This document shows positions 1 to 44,267 of a DNA stretch of 44,267 nt, piece after piece (within the stretch, counting starts at the first letter, position 1; each line of letters starts with the position of its first letter). The stretch covers positions 1 through 44,267 of the forward strand of contig JAABSM010000027.1 of assembly GCA_011390365.1 (NCBI GenBank), in the 5' to 3' direction. Source of the stretch: Gammaproteobacteria bacterium. GTDB lineage: Bacteria > Pseudomonadota > Gammaproteobacteria > Chromatiales > Chromatiaceae. The position numbers and the translations under genes were made by a program. The notes under the pieces are model-generated. The model worked only from the letters and a program-made list of their open reading frames with translations. It searched no databases and was not told the origin of the DNA.

Positions 1-1
1 G

Positions 2-58
2 GAGATGGATCCTGCGGCGGCGGACGCGCTGGCGGAGTATTTCGATTTTTCCGAGTAA
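2..58 (+). CDS. C-terminal end of an unidentified protein (partial)
   Basis: An open frame enters from the left edge and stops with TAA at 56-58, leaving 18 residues that end in YFDFSE. The stretch is too short to assign a family. The same frame continues after the stop into the rhodanese-like fragment that follows, so the two may be neighbouring genes or a single gene broken by a stop codon. Only the coding-like composition and the frame continuity support the call. Confidence 0.3.
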   Translation, partial: EMDPAAADALAEYFDFSE

Positions 59-76
59 GGCTCGGGCCAGATCACG

Positions 77-188
77 GTGGAGCAGATCCCGGCGGACGAT
101 TACGCCGATTTCCATATCCTCGACGTGCGCGAAGCGGCGCAATACGAGGCGGAACATATCCCGGGGCGCACAACATCGAGTGGCGGCT
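77..188 (+). pseudogene. rhodanese-domain fragment, frameshifted and truncated
   Basis: From a GTG at 77 the frame reads a typical rhodanese N-terminal half: FHILDVREAAQYEAEHIPG, the LDVRE(x)nHIPGA signature of sulfurtransferase domains. One missing base near 171 shifts the frame; restoring it gives IPGAHNIEW, the expected continuation. The match then ends near 188, long before the active-site Cys loop. It is therefore a remnant with no catalytic cysteine. It joins directly onto a fragment of a different enzyme, which points to a deletion that fused two neighbouring genes. Confidence 0.6.
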
Positions 189-365
189 GGTTCGCCCCAT
201 ACGCCGATCTACACCTCCACCACCTTCAAATTCCCCAGCACCCAGGCGGTGCTCGACGTGGTGGAGGGGCGCACCGTCAAGCCGCTGTATACCCGTTACG
301 GGCTCAACCCCACCCTGATTGCGCTGGAGGAGAAGCTGGCGGCGCTGGTGGGGGCGGATGACATC
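189..365 (+). pseudogene. Cys/Met-metabolism PLP-dependent enzyme, N-terminal fragment
   Basis: The frame reads SPHTPIYTSTTFKFPSTQAV, then YTRYGLNPTLIALEEKL and AALVGAD. This is the N-terminal segment of the cystathionine gamma-synthase/lyase and O-acetylhomoserine sulfhydrylase family (P-x-Y-x-[ST]-T-F ... Y[ST]RY-x-NPT). About 59 residues remain. The start codon and everything after the first domain, including the PLP lysine, are missing. The sequence becomes unrelated after about 365, just upstream of the methyltransferase gene. It is a deletion scar rather than a working gene. Confidence 0.65.
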
Positions 366-446
366 CACGTTGGCGGCGCCTGCGCGGCTGATCGCGGTTG
401 CAAACCGCTCCCATGGTGTTTATCCACCGACGAGGAGACGTGAACG

Positions 447-1118
447 ATGGGCGACAAACCGCATTGGGAAGGGATCTATCGCGACAAGGCGCCAGACTCG
501 GTGAGCTGGTATCAGGAGCACCCGGGGTATTCCCTGGAGCTGATTCAGGCCGCCGGAATCGGCAAGGGCCAGCCGATCATCGACATCGGCGGCGGCGCGT
601 CCCGCTTGGCGGATCTGCTGCTTGACGCGGACTACAAGGATCTCACGGTGCTGGATATCGCATCCACGGCGCTGGCCCACGCCCAAAGGCGACTGGGCGA
701 GCGCGCCCAGCGAATCACCTGGCTGGAGGCGGATGCGACGGACTTCTCCAGCGGCCGGCGCTATGCCCTGTGGCACGACCGGGCGGTATTCCATTTTCTG
801 ACCGATTCCGCGGACCGGTGGCGCTACCTGGATAATTTGCGTCAATCCCTGTTGCCAAAAGCCCAAGTCATCATTGCGACGTTTGCGCCGGATGGTCCCG
901 AGCAGTGCAGCGGACTACCGGTGGTGCGTTACGATGCAGCGAAGATAACCCGGCTATTCGGTGAATATTTGGTGCTTCAGGAAACGCGGAACGAAGCGCA
1001 TCGCACCCCATCTGGAAAGGTACAGCATTTTAGTTACTTTCGGTGTAGCCTTTCAGCAATCCCGCTATCGCGTGATGTGCGGAATGGTTACAGCCATCGC
1101 GCCATTTTCCGGGAGTGA
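447..1118 (+). CDS. class I SAM-dependent methyltransferase
   Basis: This 223-residue cytosolic protein has a Rossmann-type methyltransferase fold. Motif I is IIDIGGGASRLADLLL (residues about 44-59), followed by the acidic end of strand 2 (LTVLDIAS) and motif III/IV around YALWHDRAVFHFLTD. The N-terminal HWEGIYRDKAPDSVSWYQ is characteristic of small-molecule methyltransferases of the Methyltransf_25 type that are common in proteobacteria. The substrate cannot be told from sequence. The start at ATG 447 is supported by GAGGAGA a few bases upstream. The gene stands alone, converging on hoxH, with decayed gene scraps on its left. Confidence 0.8.
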   Translation: MGDKPHWEGIYRDKAPDSVSWYQEHPGYSLELIQAAGIGKGQPIIDIGGGASRLADLLLDADYKDLTVLDIASTALAHAQRRLGERAQRITWLEADATDFSSGRRYALWHDRAVFHFLTDSADRWRYLDNLRQSLLPKAQVIIATFAPDGPEQCSGLPVVRYDAAKITRLFGEYLVLQETRNEAHRTPSGKVQHFSYFRCSLSAIPLSRDVRNGYSHRAIFRE

Positions 1119-1213
1119 TGCGCCTCATTTCGTGGGTACGCCGACCGTTTTTGGTTCTGTAGAAGGATGTGCCGTCGACCGAGCGACAGCGCCTTTTATT
1201 CGGCCCATCCTAT

Positions 1214-1265
1214 GCCGGTCCGCCGATTTCCGGGCTGCTCCGGAGTCAGGCGCATCAGCGGCGGG
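1214..1265 (+). repeat. REP-like dispersed hairpin repeat, copy 1
   Basis: The segment contains CTGCTCCGGAGT flanked by GCCGGnCCGnCGATnTCCGG on the left and GGCGCATCA on the right. Two further copies occur inverted at 22035-22070 and 34018-34060. The core folds as (C/T)TCCGG-loop-CCGGAG. This copy lies in the convergent gap between the methyltransferase and hoxH. Intergenic placement of every copy and a compensatory G-T pair in copy 2 suggest a REP-type structured repeat. Confidence 0.55.
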
Positions 1266-1275
1266 AAGCTGCGAG

Positions 1276-2766
1276 TCATTCGGTAGAATCGCGACGCAAT
1301 ACCTGACGAGTAGCGCCATTTGCGTCCACTAATTCCAGTTGCAGCGGCATCTTGCCCAGGGCATGGGTGGCGCAGGAGAGGCAGGGGTCGTAGGCGCGGA
1401 TCGCTACCTCGATGCTGTTGAGCAAGGGTTCGGTGATCTCTCGTCCGTCGAACAGGTCGTTGGCGACCTGGCGGATCGACTGGTTCATGGCGCGGTTGTT
1501 GTTGGTGGTGGAGACGATGAGGTTGGCGCGGGTAACCAGGCCGTCGTCGTCGATCTGGTAGTGGTGGAAGAGGGTGCCGCGGGGGGCTTCGAGCACGCCG
1601 ATCCCCTCGTTGCGCATCTCGCCCCGGGTGTGGATCTCGGATCCCATCAGTGCCTCGTCGTTAAGCAGCATGCCGATGCGTTCGGCGCAGTAAAGGAGTT
1701 CGATCATGCGCGCCCAGTGGTAGGCGAGGGTGGATTGCACCGCGCCGCCGCGGGCGAAGGCGCGAAATTCGCGACGCGCCGATTCCGCCAGCGGGGTATC
1801 GATGTAGTCGCAGTTGTTGACCCGCGCCAGGGGTCCGACCCGGTAGGCGCCGGCGTTCTCCCCGAGGGCGCGGATGTAAGGGAACTTCATGTAGCTCCAT
1901 GGCTTGACCTGTTCGTGGATCTGGTCGCCATAGTTGCGATAGTCGAAGTGATCGAACAGGGTGGCGCCGTCGGGGTCGCGGGCGCGCAGGCCGCCATGGT
2001 AGAGGTCCAGGGCGCCGTCGGTGCGCACCAGACTCAGCATGTTGGTGGTGATGGCGGCGAAGTTGCGGGTGTTTTCCGTGTCGGCGAAGAGGAGCTTCTT
2101 GGCCAGGGCGAGGGCGCCGCGCGCCCAGTCAAGGATCGGCTCGTACTCTTGCGCCAGGTAATCCCGCTCCTGACGGGAGATGCGCTTGTTGACGCCGCCG
2201 GGGATGGCGCCGGTACCGTGTACCCGCTTGCCGGAGGTGATGCGAATCACCTCCTGACCGAAGCGGCGCAGCATGACCCCTTGCTTGGCGAGATCCGGGT
2301 ACTCCGCGAGCACGCCGATGATGTTGCGGTGGGCGACGGCGTCGTCGTAGCCGAACAGCAGGTCGGGCGAGGAGAGGTGAAAGAAGTGGAGGGCGTGGGA
2401 CTGGAGGTGCTGGCCCAAGTGCATCAGTCGACGGATCTTCTCCGCCGCCGGCGGTAGCTGGTCGACGCCGACCAGTTGATCCACCGCCTTGGCGGCGGCG
2501 AGGTGGTGGCTTACCGGGCAGATCCCGCACAGCCGTTGCACGAGTACCGGCAGTTCCCAGTAGGGTCGGCCCTGGATGAACTTTTCGAAGCCGCGAAACT
2601 CGACGATGTGCAGGCGTGCCTGCCTGACGCGATTTTCGTCATCCAGCAGCAGCGTCACCTTGCCGTGGCCCTCGACGCGGGTCAGGGGCTCGATGGCGAC
2701 GCGGCGCAGTCTCGCCGGGTTTTCGGCGGTTTCCAGCTGATCAATCGTTGAATGGGGTGTTGTCAT
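1276..2766 (-). CDS. hoxH: NAD-reducing [NiFe] hydrogenase large subunit HoxH
   Basis: HoxH carries the NiFe(CN)2CO active site of the cytoplasmic bidirectional H2:NAD+ oxidoreductase (group 3d). Diagnostic motifs are PLTRVEGHGKV near residue 27, the L1 motif RLCGICPVSHH with Cys80 and Cys83, and the C-terminal L2 motif DPCLSCATH with Cys462 and Cys465. A 28-residue tail follows His468; in this family an endopeptidase removes it after nickel insertion, so the product is a precursor. No maturation protease (HoxW) or hyp genes lie in the window. The length of 496 aa is normal. It is the last gene of the minus-strand hoxFUYH operon, 27 bp after hoxY. Confidence 0.96.
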   Translation of the reverse strand: MTTPHSTIDQLETAENPARLRRVAIEPLTRVEGHGKVTLLLDDENRVRQARLHIVEFRGFEKFIQGRPYWELPVLVQRLCGICPVSHHLAAAKAVDQLVGVDQLPPAAEKIRRLMHLGQHLQSHALHFFHLSSPDLLFGYDDAVAHRNIIGVLAEYPDLAKQGVMLRRFGQEVIRITSGKRVHGTGAIPGGVNKRISRQERDYLAQEYEPILDWARGALALAKKLLFADTENTRNFAAITTNMLSLVRTDGALDLYHGGLRARDPDGATLFDHFDYRNYGDQIHEQVKPWSYMKFPYIRALGENAGAYRVGPLARVNNCDYIDTPLAESARREFRAFARGGAVQSTLAYHWARMIELLYCAERIGMLLNDEALMGSEIHTRGEMRNEGIGVLEAPRGTLFHHYQIDDDGLVTRANLIVSTTNNNRAMNQSIRQVANDLFDGREITEPLLNSIEVAIRAYDPCLSCATHALGKMPLQLELVDANGATRQVLRRDSTE

Positions 2767-2793
2767 CTTGGCTCACGTTGTCTATTGGGACGC

Positions 2794-3333
2794 TTAGTCG
2801 TAATGGATCTGGCGATAGGTGAACTCAACCGGCTGGCCCGACAATAGCGCTTCGAGGAAGGTCCAGATGGTCTCCGCCGAGGGGGGGCAGCCGGGCAGGA
2901 AATGGTCGATTCGAACCACCTCGTGGATCGGGTGGACCTTGTTCAGCAGCAGCGGCAGCTCCGGGTCGTTGGGGATCTGGGGATGCTCGACCCCCAGGCC
3001 GTGGAGGTAGGCCTCGTCGAGACAGGCTTGCAGGGGGTAGTGGTTGCGCAGCGCCGGGATGCCGCCGTTGATGGCGCAGGCGCCGACCGCCACCAGGGTC
3101 GTGCAGTGGCGGCGAAACTCTCGCAGCACCTCGACGTTTTCGGCGTTACAGACGCCGCCTTCCACCAATCCCAGATCACAGCGGCCGATCCGCTTGATAT
3201 CGGTGAGGGGGGTGCGGTCGAACTCCACCTTGTCGGCAAGGGCGATGATCTTGTCGTCGATGTCGAGCAGCGACATGTGGCAGCCGAAGCAGCCGGCCAG
3301 GGAGCAGGTGGCGACGCGTAGCTTGTTGCTCAT
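2794..3333 (-). CDS. hoxY: NAD-reducing [NiFe] hydrogenase small subunit HoxY
   Basis: HoxY pairs with HoxH and carries one [4Fe-4S] cluster next to the active site. The visible ligand motifs are CSLAGCFGCHMSLLD (Cys15 and Cys18, with Cys10 before them), VGACAINGG and FLPGCPPSAE. The protein has 179 residues and lacks a Tat signal and the C-terminal extra-cluster domain of membrane-bound uptake hydrogenases, as expected for a soluble group 3 enzyme. Its ATG (3331-3333) overlaps the hoxU stop as ATGA, indicating translational coupling and a likely 1:1 ratio of the two products. Confidence 0.95.
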   Translation of the reverse strand: MSNKLRVATCSLAGCFGCHMSLLDIDDKIIALADKVEFDRTPLTDIKRIGRCDLGLVEGGVCNAENVEVLREFRRHCTTLVAVGACAINGGIPALRNHYPLQACLDEAYLHGLGVEHPQIPNDPELPLLLNKVHPIHEVVRIDHFLPGCPPSAETIWTFLEALLSGQPVEFTYRQIHYD

Positions 3334-4049
3334 GACGAATCCTTGCGGTGGTCCGAGACATCGCCGGCGACGCTGATGGGTTTGCGGTCATACAGGCGTT
3401 CGCCGATGGGGACGGCGTAGCCCGTGTGTTTGGGCAGGATGGCGCCGACCGGGCAGACGCTGGCGGCGCGGTCCTCCTTGTGCAGTTTGCTGTCGCCAAG
3501 TTTTCCGGATGGTGAGTCGATGGCGAGATGGGCCTGGATACCTCGCCCATGAATGGCGAACACCGACTTGCCGTCCGCGTCCCGGCTGGCGCGTACGCAG
3601 AGTTCGCACAGGATGCAGCGGTTGAAGTCGATGACGAAATCGGGGTGGCTGGCGTCCAGCGGTCGCAGCGGGTAGCGGTGGGTAAACTCCGGCGCGGTCA
3701 TGCCGCAATAGTAGGCGAGGGCCTGGAGCTGGCAGTTGCCGCTCTTGTCGCAGGCGGGGCAGATGTGGTTGCCCTCGATGAAGAGCAGTTGCAGCAGGGT
3801 GCGACGCTCGTCGCGCAATTCGTCGGTATCATTCTCCACCTCCGCCCCGTCCAGCGCCGGCGCGGTGCAGGCGGCGACCCGGCGACCGTTGAGCTTGACG
3901 GTGCAGACCCGGCACGAGCCGTGGGGGGCGAATTCGGGATTGTGGCAAAGGTGGGGGATATACTCGCCCGCCGCCATGGCGGCGTCCATGATGGTCTGGC
4001 CCTCTGCGAAGGGGATGCGCTTGCCGTCCAGGGTGAAGTGCTTCAGCAT
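3330..4049 (-). CDS. hoxU: NAD-reducing hydrogenase diaphorase subunit HoxU
   Basis: HoxU is the iron-sulfur relay between the HoxHY hydrogenase and the HoxF diaphorase, homologous to the N-terminal part of NuoG. An N-terminal [2Fe-2S] ferredoxin domain has Cys35, Cys46, Cys49 and Cys61. A His-Cys3 cluster motif follows at His95, Cys97, Cys100 and Cys106. A further cluster has the CILCELC motif (Cys145, 148, 151) with Cys199 in SVCPVGAI. The length of 239 aa is normal. Unlike hoxU/hoxY, which overlap, hoxU is separated from hoxF by 163 bp holding an inverted-repeat element. Confidence 0.95.
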   Translation of the reverse strand: MLKHFTLDGKRIPFAEGQTIMDAAMAAGEYIPHLCHNPEFAPHGSCRVCTVKLNGRRVAACTAPALDGAEVENDTDELRDERRTLLQLLFIEGNHICPACDKSGNCQLQALAYYCGMTAPEFTHRYPLRPLDASHPDFVIDFNRCILCELCVRASRDADGKSVFAIHGRGIQAHLAIDSPSGKLGDSKLHKEDRAASVCPVGAILPKHTGYAVPIGERLYDRKPISVAGDVSDHRKDSS

Positions 4050-4070
4050 GCCTTGATCTCCTGGGACAGC

Positions 4071-4189
4071 GAAACACGCGAAATATGCAGGTGCCTGACT
4101 GTGTTACCGCCCGACTCCCGAAGAGGTTGCAAGGGGCTGCTTCTGTACAGAAGGTTTTTCATGCGATTTTCGCGCCTTTCGCGTGTTTC
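4071..4189. repeat. 119-bp palindromic insert between hoxF and hoxU
   Basis: The 13-bp sequence GAAACACGCGAAA at 4071-4083 recurs as a perfect inverted copy (TTTCGCGTGTTTC) at 4177-4189. The 93 bp between them include another perfect palindrome at 4140-4153. hox genes normally abut or overlap, so a small miniature element or regulatory insertion in the operon is plausible. I saw no target-site duplication and no second copy in the window. Confidence 0.5.
4140..4153. promoter_or_regulatory. 14-bp perfect palindrome in the hoxF-hoxU gap
   Basis: CTTCTGTACAGAAG reads identically on both strands. A 14-bp perfect dyad in an intercistronic gap could be a repressor operator or an RNA hairpin controlling hoxU expression relative to hoxF. 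It is equally compatible with being the centre of the surrounding palindromic insert. No binding protein can be assigned. Confidence 0.35.
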
Positions 4190-4212
4190 GTGGTTTCCTG
4201 ATATCGCCCGCA

Positions 4213-5985
4213 TCAAAGGTGGGCGCCCGGATCGTCTCGGCCCGTTGCCTGCCGCGCCTCCTGCAAGGCGGCGTCGAGGTCGAAGGCGGGTTCGAATTCG
4301 TCGGAATGCAGGCGTTTGTCGACCACTTCGAAGTGGTCGAGCAGGTCGAACATGGCGCTGGGGGCGGTGGCGCCCAGCCCGCATTGGCTGGTGTTGCGCA
4401 TCAGCGCGCCGATGCGCCGCAGGGTCTCCAGATCCCAGCGCGAGCCCCGGCCATCGCCGATCTTGGTCAGGTTTTGCTGAATCAGGGTCGTGCCCACCCG
4501 GCAGGGCGTACAGAAGCCGCAGGATTCGTGGGCAAAAAAGTCCGCGAAATTCCGCACCACCTCCAGTAGATCCCGGCTCTCATTGAAGATCATGAAGGAG
4601 CCGCCGGTGGCCACGTCTTCAAAGGCGATGGTGCGGTCGAATTGGGCGGGGGGGAGCAGATGGCCCGCCGCCCCGGCGATCTGCACCGCCTGAGTCTGGC
4701 GGGCGCCGCACGCCTCCAGGATCTGGTCAATCGGGGTGCCGAAGGGGTATTCATAGACGCCGGGGTGGTCGCAGTCGCCGGCGATGCTGAGCAGTTTGCT
4801 GCCGCTCGATTGCTCGGTACCCTCGCCCCGGAACCATCCCTCCTCGCGGGCGGCGATCATGGCGGCGGCGATGAAGGTGGCGACGTTGTTGATGACCGTC
4901 GGGCGACCCAGATAACCGCGGGTGACCGGGAAGGGGGGGCGGTTGCGCGGGTTGCCTCGCTTGCCCTCCAGGGATTCGATCAGGGACGACTCCTCGCCGC
5001 AGATGTAGGCGCCTGCGCCGAGTTCGATCTCGATCTCGAAATCGAAGCCGGCCCGTCCGCCGATCCGCCGGCCGAGCAGGCCGGCGCGGCGACGTCGTTC
5101 AAGGCTGGCTTGCAGCGGCGCCAGCAGATAACGATATTCGCCGCGCAGATAGACGATGCCGCGATCCGCGCCGATCACGCCGGCGCACAGCGTCATGCCG
5201 TCGAACAAGCGCTCGGCATAGCCCTGGAGCAGCACCCGATCCTTGAAGGTGCCCGGCTCCCCTTCATCCGCATTGCAGATCACCACCCGCTGATTGGGTT
5301 GGGTAACCGGGGCGTCGCGACAGAGCCGCCACTTGGCGGCGGTGGCGAATCCGGCGCCGCCCCGTCCCCGCAGTCCGGCGCCTTCAAGCTTGGCGAGGAT
5401 CGCCGTCGGGGAGCTGCTCAACAGCGCGTTCACCGCGTCCCCGTCGCCGTGTTCGTTGGCGAGCAGCAGCCCTTTTTTGCGGATGTTGAGGGGGATCTCG
5501 AACCACTCCTGGGGCCACTCCGTGAGGGGGGTGTTCGCCTCGACCCGTGAGGCGATGCGGTCCAGGGTTTCGACGTCAAGGCTGGGGATGGCATGGCCGT
5601 TGACCAGCAGCGACGGCCCCTGATCGCTCATGCCGATGCAGGAGGTGTAATCGATACTGACGCGACCATCGGCGCGCACCTCGCCGAGCGGGCTTCCGAG
5701 TCGGCGGCAGAGGTGCTCGGCCAACGCTCGGTTGCCCTGCATGCGTTCGATGATGTTGTCACTGAAGAGGATGCGAAAGCGCCCGACGTCTTCAAGGTGG
5801 AGGAAGCTGTAAAAGTCGATCACCCCCTCGATATGCGCCCGGGTCAGGCCCCGCTCCGCGGTCAGGGCCTGGATGCGCGCGGCGGAGATGAAGCCGGCCC
5901 GGTACTGTTCGGCGACCAGCGACCGAAGCAGCCCCTCGCCGCGGGGGGGTACGGGGGTATTGGAACTGCGAGGCTCATGTACCAT
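4213..5985 (-). CDS. hoxF: NAD-reducing hydrogenase diaphorase subunit HoxF
   Basis: HoxF is the NAD(H)-binding flavoprotein of the complex, a natural fusion of a NuoE-like domain and a NuoF-like domain. The NuoF part shows GAGLRGRGGAGF (FMN/NADH fold), CNADEGEPGTFKDR, GAGAYICGEESSLIESLEGKRG, and the [4Fe-4S] ligands ESCGFCTPCR plus a later Cys in SQCGLGA. The N-terminal NuoE-like part has lost most cluster ligands: the first pair is replaced (FSDNIIERM) and one Cys remains in TSCIGMSDQGP, as is usual for fused HoxF proteins. I place the start at ATG 5985 (MVHEPRSS), giving 590 aa. An in-frame extension to 6099 is possible, but it would begin upstream of the best -10 box. Confidence 0.93.
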   Translation of the reverse strand: MVHEPRSSNTPVPPRGEGLLRSLVAEQYRAGFISAARIQALTAERGLTRAHIEGVIDFYSFLHLEDVGRFRILFSDNIIERMQGNRALAEHLCRRLGSPLGEVRADGRVSIDYTSCIGMSDQGPSLLVNGHAIPSLDVETLDRIASRVEANTPLTEWPQEWFEIPLNIRKKGLLLANEHGDGDAVNALLSSSPTAILAKLEGAGLRGRGGAGFATAAKWRLCRDAPVTQPNQRVVICNADEGEPGTFKDRVLLQGYAERLFDGMTLCAGVIGADRGIVYLRGEYRYLLAPLQASLERRRRAGLLGRRIGGRAGFDFEIEIELGAGAYICGEESSLIESLEGKRGNPRNRPPFPVTRGYLGRPTVINNVATFIAAAMIAAREEGWFRGEGTEQSSGSKLLSIAGDCDHPGVYEYPFGTPIDQILEACGARQTQAVQIAGAAGHLLPPAQFDRTIAFEDVATGGSFMIFNESRDLLEVVRNFADFFAHESCGFCTPCRVGTTLIQQNLTKIGDGRGSRWDLETLRRIGALMRNTSQCGLGATAPSAMFDLLDHFEVVDKRLHSDEFEPAFDLDAALQEARQATGRDDPGAHL

Positions 5986-6037
5986 CAACTGCTGCCGTTC
6001 GTTGGGTTGGGGGGGAAGGGTCCTTCGATCTACCTCC

Positions 6038-6043
6038 AGTATA
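6038..6043 (-). promoter_or_regulatory. candidate -10 box of the hox operon
   Basis: On the minus strand TATACT lies about 50 bp upstream of the hoxF ATG at 5985. No good -35 hexamer sits 16-18 bp further upstream, so an activator-dependent promoter is possible. I also saw no clear sigma-54 -24/-12 pair. This is a weak call. Confidence 0.25.
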
Positions 6044-6342
6044 GTACAAACAAGCCGACTCTCACGTGGTGTTTCGTGATCGGGGTCAAGGGCCGGCAAA
6101 TCCGTGCGGGGCTGGCCTCTTCCCGGAAGCGTGAACGGACCGGGGGGTTTCCAACTCTGTAACAGAGGGTTATTACTCTTCTTGTTAGTGTGTCATGGTG
6201 TGGCGTCTTTGCGTGCCATCCAAAAATCGTCTCTCGAAGGAAAAATATTTCGATGCTCGGTGGCTGTCTGTCCGTTCACGGGAGATGTGCTATCCTAAGC
6301 CGGGCCTTACGAACAAATCATGCAGAGTGGAAAAGCTGGAAA

Positions 6343-6714
6343 ATGAGCGACTTCTATATTCTAACGGAGCACACCAAGGCGATAACGCCGCCCTTCGAGA
6401 TCTCATACGTGGATGCCACCACTCATGATGGCCGCACCGTTCGCTTTCAGGGCGCGGACCCCATGATGCATGGTCGCAATCTGGTCAACATCAAGTACCA
6501 GGGTTGTCCGGTGGCGCTGTGGATCACCGGCGTCAAGGAGTCCACCATCAAGGGTGTCGATCTTGAGGTGCCGGCGGACGAGCTCGTGATCGTGCTCCCT
6601 GAAGGCACCAAGCACCTCAAGGAGATGGTTCGGGATCAGGGCGCCGACAAGATCCTCGCGTCCATGAAAAAGCGCTATCCGATGCTGAAGGTCAAGCGGG
6701 CAAGAAAGAGCTAG
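6343..6714 (+). CDS. conserved-looking hypothetical protein
   Basis: A 123-residue soluble protein starting at MSDFYILTEH. I do not recognise the family. It is a mixed alpha/beta sequence without signal peptide or membrane segment. It has a basic C-terminus (MLKVKRARKS) and a stretch VPADELVIVLPEGTKHLKEM that looks like an ordinary folded domain. Codon use and GC content match the surrounding chromosome. The ATG at 6343 is preferred because the longer frame upstream crosses AT-rich non-coding-like sequence, although the ribosome-binding site is poor. It is divergent from hoxF and convergent with arfB, with a hairpin in the convergent gap. Confidence 0.65.
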   Translation: MSDFYILTEHTKAITPPFEISYVDATTHDGRTVRFQGADPMMHGRNLVNIKYQGCPVALWITGVKESTIKGVDLEVPADELVIVLPEGTKHLKEMVRDQGADKILASMKKRYPMLKVKRARKS

Positions 6715-6776
6715 TGCGGCGCCCGCCAAGTGACTATGAGTAAAGCGGGGCATAGGATATTGATTTTTAGATAAAT

Positions 6777-6808
6777 AGTGCTGTTGCTTATTTGGCGGGT
6801 GCAGCACT
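6777..6808. terminator. hairpin in a convergent gap, possible bidirectional terminator
   Basis: AGTGCTG at 6777-6783 pairs perfectly with CAGCACT at 6802-6808 around an 18-nt loop. A longer imperfect pair (GGCGCCCGCCAAGT near 6718 against ATTTGGCGGGTGC near 6789) encloses it. The site lies between the ends of two convergent genes. No clear T-run follows, so intrinsic termination is only a possibility. Confidence 0.35.
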
Positions 6809-6911
6809 AGTTCAGCCGCGCAAATATCGGAAACAGTCTCTCAGGGAGGTTGAGGCTTCAGCCGATTCCTGGCATGGTCCGCTTTTCGGTCCAAGTAGCG
6901 CCGCGAGGGTA

Positions 6912-7358
6912 TCAGGCGTCTCCGCGAGGCACCTTGCCCCGTAGCTTCTTGATCGCACCTCGCCGGTTCTTCTTGTCCAGGCGGCGCTTGCGTGCGCCGC
7001 CGCTGGGACGGGTAGGGATGCGCCGTTTCTCGGTGTGTCCCGCCCGCCGCACCAGCTCTGCCAGGCGTTCCAGCGACTCGATCCGATTCCTCTCCTGACT
7101 GCGGTGGCGGTTCGCCTTGATGTTGATGACGCCGTCGGCGGTGATGCGCTGATCGTTGAGCGCCAACAGCCGCTGTTTGTAGAACTCCGGCAGGGATGAG
7201 GCGCGGATATCGAAGCGCAGATGGATGGCGGTGCTGCTCTTGTTGACGTGCTGCCCGCCCGGACCTTCCGCCTTGATCCCTTGCAGCTCGATCTCGCCCC
7301 GCGGGATGGTGACGCGGGAGGAGATTTGCAGGGGCGCGTCTCTGTCGTCAATATCCAT
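6912..7358 (-). CDS. arfB: alternative ribosome-rescue factor / peptidyl-tRNA hydrolase ArfB
   Basis: ArfB (YaeJ) hydrolyses peptidyl-tRNA on ribosomes stalled without a stop codon. The catalytic GGQ lies at residues 34-36 inside EGPGGQHVNKSSTAIHLRF, the release-factor-like domain. The C-terminal third is strongly basic (EKRRIPTRPSGGARKRRL, then KKNRRGAIKKLRG), the tail that enters the empty mRNA channel. At 148 aa it is the usual size and too short for a standard release factor. The ATG at 7358 is preceded by AAGGAT. It is the last gene of a tamB-tamA-arfB run, 15 bp after tamA. Confidence 0.93.
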   Translation of the reverse strand: MDIDDRDAPLQISSRVTIPRGEIELQGIKAEGPGGQHVNKSSTAIHLRFDIRASSLPEFYKQRLLALNDQRITADGVINIKANRHRSQERNRIESLERLAELVRRAGHTEKRRIPTRPSGGARKRRLDKKNRRGAIKKLRGKVPRGDA

Positions 7359-7373
7359 ATCCTTGCCCGCGCC

Positions 7374-9245
7374 TCAGAATTCCGGTCCGATACGAAAATG
7401 GATGCGCCAGGGGCTGCCCTCGTCGTCCAGCGCGAAGGCGAGGTCCAGGCGCACCAGTCCTACCGGTGAGTACCAGCGCCCGCCGATTCCGGCCCCCGAT
7501 TTCAGGCCTGGGTCACTGAAGTCATTGAAGGCGTTGCCGATGTCATAAAAGGCGGCGACGCTCCAATCCGGCAGGATCTTCTTTTCATACTCGATACTGC
7601 CCACCAGCAGGTGTTTGCCGCCGGTGATGACGTCATCACCGACCAGGGATTCATAGGCGTAACCGCGCACGGTGCTGTCGCCGCCGGTGCGAAACTCGTA
7701 GCTCTCCGGGTACTGGTTGAAGGTCATGCCGAGAATGGCGTGACTCTCGACGTCGGTCCAGGCGGCCTGGCCTCTGGCGATGATGCGGTCATTGCCGAAA
7801 AGCTCACGAATATAGATCCCACCCAACTGTGCCTGGAAGAAGGAGACGTTGGAGATCGCGCCCTCCACCGCGCCGCGCATTGCCAGTGACAGGTACTCCC
7901 CGTCGCTGGGGAAGATCGGGTCGTTGCTGCGCTGGTAGATCCATTTCACCTCCGGGACCAGGGCCTGGAAGTCCGGGTTCAGCGTGGTCCGTTCATCTCC
8001 CAGGATCTGGCTGATGGTCTTCTGATTTCCTCCCGGAAGGTGGCCGAACAGCACCTCGAAGATATCATATCGGTCGGTGATCAAGCCGATGGATAAGATC
8101 TCTTCCAGTTCGATTCCGAACAGCTGGCGGGGGTGGTGCAGGGCGATCCGCAGTTGCTGGCTCGACAGGCGTGTCTCGTCCCCCTCTTCGAGTCCGATAT
8201 CATCATGGCCCAGGGTCTTGCCCTCGTATCGGGCCTCCAATGCCAGATAGGTGTTCTGTACAGGCTGGATGGGGATCTGGTAATTGAGGTTGGCGATCAG
8301 CTTGTTCTTTTCCTCTACCGCCAGCGCCCCGAGGTTGAAGTGGTGGCCGCGGCGGGTGAGGTAGCGGCGTTTCCAGTCGACCCGCAGGCCCGCCCCGGAG
8401 TCAGTGCCGTAGCCAAGGCGGAAGCGGTATTTGTTGGGCAGGGCGGGGGTGAGCTGGATCTCCAGCGGTACCTGGTTTGCGGCGTTGGCTTGCGTCTCAT
8501 CGGCGCGGATCTTGACCCCGTCGAAGTAGCCGCTGGAGGAGAGCTCCCGGCGCAGCGATGCCAGCCTCTCCCGGGTCAGCGGGGTATCCTGATCGAAGGT
8601 GAGATAGCGGCGAATGAAGTCATCGTCGAACAGCCCTTGTTCGATACGGGCATCGCCGAAACGGTAGCGGGGGCCGGTTTCCAGATGCAGGAGAACGCTG
8701 GCGCTTTGCGTATTCGGATCCACCTCCACGCGACTGACCGGGTAGTTGGCGTCCAGGTAGCCGTTGTCATGGGCAAAATCGAGCAGCGCGGCCTTGGCCG
8801 TGTCATAGTCGGCATGGATCAGCGGCGCATCCCTGGCGAGGGGGAGGTCGTCCAGGGTTGGTTGCCACAAGGCCTGGTTTTCGTCGACGCCAATGAGGCG
8901 AATATCCAGCCTCCGGATGTGTACTCGTGGCCCTGCATCCACCCGATAGGTGGCTCGCCAACCCTCGCGGTCGGGCCTGGGGGCCTCCAGCTCGCCGTTT
9001 ATCTCGGGATTGTAGTATCCAAAGGGTTGCAGGGCGGTGCGGATCTCCCGCTCCGCCTGGCGGTGCAAGTGGCGCAGGCGTTCGACCGTAAACCCGGGCA
9101 ACTGGCGGCGCTGTTCGACGCTGAGCAGCGCCAGCACATTGTCGCGCAGCGGCGCTTCGAGCCCCTCCACCCGCACCTCCAGCGCGACGGCGATGGCGGA
9201 TGGCGGGAAGGCCGTCAGCAGACAGAGAAGCGCGGCCCGGAACAT
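7374..9245 (-). CDS. tamA: outer-membrane translocation and assembly module protein TamA
   Basis: TamA is an Omp85-family outer-membrane protein that works with inner-membrane-anchored TamB in outer-membrane assembly and lipid transport. A signal peptide (MFRAALLCLLTAFPPSAIA) is followed by POTRA domains to about residue 260, then a 16-stranded barrel. The conserved loop-6 motif is visible as GGDSTVRGYAYESL, and the chain ends in a barrel signature with a C-terminal Phe (FRIGPEF). The start at ATG 9245 gives 623 aa, close to the family size. tamB ends 10 bp upstream, so the genes are co-transcribed, but in the order tamB-tamA rather than the more familiar tamA-tamB. Confidence 0.93.
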   Translation of the reverse strand: MFRAALLCLLTAFPPSAIAVALEVRVEGLEAPLRDNVLALLSVEQRRQLPGFTVERLRHLHRQAEREIRTALQPFGYYNPEINGELEAPRPDREGWRATYRVDAGPRVHIRRLDIRLIGVDENQALWQPTLDDLPLARDAPLIHADYDTAKAALLDFAHDNGYLDANYPVSRVEVDPNTQSASVLLHLETGPRYRFGDARIEQGLFDDDFIRRYLTFDQDTPLTRERLASLRRELSSSGYFDGVKIRADETQANAANQVPLEIQLTPALPNKYRFRLGYGTDSGAGLRVDWKRRYLTRRGHHFNLGALAVEEKNKLIANLNYQIPIQPVQNTYLALEARYEGKTLGHDDIGLEEGDETRLSSQQLRIALHHPRQLFGIELEEILSIGLITDRYDIFEVLFGHLPGGNQKTISQILGDERTTLNPDFQALVPEVKWIYQRSNDPIFPSDGEYLSLAMRGAVEGAISNVSFFQAQLGGIYIRELFGNDRIIARGQAAWTDVESHAILGMTFNQYPESYEFRTGGDSTVRGYAYESLVGDDVITGGKHLLVGSIEYEKKILPDWSVAAFYDIGNAFNDFSDPGLKSGAGIGGRWYSPVGLVRLDLAFALDDEGSPWRIHFRIGPEF

Positions 9246-9255
9246 GCGGGGGAGA

Positions 9256-12200
9256 CTATTTTTCCAACACATAGGAGAAGGTGATGACGTTGTCCGATTC
9301 GCCGACCTCGGCCTCGACGCCGAAGTTGTGCTTGATCTGATAGCGCAGATTGAACGCGCCGCTGTTGTCGAGGAGGTCCACATCATAACCGACATAGAGG
9401 TTCGGGCGAAGATAGGTGCCGAGGCCCAGGCTCTGGCCGCGGTTGTCGGGGGCGGTGCCGGTGAGGATGTAGGACATCACCGCCGACTGGTCGAGTTCCG
9501 GCTCGGAAAAGAGGCGCAGATCCAGCTTCTCCGGGGTGCCGGTGATGTGGATGCCGGCGGCGCTGACCTGGGGGTCGTCGTAGATCCGGCGTACCGCGCG
9601 CACGTCGATCTCCGGCTTGTTGGCGGGGACGTTGCTGAACAGCAGGCGGCCCTGATTGATCTCCAGATCCTGGCCGAACGAGCGGTAAGTGCCGTCGACG
9701 ATACGGATTTCGCCATCGGCGATGGGAATCAGCTCGCGGCTCTCGATGTCATGACGCAGCCGCACGGCGCCTTCGAGGCGGCTGCGAAAGCCCACCGTAT
9801 CGACGAAGACCTTCGTCCCCAGTCGGACCTCCACGTCGGTATCGAGCAGCAGTTCGGTTTTCAGGGGCTGTATGGCGACGGCATCGGCGGGCGCCTCCCT
9901 GCCGACGATCACTACATCCGAAGAGGGCAGGGTGGCGCTCTGTCGCGGGGTCGCGGCGCGCGCCTCGCCGGAGGCGACCTTGCCGCCGACCATGTCGATG
10001 ACGCTGATCTGGGGGGTGATGGATACCACCGGCAGGGTGATGCTGCCGCGGGCGTGAATCGACTCCGGCGAGGCTCGGAGCTGTAGCTCGGGGGAGATCA
10101 CCGCCTTGGCGTCCGGGGTGTCGATCACCTTGAAGGCGCGGCCATTGATGTTCAGATCCGCCTGTTGCCGCTGGATGTCGATGCGGCCCTTGACCGCCAG
10201 TTCGCCATCTCCCGATTTCGCCCCCAGCTCCAGGTTCCACAGCGCGGGATTGTCCGCGTCGGTGACCGCGGCGAGGGTGATCTCCCGCAAGGCGAGCCCG
10301 AGTCGCGGCAGGGTCGCGGCCATCTCCTGACCAAGTAGCTTGCCCTCGATTCGGGGCGTTTCCAGATCGCCGCCGAGGGTCAGGTTGGACTGGATCGAGC
10401 CGCTCGCCTCGCCCAACGCGGGGACGAAGGCGGTAAGGACATTGATGTCGGCGATATCGGCGATGAACTGGCCCTGGATCGGTTGTTTTGCATCCGGGGG
10501 CAGCGCGGTCAGGCCGGGCATGCTGAATTCGCCGCTGATCCGGCTGTTGTCGAGGAGTCCGAGTTGCAGGTTCGCGCTGAGGCCGGTGTCGTTGACGCGG
10601 GCGAAGATCTCGCCGCCGCGGTGCCTGAGGTCCTTCTTGCCCTGCTCATGGGGTACCCGGATAACCCCTTCGCTGATTGAGAACACCGCGTCGGCGGTGA
10701 TCTCGCCGCGCGTGCCGAGTTCACCCTTGATGTCGCCCCCCAGGGTCGCCTCGATATTCGGGTTGAGCCAGCTGGCGGGCAGGTTTTCCAGCGAGGCCAG
10801 AAACGAGGTTCCGCGCGCCGCCGCCCACTCCAGCGCGGCGCAGAGGGCGGCGTCGCCGCCATCCCGCAGGCAGATGCGGGACAAGCTGGCGGCTTGGGAG
10901 GAGAGCGCCAGTTCCGCGGGCTGGGCGGCGCGCCAGTCGCCAAAACCGCCGCTGGCGAGTTCGACCGTCTCGATCCGGCCGTTCCAGCGGGCGCTGTCGA
11001 GGTCAAAGCCGCCGACCAGATTCAGGGCGAGTTGGCGTTGTTCGTCGACGCGTCCGTCCACCGCGATGCGATGCTCGCCAATCACCCCATCGGCGCTGAC
11101 CGAGACCCGTTCGAGGACCGCCACGTCATCCATCAGCAGGGGGCCGGCATTCAGGGCCACTCTTACCGCTTCGCTGCCCAGCGGGTCGATCGCCATGTCG
11201 AGATCGAGGTTGCGCAGTCTGCTGTCGTTGTAGCTCAGCTCCTTCCCCTTCAGTCTGGCCGAGATGGCCGGCGCATTGAGGGGGCCGGCCAGGGCCCCCT
11301 CGCCGGCGAGGGCGCCCTGGCCGCCGGGCAGGAGTTCGTCGATGGCCGGCAGATCGATCCGCCATTTCGCTTGCAGGGTGTCGTCGGCCAGCCTTCCCTC
11401 TGCTTCAATGAGATTGTCATTGGAGCGCAACCGGAAGGATTTGAGCTGGTACCCGGAATCGCCGGATTCCGCCTCCGCTTCCACCTCCAACGGGTAACCG
11501 CGCAGGGTGCCGACGATCGGGCCAAGATGGAGGGTAGCCGGAATGCCGCCGTCCGCGGCGAGCGCACCCTGGGTGCTGGCGCTCAGGCGGATCTCGCCGG
11601 GAAGCTCGACCCACTGCTCGCCGGGATTGAGCGACTCCCCCTCCAGATCGAACTGCCAGCTTACCCGGGGTGACCACCCCAGTTCACCCGCGCCGCGGAT
11701 CTCGCCGCCGAGGGTCTCGCCCACCAGGGAGGCGATGTGAAAGCCCGTGTCATCACCGTTGCCGCTCAGGGTCCAGACGCCCTGGGGGATATCCTTGCCG
11801 AAGAGCTCCGCCTTCAGGGTGGTTTGGTAGTGTCGGGCGCTGCCGTTGAATGCCAGCTCTCCGGCGGGGGTATTGATCAGCGCCGGTTCGTTGGATAACG
11901 GCCAGCGCAGGTTTTCCCACGCTGCCGCGGCGTTGATCGTGGGCAAGCCCTCGTCATTCTTCAGCAGCCCCTCGGCGGTGGCCTGTAACGCCGCTTCCAT
12001 CGCCGGGAGTTCGAGGGTGAGTTTCCGAACCTCAAAACGCTCCCCCTCGAGTCGGGCCATCAGCGTGAGATCGGCCGGCATCTCGGCGCTCCAGTCGGGA
12101 ACCGCCTTGGCGAGATGGATGGCCTTGCCTTGCAGATCGACGCGGGCGGAGAGCGTAGGCGTCCAGGTGGTCGAGGCGTTGCCGCTGAGGGTCCCCTGGG

Positions 12201-13701
12201 GCAATTGGCCAAGCAGATCGGTAATCTCGAACCGGGTCTCCCCGCCCTTACCCTCGATGCGCCATTGGCTGGGGGGGAGCGGGTCCCCCTCCAGTTGGCC
12301 GTTCATGGTCAGGGCATAATCCTGGGGAACGCCCTTCAGGTTCAGGCTTCCAGCAAGGCTTTGCACCAGGATCGATTCGCCCTGCAGCGGCCAGCGCAGC
12401 CGGCGCCAGCTCGCGGCGAGATCCAGTTCGGGCGTGCCGCCGCTGATCTGGTCGGCCGACCCGCTCAGACTCAGGATCGCCTGCTCCGGCAAATGGAGGT
12501 CGAGGGCTTCGATGCGCAGGCGCTCGCCGGCGACCGCGAAGCTGCCCGAAAGATCCAGTCGCGCCTTGCCCAGCGTCTCCTCCAGGCCCTCGGCGGCGAG
12601 GGCGGGAGTCAGTGCTTTGGCGTCCAGATTCAGCGAGCCAGTGCGCGCTTCGATCTGGTAGTCGCCACTGACCAGCACCTCGCCGCCAAGGATCTCTCCG
12701 CGAAGCCTGGCGAGGGTGATCTCCTCCTGATTGGCGGTGACGCTCATTTTCCAGGCGCCGGGAGGGATCCCCATGCCGGAGTGGCTGAGGGCGATCTCGG
12801 CGTTGGCGGACGTCAGGTCGCCGTGAAGCTCCAGCTCGGGATGGGTGATTTTCAGCGTCTCCGCCGGATCCTCGCCAACCGGCGGCCAGCTGATCTCCTC
12901 GCTGGTCATCGTCGCCTGCCAGCGCGGGTCGGACAAGGGCGCCTCGACGGAGGCGCGGGTATCGACGAGGTAGGGCTGGCGTAACTGGTGGGTGAGGTTG
13001 AGCCGGTCGAGATCCCCGCTTATCGCGGCCTCGCCCTGGAAGGTCGCCAGCTCATGGGCGAAGCCCCAGTCGATTTGCAGATCGATGGGGAAGGGGGCCT
13101 GACTACCCACCGCGCCGCGCAGGGCGAGGGTGATGGACGGCGCGGCGAGCTCCACCGAGTCGATTCGCAGGGAGGTTTCATCGCTGCTCAGGGAGAGGGC
13201 GAGCTTGTCGATACGCTGATTTGGCCCGCCGTCGGCGATCACGACATCCTCGATCACCACCTGATCGATACGCAACCGCAGCGGCAGCTCGATGCGTTCG
13301 GGCAGCGCGATGGGTCCCGATTCCTGTCCCTTGTCATCCTCCGCCGCGGCGGGCGGAGGCGTCAGCTCCCAACCGCGCAAGGAGAGGGTCTCGATGTGCA
13401 GGGTGCCGTCCAGCAATGCCCAGGGGCGCCAGTCCAGCACGCTCTGTTCAATGCTCAGCTCCAGTCCGCCGTGCTGGACCCGTAGGGAATCCAGTTCCAC
13501 CCGGTCCAGCAGATTGCCCTTGATTCCCGCGACGCTTACCATGCCCTGGGTGTGACGGAGCGCGATTTCCACCAGCCAGCGACTGCCCGCCTCGCTGGCA
13601 AGCAGGGCGAACGCCAACGCCGGCGGCAGGATAGTGAGCATGACAAGGGTAAGGAGCAGACGCTTGAAGATACGCATAACGCGGGATCGGGGTGTTACCA
13701 T
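9256..13701 (-). CDS. tamB: translocation and assembly module / AsmA-like lipid-transfer protein TamB
   Basis: A 1481-residue protein with one N-terminal membrane anchor (RIFKRLLLTLVMLTILPPAL), then a long repetitive beta-rich region that forms the hydrophobic groove of the AsmA-like family, and a C-terminal TamB (DUF490) domain ending IKHNFGVEAEVGESDNVITF. It spans the periplasm and partners with TamA or acts in phospholipid transport. The start is uncertain: the GTG/ATG cluster allows 13701 or ATG 13677 (MRIFKRLLL), and neither has a good ribosome-binding site. The length is at the high end of the family. It is the first gene of tamB-tamA-arfB and is divergent from the lectin gene. Confidence 0.93.
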   Translation of the reverse strand: MVTPRSRVMRIFKRLLLTLVMLTILPPALAFALLASEAGSRWLVEIALRHTQGMVSVAGIKGNLLDRVELDSLRVQHGGLELSIEQSVLDWRPWALLDGTLHIETLSLRGWELTPPPAAAEDDKGQESGPIALPERIELPLRLRIDQVVIEDVVIADGGPNQRIDKLALSLSSDETSLRIDSVELAAPSITLALRGAVGSQAPFPIDLQIDWGFAHELATFQGEAAISGDLDRLNLTHQLRQPYLVDTRASVEAPLSDPRWQATMTSEEISWPPVGEDPAETLKITHPELELHGDLTSANAEIALSHSGMGIPPGAWKMSVTANQEEITLARLRGEILGGEVLVSGDYQIEARTGSLNLDAKALTPALAAEGLEETLGKARLDLSGSFAVAGERLRIEALDLHLPEQAILSLSGSADQISGGTPELDLAASWRRLRWPLQGESILVQSLAGSLNLKGVPQDYALTMNGQLEGDPLPPSQWRIEGKGGETRFEITDLLGQLPQGTLSGNASTTWTPTLSARVDLQGKAIHLAKAVPDWSAEMPADLTLMARLEGERFEVRKLTLELPAMEAALQATAEGLLKNDEGLPTINAAAAWENLRWPLSNEPALINTPAGELAFNGSARHYQTTLKAELFGKDIPQGVWTLSGNGDDTGFHIASLVGETLGGEIRGAGELGWSPRVSWQFDLEGESLNPGEQWVELPGEIRLSASTQGALAADGGIPATLHLGPIVGTLRGYPLEVEAEAESGDSGYQLKSFRLRSNDNLIEAEGRLADDTLQAKWRIDLPAIDELLPGGQGALAGEGALAGPLNAPAISARLKGKELSYNDSRLRNLDLDMAIDPLGSEAVRVALNAGPLLMDDVAVLERVSVSADGVIGEHRIAVDGRVDEQRQLALNLVGGFDLDSARWNGRIETVELASGGFGDWRAAQPAELALSSQAASLSRICLRDGGDAALCAALEWAAARGTSFLASLENLPASWLNPNIEATLGGDIKGELGTRGEITADAVFSISEGVIRVPHEQGKKDLRHRGGEIFARVNDTGLSANLQLGLLDNSRISGEFSMPGLTALPPDAKQPIQGQFIADIADINVLTAFVPALGEASGSIQSNLTLGGDLETPRIEGKLLGQEMAATLPRLGLALREITLAAVTDADNPALWNLELGAKSGDGELAVKGRIDIQRQQADLNINGRAFKVIDTPDAKAVISPELQLRASPESIHARGSITLPVVSITPQISVIDMVGGKVASGEARAATPRQSATLPSSDVVIVGREAPADAVAIQPLKTELLLDTDVEVRLGTKVFVDTVGFRSRLEGAVRLRHDIESRELIPIADGEIRIVDGTYRSFGQDLEINQGRLLFSNVPANKPEIDVRAVRRIYDDPQVSAAGIHITGTPEKLDLRLFSEPELDQSAVMSYILTGTAPDNRGQSLGLGTYLRPNLYVGYDVDLLDNSGAFNLRYQIKHNFGVEAEVGESDNVITFSYVLEK

Positions 13702-13912
13702 GGTGCGGGTTGAAAAAATGGGCTCCGGTGCTGGACTGGGTTATCGTTCTGGTGTAGGAATATACCACGTTATGCGTCGGCGGTAGTCTGAAGAGTCCGG
13801 AAAAATGCCAGCAGGCGCATACCGCACTGACCGGGATCAGCGCGCATGCTTCGCGCAAGCGTCCAACCTGATAACGTTTTCGCATCAAGAAACTCATGAA
13901 TGGAGAGGGTAT

Positions 13913-14461
13913 ATGAAAAAGGCAATCTTTTTGACGGCGAGCTTGTGCCTGGGGCTGGGCGTGTCGCCGATTCACGCCTCCAAGTTCAACCTGGAAGGGA
14001 TGAAGGAGTTGCAAGAGACAGGCAAGAGTCTCGCCGAGCAGGCCGAGAATCTGCAAAGAGTCGTGGTTCTCGATGATGAGCGGGGTGAAAATGTCGTCAA
14101 GGACAACGGCGTGATCGATGGCAAGTGCATCGAGGTGATGGGCTCCCTCACCAAGGAGAATCAGAAGGTCGTCATGCGCAAGTGCAAGGATGAAATGGTA
14201 CAGCGCTGGCGTTTCGATGATCAGCAACGCATGGTCAACGCCGGCGGCATGTGCCTGGGTTATCGGGGCAATCCGACGCAGCCGGGAACCGGCCTGAAGA
14301 CCGAAAAGTGCCAGCAGGGAGAGCGCCAGGTGTGGCGCAGGAATGACGAAGGGCAACTGGTCAATACCGCGCAGCTGTGTCTGGACGGCAGGGGCGAGGA
14401 CCCGGCGGTGCGCCCGTGCGACGCCAAGCAGCGCTCGCAGAAATGGGGCATGTTCGACTAG
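13913..14461 (+). CDS. secreted ricin-type beta-trefoil lectin domain protein
   Basis: A 182-residue secreted protein. The signal peptide is MKKAIFLTASLCLGLGVSPI, ending HAS. After a short helical stretch (residues about 25-55) there is a carbohydrate-binding beta-trefoil of the ricin B type. The Q-x-W repeats are visible as QRWRF, QVWRR and QKWGM, with paired cysteines (GKCIEVMG / MRKCKDE, MCLGYRG / EKCQQGE, LCLDGRG / VRPCDAK). The start at ATG 13913 is supported by GGAGAGG. The next gene begins on the base after this stop codon, so they are very likely one operon. It probably binds a glycan in the periplasm or at the cell surface; the ligand is unknown. Confidence 0.82.
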   Translation: MKKAIFLTASLCLGLGVSPIHASKFNLEGMKELQETGKSLAEQAENLQRVVVLDDERGENVVKDNGVIDGKCIEVMGSLTKENQKVVMRKCKDEMVQRWRFDDQQRMVNAGGMCLGYRGNPTQPGTGLKTEKCQQGERQVWRRNDEGQLVNTAQLCLDGRGEDPAVRPCDAKQRSQKWGMFD

Positions 14462-16129
14462 ATGCTGAAGTACCTCGCCTTGATGGCCGCGGTCCTCCTC
14501 GCGCAGGCATGCGGGGAGGGCGGCCGGGAGCCGCCCCGTCCCGCCCAGGCGAGTCGGGGCGCCGCCGATCTCTCCAGTGACCCCCAGCAACCGCCTGCCG
14601 ACACCCTGCGCATCCCCCTGAACGGCGCGTTGAGCACCATCGACCCGGGGTTGACCGAGGATACCGGCGCCATCGAGATGGTGGAGCAGCTCTTTCTGGG
14701 GCTGACCGATTTCGATCACCAGACCTTTGAGGTGCTGCCGGAGCTGGCCTCGGATTGGGAGGCGAGCGACGACGGCAAGGTCTACCGCTTCAATCTGCGC
14801 CAGGATGCCCTCTGGAGCAACGGCGAGCCGGTCACCGCCCATGACCTGGTGTGGGCGATCCGACGCAATATCGACCCCGACACCGCCAGTCCCTACGCCT
14901 ACATGCTGTTCGTGCTGGAGAACGCCCAGGCGATTCACGAAGGGGAATCCGATGACATCGAGAGCCTGGGGGTGCGAGCGATCGACGATCATGCGGTCGA
15001 ATTCCGGCTGGTAGAGCCCGCGTCCTATTTTCCGGCCATGGTGGGGGTGTGGACCTATCGCCCCCTGCCGCGGGCGGTGATTGAGCAATTCGGCGATCGC
15101 TGGACCGCACCCCGTCATATCGTCACCAATGGCTCCTACCGGGTCGCCGAGTGGAAGCGCAACAACTTCATGGTGCTGGAGAAGAATCCCTACTACTACG
15201 ACGCCGAGCGGGTGGCGATCGAGAGGGTCAAATACATCGTGGTGCCCGAAAGCTCCATCGGCCTCGCCATGTACAAGAGCGGCGCGCTGGATATTCTCGG
15301 GGCGGGTTACCTGCCGCTGCCGGCGGCGGAGATCCCGCGCATCCTCGCCGATGCCGAGTTGAGCCAGGAGTACCACAACGAACCCAACCTGTGTACCTAC
15401 TACTACGGTTTCAACAACAGCAAACCGCCCCTCGATAATCCGCTGGTGCGCAAGGCGATCTCCGCCGCCATCGATCGGCAACTACTGATCGATGTGGTCA
15501 CCCAGGGCGACGAAGAGCCGGCCCACACCTTCACCCGTCCCCCCATCTTCGGCTCGATCAGTCCCGACAGCGGCATCGGCATCCGTTTCGATCCCGAGCA
15601 GGCACGGGCCTGGTTGGCCGAGGCCGGCTATCCGGATGGCGAGGGCTTCCCGGAGCTGGGCCTCTATTTCAACACCTCCGAGACCCACCAGCGCATCGCC
15701 CGCGCGGTACAGACCTTTCTCGACCACTATCTCAATATCCGCGTAGCCCTCAAGCCCCGGGACTGGGATACCTTCATGTCCACTCTCACGCCCCCCAACG
15801 AGGTGGATATCTATCGTTTTGCCTGGTGCGCCGACTATCCGGATGCCAATAACTGGCTCAACGAGGTCTTCCATCCGGACAAATCCGCCAATCGGATCCA
15901 GTGGTCCAACCCCCGTTTCGCCGCATTGGTGGAGGAGGCGAGCGGCGCGACCGACCCCGAGGTACGCAAGCGGCTCTATGAAGAGGCGGAGCGGATCCTG
16001 GTCGAAGAGGCGGCGGCGATCATGCCCCTCTACTTCTTTACCGCACCCTATCTGGTGAAGGGCCGGGTTCAGGATTGGTATCACATGCCCCTGGGCGGCC
16101 AGCACATTCGCAACTGGAGGCTGCAATGA
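14462..16129 (+). CDS. lipoprotein extracellular solute-binding protein, family 5 (peptide/oligopeptide type)
   Basis: A 555-residue homologue of OppA/DppA-type binding proteins. The lipobox LAQAC places the lipidated residue at Cys17, so the mature protein is membrane-tethered in the periplasm. The SBP_bac_5 domain covers roughly residues 45-540, with characteristic elements LASDWEASDDGKVYRFNLR, LWSNGEPVTAHDLVWAIRR and YPDANNWLNEVFH. No permease or ATPase genes of an Opp/Dpp transporter are nearby. Instead it is directly preceded by a lectin and overlaps (ATGA) a ligand-gated channel fusion. That context suggests it presents a peptide-like ligand to a receptor rather than feeding an ABC importer. 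This role is inference. Confidence 0.88.
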   Translation: MLKYLALMAAVLLAQACGEGGREPPRPAQASRGAADLSSDPQQPPADTLRIPLNGALSTIDPGLTEDTGAIEMVEQLFLGLTDFDHQTFEVLPELASDWEASDDGKVYRFNLRQDALWSNGEPVTAHDLVWAIRRNIDPDTASPYAYMLFVLENAQAIHEGESDDIESLGVRAIDDHAVEFRLVEPASYFPAMVGVWTYRPLPRAVIEQFGDRWTAPRHIVTNGSYRVAEWKRNNFMVLEKNPYYYDAERVAIERVKYIVVPESSIGLAMYKSGALDILGAGYLPLPAAEIPRILADAELSQEYHNEPNLCTYYYGFNNSKPPLDNPLVRKAISAAIDRQLLIDVVTQGDEEPAHTFTRPPIFGSISPDSGIGIRFDPEQARAWLAEAGYPDGEGFPELGLYFNTSETHQRIARAVQTFLDHYLNIRVALKPRDWDTFMSTLTPPNEVDIYRFAWCADYPDANNWLNEVFHPDKSANRIQWSNPRFAALVEEASGATDPEVRKRLYEEAERILVEEAAAIMPLYFFTAPYLVKGRVQDWYHMPLGGQHIRNWRLQ

Positions 16130-18405
16130 GCGCCCTGGCGAGCAAGGCGCTGAGCCGGCGTTGGTGGTCTAAGCACTTCCTGATCGCGACTCTGTTGTCG
16201 GTTATTGGCCTCGGATTCGTCATCGTGGAGATCCGAGATCTGCTCGACCAGCGGCAACAGATGATCACCATCGCGCTGGTCGCCCCCATGAGCGGAAAGG
16301 ATGCCGAGGTCGGGCGCGAGATGGCGCGTTCGGTGCGCCTCTACCTGGATCAGCTTGAAGAGGATGCCCGGATCGAACTGCGGATCCTTGACGACAAGGG
16401 AGACCCGCGCCAAGCGGAACAGATCGCGCGACAGCTTGCCGGCGATGATGACGTCGCCCTGGTGCTGGGCCATTACGCCAAGGAAGCGGCGCTGGCCGCC
16501 GCGCCGATCTATCGGGAGAACGGCCTTCCCGCGATCACCGGAACCGTCACCGCGGATGCGCTGATTCTGGATAATTCATGGTATTTCAGTCTATTGCCGG
16601 TGGATAGCAGCCAGGGCGCCCAGATCGCGGCCTTTATCAACAAGGTGCTGGGGGTGCGCAAGGCGAGTATCGTTTATGACAGCGACGGCTACGGAAGCGC
16701 CTTGCTCAAGGGTTTTGAAGCCACCGCCGACGGCCTCGGCATGGAGCTGGTCTCGCGCATCGCATTTGACCGCCAATCCGGCGGCCTTGACGCCGAACTG
16801 GAGTCGGTAGCGGCGACGCTGCGCGCCATGGGAGACCCGGGCATGGTCTTTCTCGCCACCCACCCCGCGGAGGGGGTGAAGTTGATCACCTCGTTGTATG
16901 GCGAGGGACTCCAGTTCTTCGGCCCGGACTCCTTCAGCGAAGAGCGTTTTCTCGAACTGCTCAATACCTATCCCCAGGAAAAGGTGAAGCCAGGCTACTT
17001 CATCGACGGGGTTTTCTCCACCGTGCCCATGATCCCGGATATCGCGCAGCGCCAGGCCAAGGAGTTCCACTACCATTTCGAGCGCCGCTATCAACAGGCC
17101 CCGGGCTGGATCGGTGCGGCATATCGGGACGCCGCCATGCTCGGCGTGAGCGCGATCACGAAGGCGGCGAGCGAAGGGCGCAGCGGCACGCCCGCCTCGC
17201 TGCGTGCCGCGGTCAAGTTCCACCTGTCACAGACCAACATGCCGGAACGATCCATGTTCGGGGTAATGGGGAATATCCAGTTCGATGCCCACGGCGCCGC
17301 CGTCAAGCCCCTCCCCGTCGCCGTTTTCAAGGGTCACAACCGCGTCTCCTACCGTGAGCAACTGCAACTGGTGCGGGATATTCGGCGTATCGAAAACCCC
17401 CTGCGGGAGATCCTCGAGGGGCGATTGCTCTATCAGAACGACCGCTTCAATCACCGTACGAAGGTGGTCTATACCGGCGTCGACATCAACGAGATCACCA
17501 ATCTGGATGTTAGCGACTCCTCGTTTACCGCCGACTTCTACATCTGGTTTCGTACCGAACTCGAGCTGGATCCCAGGCAGATCGAGTTCCTCAATGCCGC
17601 GGAACCGGTGGAGTTGGGTGACCCGGTCGTGGAAGAGCTGAACGCGGACGGCTTGATCACCTATACCTTTCGAGTAAGGAGTCAATTTCGCGGCGACTTC
17701 GATTTTTACCGCTACCCCTTCGATAGCCAGGAACTGCCGATACGTTTCAAACACAGCACGCTGACGCGGCCTGAACTGATCTTCGTGCCGGACGTGATGG
17801 GCATGCGCATGGGCGAAGACAAGGGGGGCGCGCGGGAAGCGGGCTTTCAGGCGATCAGCGGCTGGAACTACTACAAGGCCCTCTTCTACCAGGATGAGAT
17901 CAGCAACAACTCGTCACTGGGCATAGAGAAATTCTTCGAGGACAGCTATGCCCTGGAGTTCTCCCGCTTCAATGCGACGGTCACCATCGCCCGGGACGCC
18001 ACCAGCTTTATCCTCAAGAACCTCTTCCCCATGTTCTTCGTTATCCTGCTCTCCTATGTCACCTTCTATATCAGTAACTACAACCCGCGCCTGAACATGG
18101 TCGCCTCGGCGCTGCTTACGGCGGCATTCTTCCACTTGAAGCTCTCCGCCGGCATCCCGGTTGGCTACCTGGTCGCCATCGAATATTTCTTCTTCGCGGT
18201 CTACATCCTGATCGGTATCGCCCTGCTGGCCTCGATCACCACCCACCGCCTCTTCGAGTATGCCAGTAGCAAGGGAGAGGCGGGCGCCCGCGCGGGTATT
18301 TGGGCGATCAAGATCGACCTGATCGGGCGCATTATCTACCCGATCCTGGTGGTAGTGATGATATACGCCGTGATCGCGAGGTTTACCGGGTTTGGCTGGG
18401 GGTGA
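16126..18405 (+). CDS. periplasmic-binding-protein / pentameric ligand-gated ion channel fusion receptor
   Basis: A 759-residue membrane protein in three parts. An N-terminal hydrophobic segment (HFLIATLLSVIGLGFVIVEI, about 17-36) acts as anchor or uncleaved signal. Residues about 47-405 form a type-I periplasmic-binding fold of the branched-chain amino-acid receptor class (ITIALVAPMSGKDAEVG, then VALVLGHYAKEAALAAAPIY). Residues about 430-620 match the extracellular beta-sandwich of Cys-loop-like channels, including the YPFDSQELPIRF turn (PFD-x-Q). Four transmembrane helices follow: M1 FILKNLFPMFFVILLSYVTF, M2 around NMVASALLTAAFFHLKLSAG, M3 VGYLVAIEYFFFAVYILIGI, M4 IGRIIYPILVVVMIYAVIAR. The disulfide of eukaryotic Cys-loops is absent, as in other bacterial members. 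The start overlaps the upstream stop (ATGA). The ligand and ion selectivity are unknown. Confidence 0.85.
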   Translation: MSALASKALSRRWWSKHFLIATLLSVIGLGFVIVEIRDLLDQRQQMITIALVAPMSGKDAEVGREMARSVRLYLDQLEEDARIELRILDDKGDPRQAEQIARQLAGDDDVALVLGHYAKEAALAAAPIYRENGLPAITGTVTADALILDNSWYFSLLPVDSSQGAQIAAFINKVLGVRKASIVYDSDGYGSALLKGFEATADGLGMELVSRIAFDRQSGGLDAELESVAATLRAMGDPGMVFLATHPAEGVKLITSLYGEGLQFFGPDSFSEERFLELLNTYPQEKVKPGYFIDGVFSTVPMIPDIAQRQAKEFHYHFERRYQQAPGWIGAAYRDAAMLGVSAITKAASEGRSGTPASLRAAVKFHLSQTNMPERSMFGVMGNIQFDAHGAAVKPLPVAVFKGHNRVSYREQLQLVRDIRRIENPLREILEGRLLYQNDRFNHRTKVVYTGVDINEITNLDVSDSSFTADFYIWFRTELELDPRQIEFLNAAEPVELGDPVVEELNADGLITYTFRVRSQFRGDFDFYRYPFDSQELPIRFKHSTLTRPELIFVPDVMGMRMGEDKGGAREAGFQAISGWNYYKALFYQDEISNNSSLGIEKFFEDSYALEFSRFNATVTIARDATSFILKNLFPMFFVILLSYVTFYISNYNPRLNMVASALLTAAFFHLKLSAGIPVGYLVAIEYFFFAVYILIGIALLASITTHRLFEYASSKGEAGARAGIWAIKIDLIGRIIYPILVVVMIYAVIARFTGFGWG

Positions 18406-18597
18406 GTGGCGGGTTTTTCAGCCTGGGGCGGAGGTTGAGGCTTTGAAAGAACACCGCCACTCCAGCCACGGCTTGCCCCTGCCCGCGCATCGGCTGGCAG
18501 TGCGCGGTATGCCGGCAATCTCCAGGATTCTCTACATTTTTCGGGGTGATAACCCCCCCTTCATGATCCTTAGATTCATGAGCCTTGGGCGGACCGA

Positions 18598-19539
18598 CTA
18601 TTCCTGCTCCCGATCAAACGCCGCCACCAGCGGCATGCCGACCTCGTCCATCAGTTGCGCCCGAATCGACCAGAGTTGCCTTGCATCCGGCTGGTCGCCG
18701 ATGCGCTGGTTCAGGTCGGTGATGGCGTCGTACCAGATGCCGGCCTTGGCGTAATCTTCGAACCTCTCCCGCGCCTCAAGGTTCGGTTCGTAGCGGATGG
18801 TGGCGCTGCCCATCAGGTCGGCGGAGCGCTCGACGGGGTCGAGGATGATGAACACAAACCATTCGTAATCCATGCCCGGCTCCAGGGCGAGTTCGAACTC
18901 GGCGAGGTCGATGGCATGGACACCGGCGAGAAACGCGCCGGTCTCTTCGGGAGGATAGAGGATAACCTCCAGGTCGGGATCGGCGGCCATGGGACGGTTG
19001 ATAGTGAAATTGATGGGGCCTTCCCAGGCGTGGGAGAGGTACCAGTGCAACACCGGCTGGGGATCGGCGCTAAGACCGGTCTGCTTGGGGGCCAGCGGCG
19101 CGAGGATGTCAGGCGGTATCATCTCTTCCGCGGCGACCCCTTCCGCCATCTCGCCGGGTCCGCGGGCCACCCCTCTGGCTACGCCGCGGGAAACGCCTCT
19201 CGCCACGCCCCGGGATACCCCTCTTGCCACGCCGCGGGCAACGCCCCGGGATACCCCTCTTGCCACACCGCGGGAGACGCCCCTGGATACTCCTCTGGAC
19301 ACTCCTCTGGACACTCCCCTGGCGACGCCGCGCGACACCCCGCGGGAGACACCCCGGTTGACGCCGCCAATCGCCTCTTCAAGATCGGTAACCAGACCGC
19401 CCTCGCGGCGGCGAATGGGGGCGTCGGCATCGGGGGGCGCGTAGAGTTGATTCCCGCTGTCGCCGGGTTCGGCGAGGGAGAGGTTGCCCGCGCAAAGCAG
19501 TAGCAGGGCGAGGGAAAGGGTGGTGAAAAACGTTTTCAT
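18598..19539 (-). CDS. secreted DUF928-family protein with an RGV(S/A) tetrapeptide repeat
   Basis: A 313-residue exported protein. It has a signal peptide ([20 protein letters not shown], cleavage near LSLA-EP), a spacer, sixteen consecutive R-G-V-(S/A) tetrapeptides at residues 62-125 closing with RGPG, then a domain at about 140-270 with the DUF928 pattern ([20 protein letters not shown] ... [19 protein letters not shown]). The DUF928 function is unknown; it is often found in secreted proteins of cyanobacteria and gammaproteobacteria. The ATG at 19539 has AGGAGAG upstream. It lies 54 bp downstream of another secreted unknown on the same strand, so they may be one operon. Confidence 0.8.
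19165..19356 (-). repeat. sixteen tandem 12-bp units encoding RGV(S/A)
   Basis: The 192-bp tract encodes sixteen RGVS or RGVA tetrapeptides. Synonymous codons vary freely between units: Arg appears as CGG, CGC, AGG and AGA, and Val as GTC, GTG, GTA and GTT. The amino-acid pattern is kept while the DNA has drifted, which argues for selection on the peptide rather than a fresh slippage expansion. A few adjacent units are still nearly identical (AGAGGAGTGTCC), so expansion has not fully stopped. Confidence 0.9.
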
Positions 19540-19593
19540 GTCGATCTCTCCTGATTCACGTCCAGTTGCTGACTGGAGCCTCCTTCATGATCG

Positions 19594-20601
19594 TTAGTTG
19601 AACAGCGCGCGTATTCCGTCAAAGATACTCGGTTGCTCGTGGCTGCGTTGCGCGGTGCGGGTTTCGGTGGGGGTCGCGAGGGGCGGCTCGAGGGCGCCCA
19701 ATCGTGTGGTGAGGTCTTCGAGCAGGTAGCGAGTGTCGGCGCGGGCGATGGTCAGGGAGTGGAGCTGGGGACAGGATTGCTCGATCACCGCCTCGATGCG
19801 TTGTTTCGGCTTGTAGCCGTCCACCGAGCGTTTGCCGACCTGGCTGTAGGTGAGTTGGCGTTCGTCGTCGCAGACCATCCGTTCCTTGCGACCGCCGCGG
19901 TCGGCGCAGCGGCAGGTGGCGGGGATGACCGCGGGGCATGCGCCTTCGCGTACGAGATAGGATTTTCGGTAGTAGTCGAACAGACGCTGGTGGGGCAGGG
20001 CGCAGGTCTTGCCCATGCGGTCCTCCAGAATCAGGTCGTGCTCGACACGCTCGGATCCCCCCTGGGCATAGCCGATATTGAGCAAGACGCCGCGGGGTTG
20101 GCGGATGTGAATGCCGCCGGCGTTATCAAATGCGATGGACTGCTGGTCGATGCTGAGGTCGGTGGTGCGCTGTTCGTCGATGCGCATCGGATTGTTGCGG
20201 AAATGGATGCGTTCGCCGCTGGACAGACGCACGTAGAACTCATCACGGGTTTCGTCGTACACCGCCTTGAGCGGCGCGACCCGGGGAAAGAGGTAATAGC
20301 GTTTGCTGCCGGAGGTGGCGAAGGTGGAGAGGGGGTTGTAGGGGTTGTCGAACTCCGAATAGACGTAGATCTGGCCATCCTCGCCAAAGGTGAAGTTGCG
20401 GAACTGCTCCGGCGTGGCGTCATGGGCGTGCAGAACCCGCAGGTGGCACTGGCCGGCGAAGAAGGCCTCCTCCAGCATCAGGTCGCCCCAGCGCATCAGC
20501 GGACGGGGCTCCTCGGGTTTCTCGGCGGTGCAGTAGAAGGTGCGAGCATGGCTGGCGCCGCTGGCGAGGATGAGAAGAATCAACAAGAGGAGCTGTTTCA
20601 T
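19594..20601 (-). CDS. secreted hypothetical protein
   Basis: A 335-residue protein with a clear signal peptide (MKQLLLLILLILASGASHA, cleavage before RTFYC). I do not recognise the domain. Cysteines at TFYCTAE, AGQCHLR, KTCALPH, GACPAVI, TCRCADRGG and MVCDDE suggest disulfides, consistent with a periplasmic or extracellular location. The middle part is beta-rich (residues about 60-200), with statements such as GQIYVYSEFDNPYNP. The C-terminal 50 residues are low-complexity and polar. It is the upstream partner of the DUF928/RGV gene, 54 bp away and on the same strand. The next gene, a response regulator, is divergent. Confidence 0.7.
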   Translation of the reverse strand: MKQLLLLILLILASGASHARTFYCTAEKPEEPRPLMRWGDLMLEEAFFAGQCHLRVLHAHDATPEQFRNFTFGEDGQIYVYSEFDNPYNPLSTFATSGSKRYYLFPRVAPLKAVYDETRDEFYVRLSSGERIHFRNNPMRIDEQRTTDLSIDQQSIAFDNAGGIHIRQPRGVLLNIGYAQGGSERVEHDLILEDRMGKTCALPHQRLFDYYRKSYLVREGACPAVIPATCRCADRGGRKERMVCDDERQLTYSQVGKRSVDGYKPKQRIEAVIEQSCPQLHSLTIARADTRYLLEDLTTRLGALEPPLATPTETRTAQRSHEQPSIFDGIRALFN

Positions 20602-20932
20602 GCGCGGTGGCCCGGGTCGCGTTCACTTAAACGCTAATTTTGAAGCAAAATCTCCGCCGACACAAGGGCATGGGCAGCGGTAGGTGAGATGTCAGTCGCT
20701 TTTTCCGGCCCAAGCCGTTGATGAATCGCAATGCGATATCACCGGTCCCCGCGCGGATCGGCGGTGGTTTTCGACATCCGCCGCCGCCGCGACATCCCAG
20801 GGCCGAGGAGGCGTTCGCAAGCTATTGATTATCCGCTGCGGCTTGTGTAATGATAATGCAATCGCCCAAGCCTACCGGGATGTGTTGTACTTGGCGCGTC
20901 ATAAGGAAGATCCGAATCAAGGGAGTGAACGC
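20602..20932. other. 331-bp divergent intergenic region
   Basis: This stretch separates the secreted hypothetical gene (minus) from the response regulator (plus) and should hold both promoters. I see an AT-rich patch near 20821-20860 (TTGATT at 20825, then TAATGATAAT at 20848-20857) that could be a plus-strand promoter, but the spacing and -10 match are poor. A longer in-frame extension of the response regulator runs through it, but it shows no domain-like sequence. Confidence 0.4.
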
Positions 20933-21919
20933 ATGATGGGAAGTCCTATTTCCATTCTGGTGGTGGATGACGCCAGGGTCAGCAATGTCATGATCGACCG
21001 CATCCTCAAGCGGGCCGGTTACACCAACATTCGACACGCGGGCAGCGCCCGTCAGGCGCTCAAGAGTCTCGAAAAGCGCAAGGCCGAGATCCTGTTGGCG
21101 GACTGGATGATGCCGGAGATGGACGGGCTGGAGCTGACCCGCCGGGTTCGTCTGATCGATGCCGAGAACAGACAGTATACCTACGTGATGCTGATCACCG
21201 GCCATGACGGCGTCGATCATCTACGCGAGGCCTTCAAACGCGGGGTGGATGATTTCGTCAGCAAGAGCGAAATCGGCAAGACCCTGATCCCCCGCTTTCT
21301 CGCCGCCGAACGCATCGTCGCCCAGCATAGCCGTACCCTCCACGAGAACAAGCTGTTGATGGAGGCCAACACCCGCATGCGCAAGACCGCCCTCGCCGAC
21401 GGCCTCACCGGCGTGGGGAATCGCCGCTACGCCCTGCGCTCCCTGCAAGGGGTGCTGGCCCACGTTCAGGGCCGGGGCGGCTGCGCCTGCGCCATGGTGG
21501 TGAGCCTGCGCAACCTCAAGCAGTTGGAGTCGCGTCACCAACGAGGGATGGTAGAGCAGATCCTGGTACGAGTGGCGCGACGCCTGCGCCAGTTGACCCG
21601 CCCCATGGATTATGTGGCGCGGATCGGCGAAGACCGTTTCGCCGTCGTCTGCCTGCTGGCCGATCTGGACGATTGCAGCGCCACCACCTTCAAACGGATC
21701 TTCAACGGCATCAACCTCAAACCCTTCAAGACCAACGCAGGGTTTCTGCAAGTGGAGGCGGCGATCAGCATCTGCGGCGCCGACAACCGCACCGGCCTGC
21801 CCGAGCCCAAGCCCATGCTCGACTACTGCGAATCCTTCGTCGAACAGGCGTCAGGCATGAAAAGGCCTCTCATCAACCACTGGAAGCCCTTGCCCGAATC
21901 GATCAAGGCGGCGGGATAA
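20933..21919 (+). CDS. response regulator with degenerate GGDEF domain
   Basis: A 328-residue cytosolic signalling protein. The receiver domain occupies residues 1-125, with acidic pocket Asp12/Asp13, phospho-acceptor Asp57 in LLADWMMPEMDG, and the conserved Lys in DDFVSKSE. A helical linker is followed by a GGDEF-fold domain at about 150-320, beginning DGLTGVGNRRYAL. The active-site loop reads ARIGEDRFAVV where active cyclases have GG(D/E)EF, so diguanylate cyclase activity is probably lost and no RxxD product site is visible. It may act by binding a partner or nucleotide. The start at ATG 20933 is set by GGGAGTG upstream. No histidine kinase is adjacent. Confidence 0.85.
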   Translation: MMGSPISILVVDDARVSNVMIDRILKRAGYTNIRHAGSARQALKSLEKRKAEILLADWMMPEMDGLELTRRVRLIDAENRQYTYVMLITGHDGVDHLREAFKRGVDDFVSKSEIGKTLIPRFLAAERIVAQHSRTLHENKLLMEANTRMRKTALADGLTGVGNRRYALRSLQGVLAHVQGRGGCACAMVVSLRNLKQLESRHQRGMVEQILVRVARRLRQLTRPMDYVARIGEDRFAVVCLLADLDDCSATTFKRIFNGINLKPFKTNAGFLQVEAAISICGADNRTGLPEPKPMLDYCESFVEQASGMKRPLINHWKPLPESIKAAG

Positions 21920-22034
21920 GGCGATCGCCGTCAATTTTCGCCTACCCGCCTGCTTGTCTTCCACCCCGTCTGCTGTCCTGTAAAAATTTTTGGGCAATCG
22001 CATGATGTTGTTGCCGGTTGGGGCTACCGCTCTC

Positions 22035-22070
22035 GATACGCCCTACTCCGGAGCAGGCCAGAGATCGTCG
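22035..22070 (-). repeat. REP-like dispersed hairpin repeat, copy 2
   Basis: This segment matches 34018-34053 at 33 of 36 positions and, inverted, the copy at 1214-1265. The hairpin here is CTCTGG-CCTGCT-CCGGAG: one arm has changed C to T, which keeps a G-T pair, so the fold is conserved. It lies 115 bp downstream of the response regulator. Confidence 0.55.
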
Positions 22071-22140
22071 TTCCCGGAAAATGCCACGATGGCTTACCGC
22101 GGCTCGTTCCCGAGGTCCCCTTGGCAGGAACGCACGTCTT

Positions 22141-22156
22141 GCAAGCCATGGCTTGC
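22141..22156. other. 16-bp perfect palindrome in an otherwise empty gap
   Basis: GCAAGCCATGGCTTGC is self-complementary. The surrounding gap (21920-22449) contains only the REP-like copy at 22035, this palindrome and the oxidoreductase scar at 22182-22319. I see no intact gene or convincing promoter in it. The function of the palindrome is unknown. Confidence 0.4.
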
Positions 22157-22181
22157 CGGTCCGTCGGGAGGCTTGAGCTGT

Positions 22182-22319
22182 GTTGGCGTTGGCGACCAGC
22201 AATCTGGGACCAAGCAGTTGGGTCAGCCGCCGCAAGTAGGGCGTCTCGCCGCAGCCGTTGCAGTCCTCGCTGTAGATCTTTAGCGTGTAGCGGGTCTCTG
22301 GAAAGCCGTGCGCCGACAC
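22182..22319 (-). pseudogene. internally deleted remnant of pyruvate:ferredoxin oxidoreductase (NifJ-like)
   Basis: On the minus strand the frame reads RYTLKIYSEDCNGCG and then, without a break, ETPYLRRLTQLLGPRLLVANA. The first part resembles the ferredoxin-domain motif of pyruvate:ferredoxin oxidoreductases (EDCTGCG). The second matches the TPP-domain motif that normally follows a separate CAGCG (CAGCGETPY...LLTQLFGDR...ANATGC). In an intact protein these lie well apart, so the two CxGCG sites appear to have recombined and removed the sequence between them. The frame decays right after VANA. The family call rests on short motifs only. Confidence 0.5.
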
Positions 22320-22449
22320 CGGGGCGGAGGGGGAGTGTTCAGGGGCCTGGTTCAGCAGACCCTTGTTGTAGAAGCGCTTCCCTTGCCTTTCATCAAAGAA
22401 CCCTTGATACTAACCGCCACTTTCAGCGGTAGCGGCGGCGGGCAGCAAA

Positions 22450-25400
22450 ATGAGTCTGATTCACAAAATCCGATTTTCCGTTTTTCTGGTCTTCTGGTAT
22501 TTCGCCACTAGCGCCATGGCGGATTGCATCGGCGAATCGCCAGTGATTACTGGCAAGGACTACCTATCGGATTCAGATGTCCGTTGCGTCGGCGCCGCTT
22601 CCGTTACCATGGGCGATAGCCGGATTCGGTCGGGCGCAAGCGTCGTGGTCTACGCGCCCAGGGTCAGGCTGGAATCTCCCGTAACCATTGAAAGCGGCGC
22701 CAACGTGCGTCTCTCCGCAATCAGCCCGCAAAAACATTCCCCGCGGGTAGTCAACGAAGGGGCATCCCAGTCCATCACCCTGCCATCCGGGTCCGGCACC
22801 TACACGCTTGGAACCCCGGCCAATGGCAGCCTCTCCGGAACCGCGCCGAATCTTAGCTACACTCCGGAAATCGGTTTCATCGGTCAGGACCAATTCACCT
22901 ACGTGCTGGATGATGGCGTCAATCCGCCGACGGTTGGCGTGATTAACCTCGATATCCAGCAGTACCTCGCCAGTCCGGACATGGTGCAACTGGTCTCCGC
23001 TTCCTCTTCAGTGACGGACCGGATCACCGTCAACTGGTTGCCGACCCAGGATGACGCCACGCCCCACGAGCAGTTGATCTACAAGGTACACATCTCCACC
23101 GAAGAGGGCTTTCAACCCGCCGAAACCAATGTCGCGGCCCAGACCACCGGGGGTATCAGCGCCCTGTTGACCGGTTTGCAGGCCGATACCCGCTACCACT
23201 TGATGGTATCGGCCACCGATGGCGATGGCAATCAGGCCTGGTCCAACCCCCTCAGCGCTCGGACCATCGCCGCCCCCGCCAGCCGCACGACGCAAGCCGT
23301 CGTTGAACAACAGGAGTCCAACGCGCCCATCGTCACCGAGGGCAGTGTAATCTACACCAGCACCGGCACGGTTCCCGCGGTCGGGGATGTCATTACCTCC
23401 GAAGAGAACGGCGGTTATCTGCGGCGGGTAACCGCCGTCAATGAATCAAGCGGCACGGTTACCGTGACGACGGAACCGGCGACCCTGGGGGAGGTCTTCA
23501 ATGACCTCGACCTCTCCACCAACGTCACCCTTGCCCCGCTGCCCGCAACCGCCAGCCGCATGCAAAACCGCAGCTACCGATCCGCCAGTGGCGAGATCTT
23601 CACCGCCCGCGAGCTGGAGTGGTCCAAGACCGGTTTCACCCTCATTGATGCCAACCCCCATACCCTGCGTCGTCGCTCCCTGACCAGCGACCTCTCCGCG
23701 CAAACCCTGCAGCGCGCCCAGATCGACATCGACGGCCAGTACCAGACCATCACCGGCGAGTATCTGCGGGTTCGCGCCCCCGCCTATGTCGCCGCCGAAC
23801 CAGGCAAGCGACGCAGATTCGATGTCAATGTGGAAGAGGCCTGGGATCGCCAGAACTATTTCGGCAGCTACACCCACATGCAGCTGTGCAAGATCGAATT
23901 TCACGACTTCAGCCACCCCGATTCGGGCCTGGAATCCAGTGCCAGCAACCCAGCCGTAGCAGACTACATCCAGGGTTCAGGCAACGAGGGCTATACCGGC
24001 TATGCCAGTATCGGTTGGCAACCCGGCACGGCGCAAGTGGACCCCAAGGGTCGCCCTTACGAACTGGTGCTGCGTGCCTACATCGACGAAGAGGACGAAA
24101 ACTGCAATGGCGACGATGCCTTTGGGACCTGGGAAGAGGTGCTCGATATCGAAATCCCCATCTATGTCACCAAGGGTTCCGCGGCCGCCAAGGAGGAGAA
24201 CCAGCTGACCTTCGAAGGCACCGCCGATTTCTCCATCACCAACGAGGCCGATTTCTCCATCACCCCGGAGATCCAGGTCGGGGCCACCATCCGCTCCGGC
24301 GATCTCAAGAACGCGGAGGTCAAGGTGCTCGCCCCCATGGACTTCAGCAACGTCCTCACCGTCTCCGCCTCCGGTTCCGCGTCGGTCAACGCCGAAGCCT
24401 ACCTGCTCAACCCACGCACCTTTATCAAGGTCTTCGTCGCGGGCGGTGTGCCGGTGGTGATTACTGGGGAGTTCTCCATCAAGGCGACCATGGAGGGCAA
24501 TGTCAGCGGCGCCATGCAGTTGCAGAAGACCATCGAGGTCAATATCCCCGCTGAATTCGGCCTGACCTATGATGATAGCCGCACGGAAAAATGGCAGGTG
24601 GTGCGCAAATTCGAGCCGGAATACCGCTTTCGCATTCAGGGTGATGCCGAGGCCACCGCCGACCTGACCCTGAAACTGGTCCCTGACCTGCGCATCAGCT
24701 TCTACGACGCCGCTTCGGCACGCATGCTGGCGGAGCCCTACCTCTATGCCGAGGCGGGGATTGAGGGCCATTTTGTGTATGAGCAAAACAGCGGTGGCCA
24801 GATGACCGATCTGGACTACTGGTTCAACACCCTGGAGGCGGGCATGGGCGTCGACCTGCGCCTCTACGCCGGGCTCGATATCTTCGGCTACAACATCGTC
24901 GGCTATCCCCGCGCCGCCGACGGGGTGGACGACATCGATAACTTCGCCCTGTTTCATCCATTACCCAGAACCCCCATCATCGGTCTGCCCAGCATCCACG
25001 CCACCCAGCATAGCGAACGCCACCCCAGCGACTCCCGCGCCATCCTCATCAGCGGCGGCAGCGAGGATCTGCCCAATCCCTTCGGCGAGGGCAGTCTCAA
25101 CCCCTTCAAGCACTGGAGCGGGGCCAAGGTGCTCAGCTTTCAGACCGACCACAGCCTCATCCCCAGCGCCGATCCGCTGGATGGCGAATACTGGTTCAGT
25201 TACGACCAGCCGGGGGACTACACGGTGCGTCTGGGCGGCTACAGCAAGCTCGGCTGGTTCGTGCGCCAGATCGCCGAGACCGAGATCACCATCACCGATA
25301 GCGATAACGACGGCATGGCGGACCAGTGGGAAGAGCGCTACGGCATCAGCGATCCCAATGGCGATCCGGATGGCGATGGCCTGAGCAATCTGGAGGAGTA

Positions 25401-28044
25401 CCAGCAACGCAGCTTCCCCCTGATCCGCGAAGACGCCCAGGATCGAGACGGCGACGGCATGCCGGACGCCTATGAGATGGAACACGGCCTCGACCCGGAT
25501 GACCCGCGAGATGCCTGGTACGACCACGACAACGACGGCATCAGCAACCTGCGTGAATACCTCACCGGCGGCAATCCGTCCCAGGCCGACACCGCCGCTG
25601 GGCAATTGAACGATACCGGCATCGTCGCCTGCGCCGACGGCAGCAGCAACGGTCTGCCCTGCCCGGTGGCGGATTATCCCAATCAGGACGCCGAGCATGG
25701 TGCGGATGTGAGCCAGAATCACCCCGCCGACGGTCACGCCGGTTTCAGTTTCACCAAGCTCGACAACAGTGGCAACCCCCTGCCCGATAGCGCCTCCAGT
25801 TGGTCTTGCATAGAGGATAACCGCACCGGCCTGATCTGGGCGGTCAAGAGCAACCAGAGCGACCTGCACGGCAAGGACGACACCTACACCTGGTACGATA
25901 CCAACGCCCTCACCAATGGCGGCAACTCGGGCAACCAGAACAGCAGCGGCGATACCTGCCACGGCTATCAGGCGGGCGTGGCCTCCAGCTACTGCAACGC
26001 CGAGGCCTATATCGAGCGGGTCAATAATCAAGGGCTATGCGGGGCCAGCGATTGGCGCATGCCCCAGGCCATGGAGCTTCAGGGCATCGCCGCCCTGGAC
26101 CGCACCAGCCCGGCCATCGATCACAACTACTTCCCCTACACCGCCTCCAGCAACTACTGGACCGCGCTACCCATCAGCGAGACCAGCGGGCGGGTGGTCT
26201 CCTTCCAATACGGCGGCACCAGCAGCGCCAGCAAGGGCTCCAGCTACCGTATCCGCCCGGTGCGCGGCAACTTCGCCACCAACCTGCGCCGCGCCGACGG
26301 CGGCTACCCCGACAGCGACGGCGACGGCATGCCCGACTACTTTGAACGGGCCTTTGGCCTCAATCCCTACGCCACCTTTGATGCCTGGGGCGACCTGGAC
26401 GGCGACGGCTTCACCAATCTGGGCGAATACCAGCAGGGCACCAACCCCGTCATCGCCAACCGCCCCAGCGTGCGTCAGCTCAACGACACCGGCATCACCG
26501 GTTGCGCCGACGGCGGCAGCAACGGCCTGGGCTGCGGGATTGCCGACTATCCCAACCAGGATGCGGAGCAGGGCGGCGATACCACCCACAACGACGGCAG
26601 TGACGGCCACGCCGGTTTCAGCTTTACCAAGCTCGACGACAATGGTTATCCGCTGCCCCGCGATGCCCAGAGTTGGAGCTGTGTGCGCGACAACCTCACC
26701 GGACTCACCTGGCAGGGCAAGACCCTTCAACCCGGTCCCCACCATCGCGACGACACCTTCACCTGGTACAACACCGATACCAGCAGCAACGGCGGCAACC
26801 CAGGCAACCAGAATCCCAGCGGCGTTAGCTGCCACGGCTACGATGCCGCCAATGCCGCCAGCTTCTGCAACGCCGAGGCCTACATCCAGCGCATCAACGC
26901 CCTGAACCTGTGCGGCAAGAGTGATTGGCGACTGCCCCAGGCGATGGAGCTGCAAGGCATCGCCGCGCTGGATCGCACCAGCCCGGCCGTCGATCACACC
27001 TACTTTCCCTATACCGCCTCCAGCAACTACTGGACCGCGCTGCCCATCAGCGAAACCAGCGGGCGCGTGGTCTCTTTTCAGTACGGCGGCACCAGCAGCG
27101 CCAGCAAGGGCAGTTCCTACAGAATTCGCCTGACCAGCGGCGACTTCGCCACCAACCTGCGTCGCGCCGACGGCAGCTATAGAGACGGCGACAGCGACGG
27201 CATGCCCGATTTTTACGAACTGCAACATGGTCTCGACCCCGACCTGGCCCAAGACGCCCTATCGGACAAGGACGGCGATGGGCGCAATAATCTGAGCGAA
27301 TACCGCAACGGTACCAACGCCAGCATCCCCAATCGCCCCACCGGCAACCGCCTCAACGACACCGGCATCACCGCCTGCGCCGACGCCGGCGGCAACGACC
27401 TGGCCTGCGGCATCGCCGCCTATCCCAATCAGGACGCCGAGCAGGGCGCGGATACCACCCATAACGACGGCAGCGACGGCCACGCCGGTTTCAGCTTCAC
27501 CAAGCTCGATAACAGCGGCAACCCCCTGCCCAGAGATGCCCAGAGCTGGAGCTGCGTCAAGGACAATGTCACCGGTCTGATCTGGGAGGCCAAGACCGCG
27601 CCCGGCGGACTCCATCAGGCGGGGGACACCTTCAGTTGGTACAACACCGACGATCAGACCAATGGCGGCAACCAGGGCAATGACGGCGCCGGGTCGGATA
27701 GCTGCTACGGCGTAAGCGTTCACACCCCTGGCTGTTTTGAGCCCTCACCCCGGCCCTCTCCCGGCGGGAGAGGGAGTTTTTCGGTCAGGGGTGTGAACGC
27801 ATGCGTACTGGGAGCGGGACTATCGGGGCGACCTACGGGTCATGAAACGCACGGCGCGCAAGAAATTGCAAGGCGCCAAGCGGCGGATGAAAGAGTGGAT
27901 CCGGAGCAACCGCCACCTCAAGGGACGGTACTTTATCCGGGCGCTCAATCGAAAGCTTGTCGGCCACTACAACTACTACGGCATCCGCAGCAACGAACGA
28001 TCCGTATACAACTTCTTCCAGTTTACCGTAGAATGCGCCTATAA
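22450..28044 (+). CDS. giant secreted Ca-binding-repeat / DUF1566 (Lcl C-terminal) protein, 3'-broken
   Basis: Secreted protein with a signal peptide (RFSVFLVFWYFATSAMA-DC). Domains in order: a cadherin-like Ig segment (about 115-175, GTYTLGTPANGSLSG ... YVLDDG); a fibronectin-III-like segment (about 190-275); a large beta-rich region of unknown fold (about 300-840); Ca-binding DxDxDG repeats of thrombospondin-3/EF-hand type (DSDNDGMADQWEERYG and following); then three units of [Ca repeat + DUF1566] of about 290 aa. DUF1566 occurs at the C-terminus of Legionella Lcl adhesin and in many surface proteins. Native coding stops making sense at about 27711 in the third DUF1566. The last 111 codons read through a palindromic element and an out-of-frame group II intron remnant. 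It is probably a truncated adhesin or surface protein. Confidence 0.8.
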   Translation: MSLIHKIRFSVFLVFWYFATSAMADCIGESPVITGKDYLSDSDVRCVGAASVTMGDSRIRSGASVVVYAPRVRLESPVTIESGANVRLSAISPQKHSPRVVNEGASQSITLPSGSGTYTLGTPANGSLSGTAPNLSYTPEIGFIGQDQFTYVLDDGVNPPTVGVINLDIQQYLASPDMVQLVSASSSVTDRITVNWLPTQDDATPHEQLIYKVHISTEEGFQPAETNVAAQTTGGISALLTGLQADTRYHLMVSATDGDGNQAWSNPLSARTIAAPASRTTQAVVEQQESNAPIVTEGSVIYTSTGTVPAVGDVITSEENGGYLRRVTAVNESSGTVTVTTEPATLGEVFNDLDLSTNVTLAPLPATASRMQNRSYRSASGEIFTARELEWSKTGFTLIDANPHTLRRRSLTSDLSAQTLQRAQIDIDGQYQTITGEYLRVRAPAYVAAEPGKRRRFDVNVEEAWDRQNYFGSYTHMQLCKIEFHDFSHPDSGLESSASNPAVADYIQGSGNEGYTGYASIGWQPGTAQVDPKGRPYELVLRAYIDEEDENCNGDDAFGTWEEVLDIEIPIYVTKGSAAAKEENQLTFEGTADFSITNEADFSITPEIQVGATIRSGDLKNAEVKVLAPMDFSNVLTVSASGSASVNAEAYLLNPRTFIKVFVAGGVPVVITGEFSIKATMEGNVSGAMQLQKTIEVNIPAEFGLTYDDSRTEKWQVVRKFEPEYRFRIQGDAEATADLTLKLVPDLRISFYDAASARMLAEPYLYAEAGIEGHFVYEQNSGGQMTDLDYWFNTLEAGMGVDLRLYAGLDIFGYNIVGYPRAADGVDDIDNFALFHPLPRTPIIGLPSIHATQHSERHPSDSRAILISGGSEDLPNPFGEGSLNPFKHWSGAKVLSFQTDHSLIPSADPLDGEYWFSYDQPGDYTVRLGGYSKLGWFVRQIAETEITITDSDNDGMADQWEERYGISDPNGDPDGDGLSNLEEYQQRSFPLIREDAQDRDGDGMPDAYEMEHGLDPDDPRDAWYDHDNDGISNLREYLTGGNPSQADTAAGQLNDTGIVACADGSSNGLPCPVADYPNQDAEHGADVSQNHPADGHAGFSFTKLDNSGNPLPDSASSWSCIEDNRTGLIWAVKSNQSDLHGKDDTYTWYDTNALTNGGNSGNQNSSGDTCHGYQAGVASSYCNAEAYIERVNNQGLCGASDWRMPQAMELQGIAALDRTSPAIDHNYFPYTASSNYWTALPISETSGRVVSFQYGGTSSASKGSSYRIRPVRGNFATNLRRADGGYPDSDGDGMPDYFERAFGLNPYATFDAWGDLDGDGFTNLGEYQQGTNPVIANRPSVRQLNDTGITGCADGGSNGLGCGIADYPNQDAEQGGDTTHNDGSDGHAGFSFTKLDDNGYPLPRDAQSWSCVRDNLTGLTWQGKTLQPGPHHRDDTFTWYNTDTSSNGGNPGNQNPSGVSCHGYDAANAASFCNAEAYIQRINALNLCGKSDWRLPQAMELQGIAALDRTSPAVDHTYFPYTASSNYWTALPISETSGRVVSFQYGGTSSASKGSSYRIRLTSGDFATNLRRADGSYRDGDSDGMPDFYELQHGLDPDLAQDALSDKDGDGRNNLSEYRNGTNASIPNRPTGNRLNDTGITACADAGGNDLACGIAAYPNQDAEQGADTTHNDGSDGHAGFSFTKLDNSGNPLPRDAQSWSCVKDNVTGLIWEAKTAPGGLHQAGDTFSWYNTDDQTNGGNQGNDGAGSDSCYGVSVHTPGCFEPSPRPSPGGRGSFSVRGVNACVLGAGLSGRPTGHETHGAQEIARRQAADERVDPEQPPPQGTVLYPGAQSKACRPLQLLRHPQQRTIRIQLLPVYRRMRL
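25606..27711 (+). repeat. three tandem DUF1566 units (870-bp period), last one truncated
   Basis: Units begin at about 25606, 26476 and 27346, each with (Q/R)LNDTGI-x-(A/G)CAD and YPNQDAE. Units 1 and 2 share near-identical protein blocks such as FPYTASSNYWTALPISETSG and SFQYGGTSSASKGSSYRIR. Each unit is introduced by a Ca-binding DGDGMPD motif. Unit 3 stops after GSDSCYG, where a palindromic element begins. The repeats are internal tandem duplications within a coding sequence. Confidence 0.85.
27716..27800 (+). mobile_element. MITE-like palindromic element, copy A
   Basis: A perfect 15-bp inverted repeat (GCGTTCACACCCCTG at 27716-27730, its complement at 27786-27800) bounds an 85-bp segment with an inner hairpin CTCTCCCGGCGGGAGAG. 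The same organisation, with shared blocks GGCTGTTTTGAGCCCT and GAGAGGGAGTTTTTCGG, occurs inverted at 41356-41447. A related element with clear target duplications is at 30679-30834. Copy A sits exactly where the giant gene stops and the intron remnant starts. Confidence 0.7.
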
Positions 28045-28174
28045 ATGGCTCAACCGGCGGGGCGGGAAGAAGCGGAGCTTCAACTGGAGCCAGTTCAAGG
28101 TTGCGCTGGAAAAGCTGTGCATCGCCCGGCCGCGAGTCACCGAGAAACCCGTACACACGGTCTTTGCATCATGA
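27806..28174 (+). pseudogene. group II intron reverse transcriptase/maturase, C-terminal fragment
   Basis: The frame reads YWERDYRGDLRVMKRTARKK, then LVGHYNYYGIRSNERS, YKWLNRRGGKKRSFNW and ARPRVTEKP. These are the maturase X-domain and C-terminal motifs of LtrA-like proteins (GHYNYYG ... WLNRRSQRRS). About 123 residues remain and the whole polymerase domain is missing upstream. It begins immediately after the palindromic element. It is followed at the expected distance by intron domains V and VI, so this is the intact 3' third of a group II intron. Confidence 0.85.
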
Positions 28175-28205
28175 AAGCCAAGCCCGCCGCGAAAGCGAGT
28201 ACGAC

Positions 28206-28276
28206 CGAGGAACCGGATGCGGGAAAACTGCACGTCCGGGTCTGTGCGGGGGGCTCCGGGTAATCGGAGCTCCTAC
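28206..28276 (+). ncRNA. group II intron domains V-VI (3' end of intron remnant)
   Basis: GAACCGGATGCGGGAAAACT then GCACGTCCGGGT folds as the short catalytic domain V hairpin with the typical two-base bulge. It is followed by a domain VI-like stem (GCTCCG ... CGGAGC) and the conserved ending CTCCTAC. The 3' splice junction is near 28276. Without domains I-IV this copy cannot splice in cis. Confidence 0.75.
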
Positions 28277-28325
28277 CGTGAGAGCTGCAAATACAAACTT
28301 CCGAGCAATCGGCCAACCAAAGAAT

Positions 28326-28709
28326 ATGGAAAAATTACGTACAGAAGCCAAATATAGAATAAAGATAGCTGTAATTAACGAATTTCGTTATTACTATGGT
28401 GAGCATGGAATAGGTGAAATGCTATCTATTTTTTCAAGCGATAACTCGCTTACAATGGATACTTACGACTTGCAAGAATCAAGCTTAATAAGCATTGATC
28501 CTACTTTCAGGCGATTATTAAAAGAAAATGAACTAAAAGAATTATTTCACGACTCAATGATAGAGCTATATGAAGATAATTTAATCGTGTTTGTAAATGA
28601 GAGGATTATTGTTATGACTCCCAAAGCCAGTAAATTGTTTTTTGAAGATGGGATACTCTATTCCGAATATGCTAGTAACGCAACAAAGAACAATTGTGGC
28701 AGCAGCTAA
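28326..28709 (+). CDS. AT-rich integron-cassette gene of unknown function
   Basis: A 127-residue protein (MEKLRTEAKYRIKIAVINEF...) with no family that I recognise. The gene is far richer in A+T (roughly one-third G+C by eye) and uses AT-ending codons unlike any neighbour, so it is foreign. Its stop codon TAA (28707-28709) lies inside the first core of an attC site, the arrangement typical of integron gene cassettes. The predicted protein is soluble, mixed alpha/beta and acidic in the middle (DSMIELYEDNLIVFVNERII). No signal peptide is visible. It is flanked on both sides by group II intron pieces. Expression would depend on an outside promoter. Confidence 0.75.
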   Translation: MEKLRTEAKYRIKIAVINEFRYYYGEHGIGEMLSIFSSDNSLTMDTYDLQESSLISIDPTFRRLLKENELKELFHDSMIELYEDNLIVFVNERIIVMTPKASKLFFEDGILYSEYASNATKNNCGSS

Positions 28710-28764
28710 CAAAGCAAATCCAGCCGACGCGCCAAAGGCGCGCGCGGCTGATTTGCGACGTTAG
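28704..28764 (+). mobile_element. integron attC recombination site
   Basis: Outer cores CTAAC (28706-28710) and GTTAG (28760-28764) are complementary. Inside them CAAATC pairs with GATTTG, AGCCG with CGGCT and CGCGCC with GGCGCG around an AAA loop. A single unpaired C between CAAATC and AGCCG is the kind of extrahelical base that orients attC recombination. The spacers AAAG and CGAC form the unpaired central region. Size, imperfect-palindrome layout and the overlap with the cassette stop codon all fit attC. The right core is interrupted by the start of a group II intron (GTGCGCC at 28764). Confidence 0.78.
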
Positions 28765-29833
28765 TGCGCCGCGTAAAGCGCGGCGCGTCTTGCGGGGTGC
28801 AAGTCCCGGCGTGGTAAGGGTTAACCCCCCGCCACTACCGAGTGTTGCGCCTCTGGAGGAGCGGCGTTGCGGAAAGGATCTGCGACGGCATGTGAACGAA
28901 AGAAGTGAAGCGTACACAGGGAATGTCATAGGCCGCTTGGGGATCGCAGCCCCTTAGAGCTGGTATCGCTTCGAAAAATCCGCCGGGAGCGGATTTTCGC
29001 GCAAGCCCGAAGGGTGAGGCGCATGGATGCGCCGAACAAAAGCCGTTCCGGATTGGTCGGCGTGGTAACGTGCGTGAAACCTATACGAACTGGGCGCATT
29101 GGTGAGGCTGGGGAGAGCCGGCGGAGCTCTCAAGCTACGGCATGTGACAAGAGACGCGTCGTGAACGCGGGAGGCCCCTTGGGCTCCTGAACGGGAAACG
29201 ACATTGATCCATGGTAAACAGTAGATTTGGCACGAATGGGACAAAATCGCCGGGAGAGATTTTGGACAGCCGCAGGCTGGCCCGAAGGGCGAGCCACAGG
29301 GAAGTGGCGAGCAAACCAGGAAACAGAACAGAGCTGGAACCTACCGGTCGATGAACGTCCCGGAACAGGTAGGCGAGCCGAACCCCTACAAAGGGAGAAG
29401 CAGCCGAAGGCCCCTGGGGAGTCGGATTGCCCCTCATAGTACTCCGAGACGGTAGCGCCGATCACACGGGGAAGGGGGTGACAGACCTACGTAGGCCGCA
29501 AAGGCAACTCGCACCGGACACTGTAGGGCCGGAGTTCAGCGAGCCAACCTTCTTGCGGTCGATGTCGCGAAAAGCGGCCTCTGTTCCAGAGCACCGCTTC
29601 CAGAACCTTTACGGACAAATCGATGAAGGCCTGCTGCGTCAAGCCTGGGACACCTTCAACAAAAAGGGCGCGCCCGGCGTCGACAAAGTCACCATTGCCG
29701 AGTACGGGAAAGGACTCGACAAGAATCTGAAGCGTCTCGTAAAACGCCTGAAACGAAGAGACTACCGAAGCCGGCTCATCCGGCGCAAGTACATCCCGAA
29801 AGCGAACGGCAAGGAGAGACCGCTGGGTGTCCC
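28764..29833 (+). mobile_element. 5' half of a group II intron inserted in the attC core
   Basis: The segment starts with GTGCGCC, matching the conserved 5' GUGYG of group II introns, continues through a long structured region (CTTGCGGGGTGCAAGTCCCG and many GAAA/GNRA-like elements, domains I-IV), and enters a maturase reading frame at 29562. It breaks off at about 29833 after the first reverse-transcriptase blocks. Group II introns of the attC-targeting kind insert at integron attC cores, and the position here agrees. I cannot assign the subclass (IIC or other) by eye. Confidence 0.75.
29562..29833 (+). pseudogene. group II intron reverse transcriptase/maturase, N-terminal fragment
   Basis: From ATG 29562 (MSRKAASVPEHRFQNLYGQI) the frame shows the RT0/RT1 region: LLRQAWDTFNKKGAPGVDKV, LKRRDYRSRLIRRKYIPKAN and GKERPLGVP. 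After GVP the similarity stops, and the frame runs into sequence that is coding on the opposite strand for an integrase. All catalytic palm motifs (YADD) are lost. It belongs to the intron whose 5' end lies at 28764. It may be the same intron family as the 3' fragment at 27806, but the two pieces are in the wrong order to be one copy. Confidence 0.85.
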
Positions 29834-29867
29834 GCGGGAGAGCGGGAATGCGCCATGCTCCTCGCAA

Positions 29868-30328
29868 TCATGGCAATGCACCTGCGCGCGGTCGGTCTGC
29901 TCGGTGCGACAGCGCACATGCAAACGCATACGGGTGGCGTCGATGTCGCCGACCTCCAGCGCCAGCCCCTCGCCCAAGCGCAGCCCGGTGCTGTAGGGCA
30001 GGATAAAAAAGACCCGATAACGCAGCTTGCGCACCGACCCGAGCAACTCATGCACCGCCTCGCCGTTGAGCACATCCGGAAGACGTTGCGGTCGCGGTCG
30101 CTTGACGATCTTCTCTCTGTTCCAGGGCCGCTCCAGGACGTAACGGCAGAAGAACTGCAAGCCGCGGCGCTCGATGTTGATCGAACTCGGGGAGTGGGTA
30201 TCCAGAAAATCGGCGAAATAGACCCGTAGATCCTCGGCACAGAGATCATTGGGACAGCGATCGAAGTCGTCGGCCGCACGACGCACGGCCAGGGCATAAC
30301 CCTGCTGGGTCTTTACTGTGAATCTACC
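29868..30328 (-). pseudogene. tyrosine recombinase/integrase remnant
   Basis: On the minus strand the frame reads RFTVKTQQGYALAVRRAADD, INIERRGLQFFCRYVLERPW, RLPDVLNGEAVHELL and TGLRLGEGLALEVGDIDATR. This is the SAM-like N-terminal core-binding domain and the start of the catalytic domain of a phage/transposon-type tyrosine recombinase, with the first catalytic Arg in TGLRLGE. The His-x-x-Arg and Tyr boxes are missing because the gene ends at the junction with the intron fragment. No start codon with a ribosome-binding site was found. It is oriented against its neighbours. Confidence 0.75.
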
Positions 30329-30329
30329 G

Positions 30330-30362
30330 AGGAGTGGCAGTCCTCAAAGGACTGCCACTCCT
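30330..30362. other. perfect 15-bp inverted repeat with 3-nt loop
   Basis: AGGAGTGGCAGTCCT at 30330-30344 is followed by CAA and its exact complement at 30348-30362. The stem abuts the 5' side of the integrase remnant. There is no T-run on either side. It could be a strong transcript-stabilising hairpin, a transposon end, or a folded recombination site. Nothing in the sequence decides among these. Confidence 0.45.
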
Positions 30363-30471
30363 TGGGCTGATTCATTTCCCGGGGTGGTGCATCACTCCAT
30401 GACCGTTAGCGCCTTGCCCTGGAGAAGAACGAGAAGAAGAACCGCCACCTCCCGCTGGCGCTACTAATTGG

Positions 30472-30646
30472 CTAAACGAGCGTGGAAAGTGCCGGGCCAC
30501 TACAACGACTTCCGAGCGATCGGGAAATCCTTGTTGATGTGTGTGGTTGCGGCGGGGTGGTCAAGCTGCTTCACAAGTGGTTGAATCGGAGAAGTCAAAG
30601 GTGCTGCCGGACATGGGAAAAGCTGCGGGGCCTGCTGGACTGACAG
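30472..30646 (+). pseudogene. decayed group II maturase C-terminal fragment (third intron remnant)
   Basis: Two frames together give the maturase C-terminus: KVPGHYNDF from about 30486, then, after a shift, VKLLHKWLNRRSQRCCRTWE and KLRGLLD ending at TGA 30641. These match GHYNYYG ... WLNRRSQRRS ... of LtrA-like proteins. The frameshift and substitutions make it non-functional. A domain V-VI remnant follows at 30916, separated by an inserted 156-bp element. Confidence 0.7.
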
Positions 30647-30670
30647 AGGTTTCCGATCGCCACCCAAGCC

Positions 30671-30842
30671 TTGCAGGGGTAACCGTTCACCCCCCTACCC
30701 GGAACGAACGGTCCGCTCCCCCATGGGGGAGAGACAGGGAGGGGGAGCTAAGAAAATTCAACGATTTATGAATCTACCAGCACCGCCCCTCCCCCCGGTC
30801 CCCTGCCGAGGGGAGGGGGGAGGCGAACGGTTACTTGCAGGG
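30671..30842. mobile_element. 156-bp MITE with 10-bp terminal repeats and 8-bp target duplication
   Basis: The element runs from 30679 to 30834. Its ends are GTAACCGTTC and the exact inverse GAACGGTTAC. It is flanked on both sides by TTGCAGGG (30671-30678 and 30835-30842), a perfect 8-bp target-site duplication. The interior is C- and G-rich with internal hairpins (GCTCCCCCATGGGGGAGAG; CCCCTGCCGAGGGG) and has no gene. It lies inside the 3' part of a decayed group II intron. Terminal sequences resemble those of the elements at 27716 and 41356. Confidence 0.8.
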
Positions 30843-30915
30843 TATACAGTGATGCAAGTGCAGGCACAAAGAGCGGCAGGCGATGGCGCTGCAAAAGTGA
30901 GGAGGCCTGAGGAGT

Positions 30916-30985
30916 CCGGTGAGGTCGGCGCGGGAAAACCGCGCGCCGGGATCTGTGCAGGGGCCATTGGGTAACTGGTGCTTGG
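30916..30985 (+). ncRNA. group II intron domain V-VI remnant
   Basis: The block GGTCGGCGCGGGAAAACCGC then GCGCCGGGATCTGTGCAGGG aligns position by position with the intact domain V-VI at 28206-28276 (shared GCGGGAAAAC, GGG-TCTGTGC-GGGG and GGGTAA). Several paired bases have changed and the 3' end is altered to GCTTGG. It is the 3' end of the third intron remnant, 38 bp upstream of the amine oxidase ATG. Confidence 0.6.
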
Positions 30986-31023
30986 ACTGCGACGGCAGCA
31001 ATAAACTGTGCGTGGGGTTCGGA

Positions 31024-32394
31024 ATGAATAAGCGTGAGTTTTTGAAGTTGCTGGCACTGGTGCTGCTAGGTAACGGCACCAGTGCATTCGGCGAGAAACG
31101 TAATAGGGTTGGTATTATAGCAAGCCGTCGAGTTGTGGTCATCGGTGCAGGGCTAGCCGGGCTGGCGGCGTCCAGAGAGCTTATGCGCGCAGGGCATCAA
31201 GTGGTTGTGTTGGAGGCGCGAGACCGAATTGGTGGACGGATCTGGACTAGCAATAAATGGCCGGATTTACCCCTTGATTTAGGGGCAAGCTGGATACACG
31301 GAGTCATCGGTAATCCAATTACAGGCTTAGCCGACCAATTGGGGGCGAGGCGCTTGGTCACCAGCTATGAGCGAGCAGTCATTTACAATACCGATGGCCA
31401 ATTGCTGTCAGAAGCAAAAGAGTCTCAGCTCGATGGCATCAGAAGGCAGATGTTCGACAGGTTGCGTAAAGCCCAAGACTCGGGTATGGATGTTTCTGTC
31501 AGGCAGGCGCTCGCCTCACTGGAGAAAAAGTTTGCAGATGATCCAGCAGTGCTGCGTCTCCTGAGCTTCTGTCTGTCGGAAAACATCGAGCAAGAGTATG
31601 CGGGTAGTGCTAGTCGTCTTTCGTCACACTGGTACGATAGCGGAAAAGAATTCGAGGGTGATGACGTATTGTTTGCGCAGGGATTCAAGGTCATCACCGA
31701 ACACTTGGCGCAGGGTATTGACGTGAGGCTGGCTCATGTTGTCAAGGAAATCTGGTGGCAGGAATCAGAAGTTGGAGTTCGGACGACAGATGGTGATTTC
31801 GTAGCCGACCGAGTCGTTATTACCCTGCCGCTCGGTGTGTTGCGGCACAATGATGTGCGCTTCATTCCAGAGCTGCCAAAAGAGAAGCGCGATGCCATCA
31901 GTGCGCTGGGTATGGGGGTGTTAAACAAGTGCTACCTTCGCTTTGAGCAGGCATTCTGGCCTCATGAGATGGATTGGCTGGAGTACATCTCGGCAAATCA
32001 TGGTGAGTGGACTGAATGGGTAAGCTTTCAATGGGCTTTTCAACTGCCAATACTGCTTGGGTTTAATGCGGCTGACCGTGGACGCGAGATCGAGGCATGG
32101 TCAGACGGGCAGATTGTGGCAAGTGCCATGGAAACGCTGAAGACTATTTTTGGAGCCAAAATACCGCGACCCATCGACTATCAGATTACGCGCTGGGCAT
32201 CGGATCCCTTTGCAAGAGGCTCATACTCCTACAATGCGATAGGATCAGCTCCCGGGATGCGGAGTGCATTGGCGAATCCTTTGAACGGGAAGTTGTTTTT
32301 CGCTGGAGAAGCAGCCAATAGGGACTATTTTGGAACGGCGCATGGTGCTTATTTATCTGGTCTGCGGACGGCAAAAGATGTTCTATCGGCATGA
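31024..32394 (+). CDS. flavin-containing amine oxidase
   Basis: A 456-residue FAD-dependent oxidase of the monoamine/polyamine oxidase family. The Rossmann dinucleotide motif VVVIGAGLAGLAASRELMRA is at about residues 37-56, followed by LEARDRIGGRIWT. Near the C-terminus LFFAGEAANRDYFGTAHGAY is the second FAD-contact region. The N-terminus (MNKREFLKLLALVLLGNG) has a KR-x-F-L-K pattern followed by a hydrophobic stretch, a weak Tat-like export signal. The substrate is probably an amine or polyamine but cannot be specified. Its GC content is clearly lower than the chromosome core, suggesting acquisition. It begins right after group II intron debris. Confidence 0.88.
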   Translation: MNKREFLKLLALVLLGNGTSAFGEKRNRVGIIASRRVVVIGAGLAGLAASRELMRAGHQVVVLEARDRIGGRIWTSNKWPDLPLDLGASWIHGVIGNPITGLADQLGARRLVTSYERAVIYNTDGQLLSEAKESQLDGIRRQMFDRLRKAQDSGMDVSVRQALASLEKKFADDPAVLRLLSFCLSENIEQEYAGSASRLSSHWYDSGKEFEGDDVLFAQGFKVITEHLAQGIDVRLAHVVKEIWWQESEVGVRTTDGDFVADRVVITLPLGVLRHNDVRFIPELPKEKRDAISALGMGVLNKCYLRFEQAFWPHEMDWLEYISANHGEWTEWVSFQWAFQLPILLGFNAADRGREIEAWSDGQIVASAMETLKTIFGAKIPRPIDYQITRWASDPFARGSYSYNAIGSAPGMRSALANPLNGKLFFAGEAANRDYFGTAHGAYLSGLRTAKDVLSA

Positions 32395-32601
32395 CGGTTG
32401 TTACCCAACATCCGGTTCCAGCCGAACCGGGAGTGGGGCGGGGGTGCTGCCCGGTCCTCTGACCCGAGGGTGTTTATCAGAGCTAAGGAGGCACTATGGC
32501 CTCGATCCAAGCGTATGACAAAGCGGCAAGCGACATTCATCGATCGGCTGAACGGTCAGGCGTTCACCTGGATGCAAGAGAGATGATTCGGCACGCCACT
32601 G

Positions 32602-32830
32602 TGGATTGAGGTTGGGCGCGCATGCGAGCGCTTTCTGCTGCAAGCGACTACGCTTGATATTCGTACCGCCTTCATCAATCAGCCGATCGAAGTGCGGGAG
32701 TTACGCGCGCGGTTCGCGTCATGGTTGGAGCTGGCGATGAACACGCGCTGCTAATGGTTCGCTTCGTGCATGGGCCCACTGCCCCCTTTAGTCTGCGTCG
32801 GCCAATTGATGATGTGATTATTGGAGGTTT
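32602..32830 (+). pseudogene. nitroreductase-like (Acg family) C-terminal remnant
   Basis: From 32602 the frame reads WIEVGRACERFLLQATTLDI then RTAFINQPIEVRELRARFAS, ending at a stop at 32751. In the next frame, HALLMVRFVHGPTAPFSLRR and PIDDVII continue it to about 32822. Together these match the C-terminal end of Acg-type nitroreductases (ERFALQATALGIRTAFINQPVEV ... LRRP). A frameshift near 32735 and loss of the N-terminal half make it a pseudogene. The rest of the 32395-32950 gap contains no gene that I can support. Confidence 0.6.
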
Positions 32831-32950
32831 GGATACGCCGAGGCGTGTGTTTGTAAGGCTGCGCCTTTGCACTCCGGGTTACGCTGGCCGGAATAATGAT
32901 CATGGCCAATTCAGCTGACTCAAGATAGGCAGCCTATTAGGAAGAAATTG

Positions 32951-33781
32951 ATGGTTTCGATCTTGTTGATACTTGGCTTCGTCCTCTTCGCGCTCGCGGT
33001 TCTTCGGGTGTGGGATGAGCGTGCGGATCGCCTGGAGTGGACGCGATTGGCTGCGTCGCAACCGACAAAGCCTGCTGTCTATGAGCGTGTAATGGTGGCC
33101 GATTTGCCGGAACCGGCACAGCGGTACTTCAATTTTGCTATCAAACCCGGCACGCCGTTGTTGAGCGTAGCTGAAATAGACATGAAAGGCGAATTCAGTC
33201 TGGGCACGCGGGACAAGCCAAACTACCAGGCGATGGATGCCAGGCAGATTCTTGCCGCACCGACGGGGTTCGTGTGGAAGCTGAAGATGCCCGGAGTCGT
33301 GCCGGTGGCTGGCAGTGACACCGGTAGCTGGACACGTTTCCGGATTTTCGGTTTGATACCGGTCGTCCACATGGGGGGCGATACTGACCATGCACGGGCG
33401 GCATATGGCCGTTATGTCGCCGAGGCGCTGTTTTGGACTCCAGCCGCCTTGCTCCCAGGGCCAGACGTTGTTTGGGAAGCACTGGACGAGGACAGCGCCC
33501 GCGTCACTGTGAATCACAACGAGCTGTCGCAGGCGGTGGATATTAAGGTGGATGCGGAAGGCCGGCTGGTGTTGGTTCATTTTATGCGATGGACCAACGC
33601 CAATCCGGAGAAAATTCACCGACTGCAACCTTTTGGCGGCTATCTTTCAGATTTTCGTGAAGTTGAAGGCTTTCGCATCCCATTCGATGTAGAGGCAGGT
33701 AACATGTTCGGCACTGAAGAGTACTTTCCGTTTTTCAAGGCAAAGGTCACTGCCGTGCGCTTTCCTGCACCAGGGTCATGA
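32951..33781 (+). CDS. conserved hypothetical protein with N-terminal membrane anchor (DUF6544/6920-like)
   Basis: A 276-residue protein. One hydrophobic segment at residues 2-18 (VSILLILGFVLFALAVL) is followed by a soluble domain containing LPEPAQRYFNFAIKPGTPLL, EFSLGTRDKPNYQAM, GGDTDHARAAYGRYVAEALF and FGGYLSDFREVEGFRIPFDV. These are hallmarks of a widespread uncharacterised family in proteobacteria and actinobacteria; the exact DUF number is from memory and uncertain. The function is unknown. ATG 32951 is preceded by AGGAAG; a TTG at 32948 is an alternative. Its intermediate GC and the decayed genes nearby suggest it came with the accessory block. Confidence 0.7.
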   Translation: MVSILLILGFVLFALAVLRVWDERADRLEWTRLAASQPTKPAVYERVMVADLPEPAQRYFNFAIKPGTPLLSVAEIDMKGEFSLGTRDKPNYQAMDARQILAAPTGFVWKLKMPGVVPVAGSDTGSWTRFRIFGLIPVVHMGGDTDHARAAYGRYVAEALFWTPAALLPGPDVVWEALDEDSARVTVNHNELSQAVDIKVDAEGRLVLVHFMRWTNANPEKIHRLQPFGGYLSDFREVEGFRIPFDVEAGNMFGTEEYFPFFKAKVTAVRFPAPGS

Positions 33782-34017
33782 TCTTGGCGACTCGCACCGA
33801 CCGTTAGTTAGGCGCTTTCCAGGGAAACACTTGCCACGAGCAATTTCAAAGACAAGAACGAATGATCGGACAACATGCCCCGACGCTTGGTCTTGACCTG
33901 CATGTTATAGATGCGGCATCTGTTTTGGAGTACAGCCTTGGGGCTGTACGATAGCCCTTCACACGCCAAGGCGTATACCATGTCATTCAGTTAGCGGCAC
34001 GCCAGGTTCCGGCCCTT

Positions 34018-34060
34018 GATGCGCCATACTCCGGAGCAGGCCGGAGATCGTCGGGCCGGC
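34018..34060 (-). repeat. REP-like dispersed hairpin repeat, copy 3
   Basis: Read on the minus strand: GCCGGCCCGACGATCTCCGG then CCTGCTCCGGAGTATGGCGC and ATCAAGG. It carries the perfect hairpin CTCCGG-CCTGCT-CCGGAG and matches copies at 1214-1265 and 22035-22070. It lies downstream of the nuclease gene's 3' end. Confidence 0.6.
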
Positions 34061-34116
34061 TAATACCCGTTTTGCAGGGGGGCGGGGGAGGTGCCGCGCT
34101 GAGCGAGGAGTCCGGG

Positions 34117-34155
34117 CTTCAGTCCGGCATTGCGGCGGAGTTCGCCGGACTGAAG
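34117..34155 (-). terminator. stem-loop downstream of the HhH/PLD gene
   Basis: CTTCAGTCCGGC (34117-34128) pairs perfectly with GCCGGACTGAAG (34144-34155) across a 15-nt loop, 20 bp after the stop codon of the minus-strand gene. No T-run follows, so it may protect the transcript end or act as a weak terminator. Confidence 0.4.
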
Positions 34156-34175
34156 TTTGGTCTCCGGGGCTTGTA

Positions 34176-35027
34176 TTAACCGGCATCCGCCTGTTCCTTT
34201 TCGTTGACGATTTCGGTGATGTAGGAGGTCAGTTCCTCCGCCAGCGCCCGCGAGTCGATCAGCAGCGAGAGTTCGTGGTTGTATTCCAGGGCGGAGTGGG
34301 TGAGGTTGTGGCTGCCGACGAAGCAGAAGCGGTCGTCGATCACGGCCAGCTTCATGTGCGAGGTGATCTCCGCCGAGTCTTCGATGACGGTGATGCCGTG
34401 CTCTCGCAGCAGCCGCGCGGTGCGGCGGTTTTCTTCGTTGATGCTGTCGCTGTAGTCGGACTGTTCCAGCACCACCGATACCGCCACGCCGCGATCCCGG
34501 GCTTTTCCCAGCCGTTCCACCAGTTGCCGCGCCCGGTTGTTGGGGGAGTCGGTGACCTTGAAGACGAAGGTGGCCAGGCGGATGCTCTCTCGGGCGTCGT
34601 CGATGTAGGCGCTGAGCATTTCGTAGAAGCGGCTGTCGGGGAGGATCATCAGCTCGCCGGGGTGGGTGGAGATCTTGCGAAAGATGGTGGTGGGGAGTGT
34701 CTGGTAGGTGGGCGAGGGGGCGTTGGTGGCGCGCAGGTCGGTGTTGCCGTCGACCTGGATGTAGCGCTTGATGGCGTCGTAGGTGACCGGGCCGATGCCG
34801 GGTACCTTGAGGAGTTGGCGGGGGTTTTCGAAGGGGCCGTGTTTCTTGCGATATTCGAGAATGGCGCGGGCGCGCACCTGGCCGGTAAAGGGCAGCAGCT
34901 CCAGTTGCGGCTGGTTGGCGGTGTTGACGTTGATGCGCCCTTCCAGGGCGGTCGCCGCGGCGAGCCTGGGTGGCGACAGCGCCATGAAAAGGGCGATGAA
35001 AAAGATGGGCAGGAACGTGGCGCGCAT
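34176..35027 (-). CDS. exported helix-hairpin-helix (ComEA-like) / phospholipase D-like nuclease
   Basis: A 283-residue protein with a signal peptide (MRATFLPIFFIALFMALSPP). Residues about 30-90 form a ComEA-type helix-hairpin-helix DNA-binding domain (INVNTANQPQLELLPFTGQV, GPFENPRQLLKVPGIGPVTY). Residues about 115-275 form a phospholipase D-like domain with one HKD motif, HMKLAVIDDRFCFVGSHNLT (H-x-K-x4-D). A single HKD implies a homodimer, as in Nuc-type endonucleases. Together this suggests a periplasmic or secreted DNA-binding nuclease, perhaps in DNA uptake or extracellular DNA degradation; that role is inference. The ATG at 35027 has AGGGGGAT upstream. It follows the GlcD-like gene on the same strand. 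Confidence 0.82.
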   Translation of the reverse strand: MRATFLPIFFIALFMALSPPRLAAATALEGRINVNTANQPQLELLPFTGQVRARAILEYRKKHGPFENPRQLLKVPGIGPVTYDAIKRYIQVDGNTDLRATNAPSPTYQTLPTTIFRKISTHPGELMILPDSRFYEMLSAYIDDARESIRLATFVFKVTDSPNNRARQLVERLGKARDRGVAVSVVLEQSDYSDSINEENRRTARLLREHGITVIEDSAEITSHMKLAVIDDRFCFVGSHNLTHSALEYNHELSLLIDSRALAEELTSYITEIVNEKEQADAG

Positions 35028-35159
35028 GAGGATCCCCCTGGTTAGCCAATGACGCCGTGCGGACGCTGTTGCACGGATGGATAGAGGGGGAAGCCTACCC
35101 TTTTGTGTGCTAAGGTAGCAAGCCGACGGGAGATTGTGTCGCGAAATTTGGGACGTGAA

Positions 35160-36572
35160 TCACTTTGGCGAAGGAAGCCCTTTGCCCGGGTTAAGAATGT
35201 CCGCCGGGTCGAAGGTGCGTTTGAGGCCGCGCATCAGTTCCAGCGTGGGGGCGGTCAGCTCGCGGTCGATGAAGTCCCGCTTCTCCAGGCCGATGCCGTG
35301 CTCGCCGGAGAGGGTGCCGTCGAGTCCGAGCACCAGATCGAAGACCCGGTCGAGACAGGCCTCGGCCCGCCGCGCCTCATCCGCGTCGTCCGGGTCGATG
35401 AGCAGATTGACGTGGATATTGCCGTTGCCGGCGTGGCCGAAGTTGACGATACGGATCTGGTGCTCGTCGGCGAGGCGGCGCAGACCGCCGATCAGTTGCG
35501 GGATGCGGGAGACGGGGACCGCGACGTCCTCGTTGATCTTCTTGGGGGCGATACGGCGCATCGCTGGCGACAGCGCGGAGCGGGCCTTCCACAGCGCCTT
35601 GCCCTCCGCGGCGGACTGGGTGGCGCGCAGCGAGAGCAGGCCGGCGTTGGCCGCGGCGTGGGAGATCGCCTCCAGCATGGGGGCCAGGCAGGCCTCAGGG
35701 CCATCCGCCTCGATCATTAGCAGCGCCTGGGCCGCGCTGGGCAGGTCCAGTTCCGGCTGGTGGCGGATCAGGTCGAGGGCGCCGTTGTCCATGAACTCCA
35801 GCGCGCAGGGGGTGGCGGGCTGGGCCATGATCGCCGAGATCGCGGCGGCGGCGCTGTTGATATCGCGATAGGTGGCGCGCAGGGTGCGCTTCGCCTCGGG
35901 CAGGGGGGTGAGCTTGAGCAGCGCCTCGGTGATGATCGCCAGCGTCCCCTCGGAGCCGATCAGCAGGCGGGTGAGGTCGTAACCGACCACCGCCTTGGTG
36001 GTGGCCGCGCCGCAGCGGATGACCTCGCCGCTGCCGGTGACGGCGGTGAGGGCGAGGGTGTTCTCCCGCGGCGTGCCGTATTTGACCGCGCGCGGGCCGG
36101 CGGAGTTGTAGGCGAGGTTGCCGCCGATCGAGCAGACCGCCGCGCTGGTGGGGTCGGGGGGCCAGAAGAAGCCCTGTTCCGCCGCCGCCAGCTGCAATGT
36201 CTGGTTGGTGACGCCGGGTTCGACCCGCGCCATGCGGTTGGCGGCGTCGATCTCGAGGATGCGATCCATGCGTTCGAAGGTGGCCACGATGCCGCCGCGA
36301 TCCGGTACCGTGGCGCCGGTGGTGCCGGTGCCGCGGCCGCGGGCGATCAGCGGGATGCGGTGCTGGCGGCAGAGCCGCACCAGTTCCACCACCTGGCGCT
36401 GTTTGGTGGCGAACACCACGGCCTGGGGGATGGCGCGACGACGGCTGTTGTCATAGCCGTAGGTGCTGCATGCCGCCGCCTCCAGCAGCAGTTGGTCGCC
36501 GGGAAAGAGGTGGCTCAGGGCCTTGACCGCCGCGCGGGGCAGGGGGGCGATGGCGGGCTCAGATGCGCTCAA
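35160..36572 (-). CDS. FAD-linked 2-hydroxyacid oxidase/dehydrogenase (GlcD / D-lactate dehydrogenase type)
   Basis: A 470-residue flavoprotein. The FAD_binding_4 (PCMH-type) domain at about 45-225 includes LIARGRGTGTTGATVPDRGG and VCSIGGNLAYNSAGPRAVKY. The C-terminal FAD-oxidase domain contains RIVNFGHAGNGNIHVNLLI and GTLSGEHGIGLEKRDFI, ending FDPADILNPGKGL. It should oxidise glycolate, D-lactate or a related 2-hydroxyacid. There are no glcE or glcF partners, so the electron acceptor is unclear. The likely start is a TTG at 36572 that lies inside the end of dolP (14-bp overlap); no in-frame ATG is available nearby. Co-transcription with lpoA-yraN-dolP is likely. Confidence 0.88.
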   Translation of the reverse strand: MSASEPAIAPLPRAAVKALSHLFPGDQLLLEAAACSTYGYDNSRRRAIPQAVVFATKQRQVVELVRLCRQHRIPLIARGRGTGTTGATVPDRGGIVATFERMDRILEIDAANRMARVEPGVTNQTLQLAAAEQGFFWPPDPTSAAVCSIGGNLAYNSAGPRAVKYGTPRENTLALTAVTGSGEVIRCGAATTKAVVGYDLTRLLIGSEGTLAIITEALLKLTPLPEAKRTLRATYRDINSAAAAISAIMAQPATPCALEFMDNGALDLIRHQPELDLPSAAQALLMIEADGPEACLAPMLEAISHAAANAGLLSLRATQSAAEGKALWKARSALSPAMRRIAPKKINEDVAVPVSRIPQLIGGLRRLADEHQIRIVNFGHAGNGNIHVNLLIDPDDADEARRAEACLDRVFDLVLGLDGTLSGEHGIGLEKRDFIDRELTAPTLELMRGLKRTFDPADILNPGKGLPSPK

Positions 36573-37143
36573 TGATCTTGACTACCTGTTTGACGCCGTT
36601 GACGTAGCGCACCGCCTCCTCCACCGCCTTCTCTTCGCTCTCCTTCAGCAATCCCATCAGATAGACCACCCCATCCTCGCTGATCACCTTGACCCGGGTG
36701 GGGTCGAAGCCGTCTCCCGAGATCTTCGCCAGCGCCACGTTGATCTTGGCGGTGAGATAGGCGTCGGTGGCCTTTTCATTCAGGGTGCGAAAGGGCCGCA
36801 CGCTGATCTCGTTGTAGACCCGGCGGACTTGTGGGATGTGACTGACCCATTTGACGTAAGCGTCCCGCGACTGCTCGTCGGCGGCCTGGCCGGTGAGCAG
36901 CACGCGCAGGTTATAGCTGGTGGCGCTGACGTCGAGGCGTTGTTTCAGATCCGGGTGGTCCAGCAGGTGGCCGATGGTCTTTAGTTCGATATTCTGGTCC
37001 TCCACCAGCACCCCCACGGTGCGGCGATCGTGGGCTACCGAGATGCCGGTGGCGGCCCCGCCCAGCACCAGCGGCGCGCAACCCTGCAACAGGGTGATCG
37101 CCAGCAGTCCCGTCGGCAGAAGTAATAATTTCAAGCGTTTCAC
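36559..37143 (-). CDS. dolP: outer-membrane lipoprotein DolP (YraP) with two BON domains
   Basis: DolP is a dual-BON-domain lipoprotein of the outer membrane that supports envelope integrity and BAM function. The signal peptide ends in the lipobox LLQGC, with the lipidated Cys at about residue 22. BON1 covers about 40-110 (TVGVLVEDQNIELKTIGHLL, YNLRVLLTGQA) and BON2 about 115-185 (ATDAYLTAKINVALAKISG, VKVISEDGVVYLMGLL). Two GTG starts are possible (37170 and 37143). I choose 37143 because GGGAG lies six bases upstream and it gives MKRLKLLLL, a normal lipoprotein leader. The order lpoA-yraN-dolP matches E. coli except that diaA is absent. Confidence 0.9.
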   Translation of the reverse strand: MKRLKLLLLPTGLLAITLLQGCAPLVLGGAATGISVAHDRRTVGVLVEDQNIELKTIGHLLDHPDLKQRLDVSATSYNLRVLLTGQAADEQSRDAYVKWVSHIPQVRRVYNEISVRPFRTLNEKATDAYLTAKINVALAKISGDGFDPTRVKVISEDGVVYLMGLLKESEEKAVEEAVRYVNGVKQVVKIIERI

Positions 37144-37179
37144 CTTGTTCTCCCAACTTTGCTTAATCACGGACTCTTC

Positions 37180-37572
37180 TCATGATGGTTCGCCAAAGGC
37201 GTCCTCGATCCATTCGATCTGCTCGCCGCGGTCGCCGGATATGGCCACCACGTCGAAACGACACGGCGGCTCCGCGCCCCCCTTGCGCTGGCGCAGGTAG
37301 TGGCTGGCCGCTTGCAGCAGTTTGCGCTGCTTGCGCCCATCGACGCTCTCCAGCGCCGAGCCGAAGGCCTGGGAGCGGCGATAACGGACCTCCACGAACA
37401 CCAGCTGTTCGCCGTGGCGCATGATCAGGTCGATCTCGCCCTGACGGCAGCTGTAGTTGCTCGTCTCAAGCGTCAGCCCGCGCTGCTCCAGCCAGTGGCG
37501 GGCGAAGCGCTCCCAGCGGTCGCCCTGGGCGCGGCGGTTGCGTATACGGTCAATACCGGGCAGCGGGGTCAT
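37180..37572 (-). CDS. yraN: YraN (UPF0102) family predicted endonuclease
   Basis: A 130-residue member of UPF0102, a Holliday-junction-resolvase-like/restriction-endonuclease fold. It contains GDRWERFARHWLEQRGLTLE, the catalytic-type block CRQGEIDLIMRHGEQLVFVE VRYR broken as E-IDLI and VFVEVRYR, and FGSALESVDGRKQRKLLQAA. The ATG at 37570-37572 overlaps the lpoA stop (ATGA), so translation is coupled. Its cellular role is still poorly known; it is nearly always adjacent to rsmI/lpoA in gammaproteobacteria, as here. dolP starts about 36 bp downstream. Confidence 0.92.
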   Translation of the reverse strand: MTPLPGIDRIRNRRAQGDRWERFARHWLEQRGLTLETSNYSCRQGEIDLIMRHGEQLVFVEVRYRRSQAFGSALESVDGRKQRKLLQAASHYLRQRKGGAEPPCRFDVVAISGDRGEQIEWIEDAFGEPS

Positions 37573-39518
37573 AAGCCGATGCGCAATGGCCGTCGCTCCC
37601 GTTCCGGGTTGATCGGCGGCAGCGATCGCGGCGGCTCGCTGGGCGGGGTGGAGTACCCCAGCACCTTGGGGATGCCCTGTTCGAACCGCGCCCATACCAG
37701 GCGTCGCAGGATGCGGTTGTCGGCGTTATTGCGCAAGATGCCGGTGCGTCCGTCGATCTCCAGCACCCCGCCGCCGATCAGCTGTTCGGCGCGGCGCAGG
37801 ATCTCGTACACATCCGCGCCCATGGCGTAGAGGCGGGGGTGGTCGAGGGCGCTGGGGAACAGCTCATCCAGCTCCTCGCGGGCCAGCGGGTCCTGCTGCC
37901 CCTCGTAGAGCAGCAGCCAGGGGATGTCGGGAAAGGTTACCCCCTCCAGGTCGATATCGGCGCGGGCGTCCGGGCGCCCGCTGTAGGCGTGGGAGGTGGA
38001 GTAGACCGGCAGGTGGGAGGCGTGATGGAATTGCAGCTGGGGGCGGATCTGGCGCACCAGCTTGGGCGAGCCGGCGACGAAGATGAAGTCGGCGTCGCCG
38101 CGAATGCGGGGTTCGAAATGGACCCGCTTGCCCAGGGTCGCGCGCATCTCCTTCAGCCGCGCCTCGCTCTCGTCCAGGTTGAGGATGCCTTGCAGGATCT
38201 CGGAAAAGTCGTTGACCGCGGTGTCGTAGAACTGCGACTCCGGTAACTCCCCGCCTAGCTCCCGCCAGCGCTCGCGAAAGGCCTGGATCACCCGCTCACC
38301 CCACTCGCCTTGCGGGGCCAGCGCGATCGCCGTCTCCAGCCCTTCGCCCCAGGCGCGCTCCGCGACCTGGCGCGCCTCGTCCTCCGGGGCCAGGCCGAAC
38401 TGAAAGATGTTGTCCGCCTGCTGCCCCTCTTCCAGCCAGTTGAGGGCAAGGATCGGCGTGTCGCGACGGGGCAGGGCCGCCAGTTCGTTTAGCCCCTCCT
38501 TGCGCAGGGGGCCGACCACCAGTTGCGCGCCCCCTGTCGCGGCCTGCCGATAGAGGGGGGCGATGGATTTGAGATCGCCGCTGTCGAGAAAGCGCAGCTG
38601 GGGCCGCGCGCTGACGCTGTCGGAGTAGTAGGCCGACAGCAGGCCGTCACGAATTGCCTCGCCCAGGGCGCGGTAACGGCCGCTGAGGGGGAGGATGACC
38701 GCCATGCCGGTGAAGGTCGGGGCGAGTTGGGTGGCGATCCCCTGGGGGCCTTCATCGGCGAACAGGTCATCCAGCGCCGGGTGGTTGGGGAAGGCCTCCC
38801 GCCAGCGCTGCATGCCCAGGCGCAGGCGGCGCGGATCGCCGGCGGTGCGCTTGGCCATGCGCGCCAGCTCCATCCAGCCGCCGAGGATCCCCGGCGGTTG
38901 CGGCTGCAACAGCTCCAGGGTGGTATCGGGCAGCTCCGCCAGCAGGGTCAGGATGCGCTGCTGGTTCTCCCTTTTGCTGTTACCGAGGTCGTTGAGCAAC
39001 AGGTCTATCTCCACCCGTTCATTGGCCGCCTTCAGGCGGTTGCCCCCCATCAGGTAGGCGGTGGCGCGATCCTCCCGGTAGCGCACCTGGAGCTCGTTGG
39101 GCATGCCCTGGGTAGACAGGCGATCCAGGGTAGCCAGGGCCTCGCCAACCCGGTTGGCGGCCAGGCGATGCTCGGCGAACAGCAACTCCTGACGAAAGGC
39201 GAGTTCGGGCCAGCCGCGGGTGTCGACGCCGCGCAGCAGCGCCTCCGCCTGATCCAGATCGCCCGCCAGCAGCAGGTTGTCGACGGCGCGCAGCAGCAGC
39301 GATTGGCGCTCGGGCGGTTGCGCCGCTTCGGCGGCCTTGCGAAACAGCGGTGCGGCGATATCATGCTCGCCGCGCCGCTCCATCTGCTCGGCGCGCTGAA
39401 GGTCCGTCAGTTGCGGTTTGGCGTCGCCGCGCTTGTCGATGCTGGAAGCGCATCCGGCCAGCAGCGTGAAGGCCAGGGCGACAAGGGCAAAGCGTAGCAG
39501 GGGGTTTGGATGTATCAT
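37569..39518 (-). CDS. lpoA: outer-membrane lipoprotein LpoA, activator of PBP1a
   Basis: LpoA reaches from the outer membrane to stimulate the peptidoglycan synthase PBP1a. The start at ATG 39518 (MIHPNPLLRFALVALAFTLL) gives 649 aa, with lipobox LLAGC. An N-terminal TPR-like helical domain covers about 35-260 (AEQMERRGEHDIAAPLFRKA, LLLAGDLDQAEALL). The C-terminal domain, about 275-600, has a periplasmic-binding fold (MAVILPLSGRYRALGEAIRD, GAQLVVGPLRKEGLNELAAL). GGAATG lies just upstream of the start. It is divergent from rsmI with an 88-bp gap, the standard arrangement, and first gene of lpoA-yraN-dolP-glcD-like. Confidence 0.93.
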   Translation of the reverse strand: MIHPNPLLRFALVALAFTLLAGCASSIDKRGDAKPQLTDLQRAEQMERRGEHDIAAPLFRKAAEAAQPPERQSLLLRAVDNLLLAGDLDQAEALLRGVDTRGWPELAFRQELLFAEHRLAANRVGEALATLDRLSTQGMPNELQVRYREDRATAYLMGGNRLKAANERVEIDLLLNDLGNSKRENQQRILTLLAELPDTTLELLQPQPPGILGGWMELARMAKRTAGDPRRLRLGMQRWREAFPNHPALDDLFADEGPQGIATQLAPTFTGMAVILPLSGRYRALGEAIRDGLLSAYYSDSVSARPQLRFLDSGDLKSIAPLYRQAATGGAQLVVGPLRKEGLNELAALPRRDTPILALNWLEEGQQADNIFQFGLAPEDEARQVAERAWGEGLETAIALAPQGEWGERVIQAFRERWRELGGELPESQFYDTAVNDFSEILQGILNLDESEARLKEMRATLGKRVHFEPRIRGDADFIFVAGSPKLVRQIRPQLQFHHASHLPVYSTSHAYSGRPDARADIDLEGVTFPDIPWLLLYEGQQDPLAREELDELFPSALDHPRLYAMGADVYEILRRAEQLIGGGVLEIDGRTGILRNNADNRILRRLVWARFEQGIPKVLGYSTPPSEPPRSLPPINPERERRPLRIGL

Positions 39519-39606
39519 GTCATTCCATGTCGATGAACGGCAATCTTGCGACCACTCGAAGGCGTTCGCGCGAAAGCGAGTATCTTTTCCGGGAAACCCA
39601 GTGTCA

Positions 39607-40449
39607 ATGCAAAATGGTACTTTATACGTCGTTTCGACCCCCATCGGCAACCTCGAAGACTTCTCCTTTCGTGCAGTGGAAGTATTGCGCGGCGTCGATC
39701 TGATCGCCAGCGAGGATACCCGCCACAGCCGCCCGCTCCTCGACCGATACGGGATCTCGGGCAAACTGATCGCCTATCACGACCACAACGAAGAGAGGGC
39801 CGGCGAGCGGCTGTTGCAACAAATGATGGAGGGGGCGAGTGTCGCGCTGATCAGTGACGCGGGTACGCCGTTGATCAGCGATCCCGGCTATTCGCTGGTC
39901 GCGCGCTGCCACGCCGCCGGGGTGCGGATCGTACCCGTGCCGGGGGCCAGCGCGCTACTGGCGGCGCTGGCCGCCGCCGGTCTGCCGACGGACCGCTTCT
40001 CCTTCGAAGGCTTCACCCCACGCACCGCCGCCAAGCGGCGGGCCTGTTACGAGGCGCTGGTCGCGGAACCGCGCACGCTGGTGTTCTACGAATCCTCCCA
40101 CCGTATCCTCGACAGCCTTGAGGATGCCGCGGCGATCTTCGGCGAGTCGAGAACCTGCGCCCTGGCCCGGGAGCTGACCAAGATCCACGAAACCATCCTG
40201 CGCGGCCCGCTGTCCGAGGTGTTGCAAAGGGTGCGCGAAGACGACAACCAGCGCAAGGGCGAATTCGTCATCGCGCTGGAGGGCGCGCGACCCATGCCGG
40301 ACGAGATCGACGCGGAGACCCGCAAGCTGTTGCAAACCCTACTCGACGAGTTGCCGGTCAAGCAGGCGACGGCGCTGGCGGCGCGCATCAGCGGCGTCAA
40401 GAAGAACCGCCTCTACCAACTTGCGCTGGATCTCAATTCCCGGCAATGA
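39607..40449 (+). CDS. rsmI: 16S rRNA 2'-O-methyltransferase RsmI
   Basis: RsmI methylates the 2'-OH of C1402 in 16S rRNA. The 280-residue protein has the tetrapyrrole-methylase fold. Diagnostic blocks are LYVVSTPIGNLEDFSFRAVE at the N-terminus, LIASEDTRHSRPLLDRYGI, VALISDAGTPLISDPGYSLV and PVPGASALLAALAAAGLP. The C-terminus ends in a short helical domain (AARISGVKKNRLYQLALDL). The start at ATG 39607 matches the family N-terminus; the frame is open further upstream, but that part overlaps the lpoA leader. It is divergent from lpoA, as in most gammaproteobacteria. Confidence 0.96.
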   Translation: MQNGTLYVVSTPIGNLEDFSFRAVEVLRGVDLIASEDTRHSRPLLDRYGISGKLIAYHDHNEERAGERLLQQMMEGASVALISDAGTPLISDPGYSLVARCHAAGVRIVPVPGASALLAALAAAGLPTDRFSFEGFTPRTAAKRRACYEALVAEPRTLVFYESSHRILDSLEDAAAIFGESRTCALARELTKIHETILRGPLSEVLQRVREDDNQRKGEFVIALEGARPMPDEIDAETRKLLQTLLDELPVKQATALAARISGVKKNRLYQLALDLNSRQ

Positions 40450-40461
40450 GCCGTCATCCGG

Positions 40462-40490
40462 TGCAATGGGTCCTATGCCGCTGGTATAAT
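40462..40490 (+). promoter_or_regulatory. candidate promoter upstream of dedD
   Basis: TGGTATAAT (40482-40490) is a consensus -10 hexamer with an extended TGn. TGCAAT at 40462, 17 bp upstream of the hexamer, is a weak -35. The extended -10 can compensate. The site lies about 95 bp before the dedD GTG start. Confidence 0.5.
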
Positions 40491-40582
40491 CGACCCGTTA
40501 ACTACTCGACTGGGGTTCGCGCGCGTGGGCCCTGGGGCGGCGGATGCCGTTCCGAATCCTACTACCAAAGCGGGGGGCACTG

Positions 40583-41338
40583 GTGGACGAGCCGTTGAAA
40601 CGCAGACTGGTCGGAGCGACGGTAATCCTGTCGCTGGTCGTCATTTTTATTCCCATGCTGGTGGAAGATGAGCCGATAACTCGCGAAGAGGTCGGCGAAA
40701 GCAAGATCCCTGAAGAGCCGGAGTCGGACCTGGTGCAGCGGGAGTTTCAAACCGAAGAGCTGGTGCCCCTCGGCGGCGACAAGGGCAAAGGTTCAAGCGC
40801 CGGCAACCGGGCCGCGGGCAATGGCTCGGGCGGCGAGAGCGCCGCCAGCCCGCCCGCCGGCGAAACCGCCAATGCCGTCGCGCAAGCCGGCCAGCAGGCG
40901 CAACCGCCAGGCGGCGGCGCTTCATCCGCCCCGCGGGTCGCGCCAGAGGTTGCGCGAAACCCTCCCGCCGCCAACGACGACGTCCCCGCCGTCGGCGTGG
41001 ATGTGGCGCCGCTGGAGGATCCCGAGCCGGAACCGGCCGTTTCAGAGGCCGCCGCCCAAGACGCCTCCCTTGAAGATCTGCGCCGCGGCGACCTCAAGGC
41101 CTGGGTGGTCCAGGTCGCCAGTTTCACCAACCCCAAATTCGCCAGCAACCTGGTTGACGAACTGCGGGAGAAGGGCTTCGCCGCCTTCATGGAAGATGTC
41201 CACAGCAACGGGCGGATCTGGTACCGGGTCGTCGTTGGACCGGAAGTCGACAAACAGCGCACCCGCGACCTCCAGGACGCCATCGTCAAGGCCACCGACG
41301 ACGAACGCCTGCGCGGCGCGATCAAGAGCTACCCCTGA
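40583..41338 (+). CDS. dedD: SPOR-domain cell-division protein (DedD-like)
   Basis: An inner-membrane protein of about 251 aa. The N-terminus VDEPLKRRLVGATVILSLVV then IFIPMLVEDEP is the characteristic DedD start: short cytoplasmic stretch, one transmembrane helix, periplasm. A long Pro/Ala/Gly-rich linker (about 45-165) follows, then a C-terminal SPOR domain (WVVQVASFTNPKFASNLVDE, GRIWYRVVVGPEVDKQRTRD), which binds denuded septal peptidoglycan. I prefer the GTG at 40583 because it reproduces the family N-terminus; an ATG at 40544 would add 13 residues. The usual neighbours folC, cvpA and purF are not next to it. Confidence 0.85.
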   Translation: MDEPLKRRLVGATVILSLVVIFIPMLVEDEPITREEVGESKIPEEPESDLVQREFQTEELVPLGGDKGKGSSAGNRAAGNGSGGESAASPPAGETANAVAQAGQQAQPPGGGASSAPRVAPEVARNPPAANDDVPAVGVDVAPLEDPEPEPAVSEAAAQDASLEDLRRGDLKAWVVQVASFTNPKFASNLVDELREKGFAAFMEDVHSNGRIWYRVVVGPEVDKQRTRDLQDAIVKATDDERLRGAIKSYP

Positions 41339-41355
41339 GACGAACGCGCTGCAAG

Positions 41356-41447
41356 GTAACCCATCACACCCGCTACCGAAAACTCCCTCTCCCCGCGGGA
41401 GAGTGCTGGGTTTAGGGCTCAAAATAGCCAGGGGGGTGAACGGCTGC
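41356..41447 (-). mobile_element. MITE-like palindromic element, copy C
   Basis: Read on the minus strand this 92-bp element follows copy A (27716-27800) block by block: GTTCACCCCCCTGGCTATTT, TGAGCCCT, CTCTCCCGCGGGGAGAGGGA and GTTTTCGGT. Ends are GCAGCCGTTC and GTAACCCATC, imperfect relatives of the GTAACCGTTC ends at 30679. A target duplication is no longer clear (CGCTGCAAG against CGCTGAACAG). It sits between dedD and tRNA-Lys. Confidence 0.65.
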
Positions 41448-41485
41448 CGCTGAACAGGCCGAGCACATTTTCTCCATCCAGCGGG

Positions 41486-41514
41486 TTCCCCTTCGCGCCA
41501 TTCTCCGCTATAAT
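41486..41514 (+). promoter_or_regulatory. promoter of tRNA-Lys
   Basis: A consensus TATAAT at 41509-41514 is followed by the GC-rich stretch GCGGCG, a discriminator typical of stable-RNA promoters under stringent control. The best -35 at 17-bp spacing is TTCCCC (41486), a poor match. Transcription would start about 12 bases before the mature tRNA. Confidence 0.6.
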
Positions 41515-41532
41515 GCGGCGCTCTTTAATTGA

Positions 41533-41608
41533 GGGTCGTTAGCTCAGTCGGTAGAGCAGTGGATTTTTAATCCATTGGTCGAAGGTTCGAATCCTTCACG
41601 ACCCACCA
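41533..41608 (+). tRNA. tRNA-Lys (anticodon UUU)
   Basis: A complete cloverleaf: acceptor GGGTCGT pairs with ACGACCC, D-arm AGCTCAGTCGGTAGAGC, anticodon stem GTGGA/TCCAT with loop TTTTTAA (anticodon TTT), T-arm GAAGGTTCGAATCCTTC, discriminator A and an encoded CCA. It closely resembles E. coli tRNA-Lys. An integrase gene begins 139 bp downstream on the same strand, so the 3' half is the probable insertion target of the island. Confidence 0.97.
41588..41608 (+). other. probable island attachment site (attL) in the tRNA 3' end
   Basis: Tyrosine integrases adjacent to a tRNA gene commonly recombine within the T-arm/acceptor 3' end, which is restored by the island. The matching direct repeat (attR) would lie beyond the right edge, so it cannot be confirmed here. 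Confidence 0.4.
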
Positions 41609-41683
41609 ACACCAAGATGCTGAAAATAAGGAAGTTTTCGGCACTCCCTACGGGGAACACGCAAAAGACGAAACCGAACCGGG

Positions 41684-41713
41684 GTACCAAATGGGTTACA
41701 CCTGCTTTGGTAC
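41684..41713. promoter_or_regulatory. inverted repeat upstream of the integrase
   Basis: GTACCAAA (41684-41691) and TTTGGTAC (41706-41713) form a perfect 8-bp dyad with a 14-bp spacer, 34 bp before the integrase ATG. It may be an operator or an arm-type binding site for integrase or excisionase. Confidence 0.4.
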
Positions 41714-41746
41714 GGTAGATTTCGCGTGTTTTTCGGAGGGCTCACC

Positions 41747-42820
41747 ATGGCCACTATCACCAAGCTGCAAAAGAAAACTGGCGTCCGTTACAAGGCGATC
41801 ATCCGCAAGCAAGGCCGCATCCTCAAGACGAAGACTTTCACCCGCAAAGCTGACGCCCAAACATGGGCGAATCGCATTGAAAGCGATCGGCAAACCCTCG
41901 AAGCGCTGGGCACCCCGGCGGCGACCATGACCCTGGCACAACTCGCAGACGAGTACATGCAGCAATGGGAGGGGCGAGACCAGAGCCGCCCTGCAAGGGT
42001 AGCGTTCTGGGTCGAAAAGATCGGCGACAAGAAGCTGGTCGACATCACCAAGACCGATATCCGCCAGATCCTCAACCGCTATGGGCAAGGCCAAGCCATG
42101 CGGGGAGACCGCGCGCAAGGTCGCAAGGCCACCAACCGCAAGCGCAGCCCCGCCACCGTCAACCGCATGAAGGCGGCGATATCCAGCCTCTTCGCCTATG
42201 CGATGGAGCAGGATTACATCGGCAACAACCCGGCACGCGCCATCAAATCCAAATCCGAGGCGAGACCGAAAGACCGCTATCTTTCGTCCGACGAGCGCGT
42301 GCGCCTGCTGAGTGCCTGCAATGCGTCCGAATGGCCCAAGTTGCCCTTGATGGTCATTATGGCCTTGACCACCGGCGCTAGGCTGGGGGAGCTGCTGAAA
42401 CTTCGCTGGCAGGATATCGACTTTGAACGCTCCATGGCCACTTGCCGTTACACCAAAAACGGAGACGACCGCCTGTTGCCCCTGCCAGCGTCGACCCTCA
42501 AGGAGCTGCGCAAGTGGCGAGAGGTGGGCTGTGGTCTGGTGTTCCCCAGCGTGCGCAAACCGGGCAAGCCGTTTGAATTCCGCAAACATTGGGACAAGGC
42601 CCTGGTGGATGCCGAGATCGAGAATTTCCGCTTCCATGACCTAAGACACAGCGCCGCGTCTTACCTCGTCATGGCCGGCGCTACTCTTCACGAAACGGCG
42701 GAGATACTGGGACACAAATCGACCCAGACCACGAAGCGCTACGCCCACCTGTCGACCGATCACAAGGCGGCGCTGGCGGAGCGTGTACTGGGTAACTTGA
42801 CCGGGGAGGGCGCGCAATGA
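41747..42820 (+). CDS. int: genomic-island tyrosine integrase
   Basis: A 357-residue site-specific recombinase. An N-terminal arm-binding-like region (MATITKLQKKTGVRYKAIIR) is followed by a core-binding domain at about 60-165 and a catalytic domain at about 175-345. All active-site residues are visible: Arg212 (TTGARLGEL), Lys237 (YTKNGD), His297 and Arg300 (FHDLRHSAA), His323 (LGHKSTQ) and Tyr332 (KRYAHL). It should catalyse integration and excision of the island at tRNA-Lys. The start at ATG 41747 is set by GGAGGG six bases upstream. Its stop overlaps the start of a 49-codon ORF. Confidence 0.95.
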   Translation: MATITKLQKKTGVRYKAIIRKQGRILKTKTFTRKADAQTWANRIESDRQTLEALGTPAATMTLAQLADEYMQQWEGRDQSRPARVAFWVEKIGDKKLVDITKTDIRQILNRYGQGQAMRGDRAQGRKATNRKRSPATVNRMKAAISSLFAYAMEQDYIGNNPARAIKSKSEARPKDRYLSSDERVRLLSACNASEWPKLPLMVIMALTTGARLGELLKLRWQDIDFERSMATCRYTKNGDDRLLPLPASTLKELRKWREVGCGLVFPSVRKPGKPFEFRKHWDKALVDAEIENFRFHDLRHSAASYLVMAGATLHETAEILGHKSTQTTKRYAHLSTDHKAALAERVLGNLTGEGAQ

Positions 42821-42966
42821 ATCACTTGCCCCCCCACCGAGCGGATGAATTCCGGGACCAGCTGCGCATCATTGATTGGTTGGACTGGGAGCATGCGGAG
42901 TTGAGCACGCGTGCGCATTGCTGGATTCATGCGCGCATGCTGGATCTTGAGTACAGCGACGAATAG
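42817..42966 (+). CDS. small acidic/aromatic ORF coupled to the integrase
   Basis: A 49-residue reading frame beginning MNHLPPHRADEFRDQLRIID and ending MLDLEYSDE. Its ATG overlaps the integrase stop as ATGA, which is good evidence that it is translated. It has a predicted helical centre with several Trp and His residues (DWLDWEH, HCWIHARM). I recognise no family. It could be an accessory protein modulating integrase, but nothing beyond position supports that. Confidence 0.5.
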   Translation: MNHLPPHRADEFRDQLRIIDWLDWEHAELSTRAHCWIHARMLDLEYSDE

Positions 42967-42976
42967 CAAACGAAAA

Positions 42977-43000
42977 GCCGGGTCTGGTGACAGGCCCGGC
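42977..43000 (-). terminator. 10-bp hairpin with GTGA tetraloop
   Basis: GCCGGGTCTG pairs with CAGGCCCGGC (one T-G pair) around GTGA, a GNRA-type loop. On the minus strand it is followed by TTTTCGTTT, so it could terminate minus-strand transcripts. On the plus strand it lies between two island genes and might instead limit read-through or stabilise mRNA. Confidence 0.4.
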
Positions 43001-43021
43001 GGGAATGGAGCCGCCACAGCA

Positions 43022-43717
43022 ATGGAAGATACCAAAATCGACCGCCGCGAAAAGATCCTGGACCTGATCTTTCACCGCCCCCTGGTCGAACATGACCCCG
43101 AGCTAAAGAAGCCCCCAAGGTGCACCGCCCCTATCACAGGCCCCGAGGCGATCACCCTAAACGATGAGCAGCGGAAGAAGATCCTCGTCATAATCAACCG
43201 CTTTTTTGATGACGACGACGAGACCGCAGCGACGGATATTTTTGCAGCTATCGAGCGCCATCAAATCGAAACCAGACTGCAGTCGTTGCAGGCCAACCGA
43301 TCCGATATTCGGCATGATATTTTTGAGCTGGCGAATTGCGCTTATGGATTACACCAGAGGATAGAATCTATCGAGTGCACCGAGGCTGAGAGCCTGCTGC
43401 ACGCCACCTGCAAGGAGTCCGGCACAGACTGGCGTCAAAGGGCAGCGGACATGCAGAGTGCACTCATTTTGCTGATGCAGGTTACCATGGCGGCAGAGCG
43501 CAAGACATCAAACCTCCAATCAACAACCAAGCCGGACCAGAACAGCAGAAATAATCTCATACGCCAATTGGCTGCAATCTTCGATTCATCCGAATATCAA
43601 GACGAAGAACGCAGAGCCCAAGACCGGAAAAATTTTATCAGCTCAATTTTGAGCGCAGTAGACATCACCCCGCCAAAGGATATCTCCAAGATCCTACGCT
43701 CGGCAAAATCTCGCTGA
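43022..43717 (+). CDS. genomic-island hypothetical protein
   Basis: A 231-residue soluble protein starting MEDTKIDRREKILDLIFHRP. I do not recognise it. It is rich in helices with charged surfaces (IIVINRFFDDDDETAATDIF-like acidic run at about 60-75; NSRNNLIRQLAAIFDSSEYQ near the end), with no membrane segment or signal. Codon use is somewhat less GC-rich than the chromosome core. ATG 43022 is preferred over the longer frame because the upstream part overlaps the small ORF and a hairpin. A GGAG lies about 13 bases upstream. It is followed by a 7-bp hairpin (ACGCTGC/GCAGCGT at 43775-43794). Confidence 0.6.
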   Translation: MEDTKIDRREKILDLIFHRPLVEHDPELKKPPRCTAPITGPEAITLNDEQRKKILVIINRFFDDDDETAATDIFAAIERHQIETRLQSLQANRSDIRHDIFELANCAYGLHQRIESIECTEAESLLHATCKESGTDWRQRAADMQSALILLMQVTMAAERKTSNLQSTTKPDQNSRNNLIRQLAAIFDSSEYQDEERRAQDRKNFISSILSAVDITPPKDISKILRSAKSR

Positions 43718-43831
43718 TTTTCTCGGCGAGTATTTGCCCGGCCCCGATTACCCCATGTGATTAAATGCGCCTCAACGCTGCAGAACCGCAGCGTCCACAG
43801 TATCACCCCACGATATTGAATGAGGCGAAAT

Positions 43832-44038
43832 ATGACCACACAACCCAACCTTTCCGACTTCCAAACCCCTGAGCAGATTGCAGACGACCATCCGCAATTC
43901 TCCGCCAAGACTATCAGCTGGTGGTTGCGCAACCGCCACAATAACGGCCTTGTCGATCACGTCCGCAAGGTCGGCAAAAAGTTGTATCTCCATCGCCCTG
44001 GATTCGCCACCTGGATCAATCAGCAGGTCGACCAGTAA
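43832..44038 (+). CDS. small helix-turn-helix-like protein (possible excisionase/AlpA-type regulator)
   Basis: A 68-residue protein. The sequence QTPEQIADDHPQFSAKTISW then WLRNRHNNGLVDHVRKVGKK is compatible with a winged or MerR-like helix-turn-helix that recognises DNA, followed by a short wing (KLYLHRPGFATWINQQ). Position, size and fold resemble excisionases and AlpA-like activators that island integrases use, but the match is by pattern only. ATG 43832 has GAGGCG upstream. It is an independent cistron, 114 bp after the hypothetical gene. Confidence 0.6.
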   Translation: MTTQPNLSDFQTPEQIADDHPQFSAKTISWWLRNRHNNGLVDHVRKVGKKLYLHRPGFATWINQQVDQ

Positions 44039-44145
44039 CCCCAGATAATCGACGCCACCCAGGGAGACGCCAGCCGGCGGGATTGCCGGTTATTCAAGCG
44101 TGTTCCCCGCGTCGAACTGGTGGTGCGTCGAAGGAGATTCAGATA

Positions 44146-44267
44146 ATGGAAAAAACCAACCCCCGGCACTCAGGCCGGGAGCGGATAGGACAGCAGGCAG
44201 GCACTTGCTATTCTACCCCGCCCCGCCCCCACTCGCCACCCCGCAAGCGACGCGCGCCATACAGCCA
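44146..44267 (+). CDS. 5' end of an island gene, cut by the window edge
   Basis: An ATG at 44146 with a strong ribosome-binding site (AAGGAG, spacing about 9) opens a frame without a stop to the right edge. The 40 visible residues are basic and proline-rich (MEKTNPRHSGRERIGQQAGT, then PPRPHSPPRKRRAPYS). This is too little to assign a family. The basic, disordered N-terminus would fit a replication or DNA-binding protein of the island, which is speculation. Confidence 0.5.
   Translation, partial: MEKTNPRHSGRERIGQQAGTCYSTPPRPHSPPRKRRAPYS

Follow-up and report, generated by a model that had tools for sequence, protein, structure and literature searches.

A Candidate Pentameric Ligand-Gated Channel with a Periplasmic-Binding-Protein Head and an Overlapping Binding-Protein Gene in a Gammaproteobacterial Genome

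Known Channels and the Present Locus

Little has been learned about what bacteria do with the channels they have that are related to nerve receptors, as GLIC, ELIC and DeCLIC have mostly served as models. The protein described here, encoded in the window (the whole stretch of 44,267 nucleotides that was analyzed), resembles GLIC and ELIC in its Cys-loop-type ligand-binding domain (ECD), pore fold and Pro-loop, and sTeLIC was compared only with the ECD of MscS-linked relatives; to our knowledge, these three channels have no N-terminal head. DeCLIC, another bacterial pentameric ligand-gated channel (pLGIC), likewise has a large additional domain at its N-terminus; this domain consists of two jelly-roll lobes (PMC12664993), whereas that of the window protein is a Peripla_BP_6 clamshell, and hence not of the DeCLIC type. 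ART-LGICs of Magnetospirillum and Bradyrhizobium likewise place a type-I periplasmic-binding-protein (PBP-I) domain before a Cys-loop ECD and a four-helix pore, and some other bacterial ART-LGICs likewise have PBP-II gene neighbors (described in PMC549065). Set beside the Magnetospirillum and Bradyrhizobium proteins by description, the window locus differs in having a PBP-I head and a PBP-II gene together, with overlapping genes. Since PBP-I-headed pLGICs are known from sequence (PMC549065), as the initial annotation had rightly remarked, the window protein is a member of a known but unstudied kind. The AMPA and NMDA receptors, too, are ion channels with a PBP-I-type N-terminal domain, a likeness best read as analogy; their pore is unrelated, and their ligand domain is of the PBP-II type (PMC549065).

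Domain Architecture of the Channel

The channel gene is a single, uninterrupted frame of 759 codons, and its product runs from an N-terminal hydrophobic anchor through a PBP-I domain and a Cys-loop-type beta-sandwich to a four-helix pLGIC pore (Table 1); this combination of head and channel, first proposed from the sequence alone, is borne out by sequence, profile and fold. The N-terminal helix is probably an uncleaved signal anchor, as no signal peptidase motif was seen by eye. An artefactual fusion, or the frameshift between both domains about which the initial annotation had cautioned, was ruled out: positions 16126–18405 read through in one frame, and the identical domain order was found in 23 distinct proteins, the window protein counted. 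Locus L082, where the channel and SBP genes are split into several frames in the record, was omitted from the head counts; the pieces of split genes (SBP in L048, SBP and channel in L082, MCP-like in L147) were searched separately and unjoined.

Table 1. Positions of the channel gene, its domains and the two upstream genes in the window.
Feature	Position	Strand	Basis
Ricin-B-type beta-trefoil lectin, 182 aa	13913..14461	+	PF00652, E 1.9e-16
SBP_bac_5 (OppA-like) type-II binding protein, 555 aa	14462..16129	+	PF00496, E 1.5e-86
PBP-I-pLGIC gene, 759 aa	16126..18405	+	Open frame, Pfam, PDB sequence search, fold
N-terminal hydrophobic helix, residues 18-36	16177..16233	+	Hydropathy
Type-I periplasmic-binding-protein domain, residues 47-399	16264..17322	+	PF13458, LivJ-family solved structures
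Cys-loop-type ligand-binding beta-sandwich (ECD), residues about 434-622	17425..17991	+	Profile to GLIC, AlphaFold, Foldseek
Pro-loop YPFDSQ, residues 530-535	17713..17730	+	Conservation in pLGIC-type heads
M1, residues about 628-650, with Pro635	18007..18075	+	Hydropathy, alignment A3
M2 pore helix (by homology), residues about 655-677	18088..18156	+	Subfamily profile vs GLIC M2, pore alignment
M3, residues about 682-700	18169..18225	+	Hydropathy
M4, residues about 732-750	18319..18375	+	Hydropathy

The beta-sandwich ECD is homologous to known pLGIC members. The subfamily profile matched GLIC (E 2.4e-22) and aligned throughout M1–M4; the best pLGIC matches in a single-sequence search of the PDB were entries 6v4a and 9ftg, which we take to be DeCLIC; and the AlphaFold model, a single chain as in all structure predictions used here, retrieved only pLGICs among the Foldseek matches listed. 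Hydropathy, the GLIC alignment and the model agree on four C-terminal helices, with M3 and M4 merged into one long helix in the model (DSSP). The Pro-loop residues Pro531, Asp533 and Gln535 are present in all 23 pLGIC-type heads, and in alignment A3 (10 rows) the pre-M1 Arg623 is invariant and the M1 Pro635 nearly so. The Cys-loop-type channel of the initial annotation, with its beta-sandwich, YPFDSQ motif and four C-terminal transmembrane helices, stands on the agreement of the profile to GLIC, hydropathy and fold, and profile and model both place the channel fold within residues 430–759.

By homology, M2 would be the pore-lining helix. On prime numbers that we assigned by hand from the GLIC numbering, it carries Arg655 (0′), Asn657 (2′), Ser661 (6′) and Leu664 (9′), with no Glu at −1′/−2′. 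In ART-LGICs, E-[RK] is given as the cation motif and A-[RK] as the anion motif (PMC549065); the window protein reads P-R and corresponds to neither. Arg at 0′ and the lack of Glu at −1′/−2′ lean away from cation selectivity.

The PBP-I Head and Its Pocket

The Peripla_BP_6 profile, which the initial annotation had proposed as a check, matched with E 5.7e-33 over positions 2–336 of 343 (PF13458; Pfam), a full-length domain. The ligand contacts of LivJ, which we take to be Ser79, Thr102 and Glu226, have their equivalents in Ser (20 of the 23 pLGIC-type heads), Thr (19/23) and Asp or Glu (19/23); the window protein has Lys119, Thr142 and Asp268 in these places. An amino-acid ligand is thus a weaker proposal than it had first seemed, in that Thr142 and Asp268 fit a LivJ-type pocket and Lys119 does not; because Lys119 stands where 20 of 23 heads keep Ser, the head may bind a ligand other than the LivJ type, or none at all.

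This deviation from the family pocket would also suit a head with an assembly or modulatory role only, like the N-terminal domain of DeCLIC, in a channel whose gating stimulus would be protons, divalent ions or else a small ligand bound at interfaces of the ECD; DeCLIC, the one pLGIC with a characterized N-terminal domain, is calcium-sensitive, and its gating seems to be made faster by this domain (PMC12664993, PMC9897478). Such a role is rather unlikely here: positions 142 and 268 are each kept in 19 of 23 heads, the jelly-roll lobes of DeCLIC have no PBP fold (PMC12664993), and the head remains joined to the ECD even under a different pore, as described below.

Upstream Genes and Neighborhoods of Related Channels

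The stop codon of the SBP_bac_5 gene overlaps the start of the channel gene (ATGA). Its product finds its best NCBIfam match in the OppA model (E 5e-97, under the model's cut-off) and, judged by eye, is a possible lipoprotein. The initial annotation had missed this overlapping PBP-II gene, and the MscS relatives described below lay outside what it could see. Directly upstream lies the lectin gene, its product putatively secreted, with a start codon and an N-terminus that looks signal-peptide-like by eye; lectin, SBP_bac_5 and channel together occupy 13.9–18.4 kb.

Across 30 channel loci, SBP_bac_5 adjoins the channel in five, upstream in the window, L048, L050 and L082 and downstream in L151; NMT1_3 is found directly upstream of the channel in L106, and in L049 each of the two Spirulina genes continues after M4 into a fused SBP_bac_1 domain. 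No PBP-II neighbor or fusion was found in 23 of the 30 loci. The independent cases of SBP_bac_5 linkage are fewer than five, because L048, L050 and L082 all come from the Beggiatoa-Thioploca group; in L048 and L082 the SBP gene is in pieces. OppA-type proteins normally serve ABC importers, and the SBP_bac_5 gene could accordingly be an ordinary peptide-uptake component that precedes the channel by chance, a reading consistent with its OppA match and with the many loci that have no such neighbor. Against this unlikely explanation stand the start-stop overlap, the absence of a permease among the three genes, the recurrence of the linkage in reversed order in L151, the equivalent place taken by three PBP-II families (SBP_bac_5, NMT1_3, SBP_bac_1), and the small number of SBP_bac_5 matches in the window's own genome (four).

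In 15 of the 20 loci L139–L158, an MCP-like gene follows directly downstream of the channel. Of 14 MCP-like neighbors scanned, 13 matched MCPsignal at an E-value no higher than 0.01, as did one piece of the fifteenth neighbor, the split gene of L147; scores fell on both sides of the Pfam cut-off of 34.6 bits, with 41.7 for L140, 34.6 for L142, 34.1 for L148 and 23.9 for L141, and L150 gave no match. No MCP gene was found beside the window channel, and its genome has four MCPsignal matches. Neither a PBP-II nor an MCP-like neighbor was found in 8 of the 30 loci among the scanned part of each locus's ORFs; three of these (L139, L152, L051) end at a contig edge on one side.

Proposed Mechanism

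Linkage and architecture together make it fairly probable that the window protein is an inner-membrane pentameric ligand-gated channel with PBP-I heads on its ECD, a second input through the SBP_bac_5 protein, and an ion flux that steers movement. Five subunits would sit in the inner membrane, each with a periplasmic PBP-I clamshell atop a Cys-loop-type ECD; a small solute of the kind bound by LivJ-class proteins would close the clamshells, the ring of heads would shift the ECD ring, and the Pro-loop (530–535) and pre-M1 region would relay the movement to the M2–M3 region, whereupon the pore would open or close. The SBP_bac_5 protein could dock on the head ring as a second periplasmic ligand input, by analogy with soluble binding proteins on chemoreceptors. 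The cell would sense the ion flux through an altered membrane potential or ion level and would most likely use it to steer movement; a chemotaxis role was proposed from gene context in PMC549065. In the Magnetococcales class, the same channel type has an MCP-like gene as its partner instead. A built-in head, an overlapping second binding-protein gene and an MCP-like partner in one class make the physiological role testable.

The Same Head on an MscS Pore

The PBP-I plus Cys-loop head also occurs on an MscS pore in related bacterial proteins. Three of these (L005, L019, L020) match MS_channel_2nd (3/3, E 5.4e-18 to 1.9e-15), MS_channel_3rd (2/3) and cNMP_binding (3/3) in Pfam; they share pore and CNBD with MscS and bCNG channels, but add the PBP-I and Cys-loop head. 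MscS-type forms often carry the cyclic-nucleotide domain and come as tandem gene pairs. SBP_bac_5 was found near none of the 79 MscS-type loci, a count that includes repeats of one gene, 29 loci with a flank of only about 1.5 kb or slightly more, and many other short contigs.

The three MscS-type rows in alignment A1 have 27–33% identity to the window protein, and direct homology is also seen in, for example, the 38% found for L055 and L068. The profile of the MscS-linked ECD (A2) matched PBP-less pLGICs with E 2.5e-19 and probability 99.2, compared with probability 0.15 and E 0.39 for MCP-like proteins as a control; its predicted fold matched sTeLIC and also supports the pLGIC link. Against PDB sequences, A2 returned a single row, an unrelated chain at E 0.11, and no Pfam receptor family was assigned to this ECD in any of 51 members. 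Since the sequence libraries failed to detect it, the link between MscS heads and pLGICs rests on direct homology, profile comparison and fold.

It is tempting, if still tentative, to view the PBP-I and Cys-loop ectodomain as a portable chemical-sensing head that evolution placed on two unrelated pores, the pentameric pLGIC bundle and the MscS pore; this head would gate MscS, possibly as a seven-fold ring, and would have discarded the Pro-loop, which couples to a pLGIC pore, at the swap. If so, the MscS forms would be chemically opened MscS channels. A conserved head over different pores amounts to a natural experiment that could separate what a Cys-loop receptor needs for sensing from what it needs to couple to its pore. 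Searches of the open-access PMC literature, PMC8584932 among it, turned up no paper on MscS channels with PBP or Cys-loop heads, which does not prove that there is none.

Two further proteins depart from both pore types: in L085 the head is followed by a membrane stretch together with a P-loop-type region (AAA_22, E 3e-4, under the cut-off), and in L091 it comes with a single C-terminal helix, and no pore profile was matched. Together with the MCP-like neighbors in 15 of 20 loci, they would fit a non-conducting, shape-changing receptor that passes its signal to another protein, for instance an MCP-like one or an NTPase. In the case of the window protein this is very improbable, as the subfamily profile aligns to GLIC across M1–M4 and its M2 is polar at 2′ and 6′ and hydrophobic at 9′; moreover, 72 of the 74 heads without a pLGIC pore carry another pore.

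A Shared Head on Two Pore Families

The main new result of the analysis is that the head of the window channel, a PBP-I domain followed by a Cys-loop-type extracellular domain (ECD), also occurs on MscS pores, a combination that searches of the open-access (PMC) literature did not find. When the channel part was searched against 143 relatives, 16 gave a match, mostly to PBP-less channels; L004 has the same build as the window channel, and in the longer L005, L019, and L020, according to Pfam, the PBP head and ECD lead not into M1-M4 but into an MscS pore with a cyclic-nucleotide domain (CNBD) behind it. ECD profile A1 matched 18 of 369 genomes of the class and 59 loci in the named genome collection; profile A3 matched 46 of 398 genomes of the phylum. 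Heads were accepted, using home-made profiles, from about 250 residues of PBP span and 110 of ECD span; identical proteins and shorter pieces were removed and near-copies retained. As counts rather than frequencies (the collections are unevenly sampled, the named collection was scanned with a single ECD motif, and loci are best matches only), the 97 distinct heads comprise 23 with a pentameric ligand-gated ion channel (pLGIC) pore, 72 of MscS type, including L005, L095, and L104, and two others; many MscS forms end in a CNBD (31, against 41 without, three of which reach the end of their stretch and could possess one). Among the two others, no pore family was found for L085 in the scan, and L091 from the Magnetococcales has no pore-profile match. 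In 11 of the 59 named loci (L055, L057, L062, L063, L065, L066, L074, L076, L077, L078, and L080), a headed MscS gene precedes a headed MscS-CNBD gene in constant order, which suggests mixed channels.

History of the Pore Exchange

Three head trees were calculated, with 71 rows, with 76 of the 97 heads, and, in a careful version, with 56 rows after thinning and removal of five long rows; several branches were flagged as long and some compositions as odd, including those of the window channel. In all three, a single branch separates the pLGIC-type heads from the remainder (SH-aLRT 97 and 99, and 100/99 for the careful tree), and therefore one exchange between pLGIC and MscS pores suffices. The direction of this swap is only suggested, since the trees lack an outgroup and the midpoint root falls among the pLGIC forms in the 76-row and careful trees but not in the 71-row tree. 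The Pro-loop (YPFDSQ, residues 530-535 in the window channel) rests against the pore domain in pLGICs. Its Pro, Asp, and Gln are present in all 23 pLGIC-type rows but in only 12, 7, and 5 of the 72 MscS-type rows, respectively: the part in contact with the pLGIC pore is not retained above an MscS pore.

Candidate Ligand

For the window channel, the analysis establishes the domain composition, the fold, the conservation of the coupling residues, and the gene linkage; pentameric assembly, ligand, docking of the second binding protein, ion selectivity, and a role in taxis are inferred. The initial annotation had proposed an amino-acid ligand from the LivJ-like head. LivJ contacts its ligand through a Ser, a Thr, and an acidic residue; the Thr and acid positions fit in the window head, and the Ser position is Lys119, so that the guess is weak for this channel. 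Ser occupies the equivalent position in 20 of 23 pLGIC-type heads.

Coordinates of genes and domains discussed in the text
Feature	Locus	Coordinates	Strand	Remarks
Head on MscS pore	L005	235-3453	-	
Head on MscS pore	L095	6678-10211		
Head on MscS pore	L104	6651-10451		
"Other" head	L085	5777-9151		Head followed by a membrane stretch and a region of P-loop type (AAA_22 at E 3e-4, under the cut-off)
"Other" head	L091	2430-4616		Head, single C-terminal helix
PBP-I-ECD-pLGIC + SBP_bac_1	L049 (Spirulina)	1142-4696		
PBP-I-ECD-pLGIC + SBP_bac_1	L049 (Spirulina)	4783-8346		
PBP-less frame, ECD match	L153	2818-4026	-	~400 aa
PBP-headed pLGIC	L153	4001-6346	-	
Ion_trans	L155	6205-7044	-	E 1.8e-43
TamB-like gene	Window	9256-13701	-	E 2e-175, below model's cut-off; flanks three-gene group
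Lectin gene	Window	13913-14461	+	
DUF928 gene	Window	18598-19539	-	Flanks three-gene group on other side
Lcl_C/fn3/TSP3 protein	Window	22450-28044	+	1864 aa
SBP_bac_5 match	G000:C84	2754-3764	-	Inside 989-aa open frame

Neighbors and Possible Partners

Flanks were examined for 30 PBP-headed pLGIC loci (window, L047-L052, L082, L106, L107, L139-L158); the 20 loci L139-L158 were picked from phylum-wide A3 matches mostly spanning the pore, with some such matches excluded (e.g., G542, G565, G585). An SBP_bac_5 gene immediately adjoins the channel in five of the 30, upstream in the window, L048, L050, and L082 and downstream in L151, and an NMT1_3-type PBP-II does so in L106; such a second binding protein may dock onto the channel. 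In the Spirulina locus, both channel genes have an SBP_bac_1 domain fused behind M4, placing two different binding proteins on one channel.

Of the 20 loci L139-L158, 15 have an MCP-like gene directly after the channel; all 15 are from one class, that of G557 (Magnetococcales), in which 37 of 48 genomes have an A3 match. MCPsignal was detected at E <= 0.01 in 13 of 14 such neighbors scanned, at least two of these below Pfam's cut-off; the fifteenth (L147) is in pieces, one of which matches MCPsignal. The remaining five are L151, from outside that class and with the SBP, and L139, L152, L153, and L155, from within it and with neither. Together with L047, L051, L052, and L107, these four make up the eight of 30 loci with no PBP-II or MCP-like partner among the neighbors scanned, which were part of those present; L051, L139, and L152 are truncated on one flank. 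The neighbor pattern fits the proposal of PMC549065 that such receptors function in chemotaxis and work together with binding proteins.

In L153, the PBP-less frame beside the channel possibly encodes a partner subunit, and the channel's other neighbor is a PAS histidine kinase. In L155, a voltage-gated-type cation channel is encoded directly upstream on the same strand.

The Window Locus

Descriptions of bacterial pLGICs with a PBP-I head date back to 2004 (PMC549065), and the window channel alone is thus a further member of a described type. PMC4795631 describes such domain associations as evidenced at the genome level only, and according to the DeCLIC papers PMC9897478 and PMC12664993 (2022 and 2025), DeCLIC is alone among pLGICs in having an N-terminal domain that has been solved or characterized in part. 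The locus is a variant in that the PBP-I fusion is accompanied by an overlapping PBP-II gene: the stop of the OppA-like SBP_bac_5 gene and the channel ATG share an ATGA overlap, GGAGG ends five bases 5' of this ATG, and the SBP_bac_5 gene starts directly 3' of the stop codon of the gene for a secreted ricin-B lectin. The three genes fill the interval between the TamB-like and DUF928 genes, where a permease gene would not fit.

The 4.26-Mb genome has four SBP_bac_5 matches, one ECD-profile match, and four MCPsignal matches; the SBP_bac_5 protein on C84 may be fused to another part. Elsewhere in the window, the DUF928 protein contains a long run of 12-letter-type repeats, and Lcl_C occurs in three stretches of a large protein that also has fn3 and four TSP3 repeats of the bacterial type.
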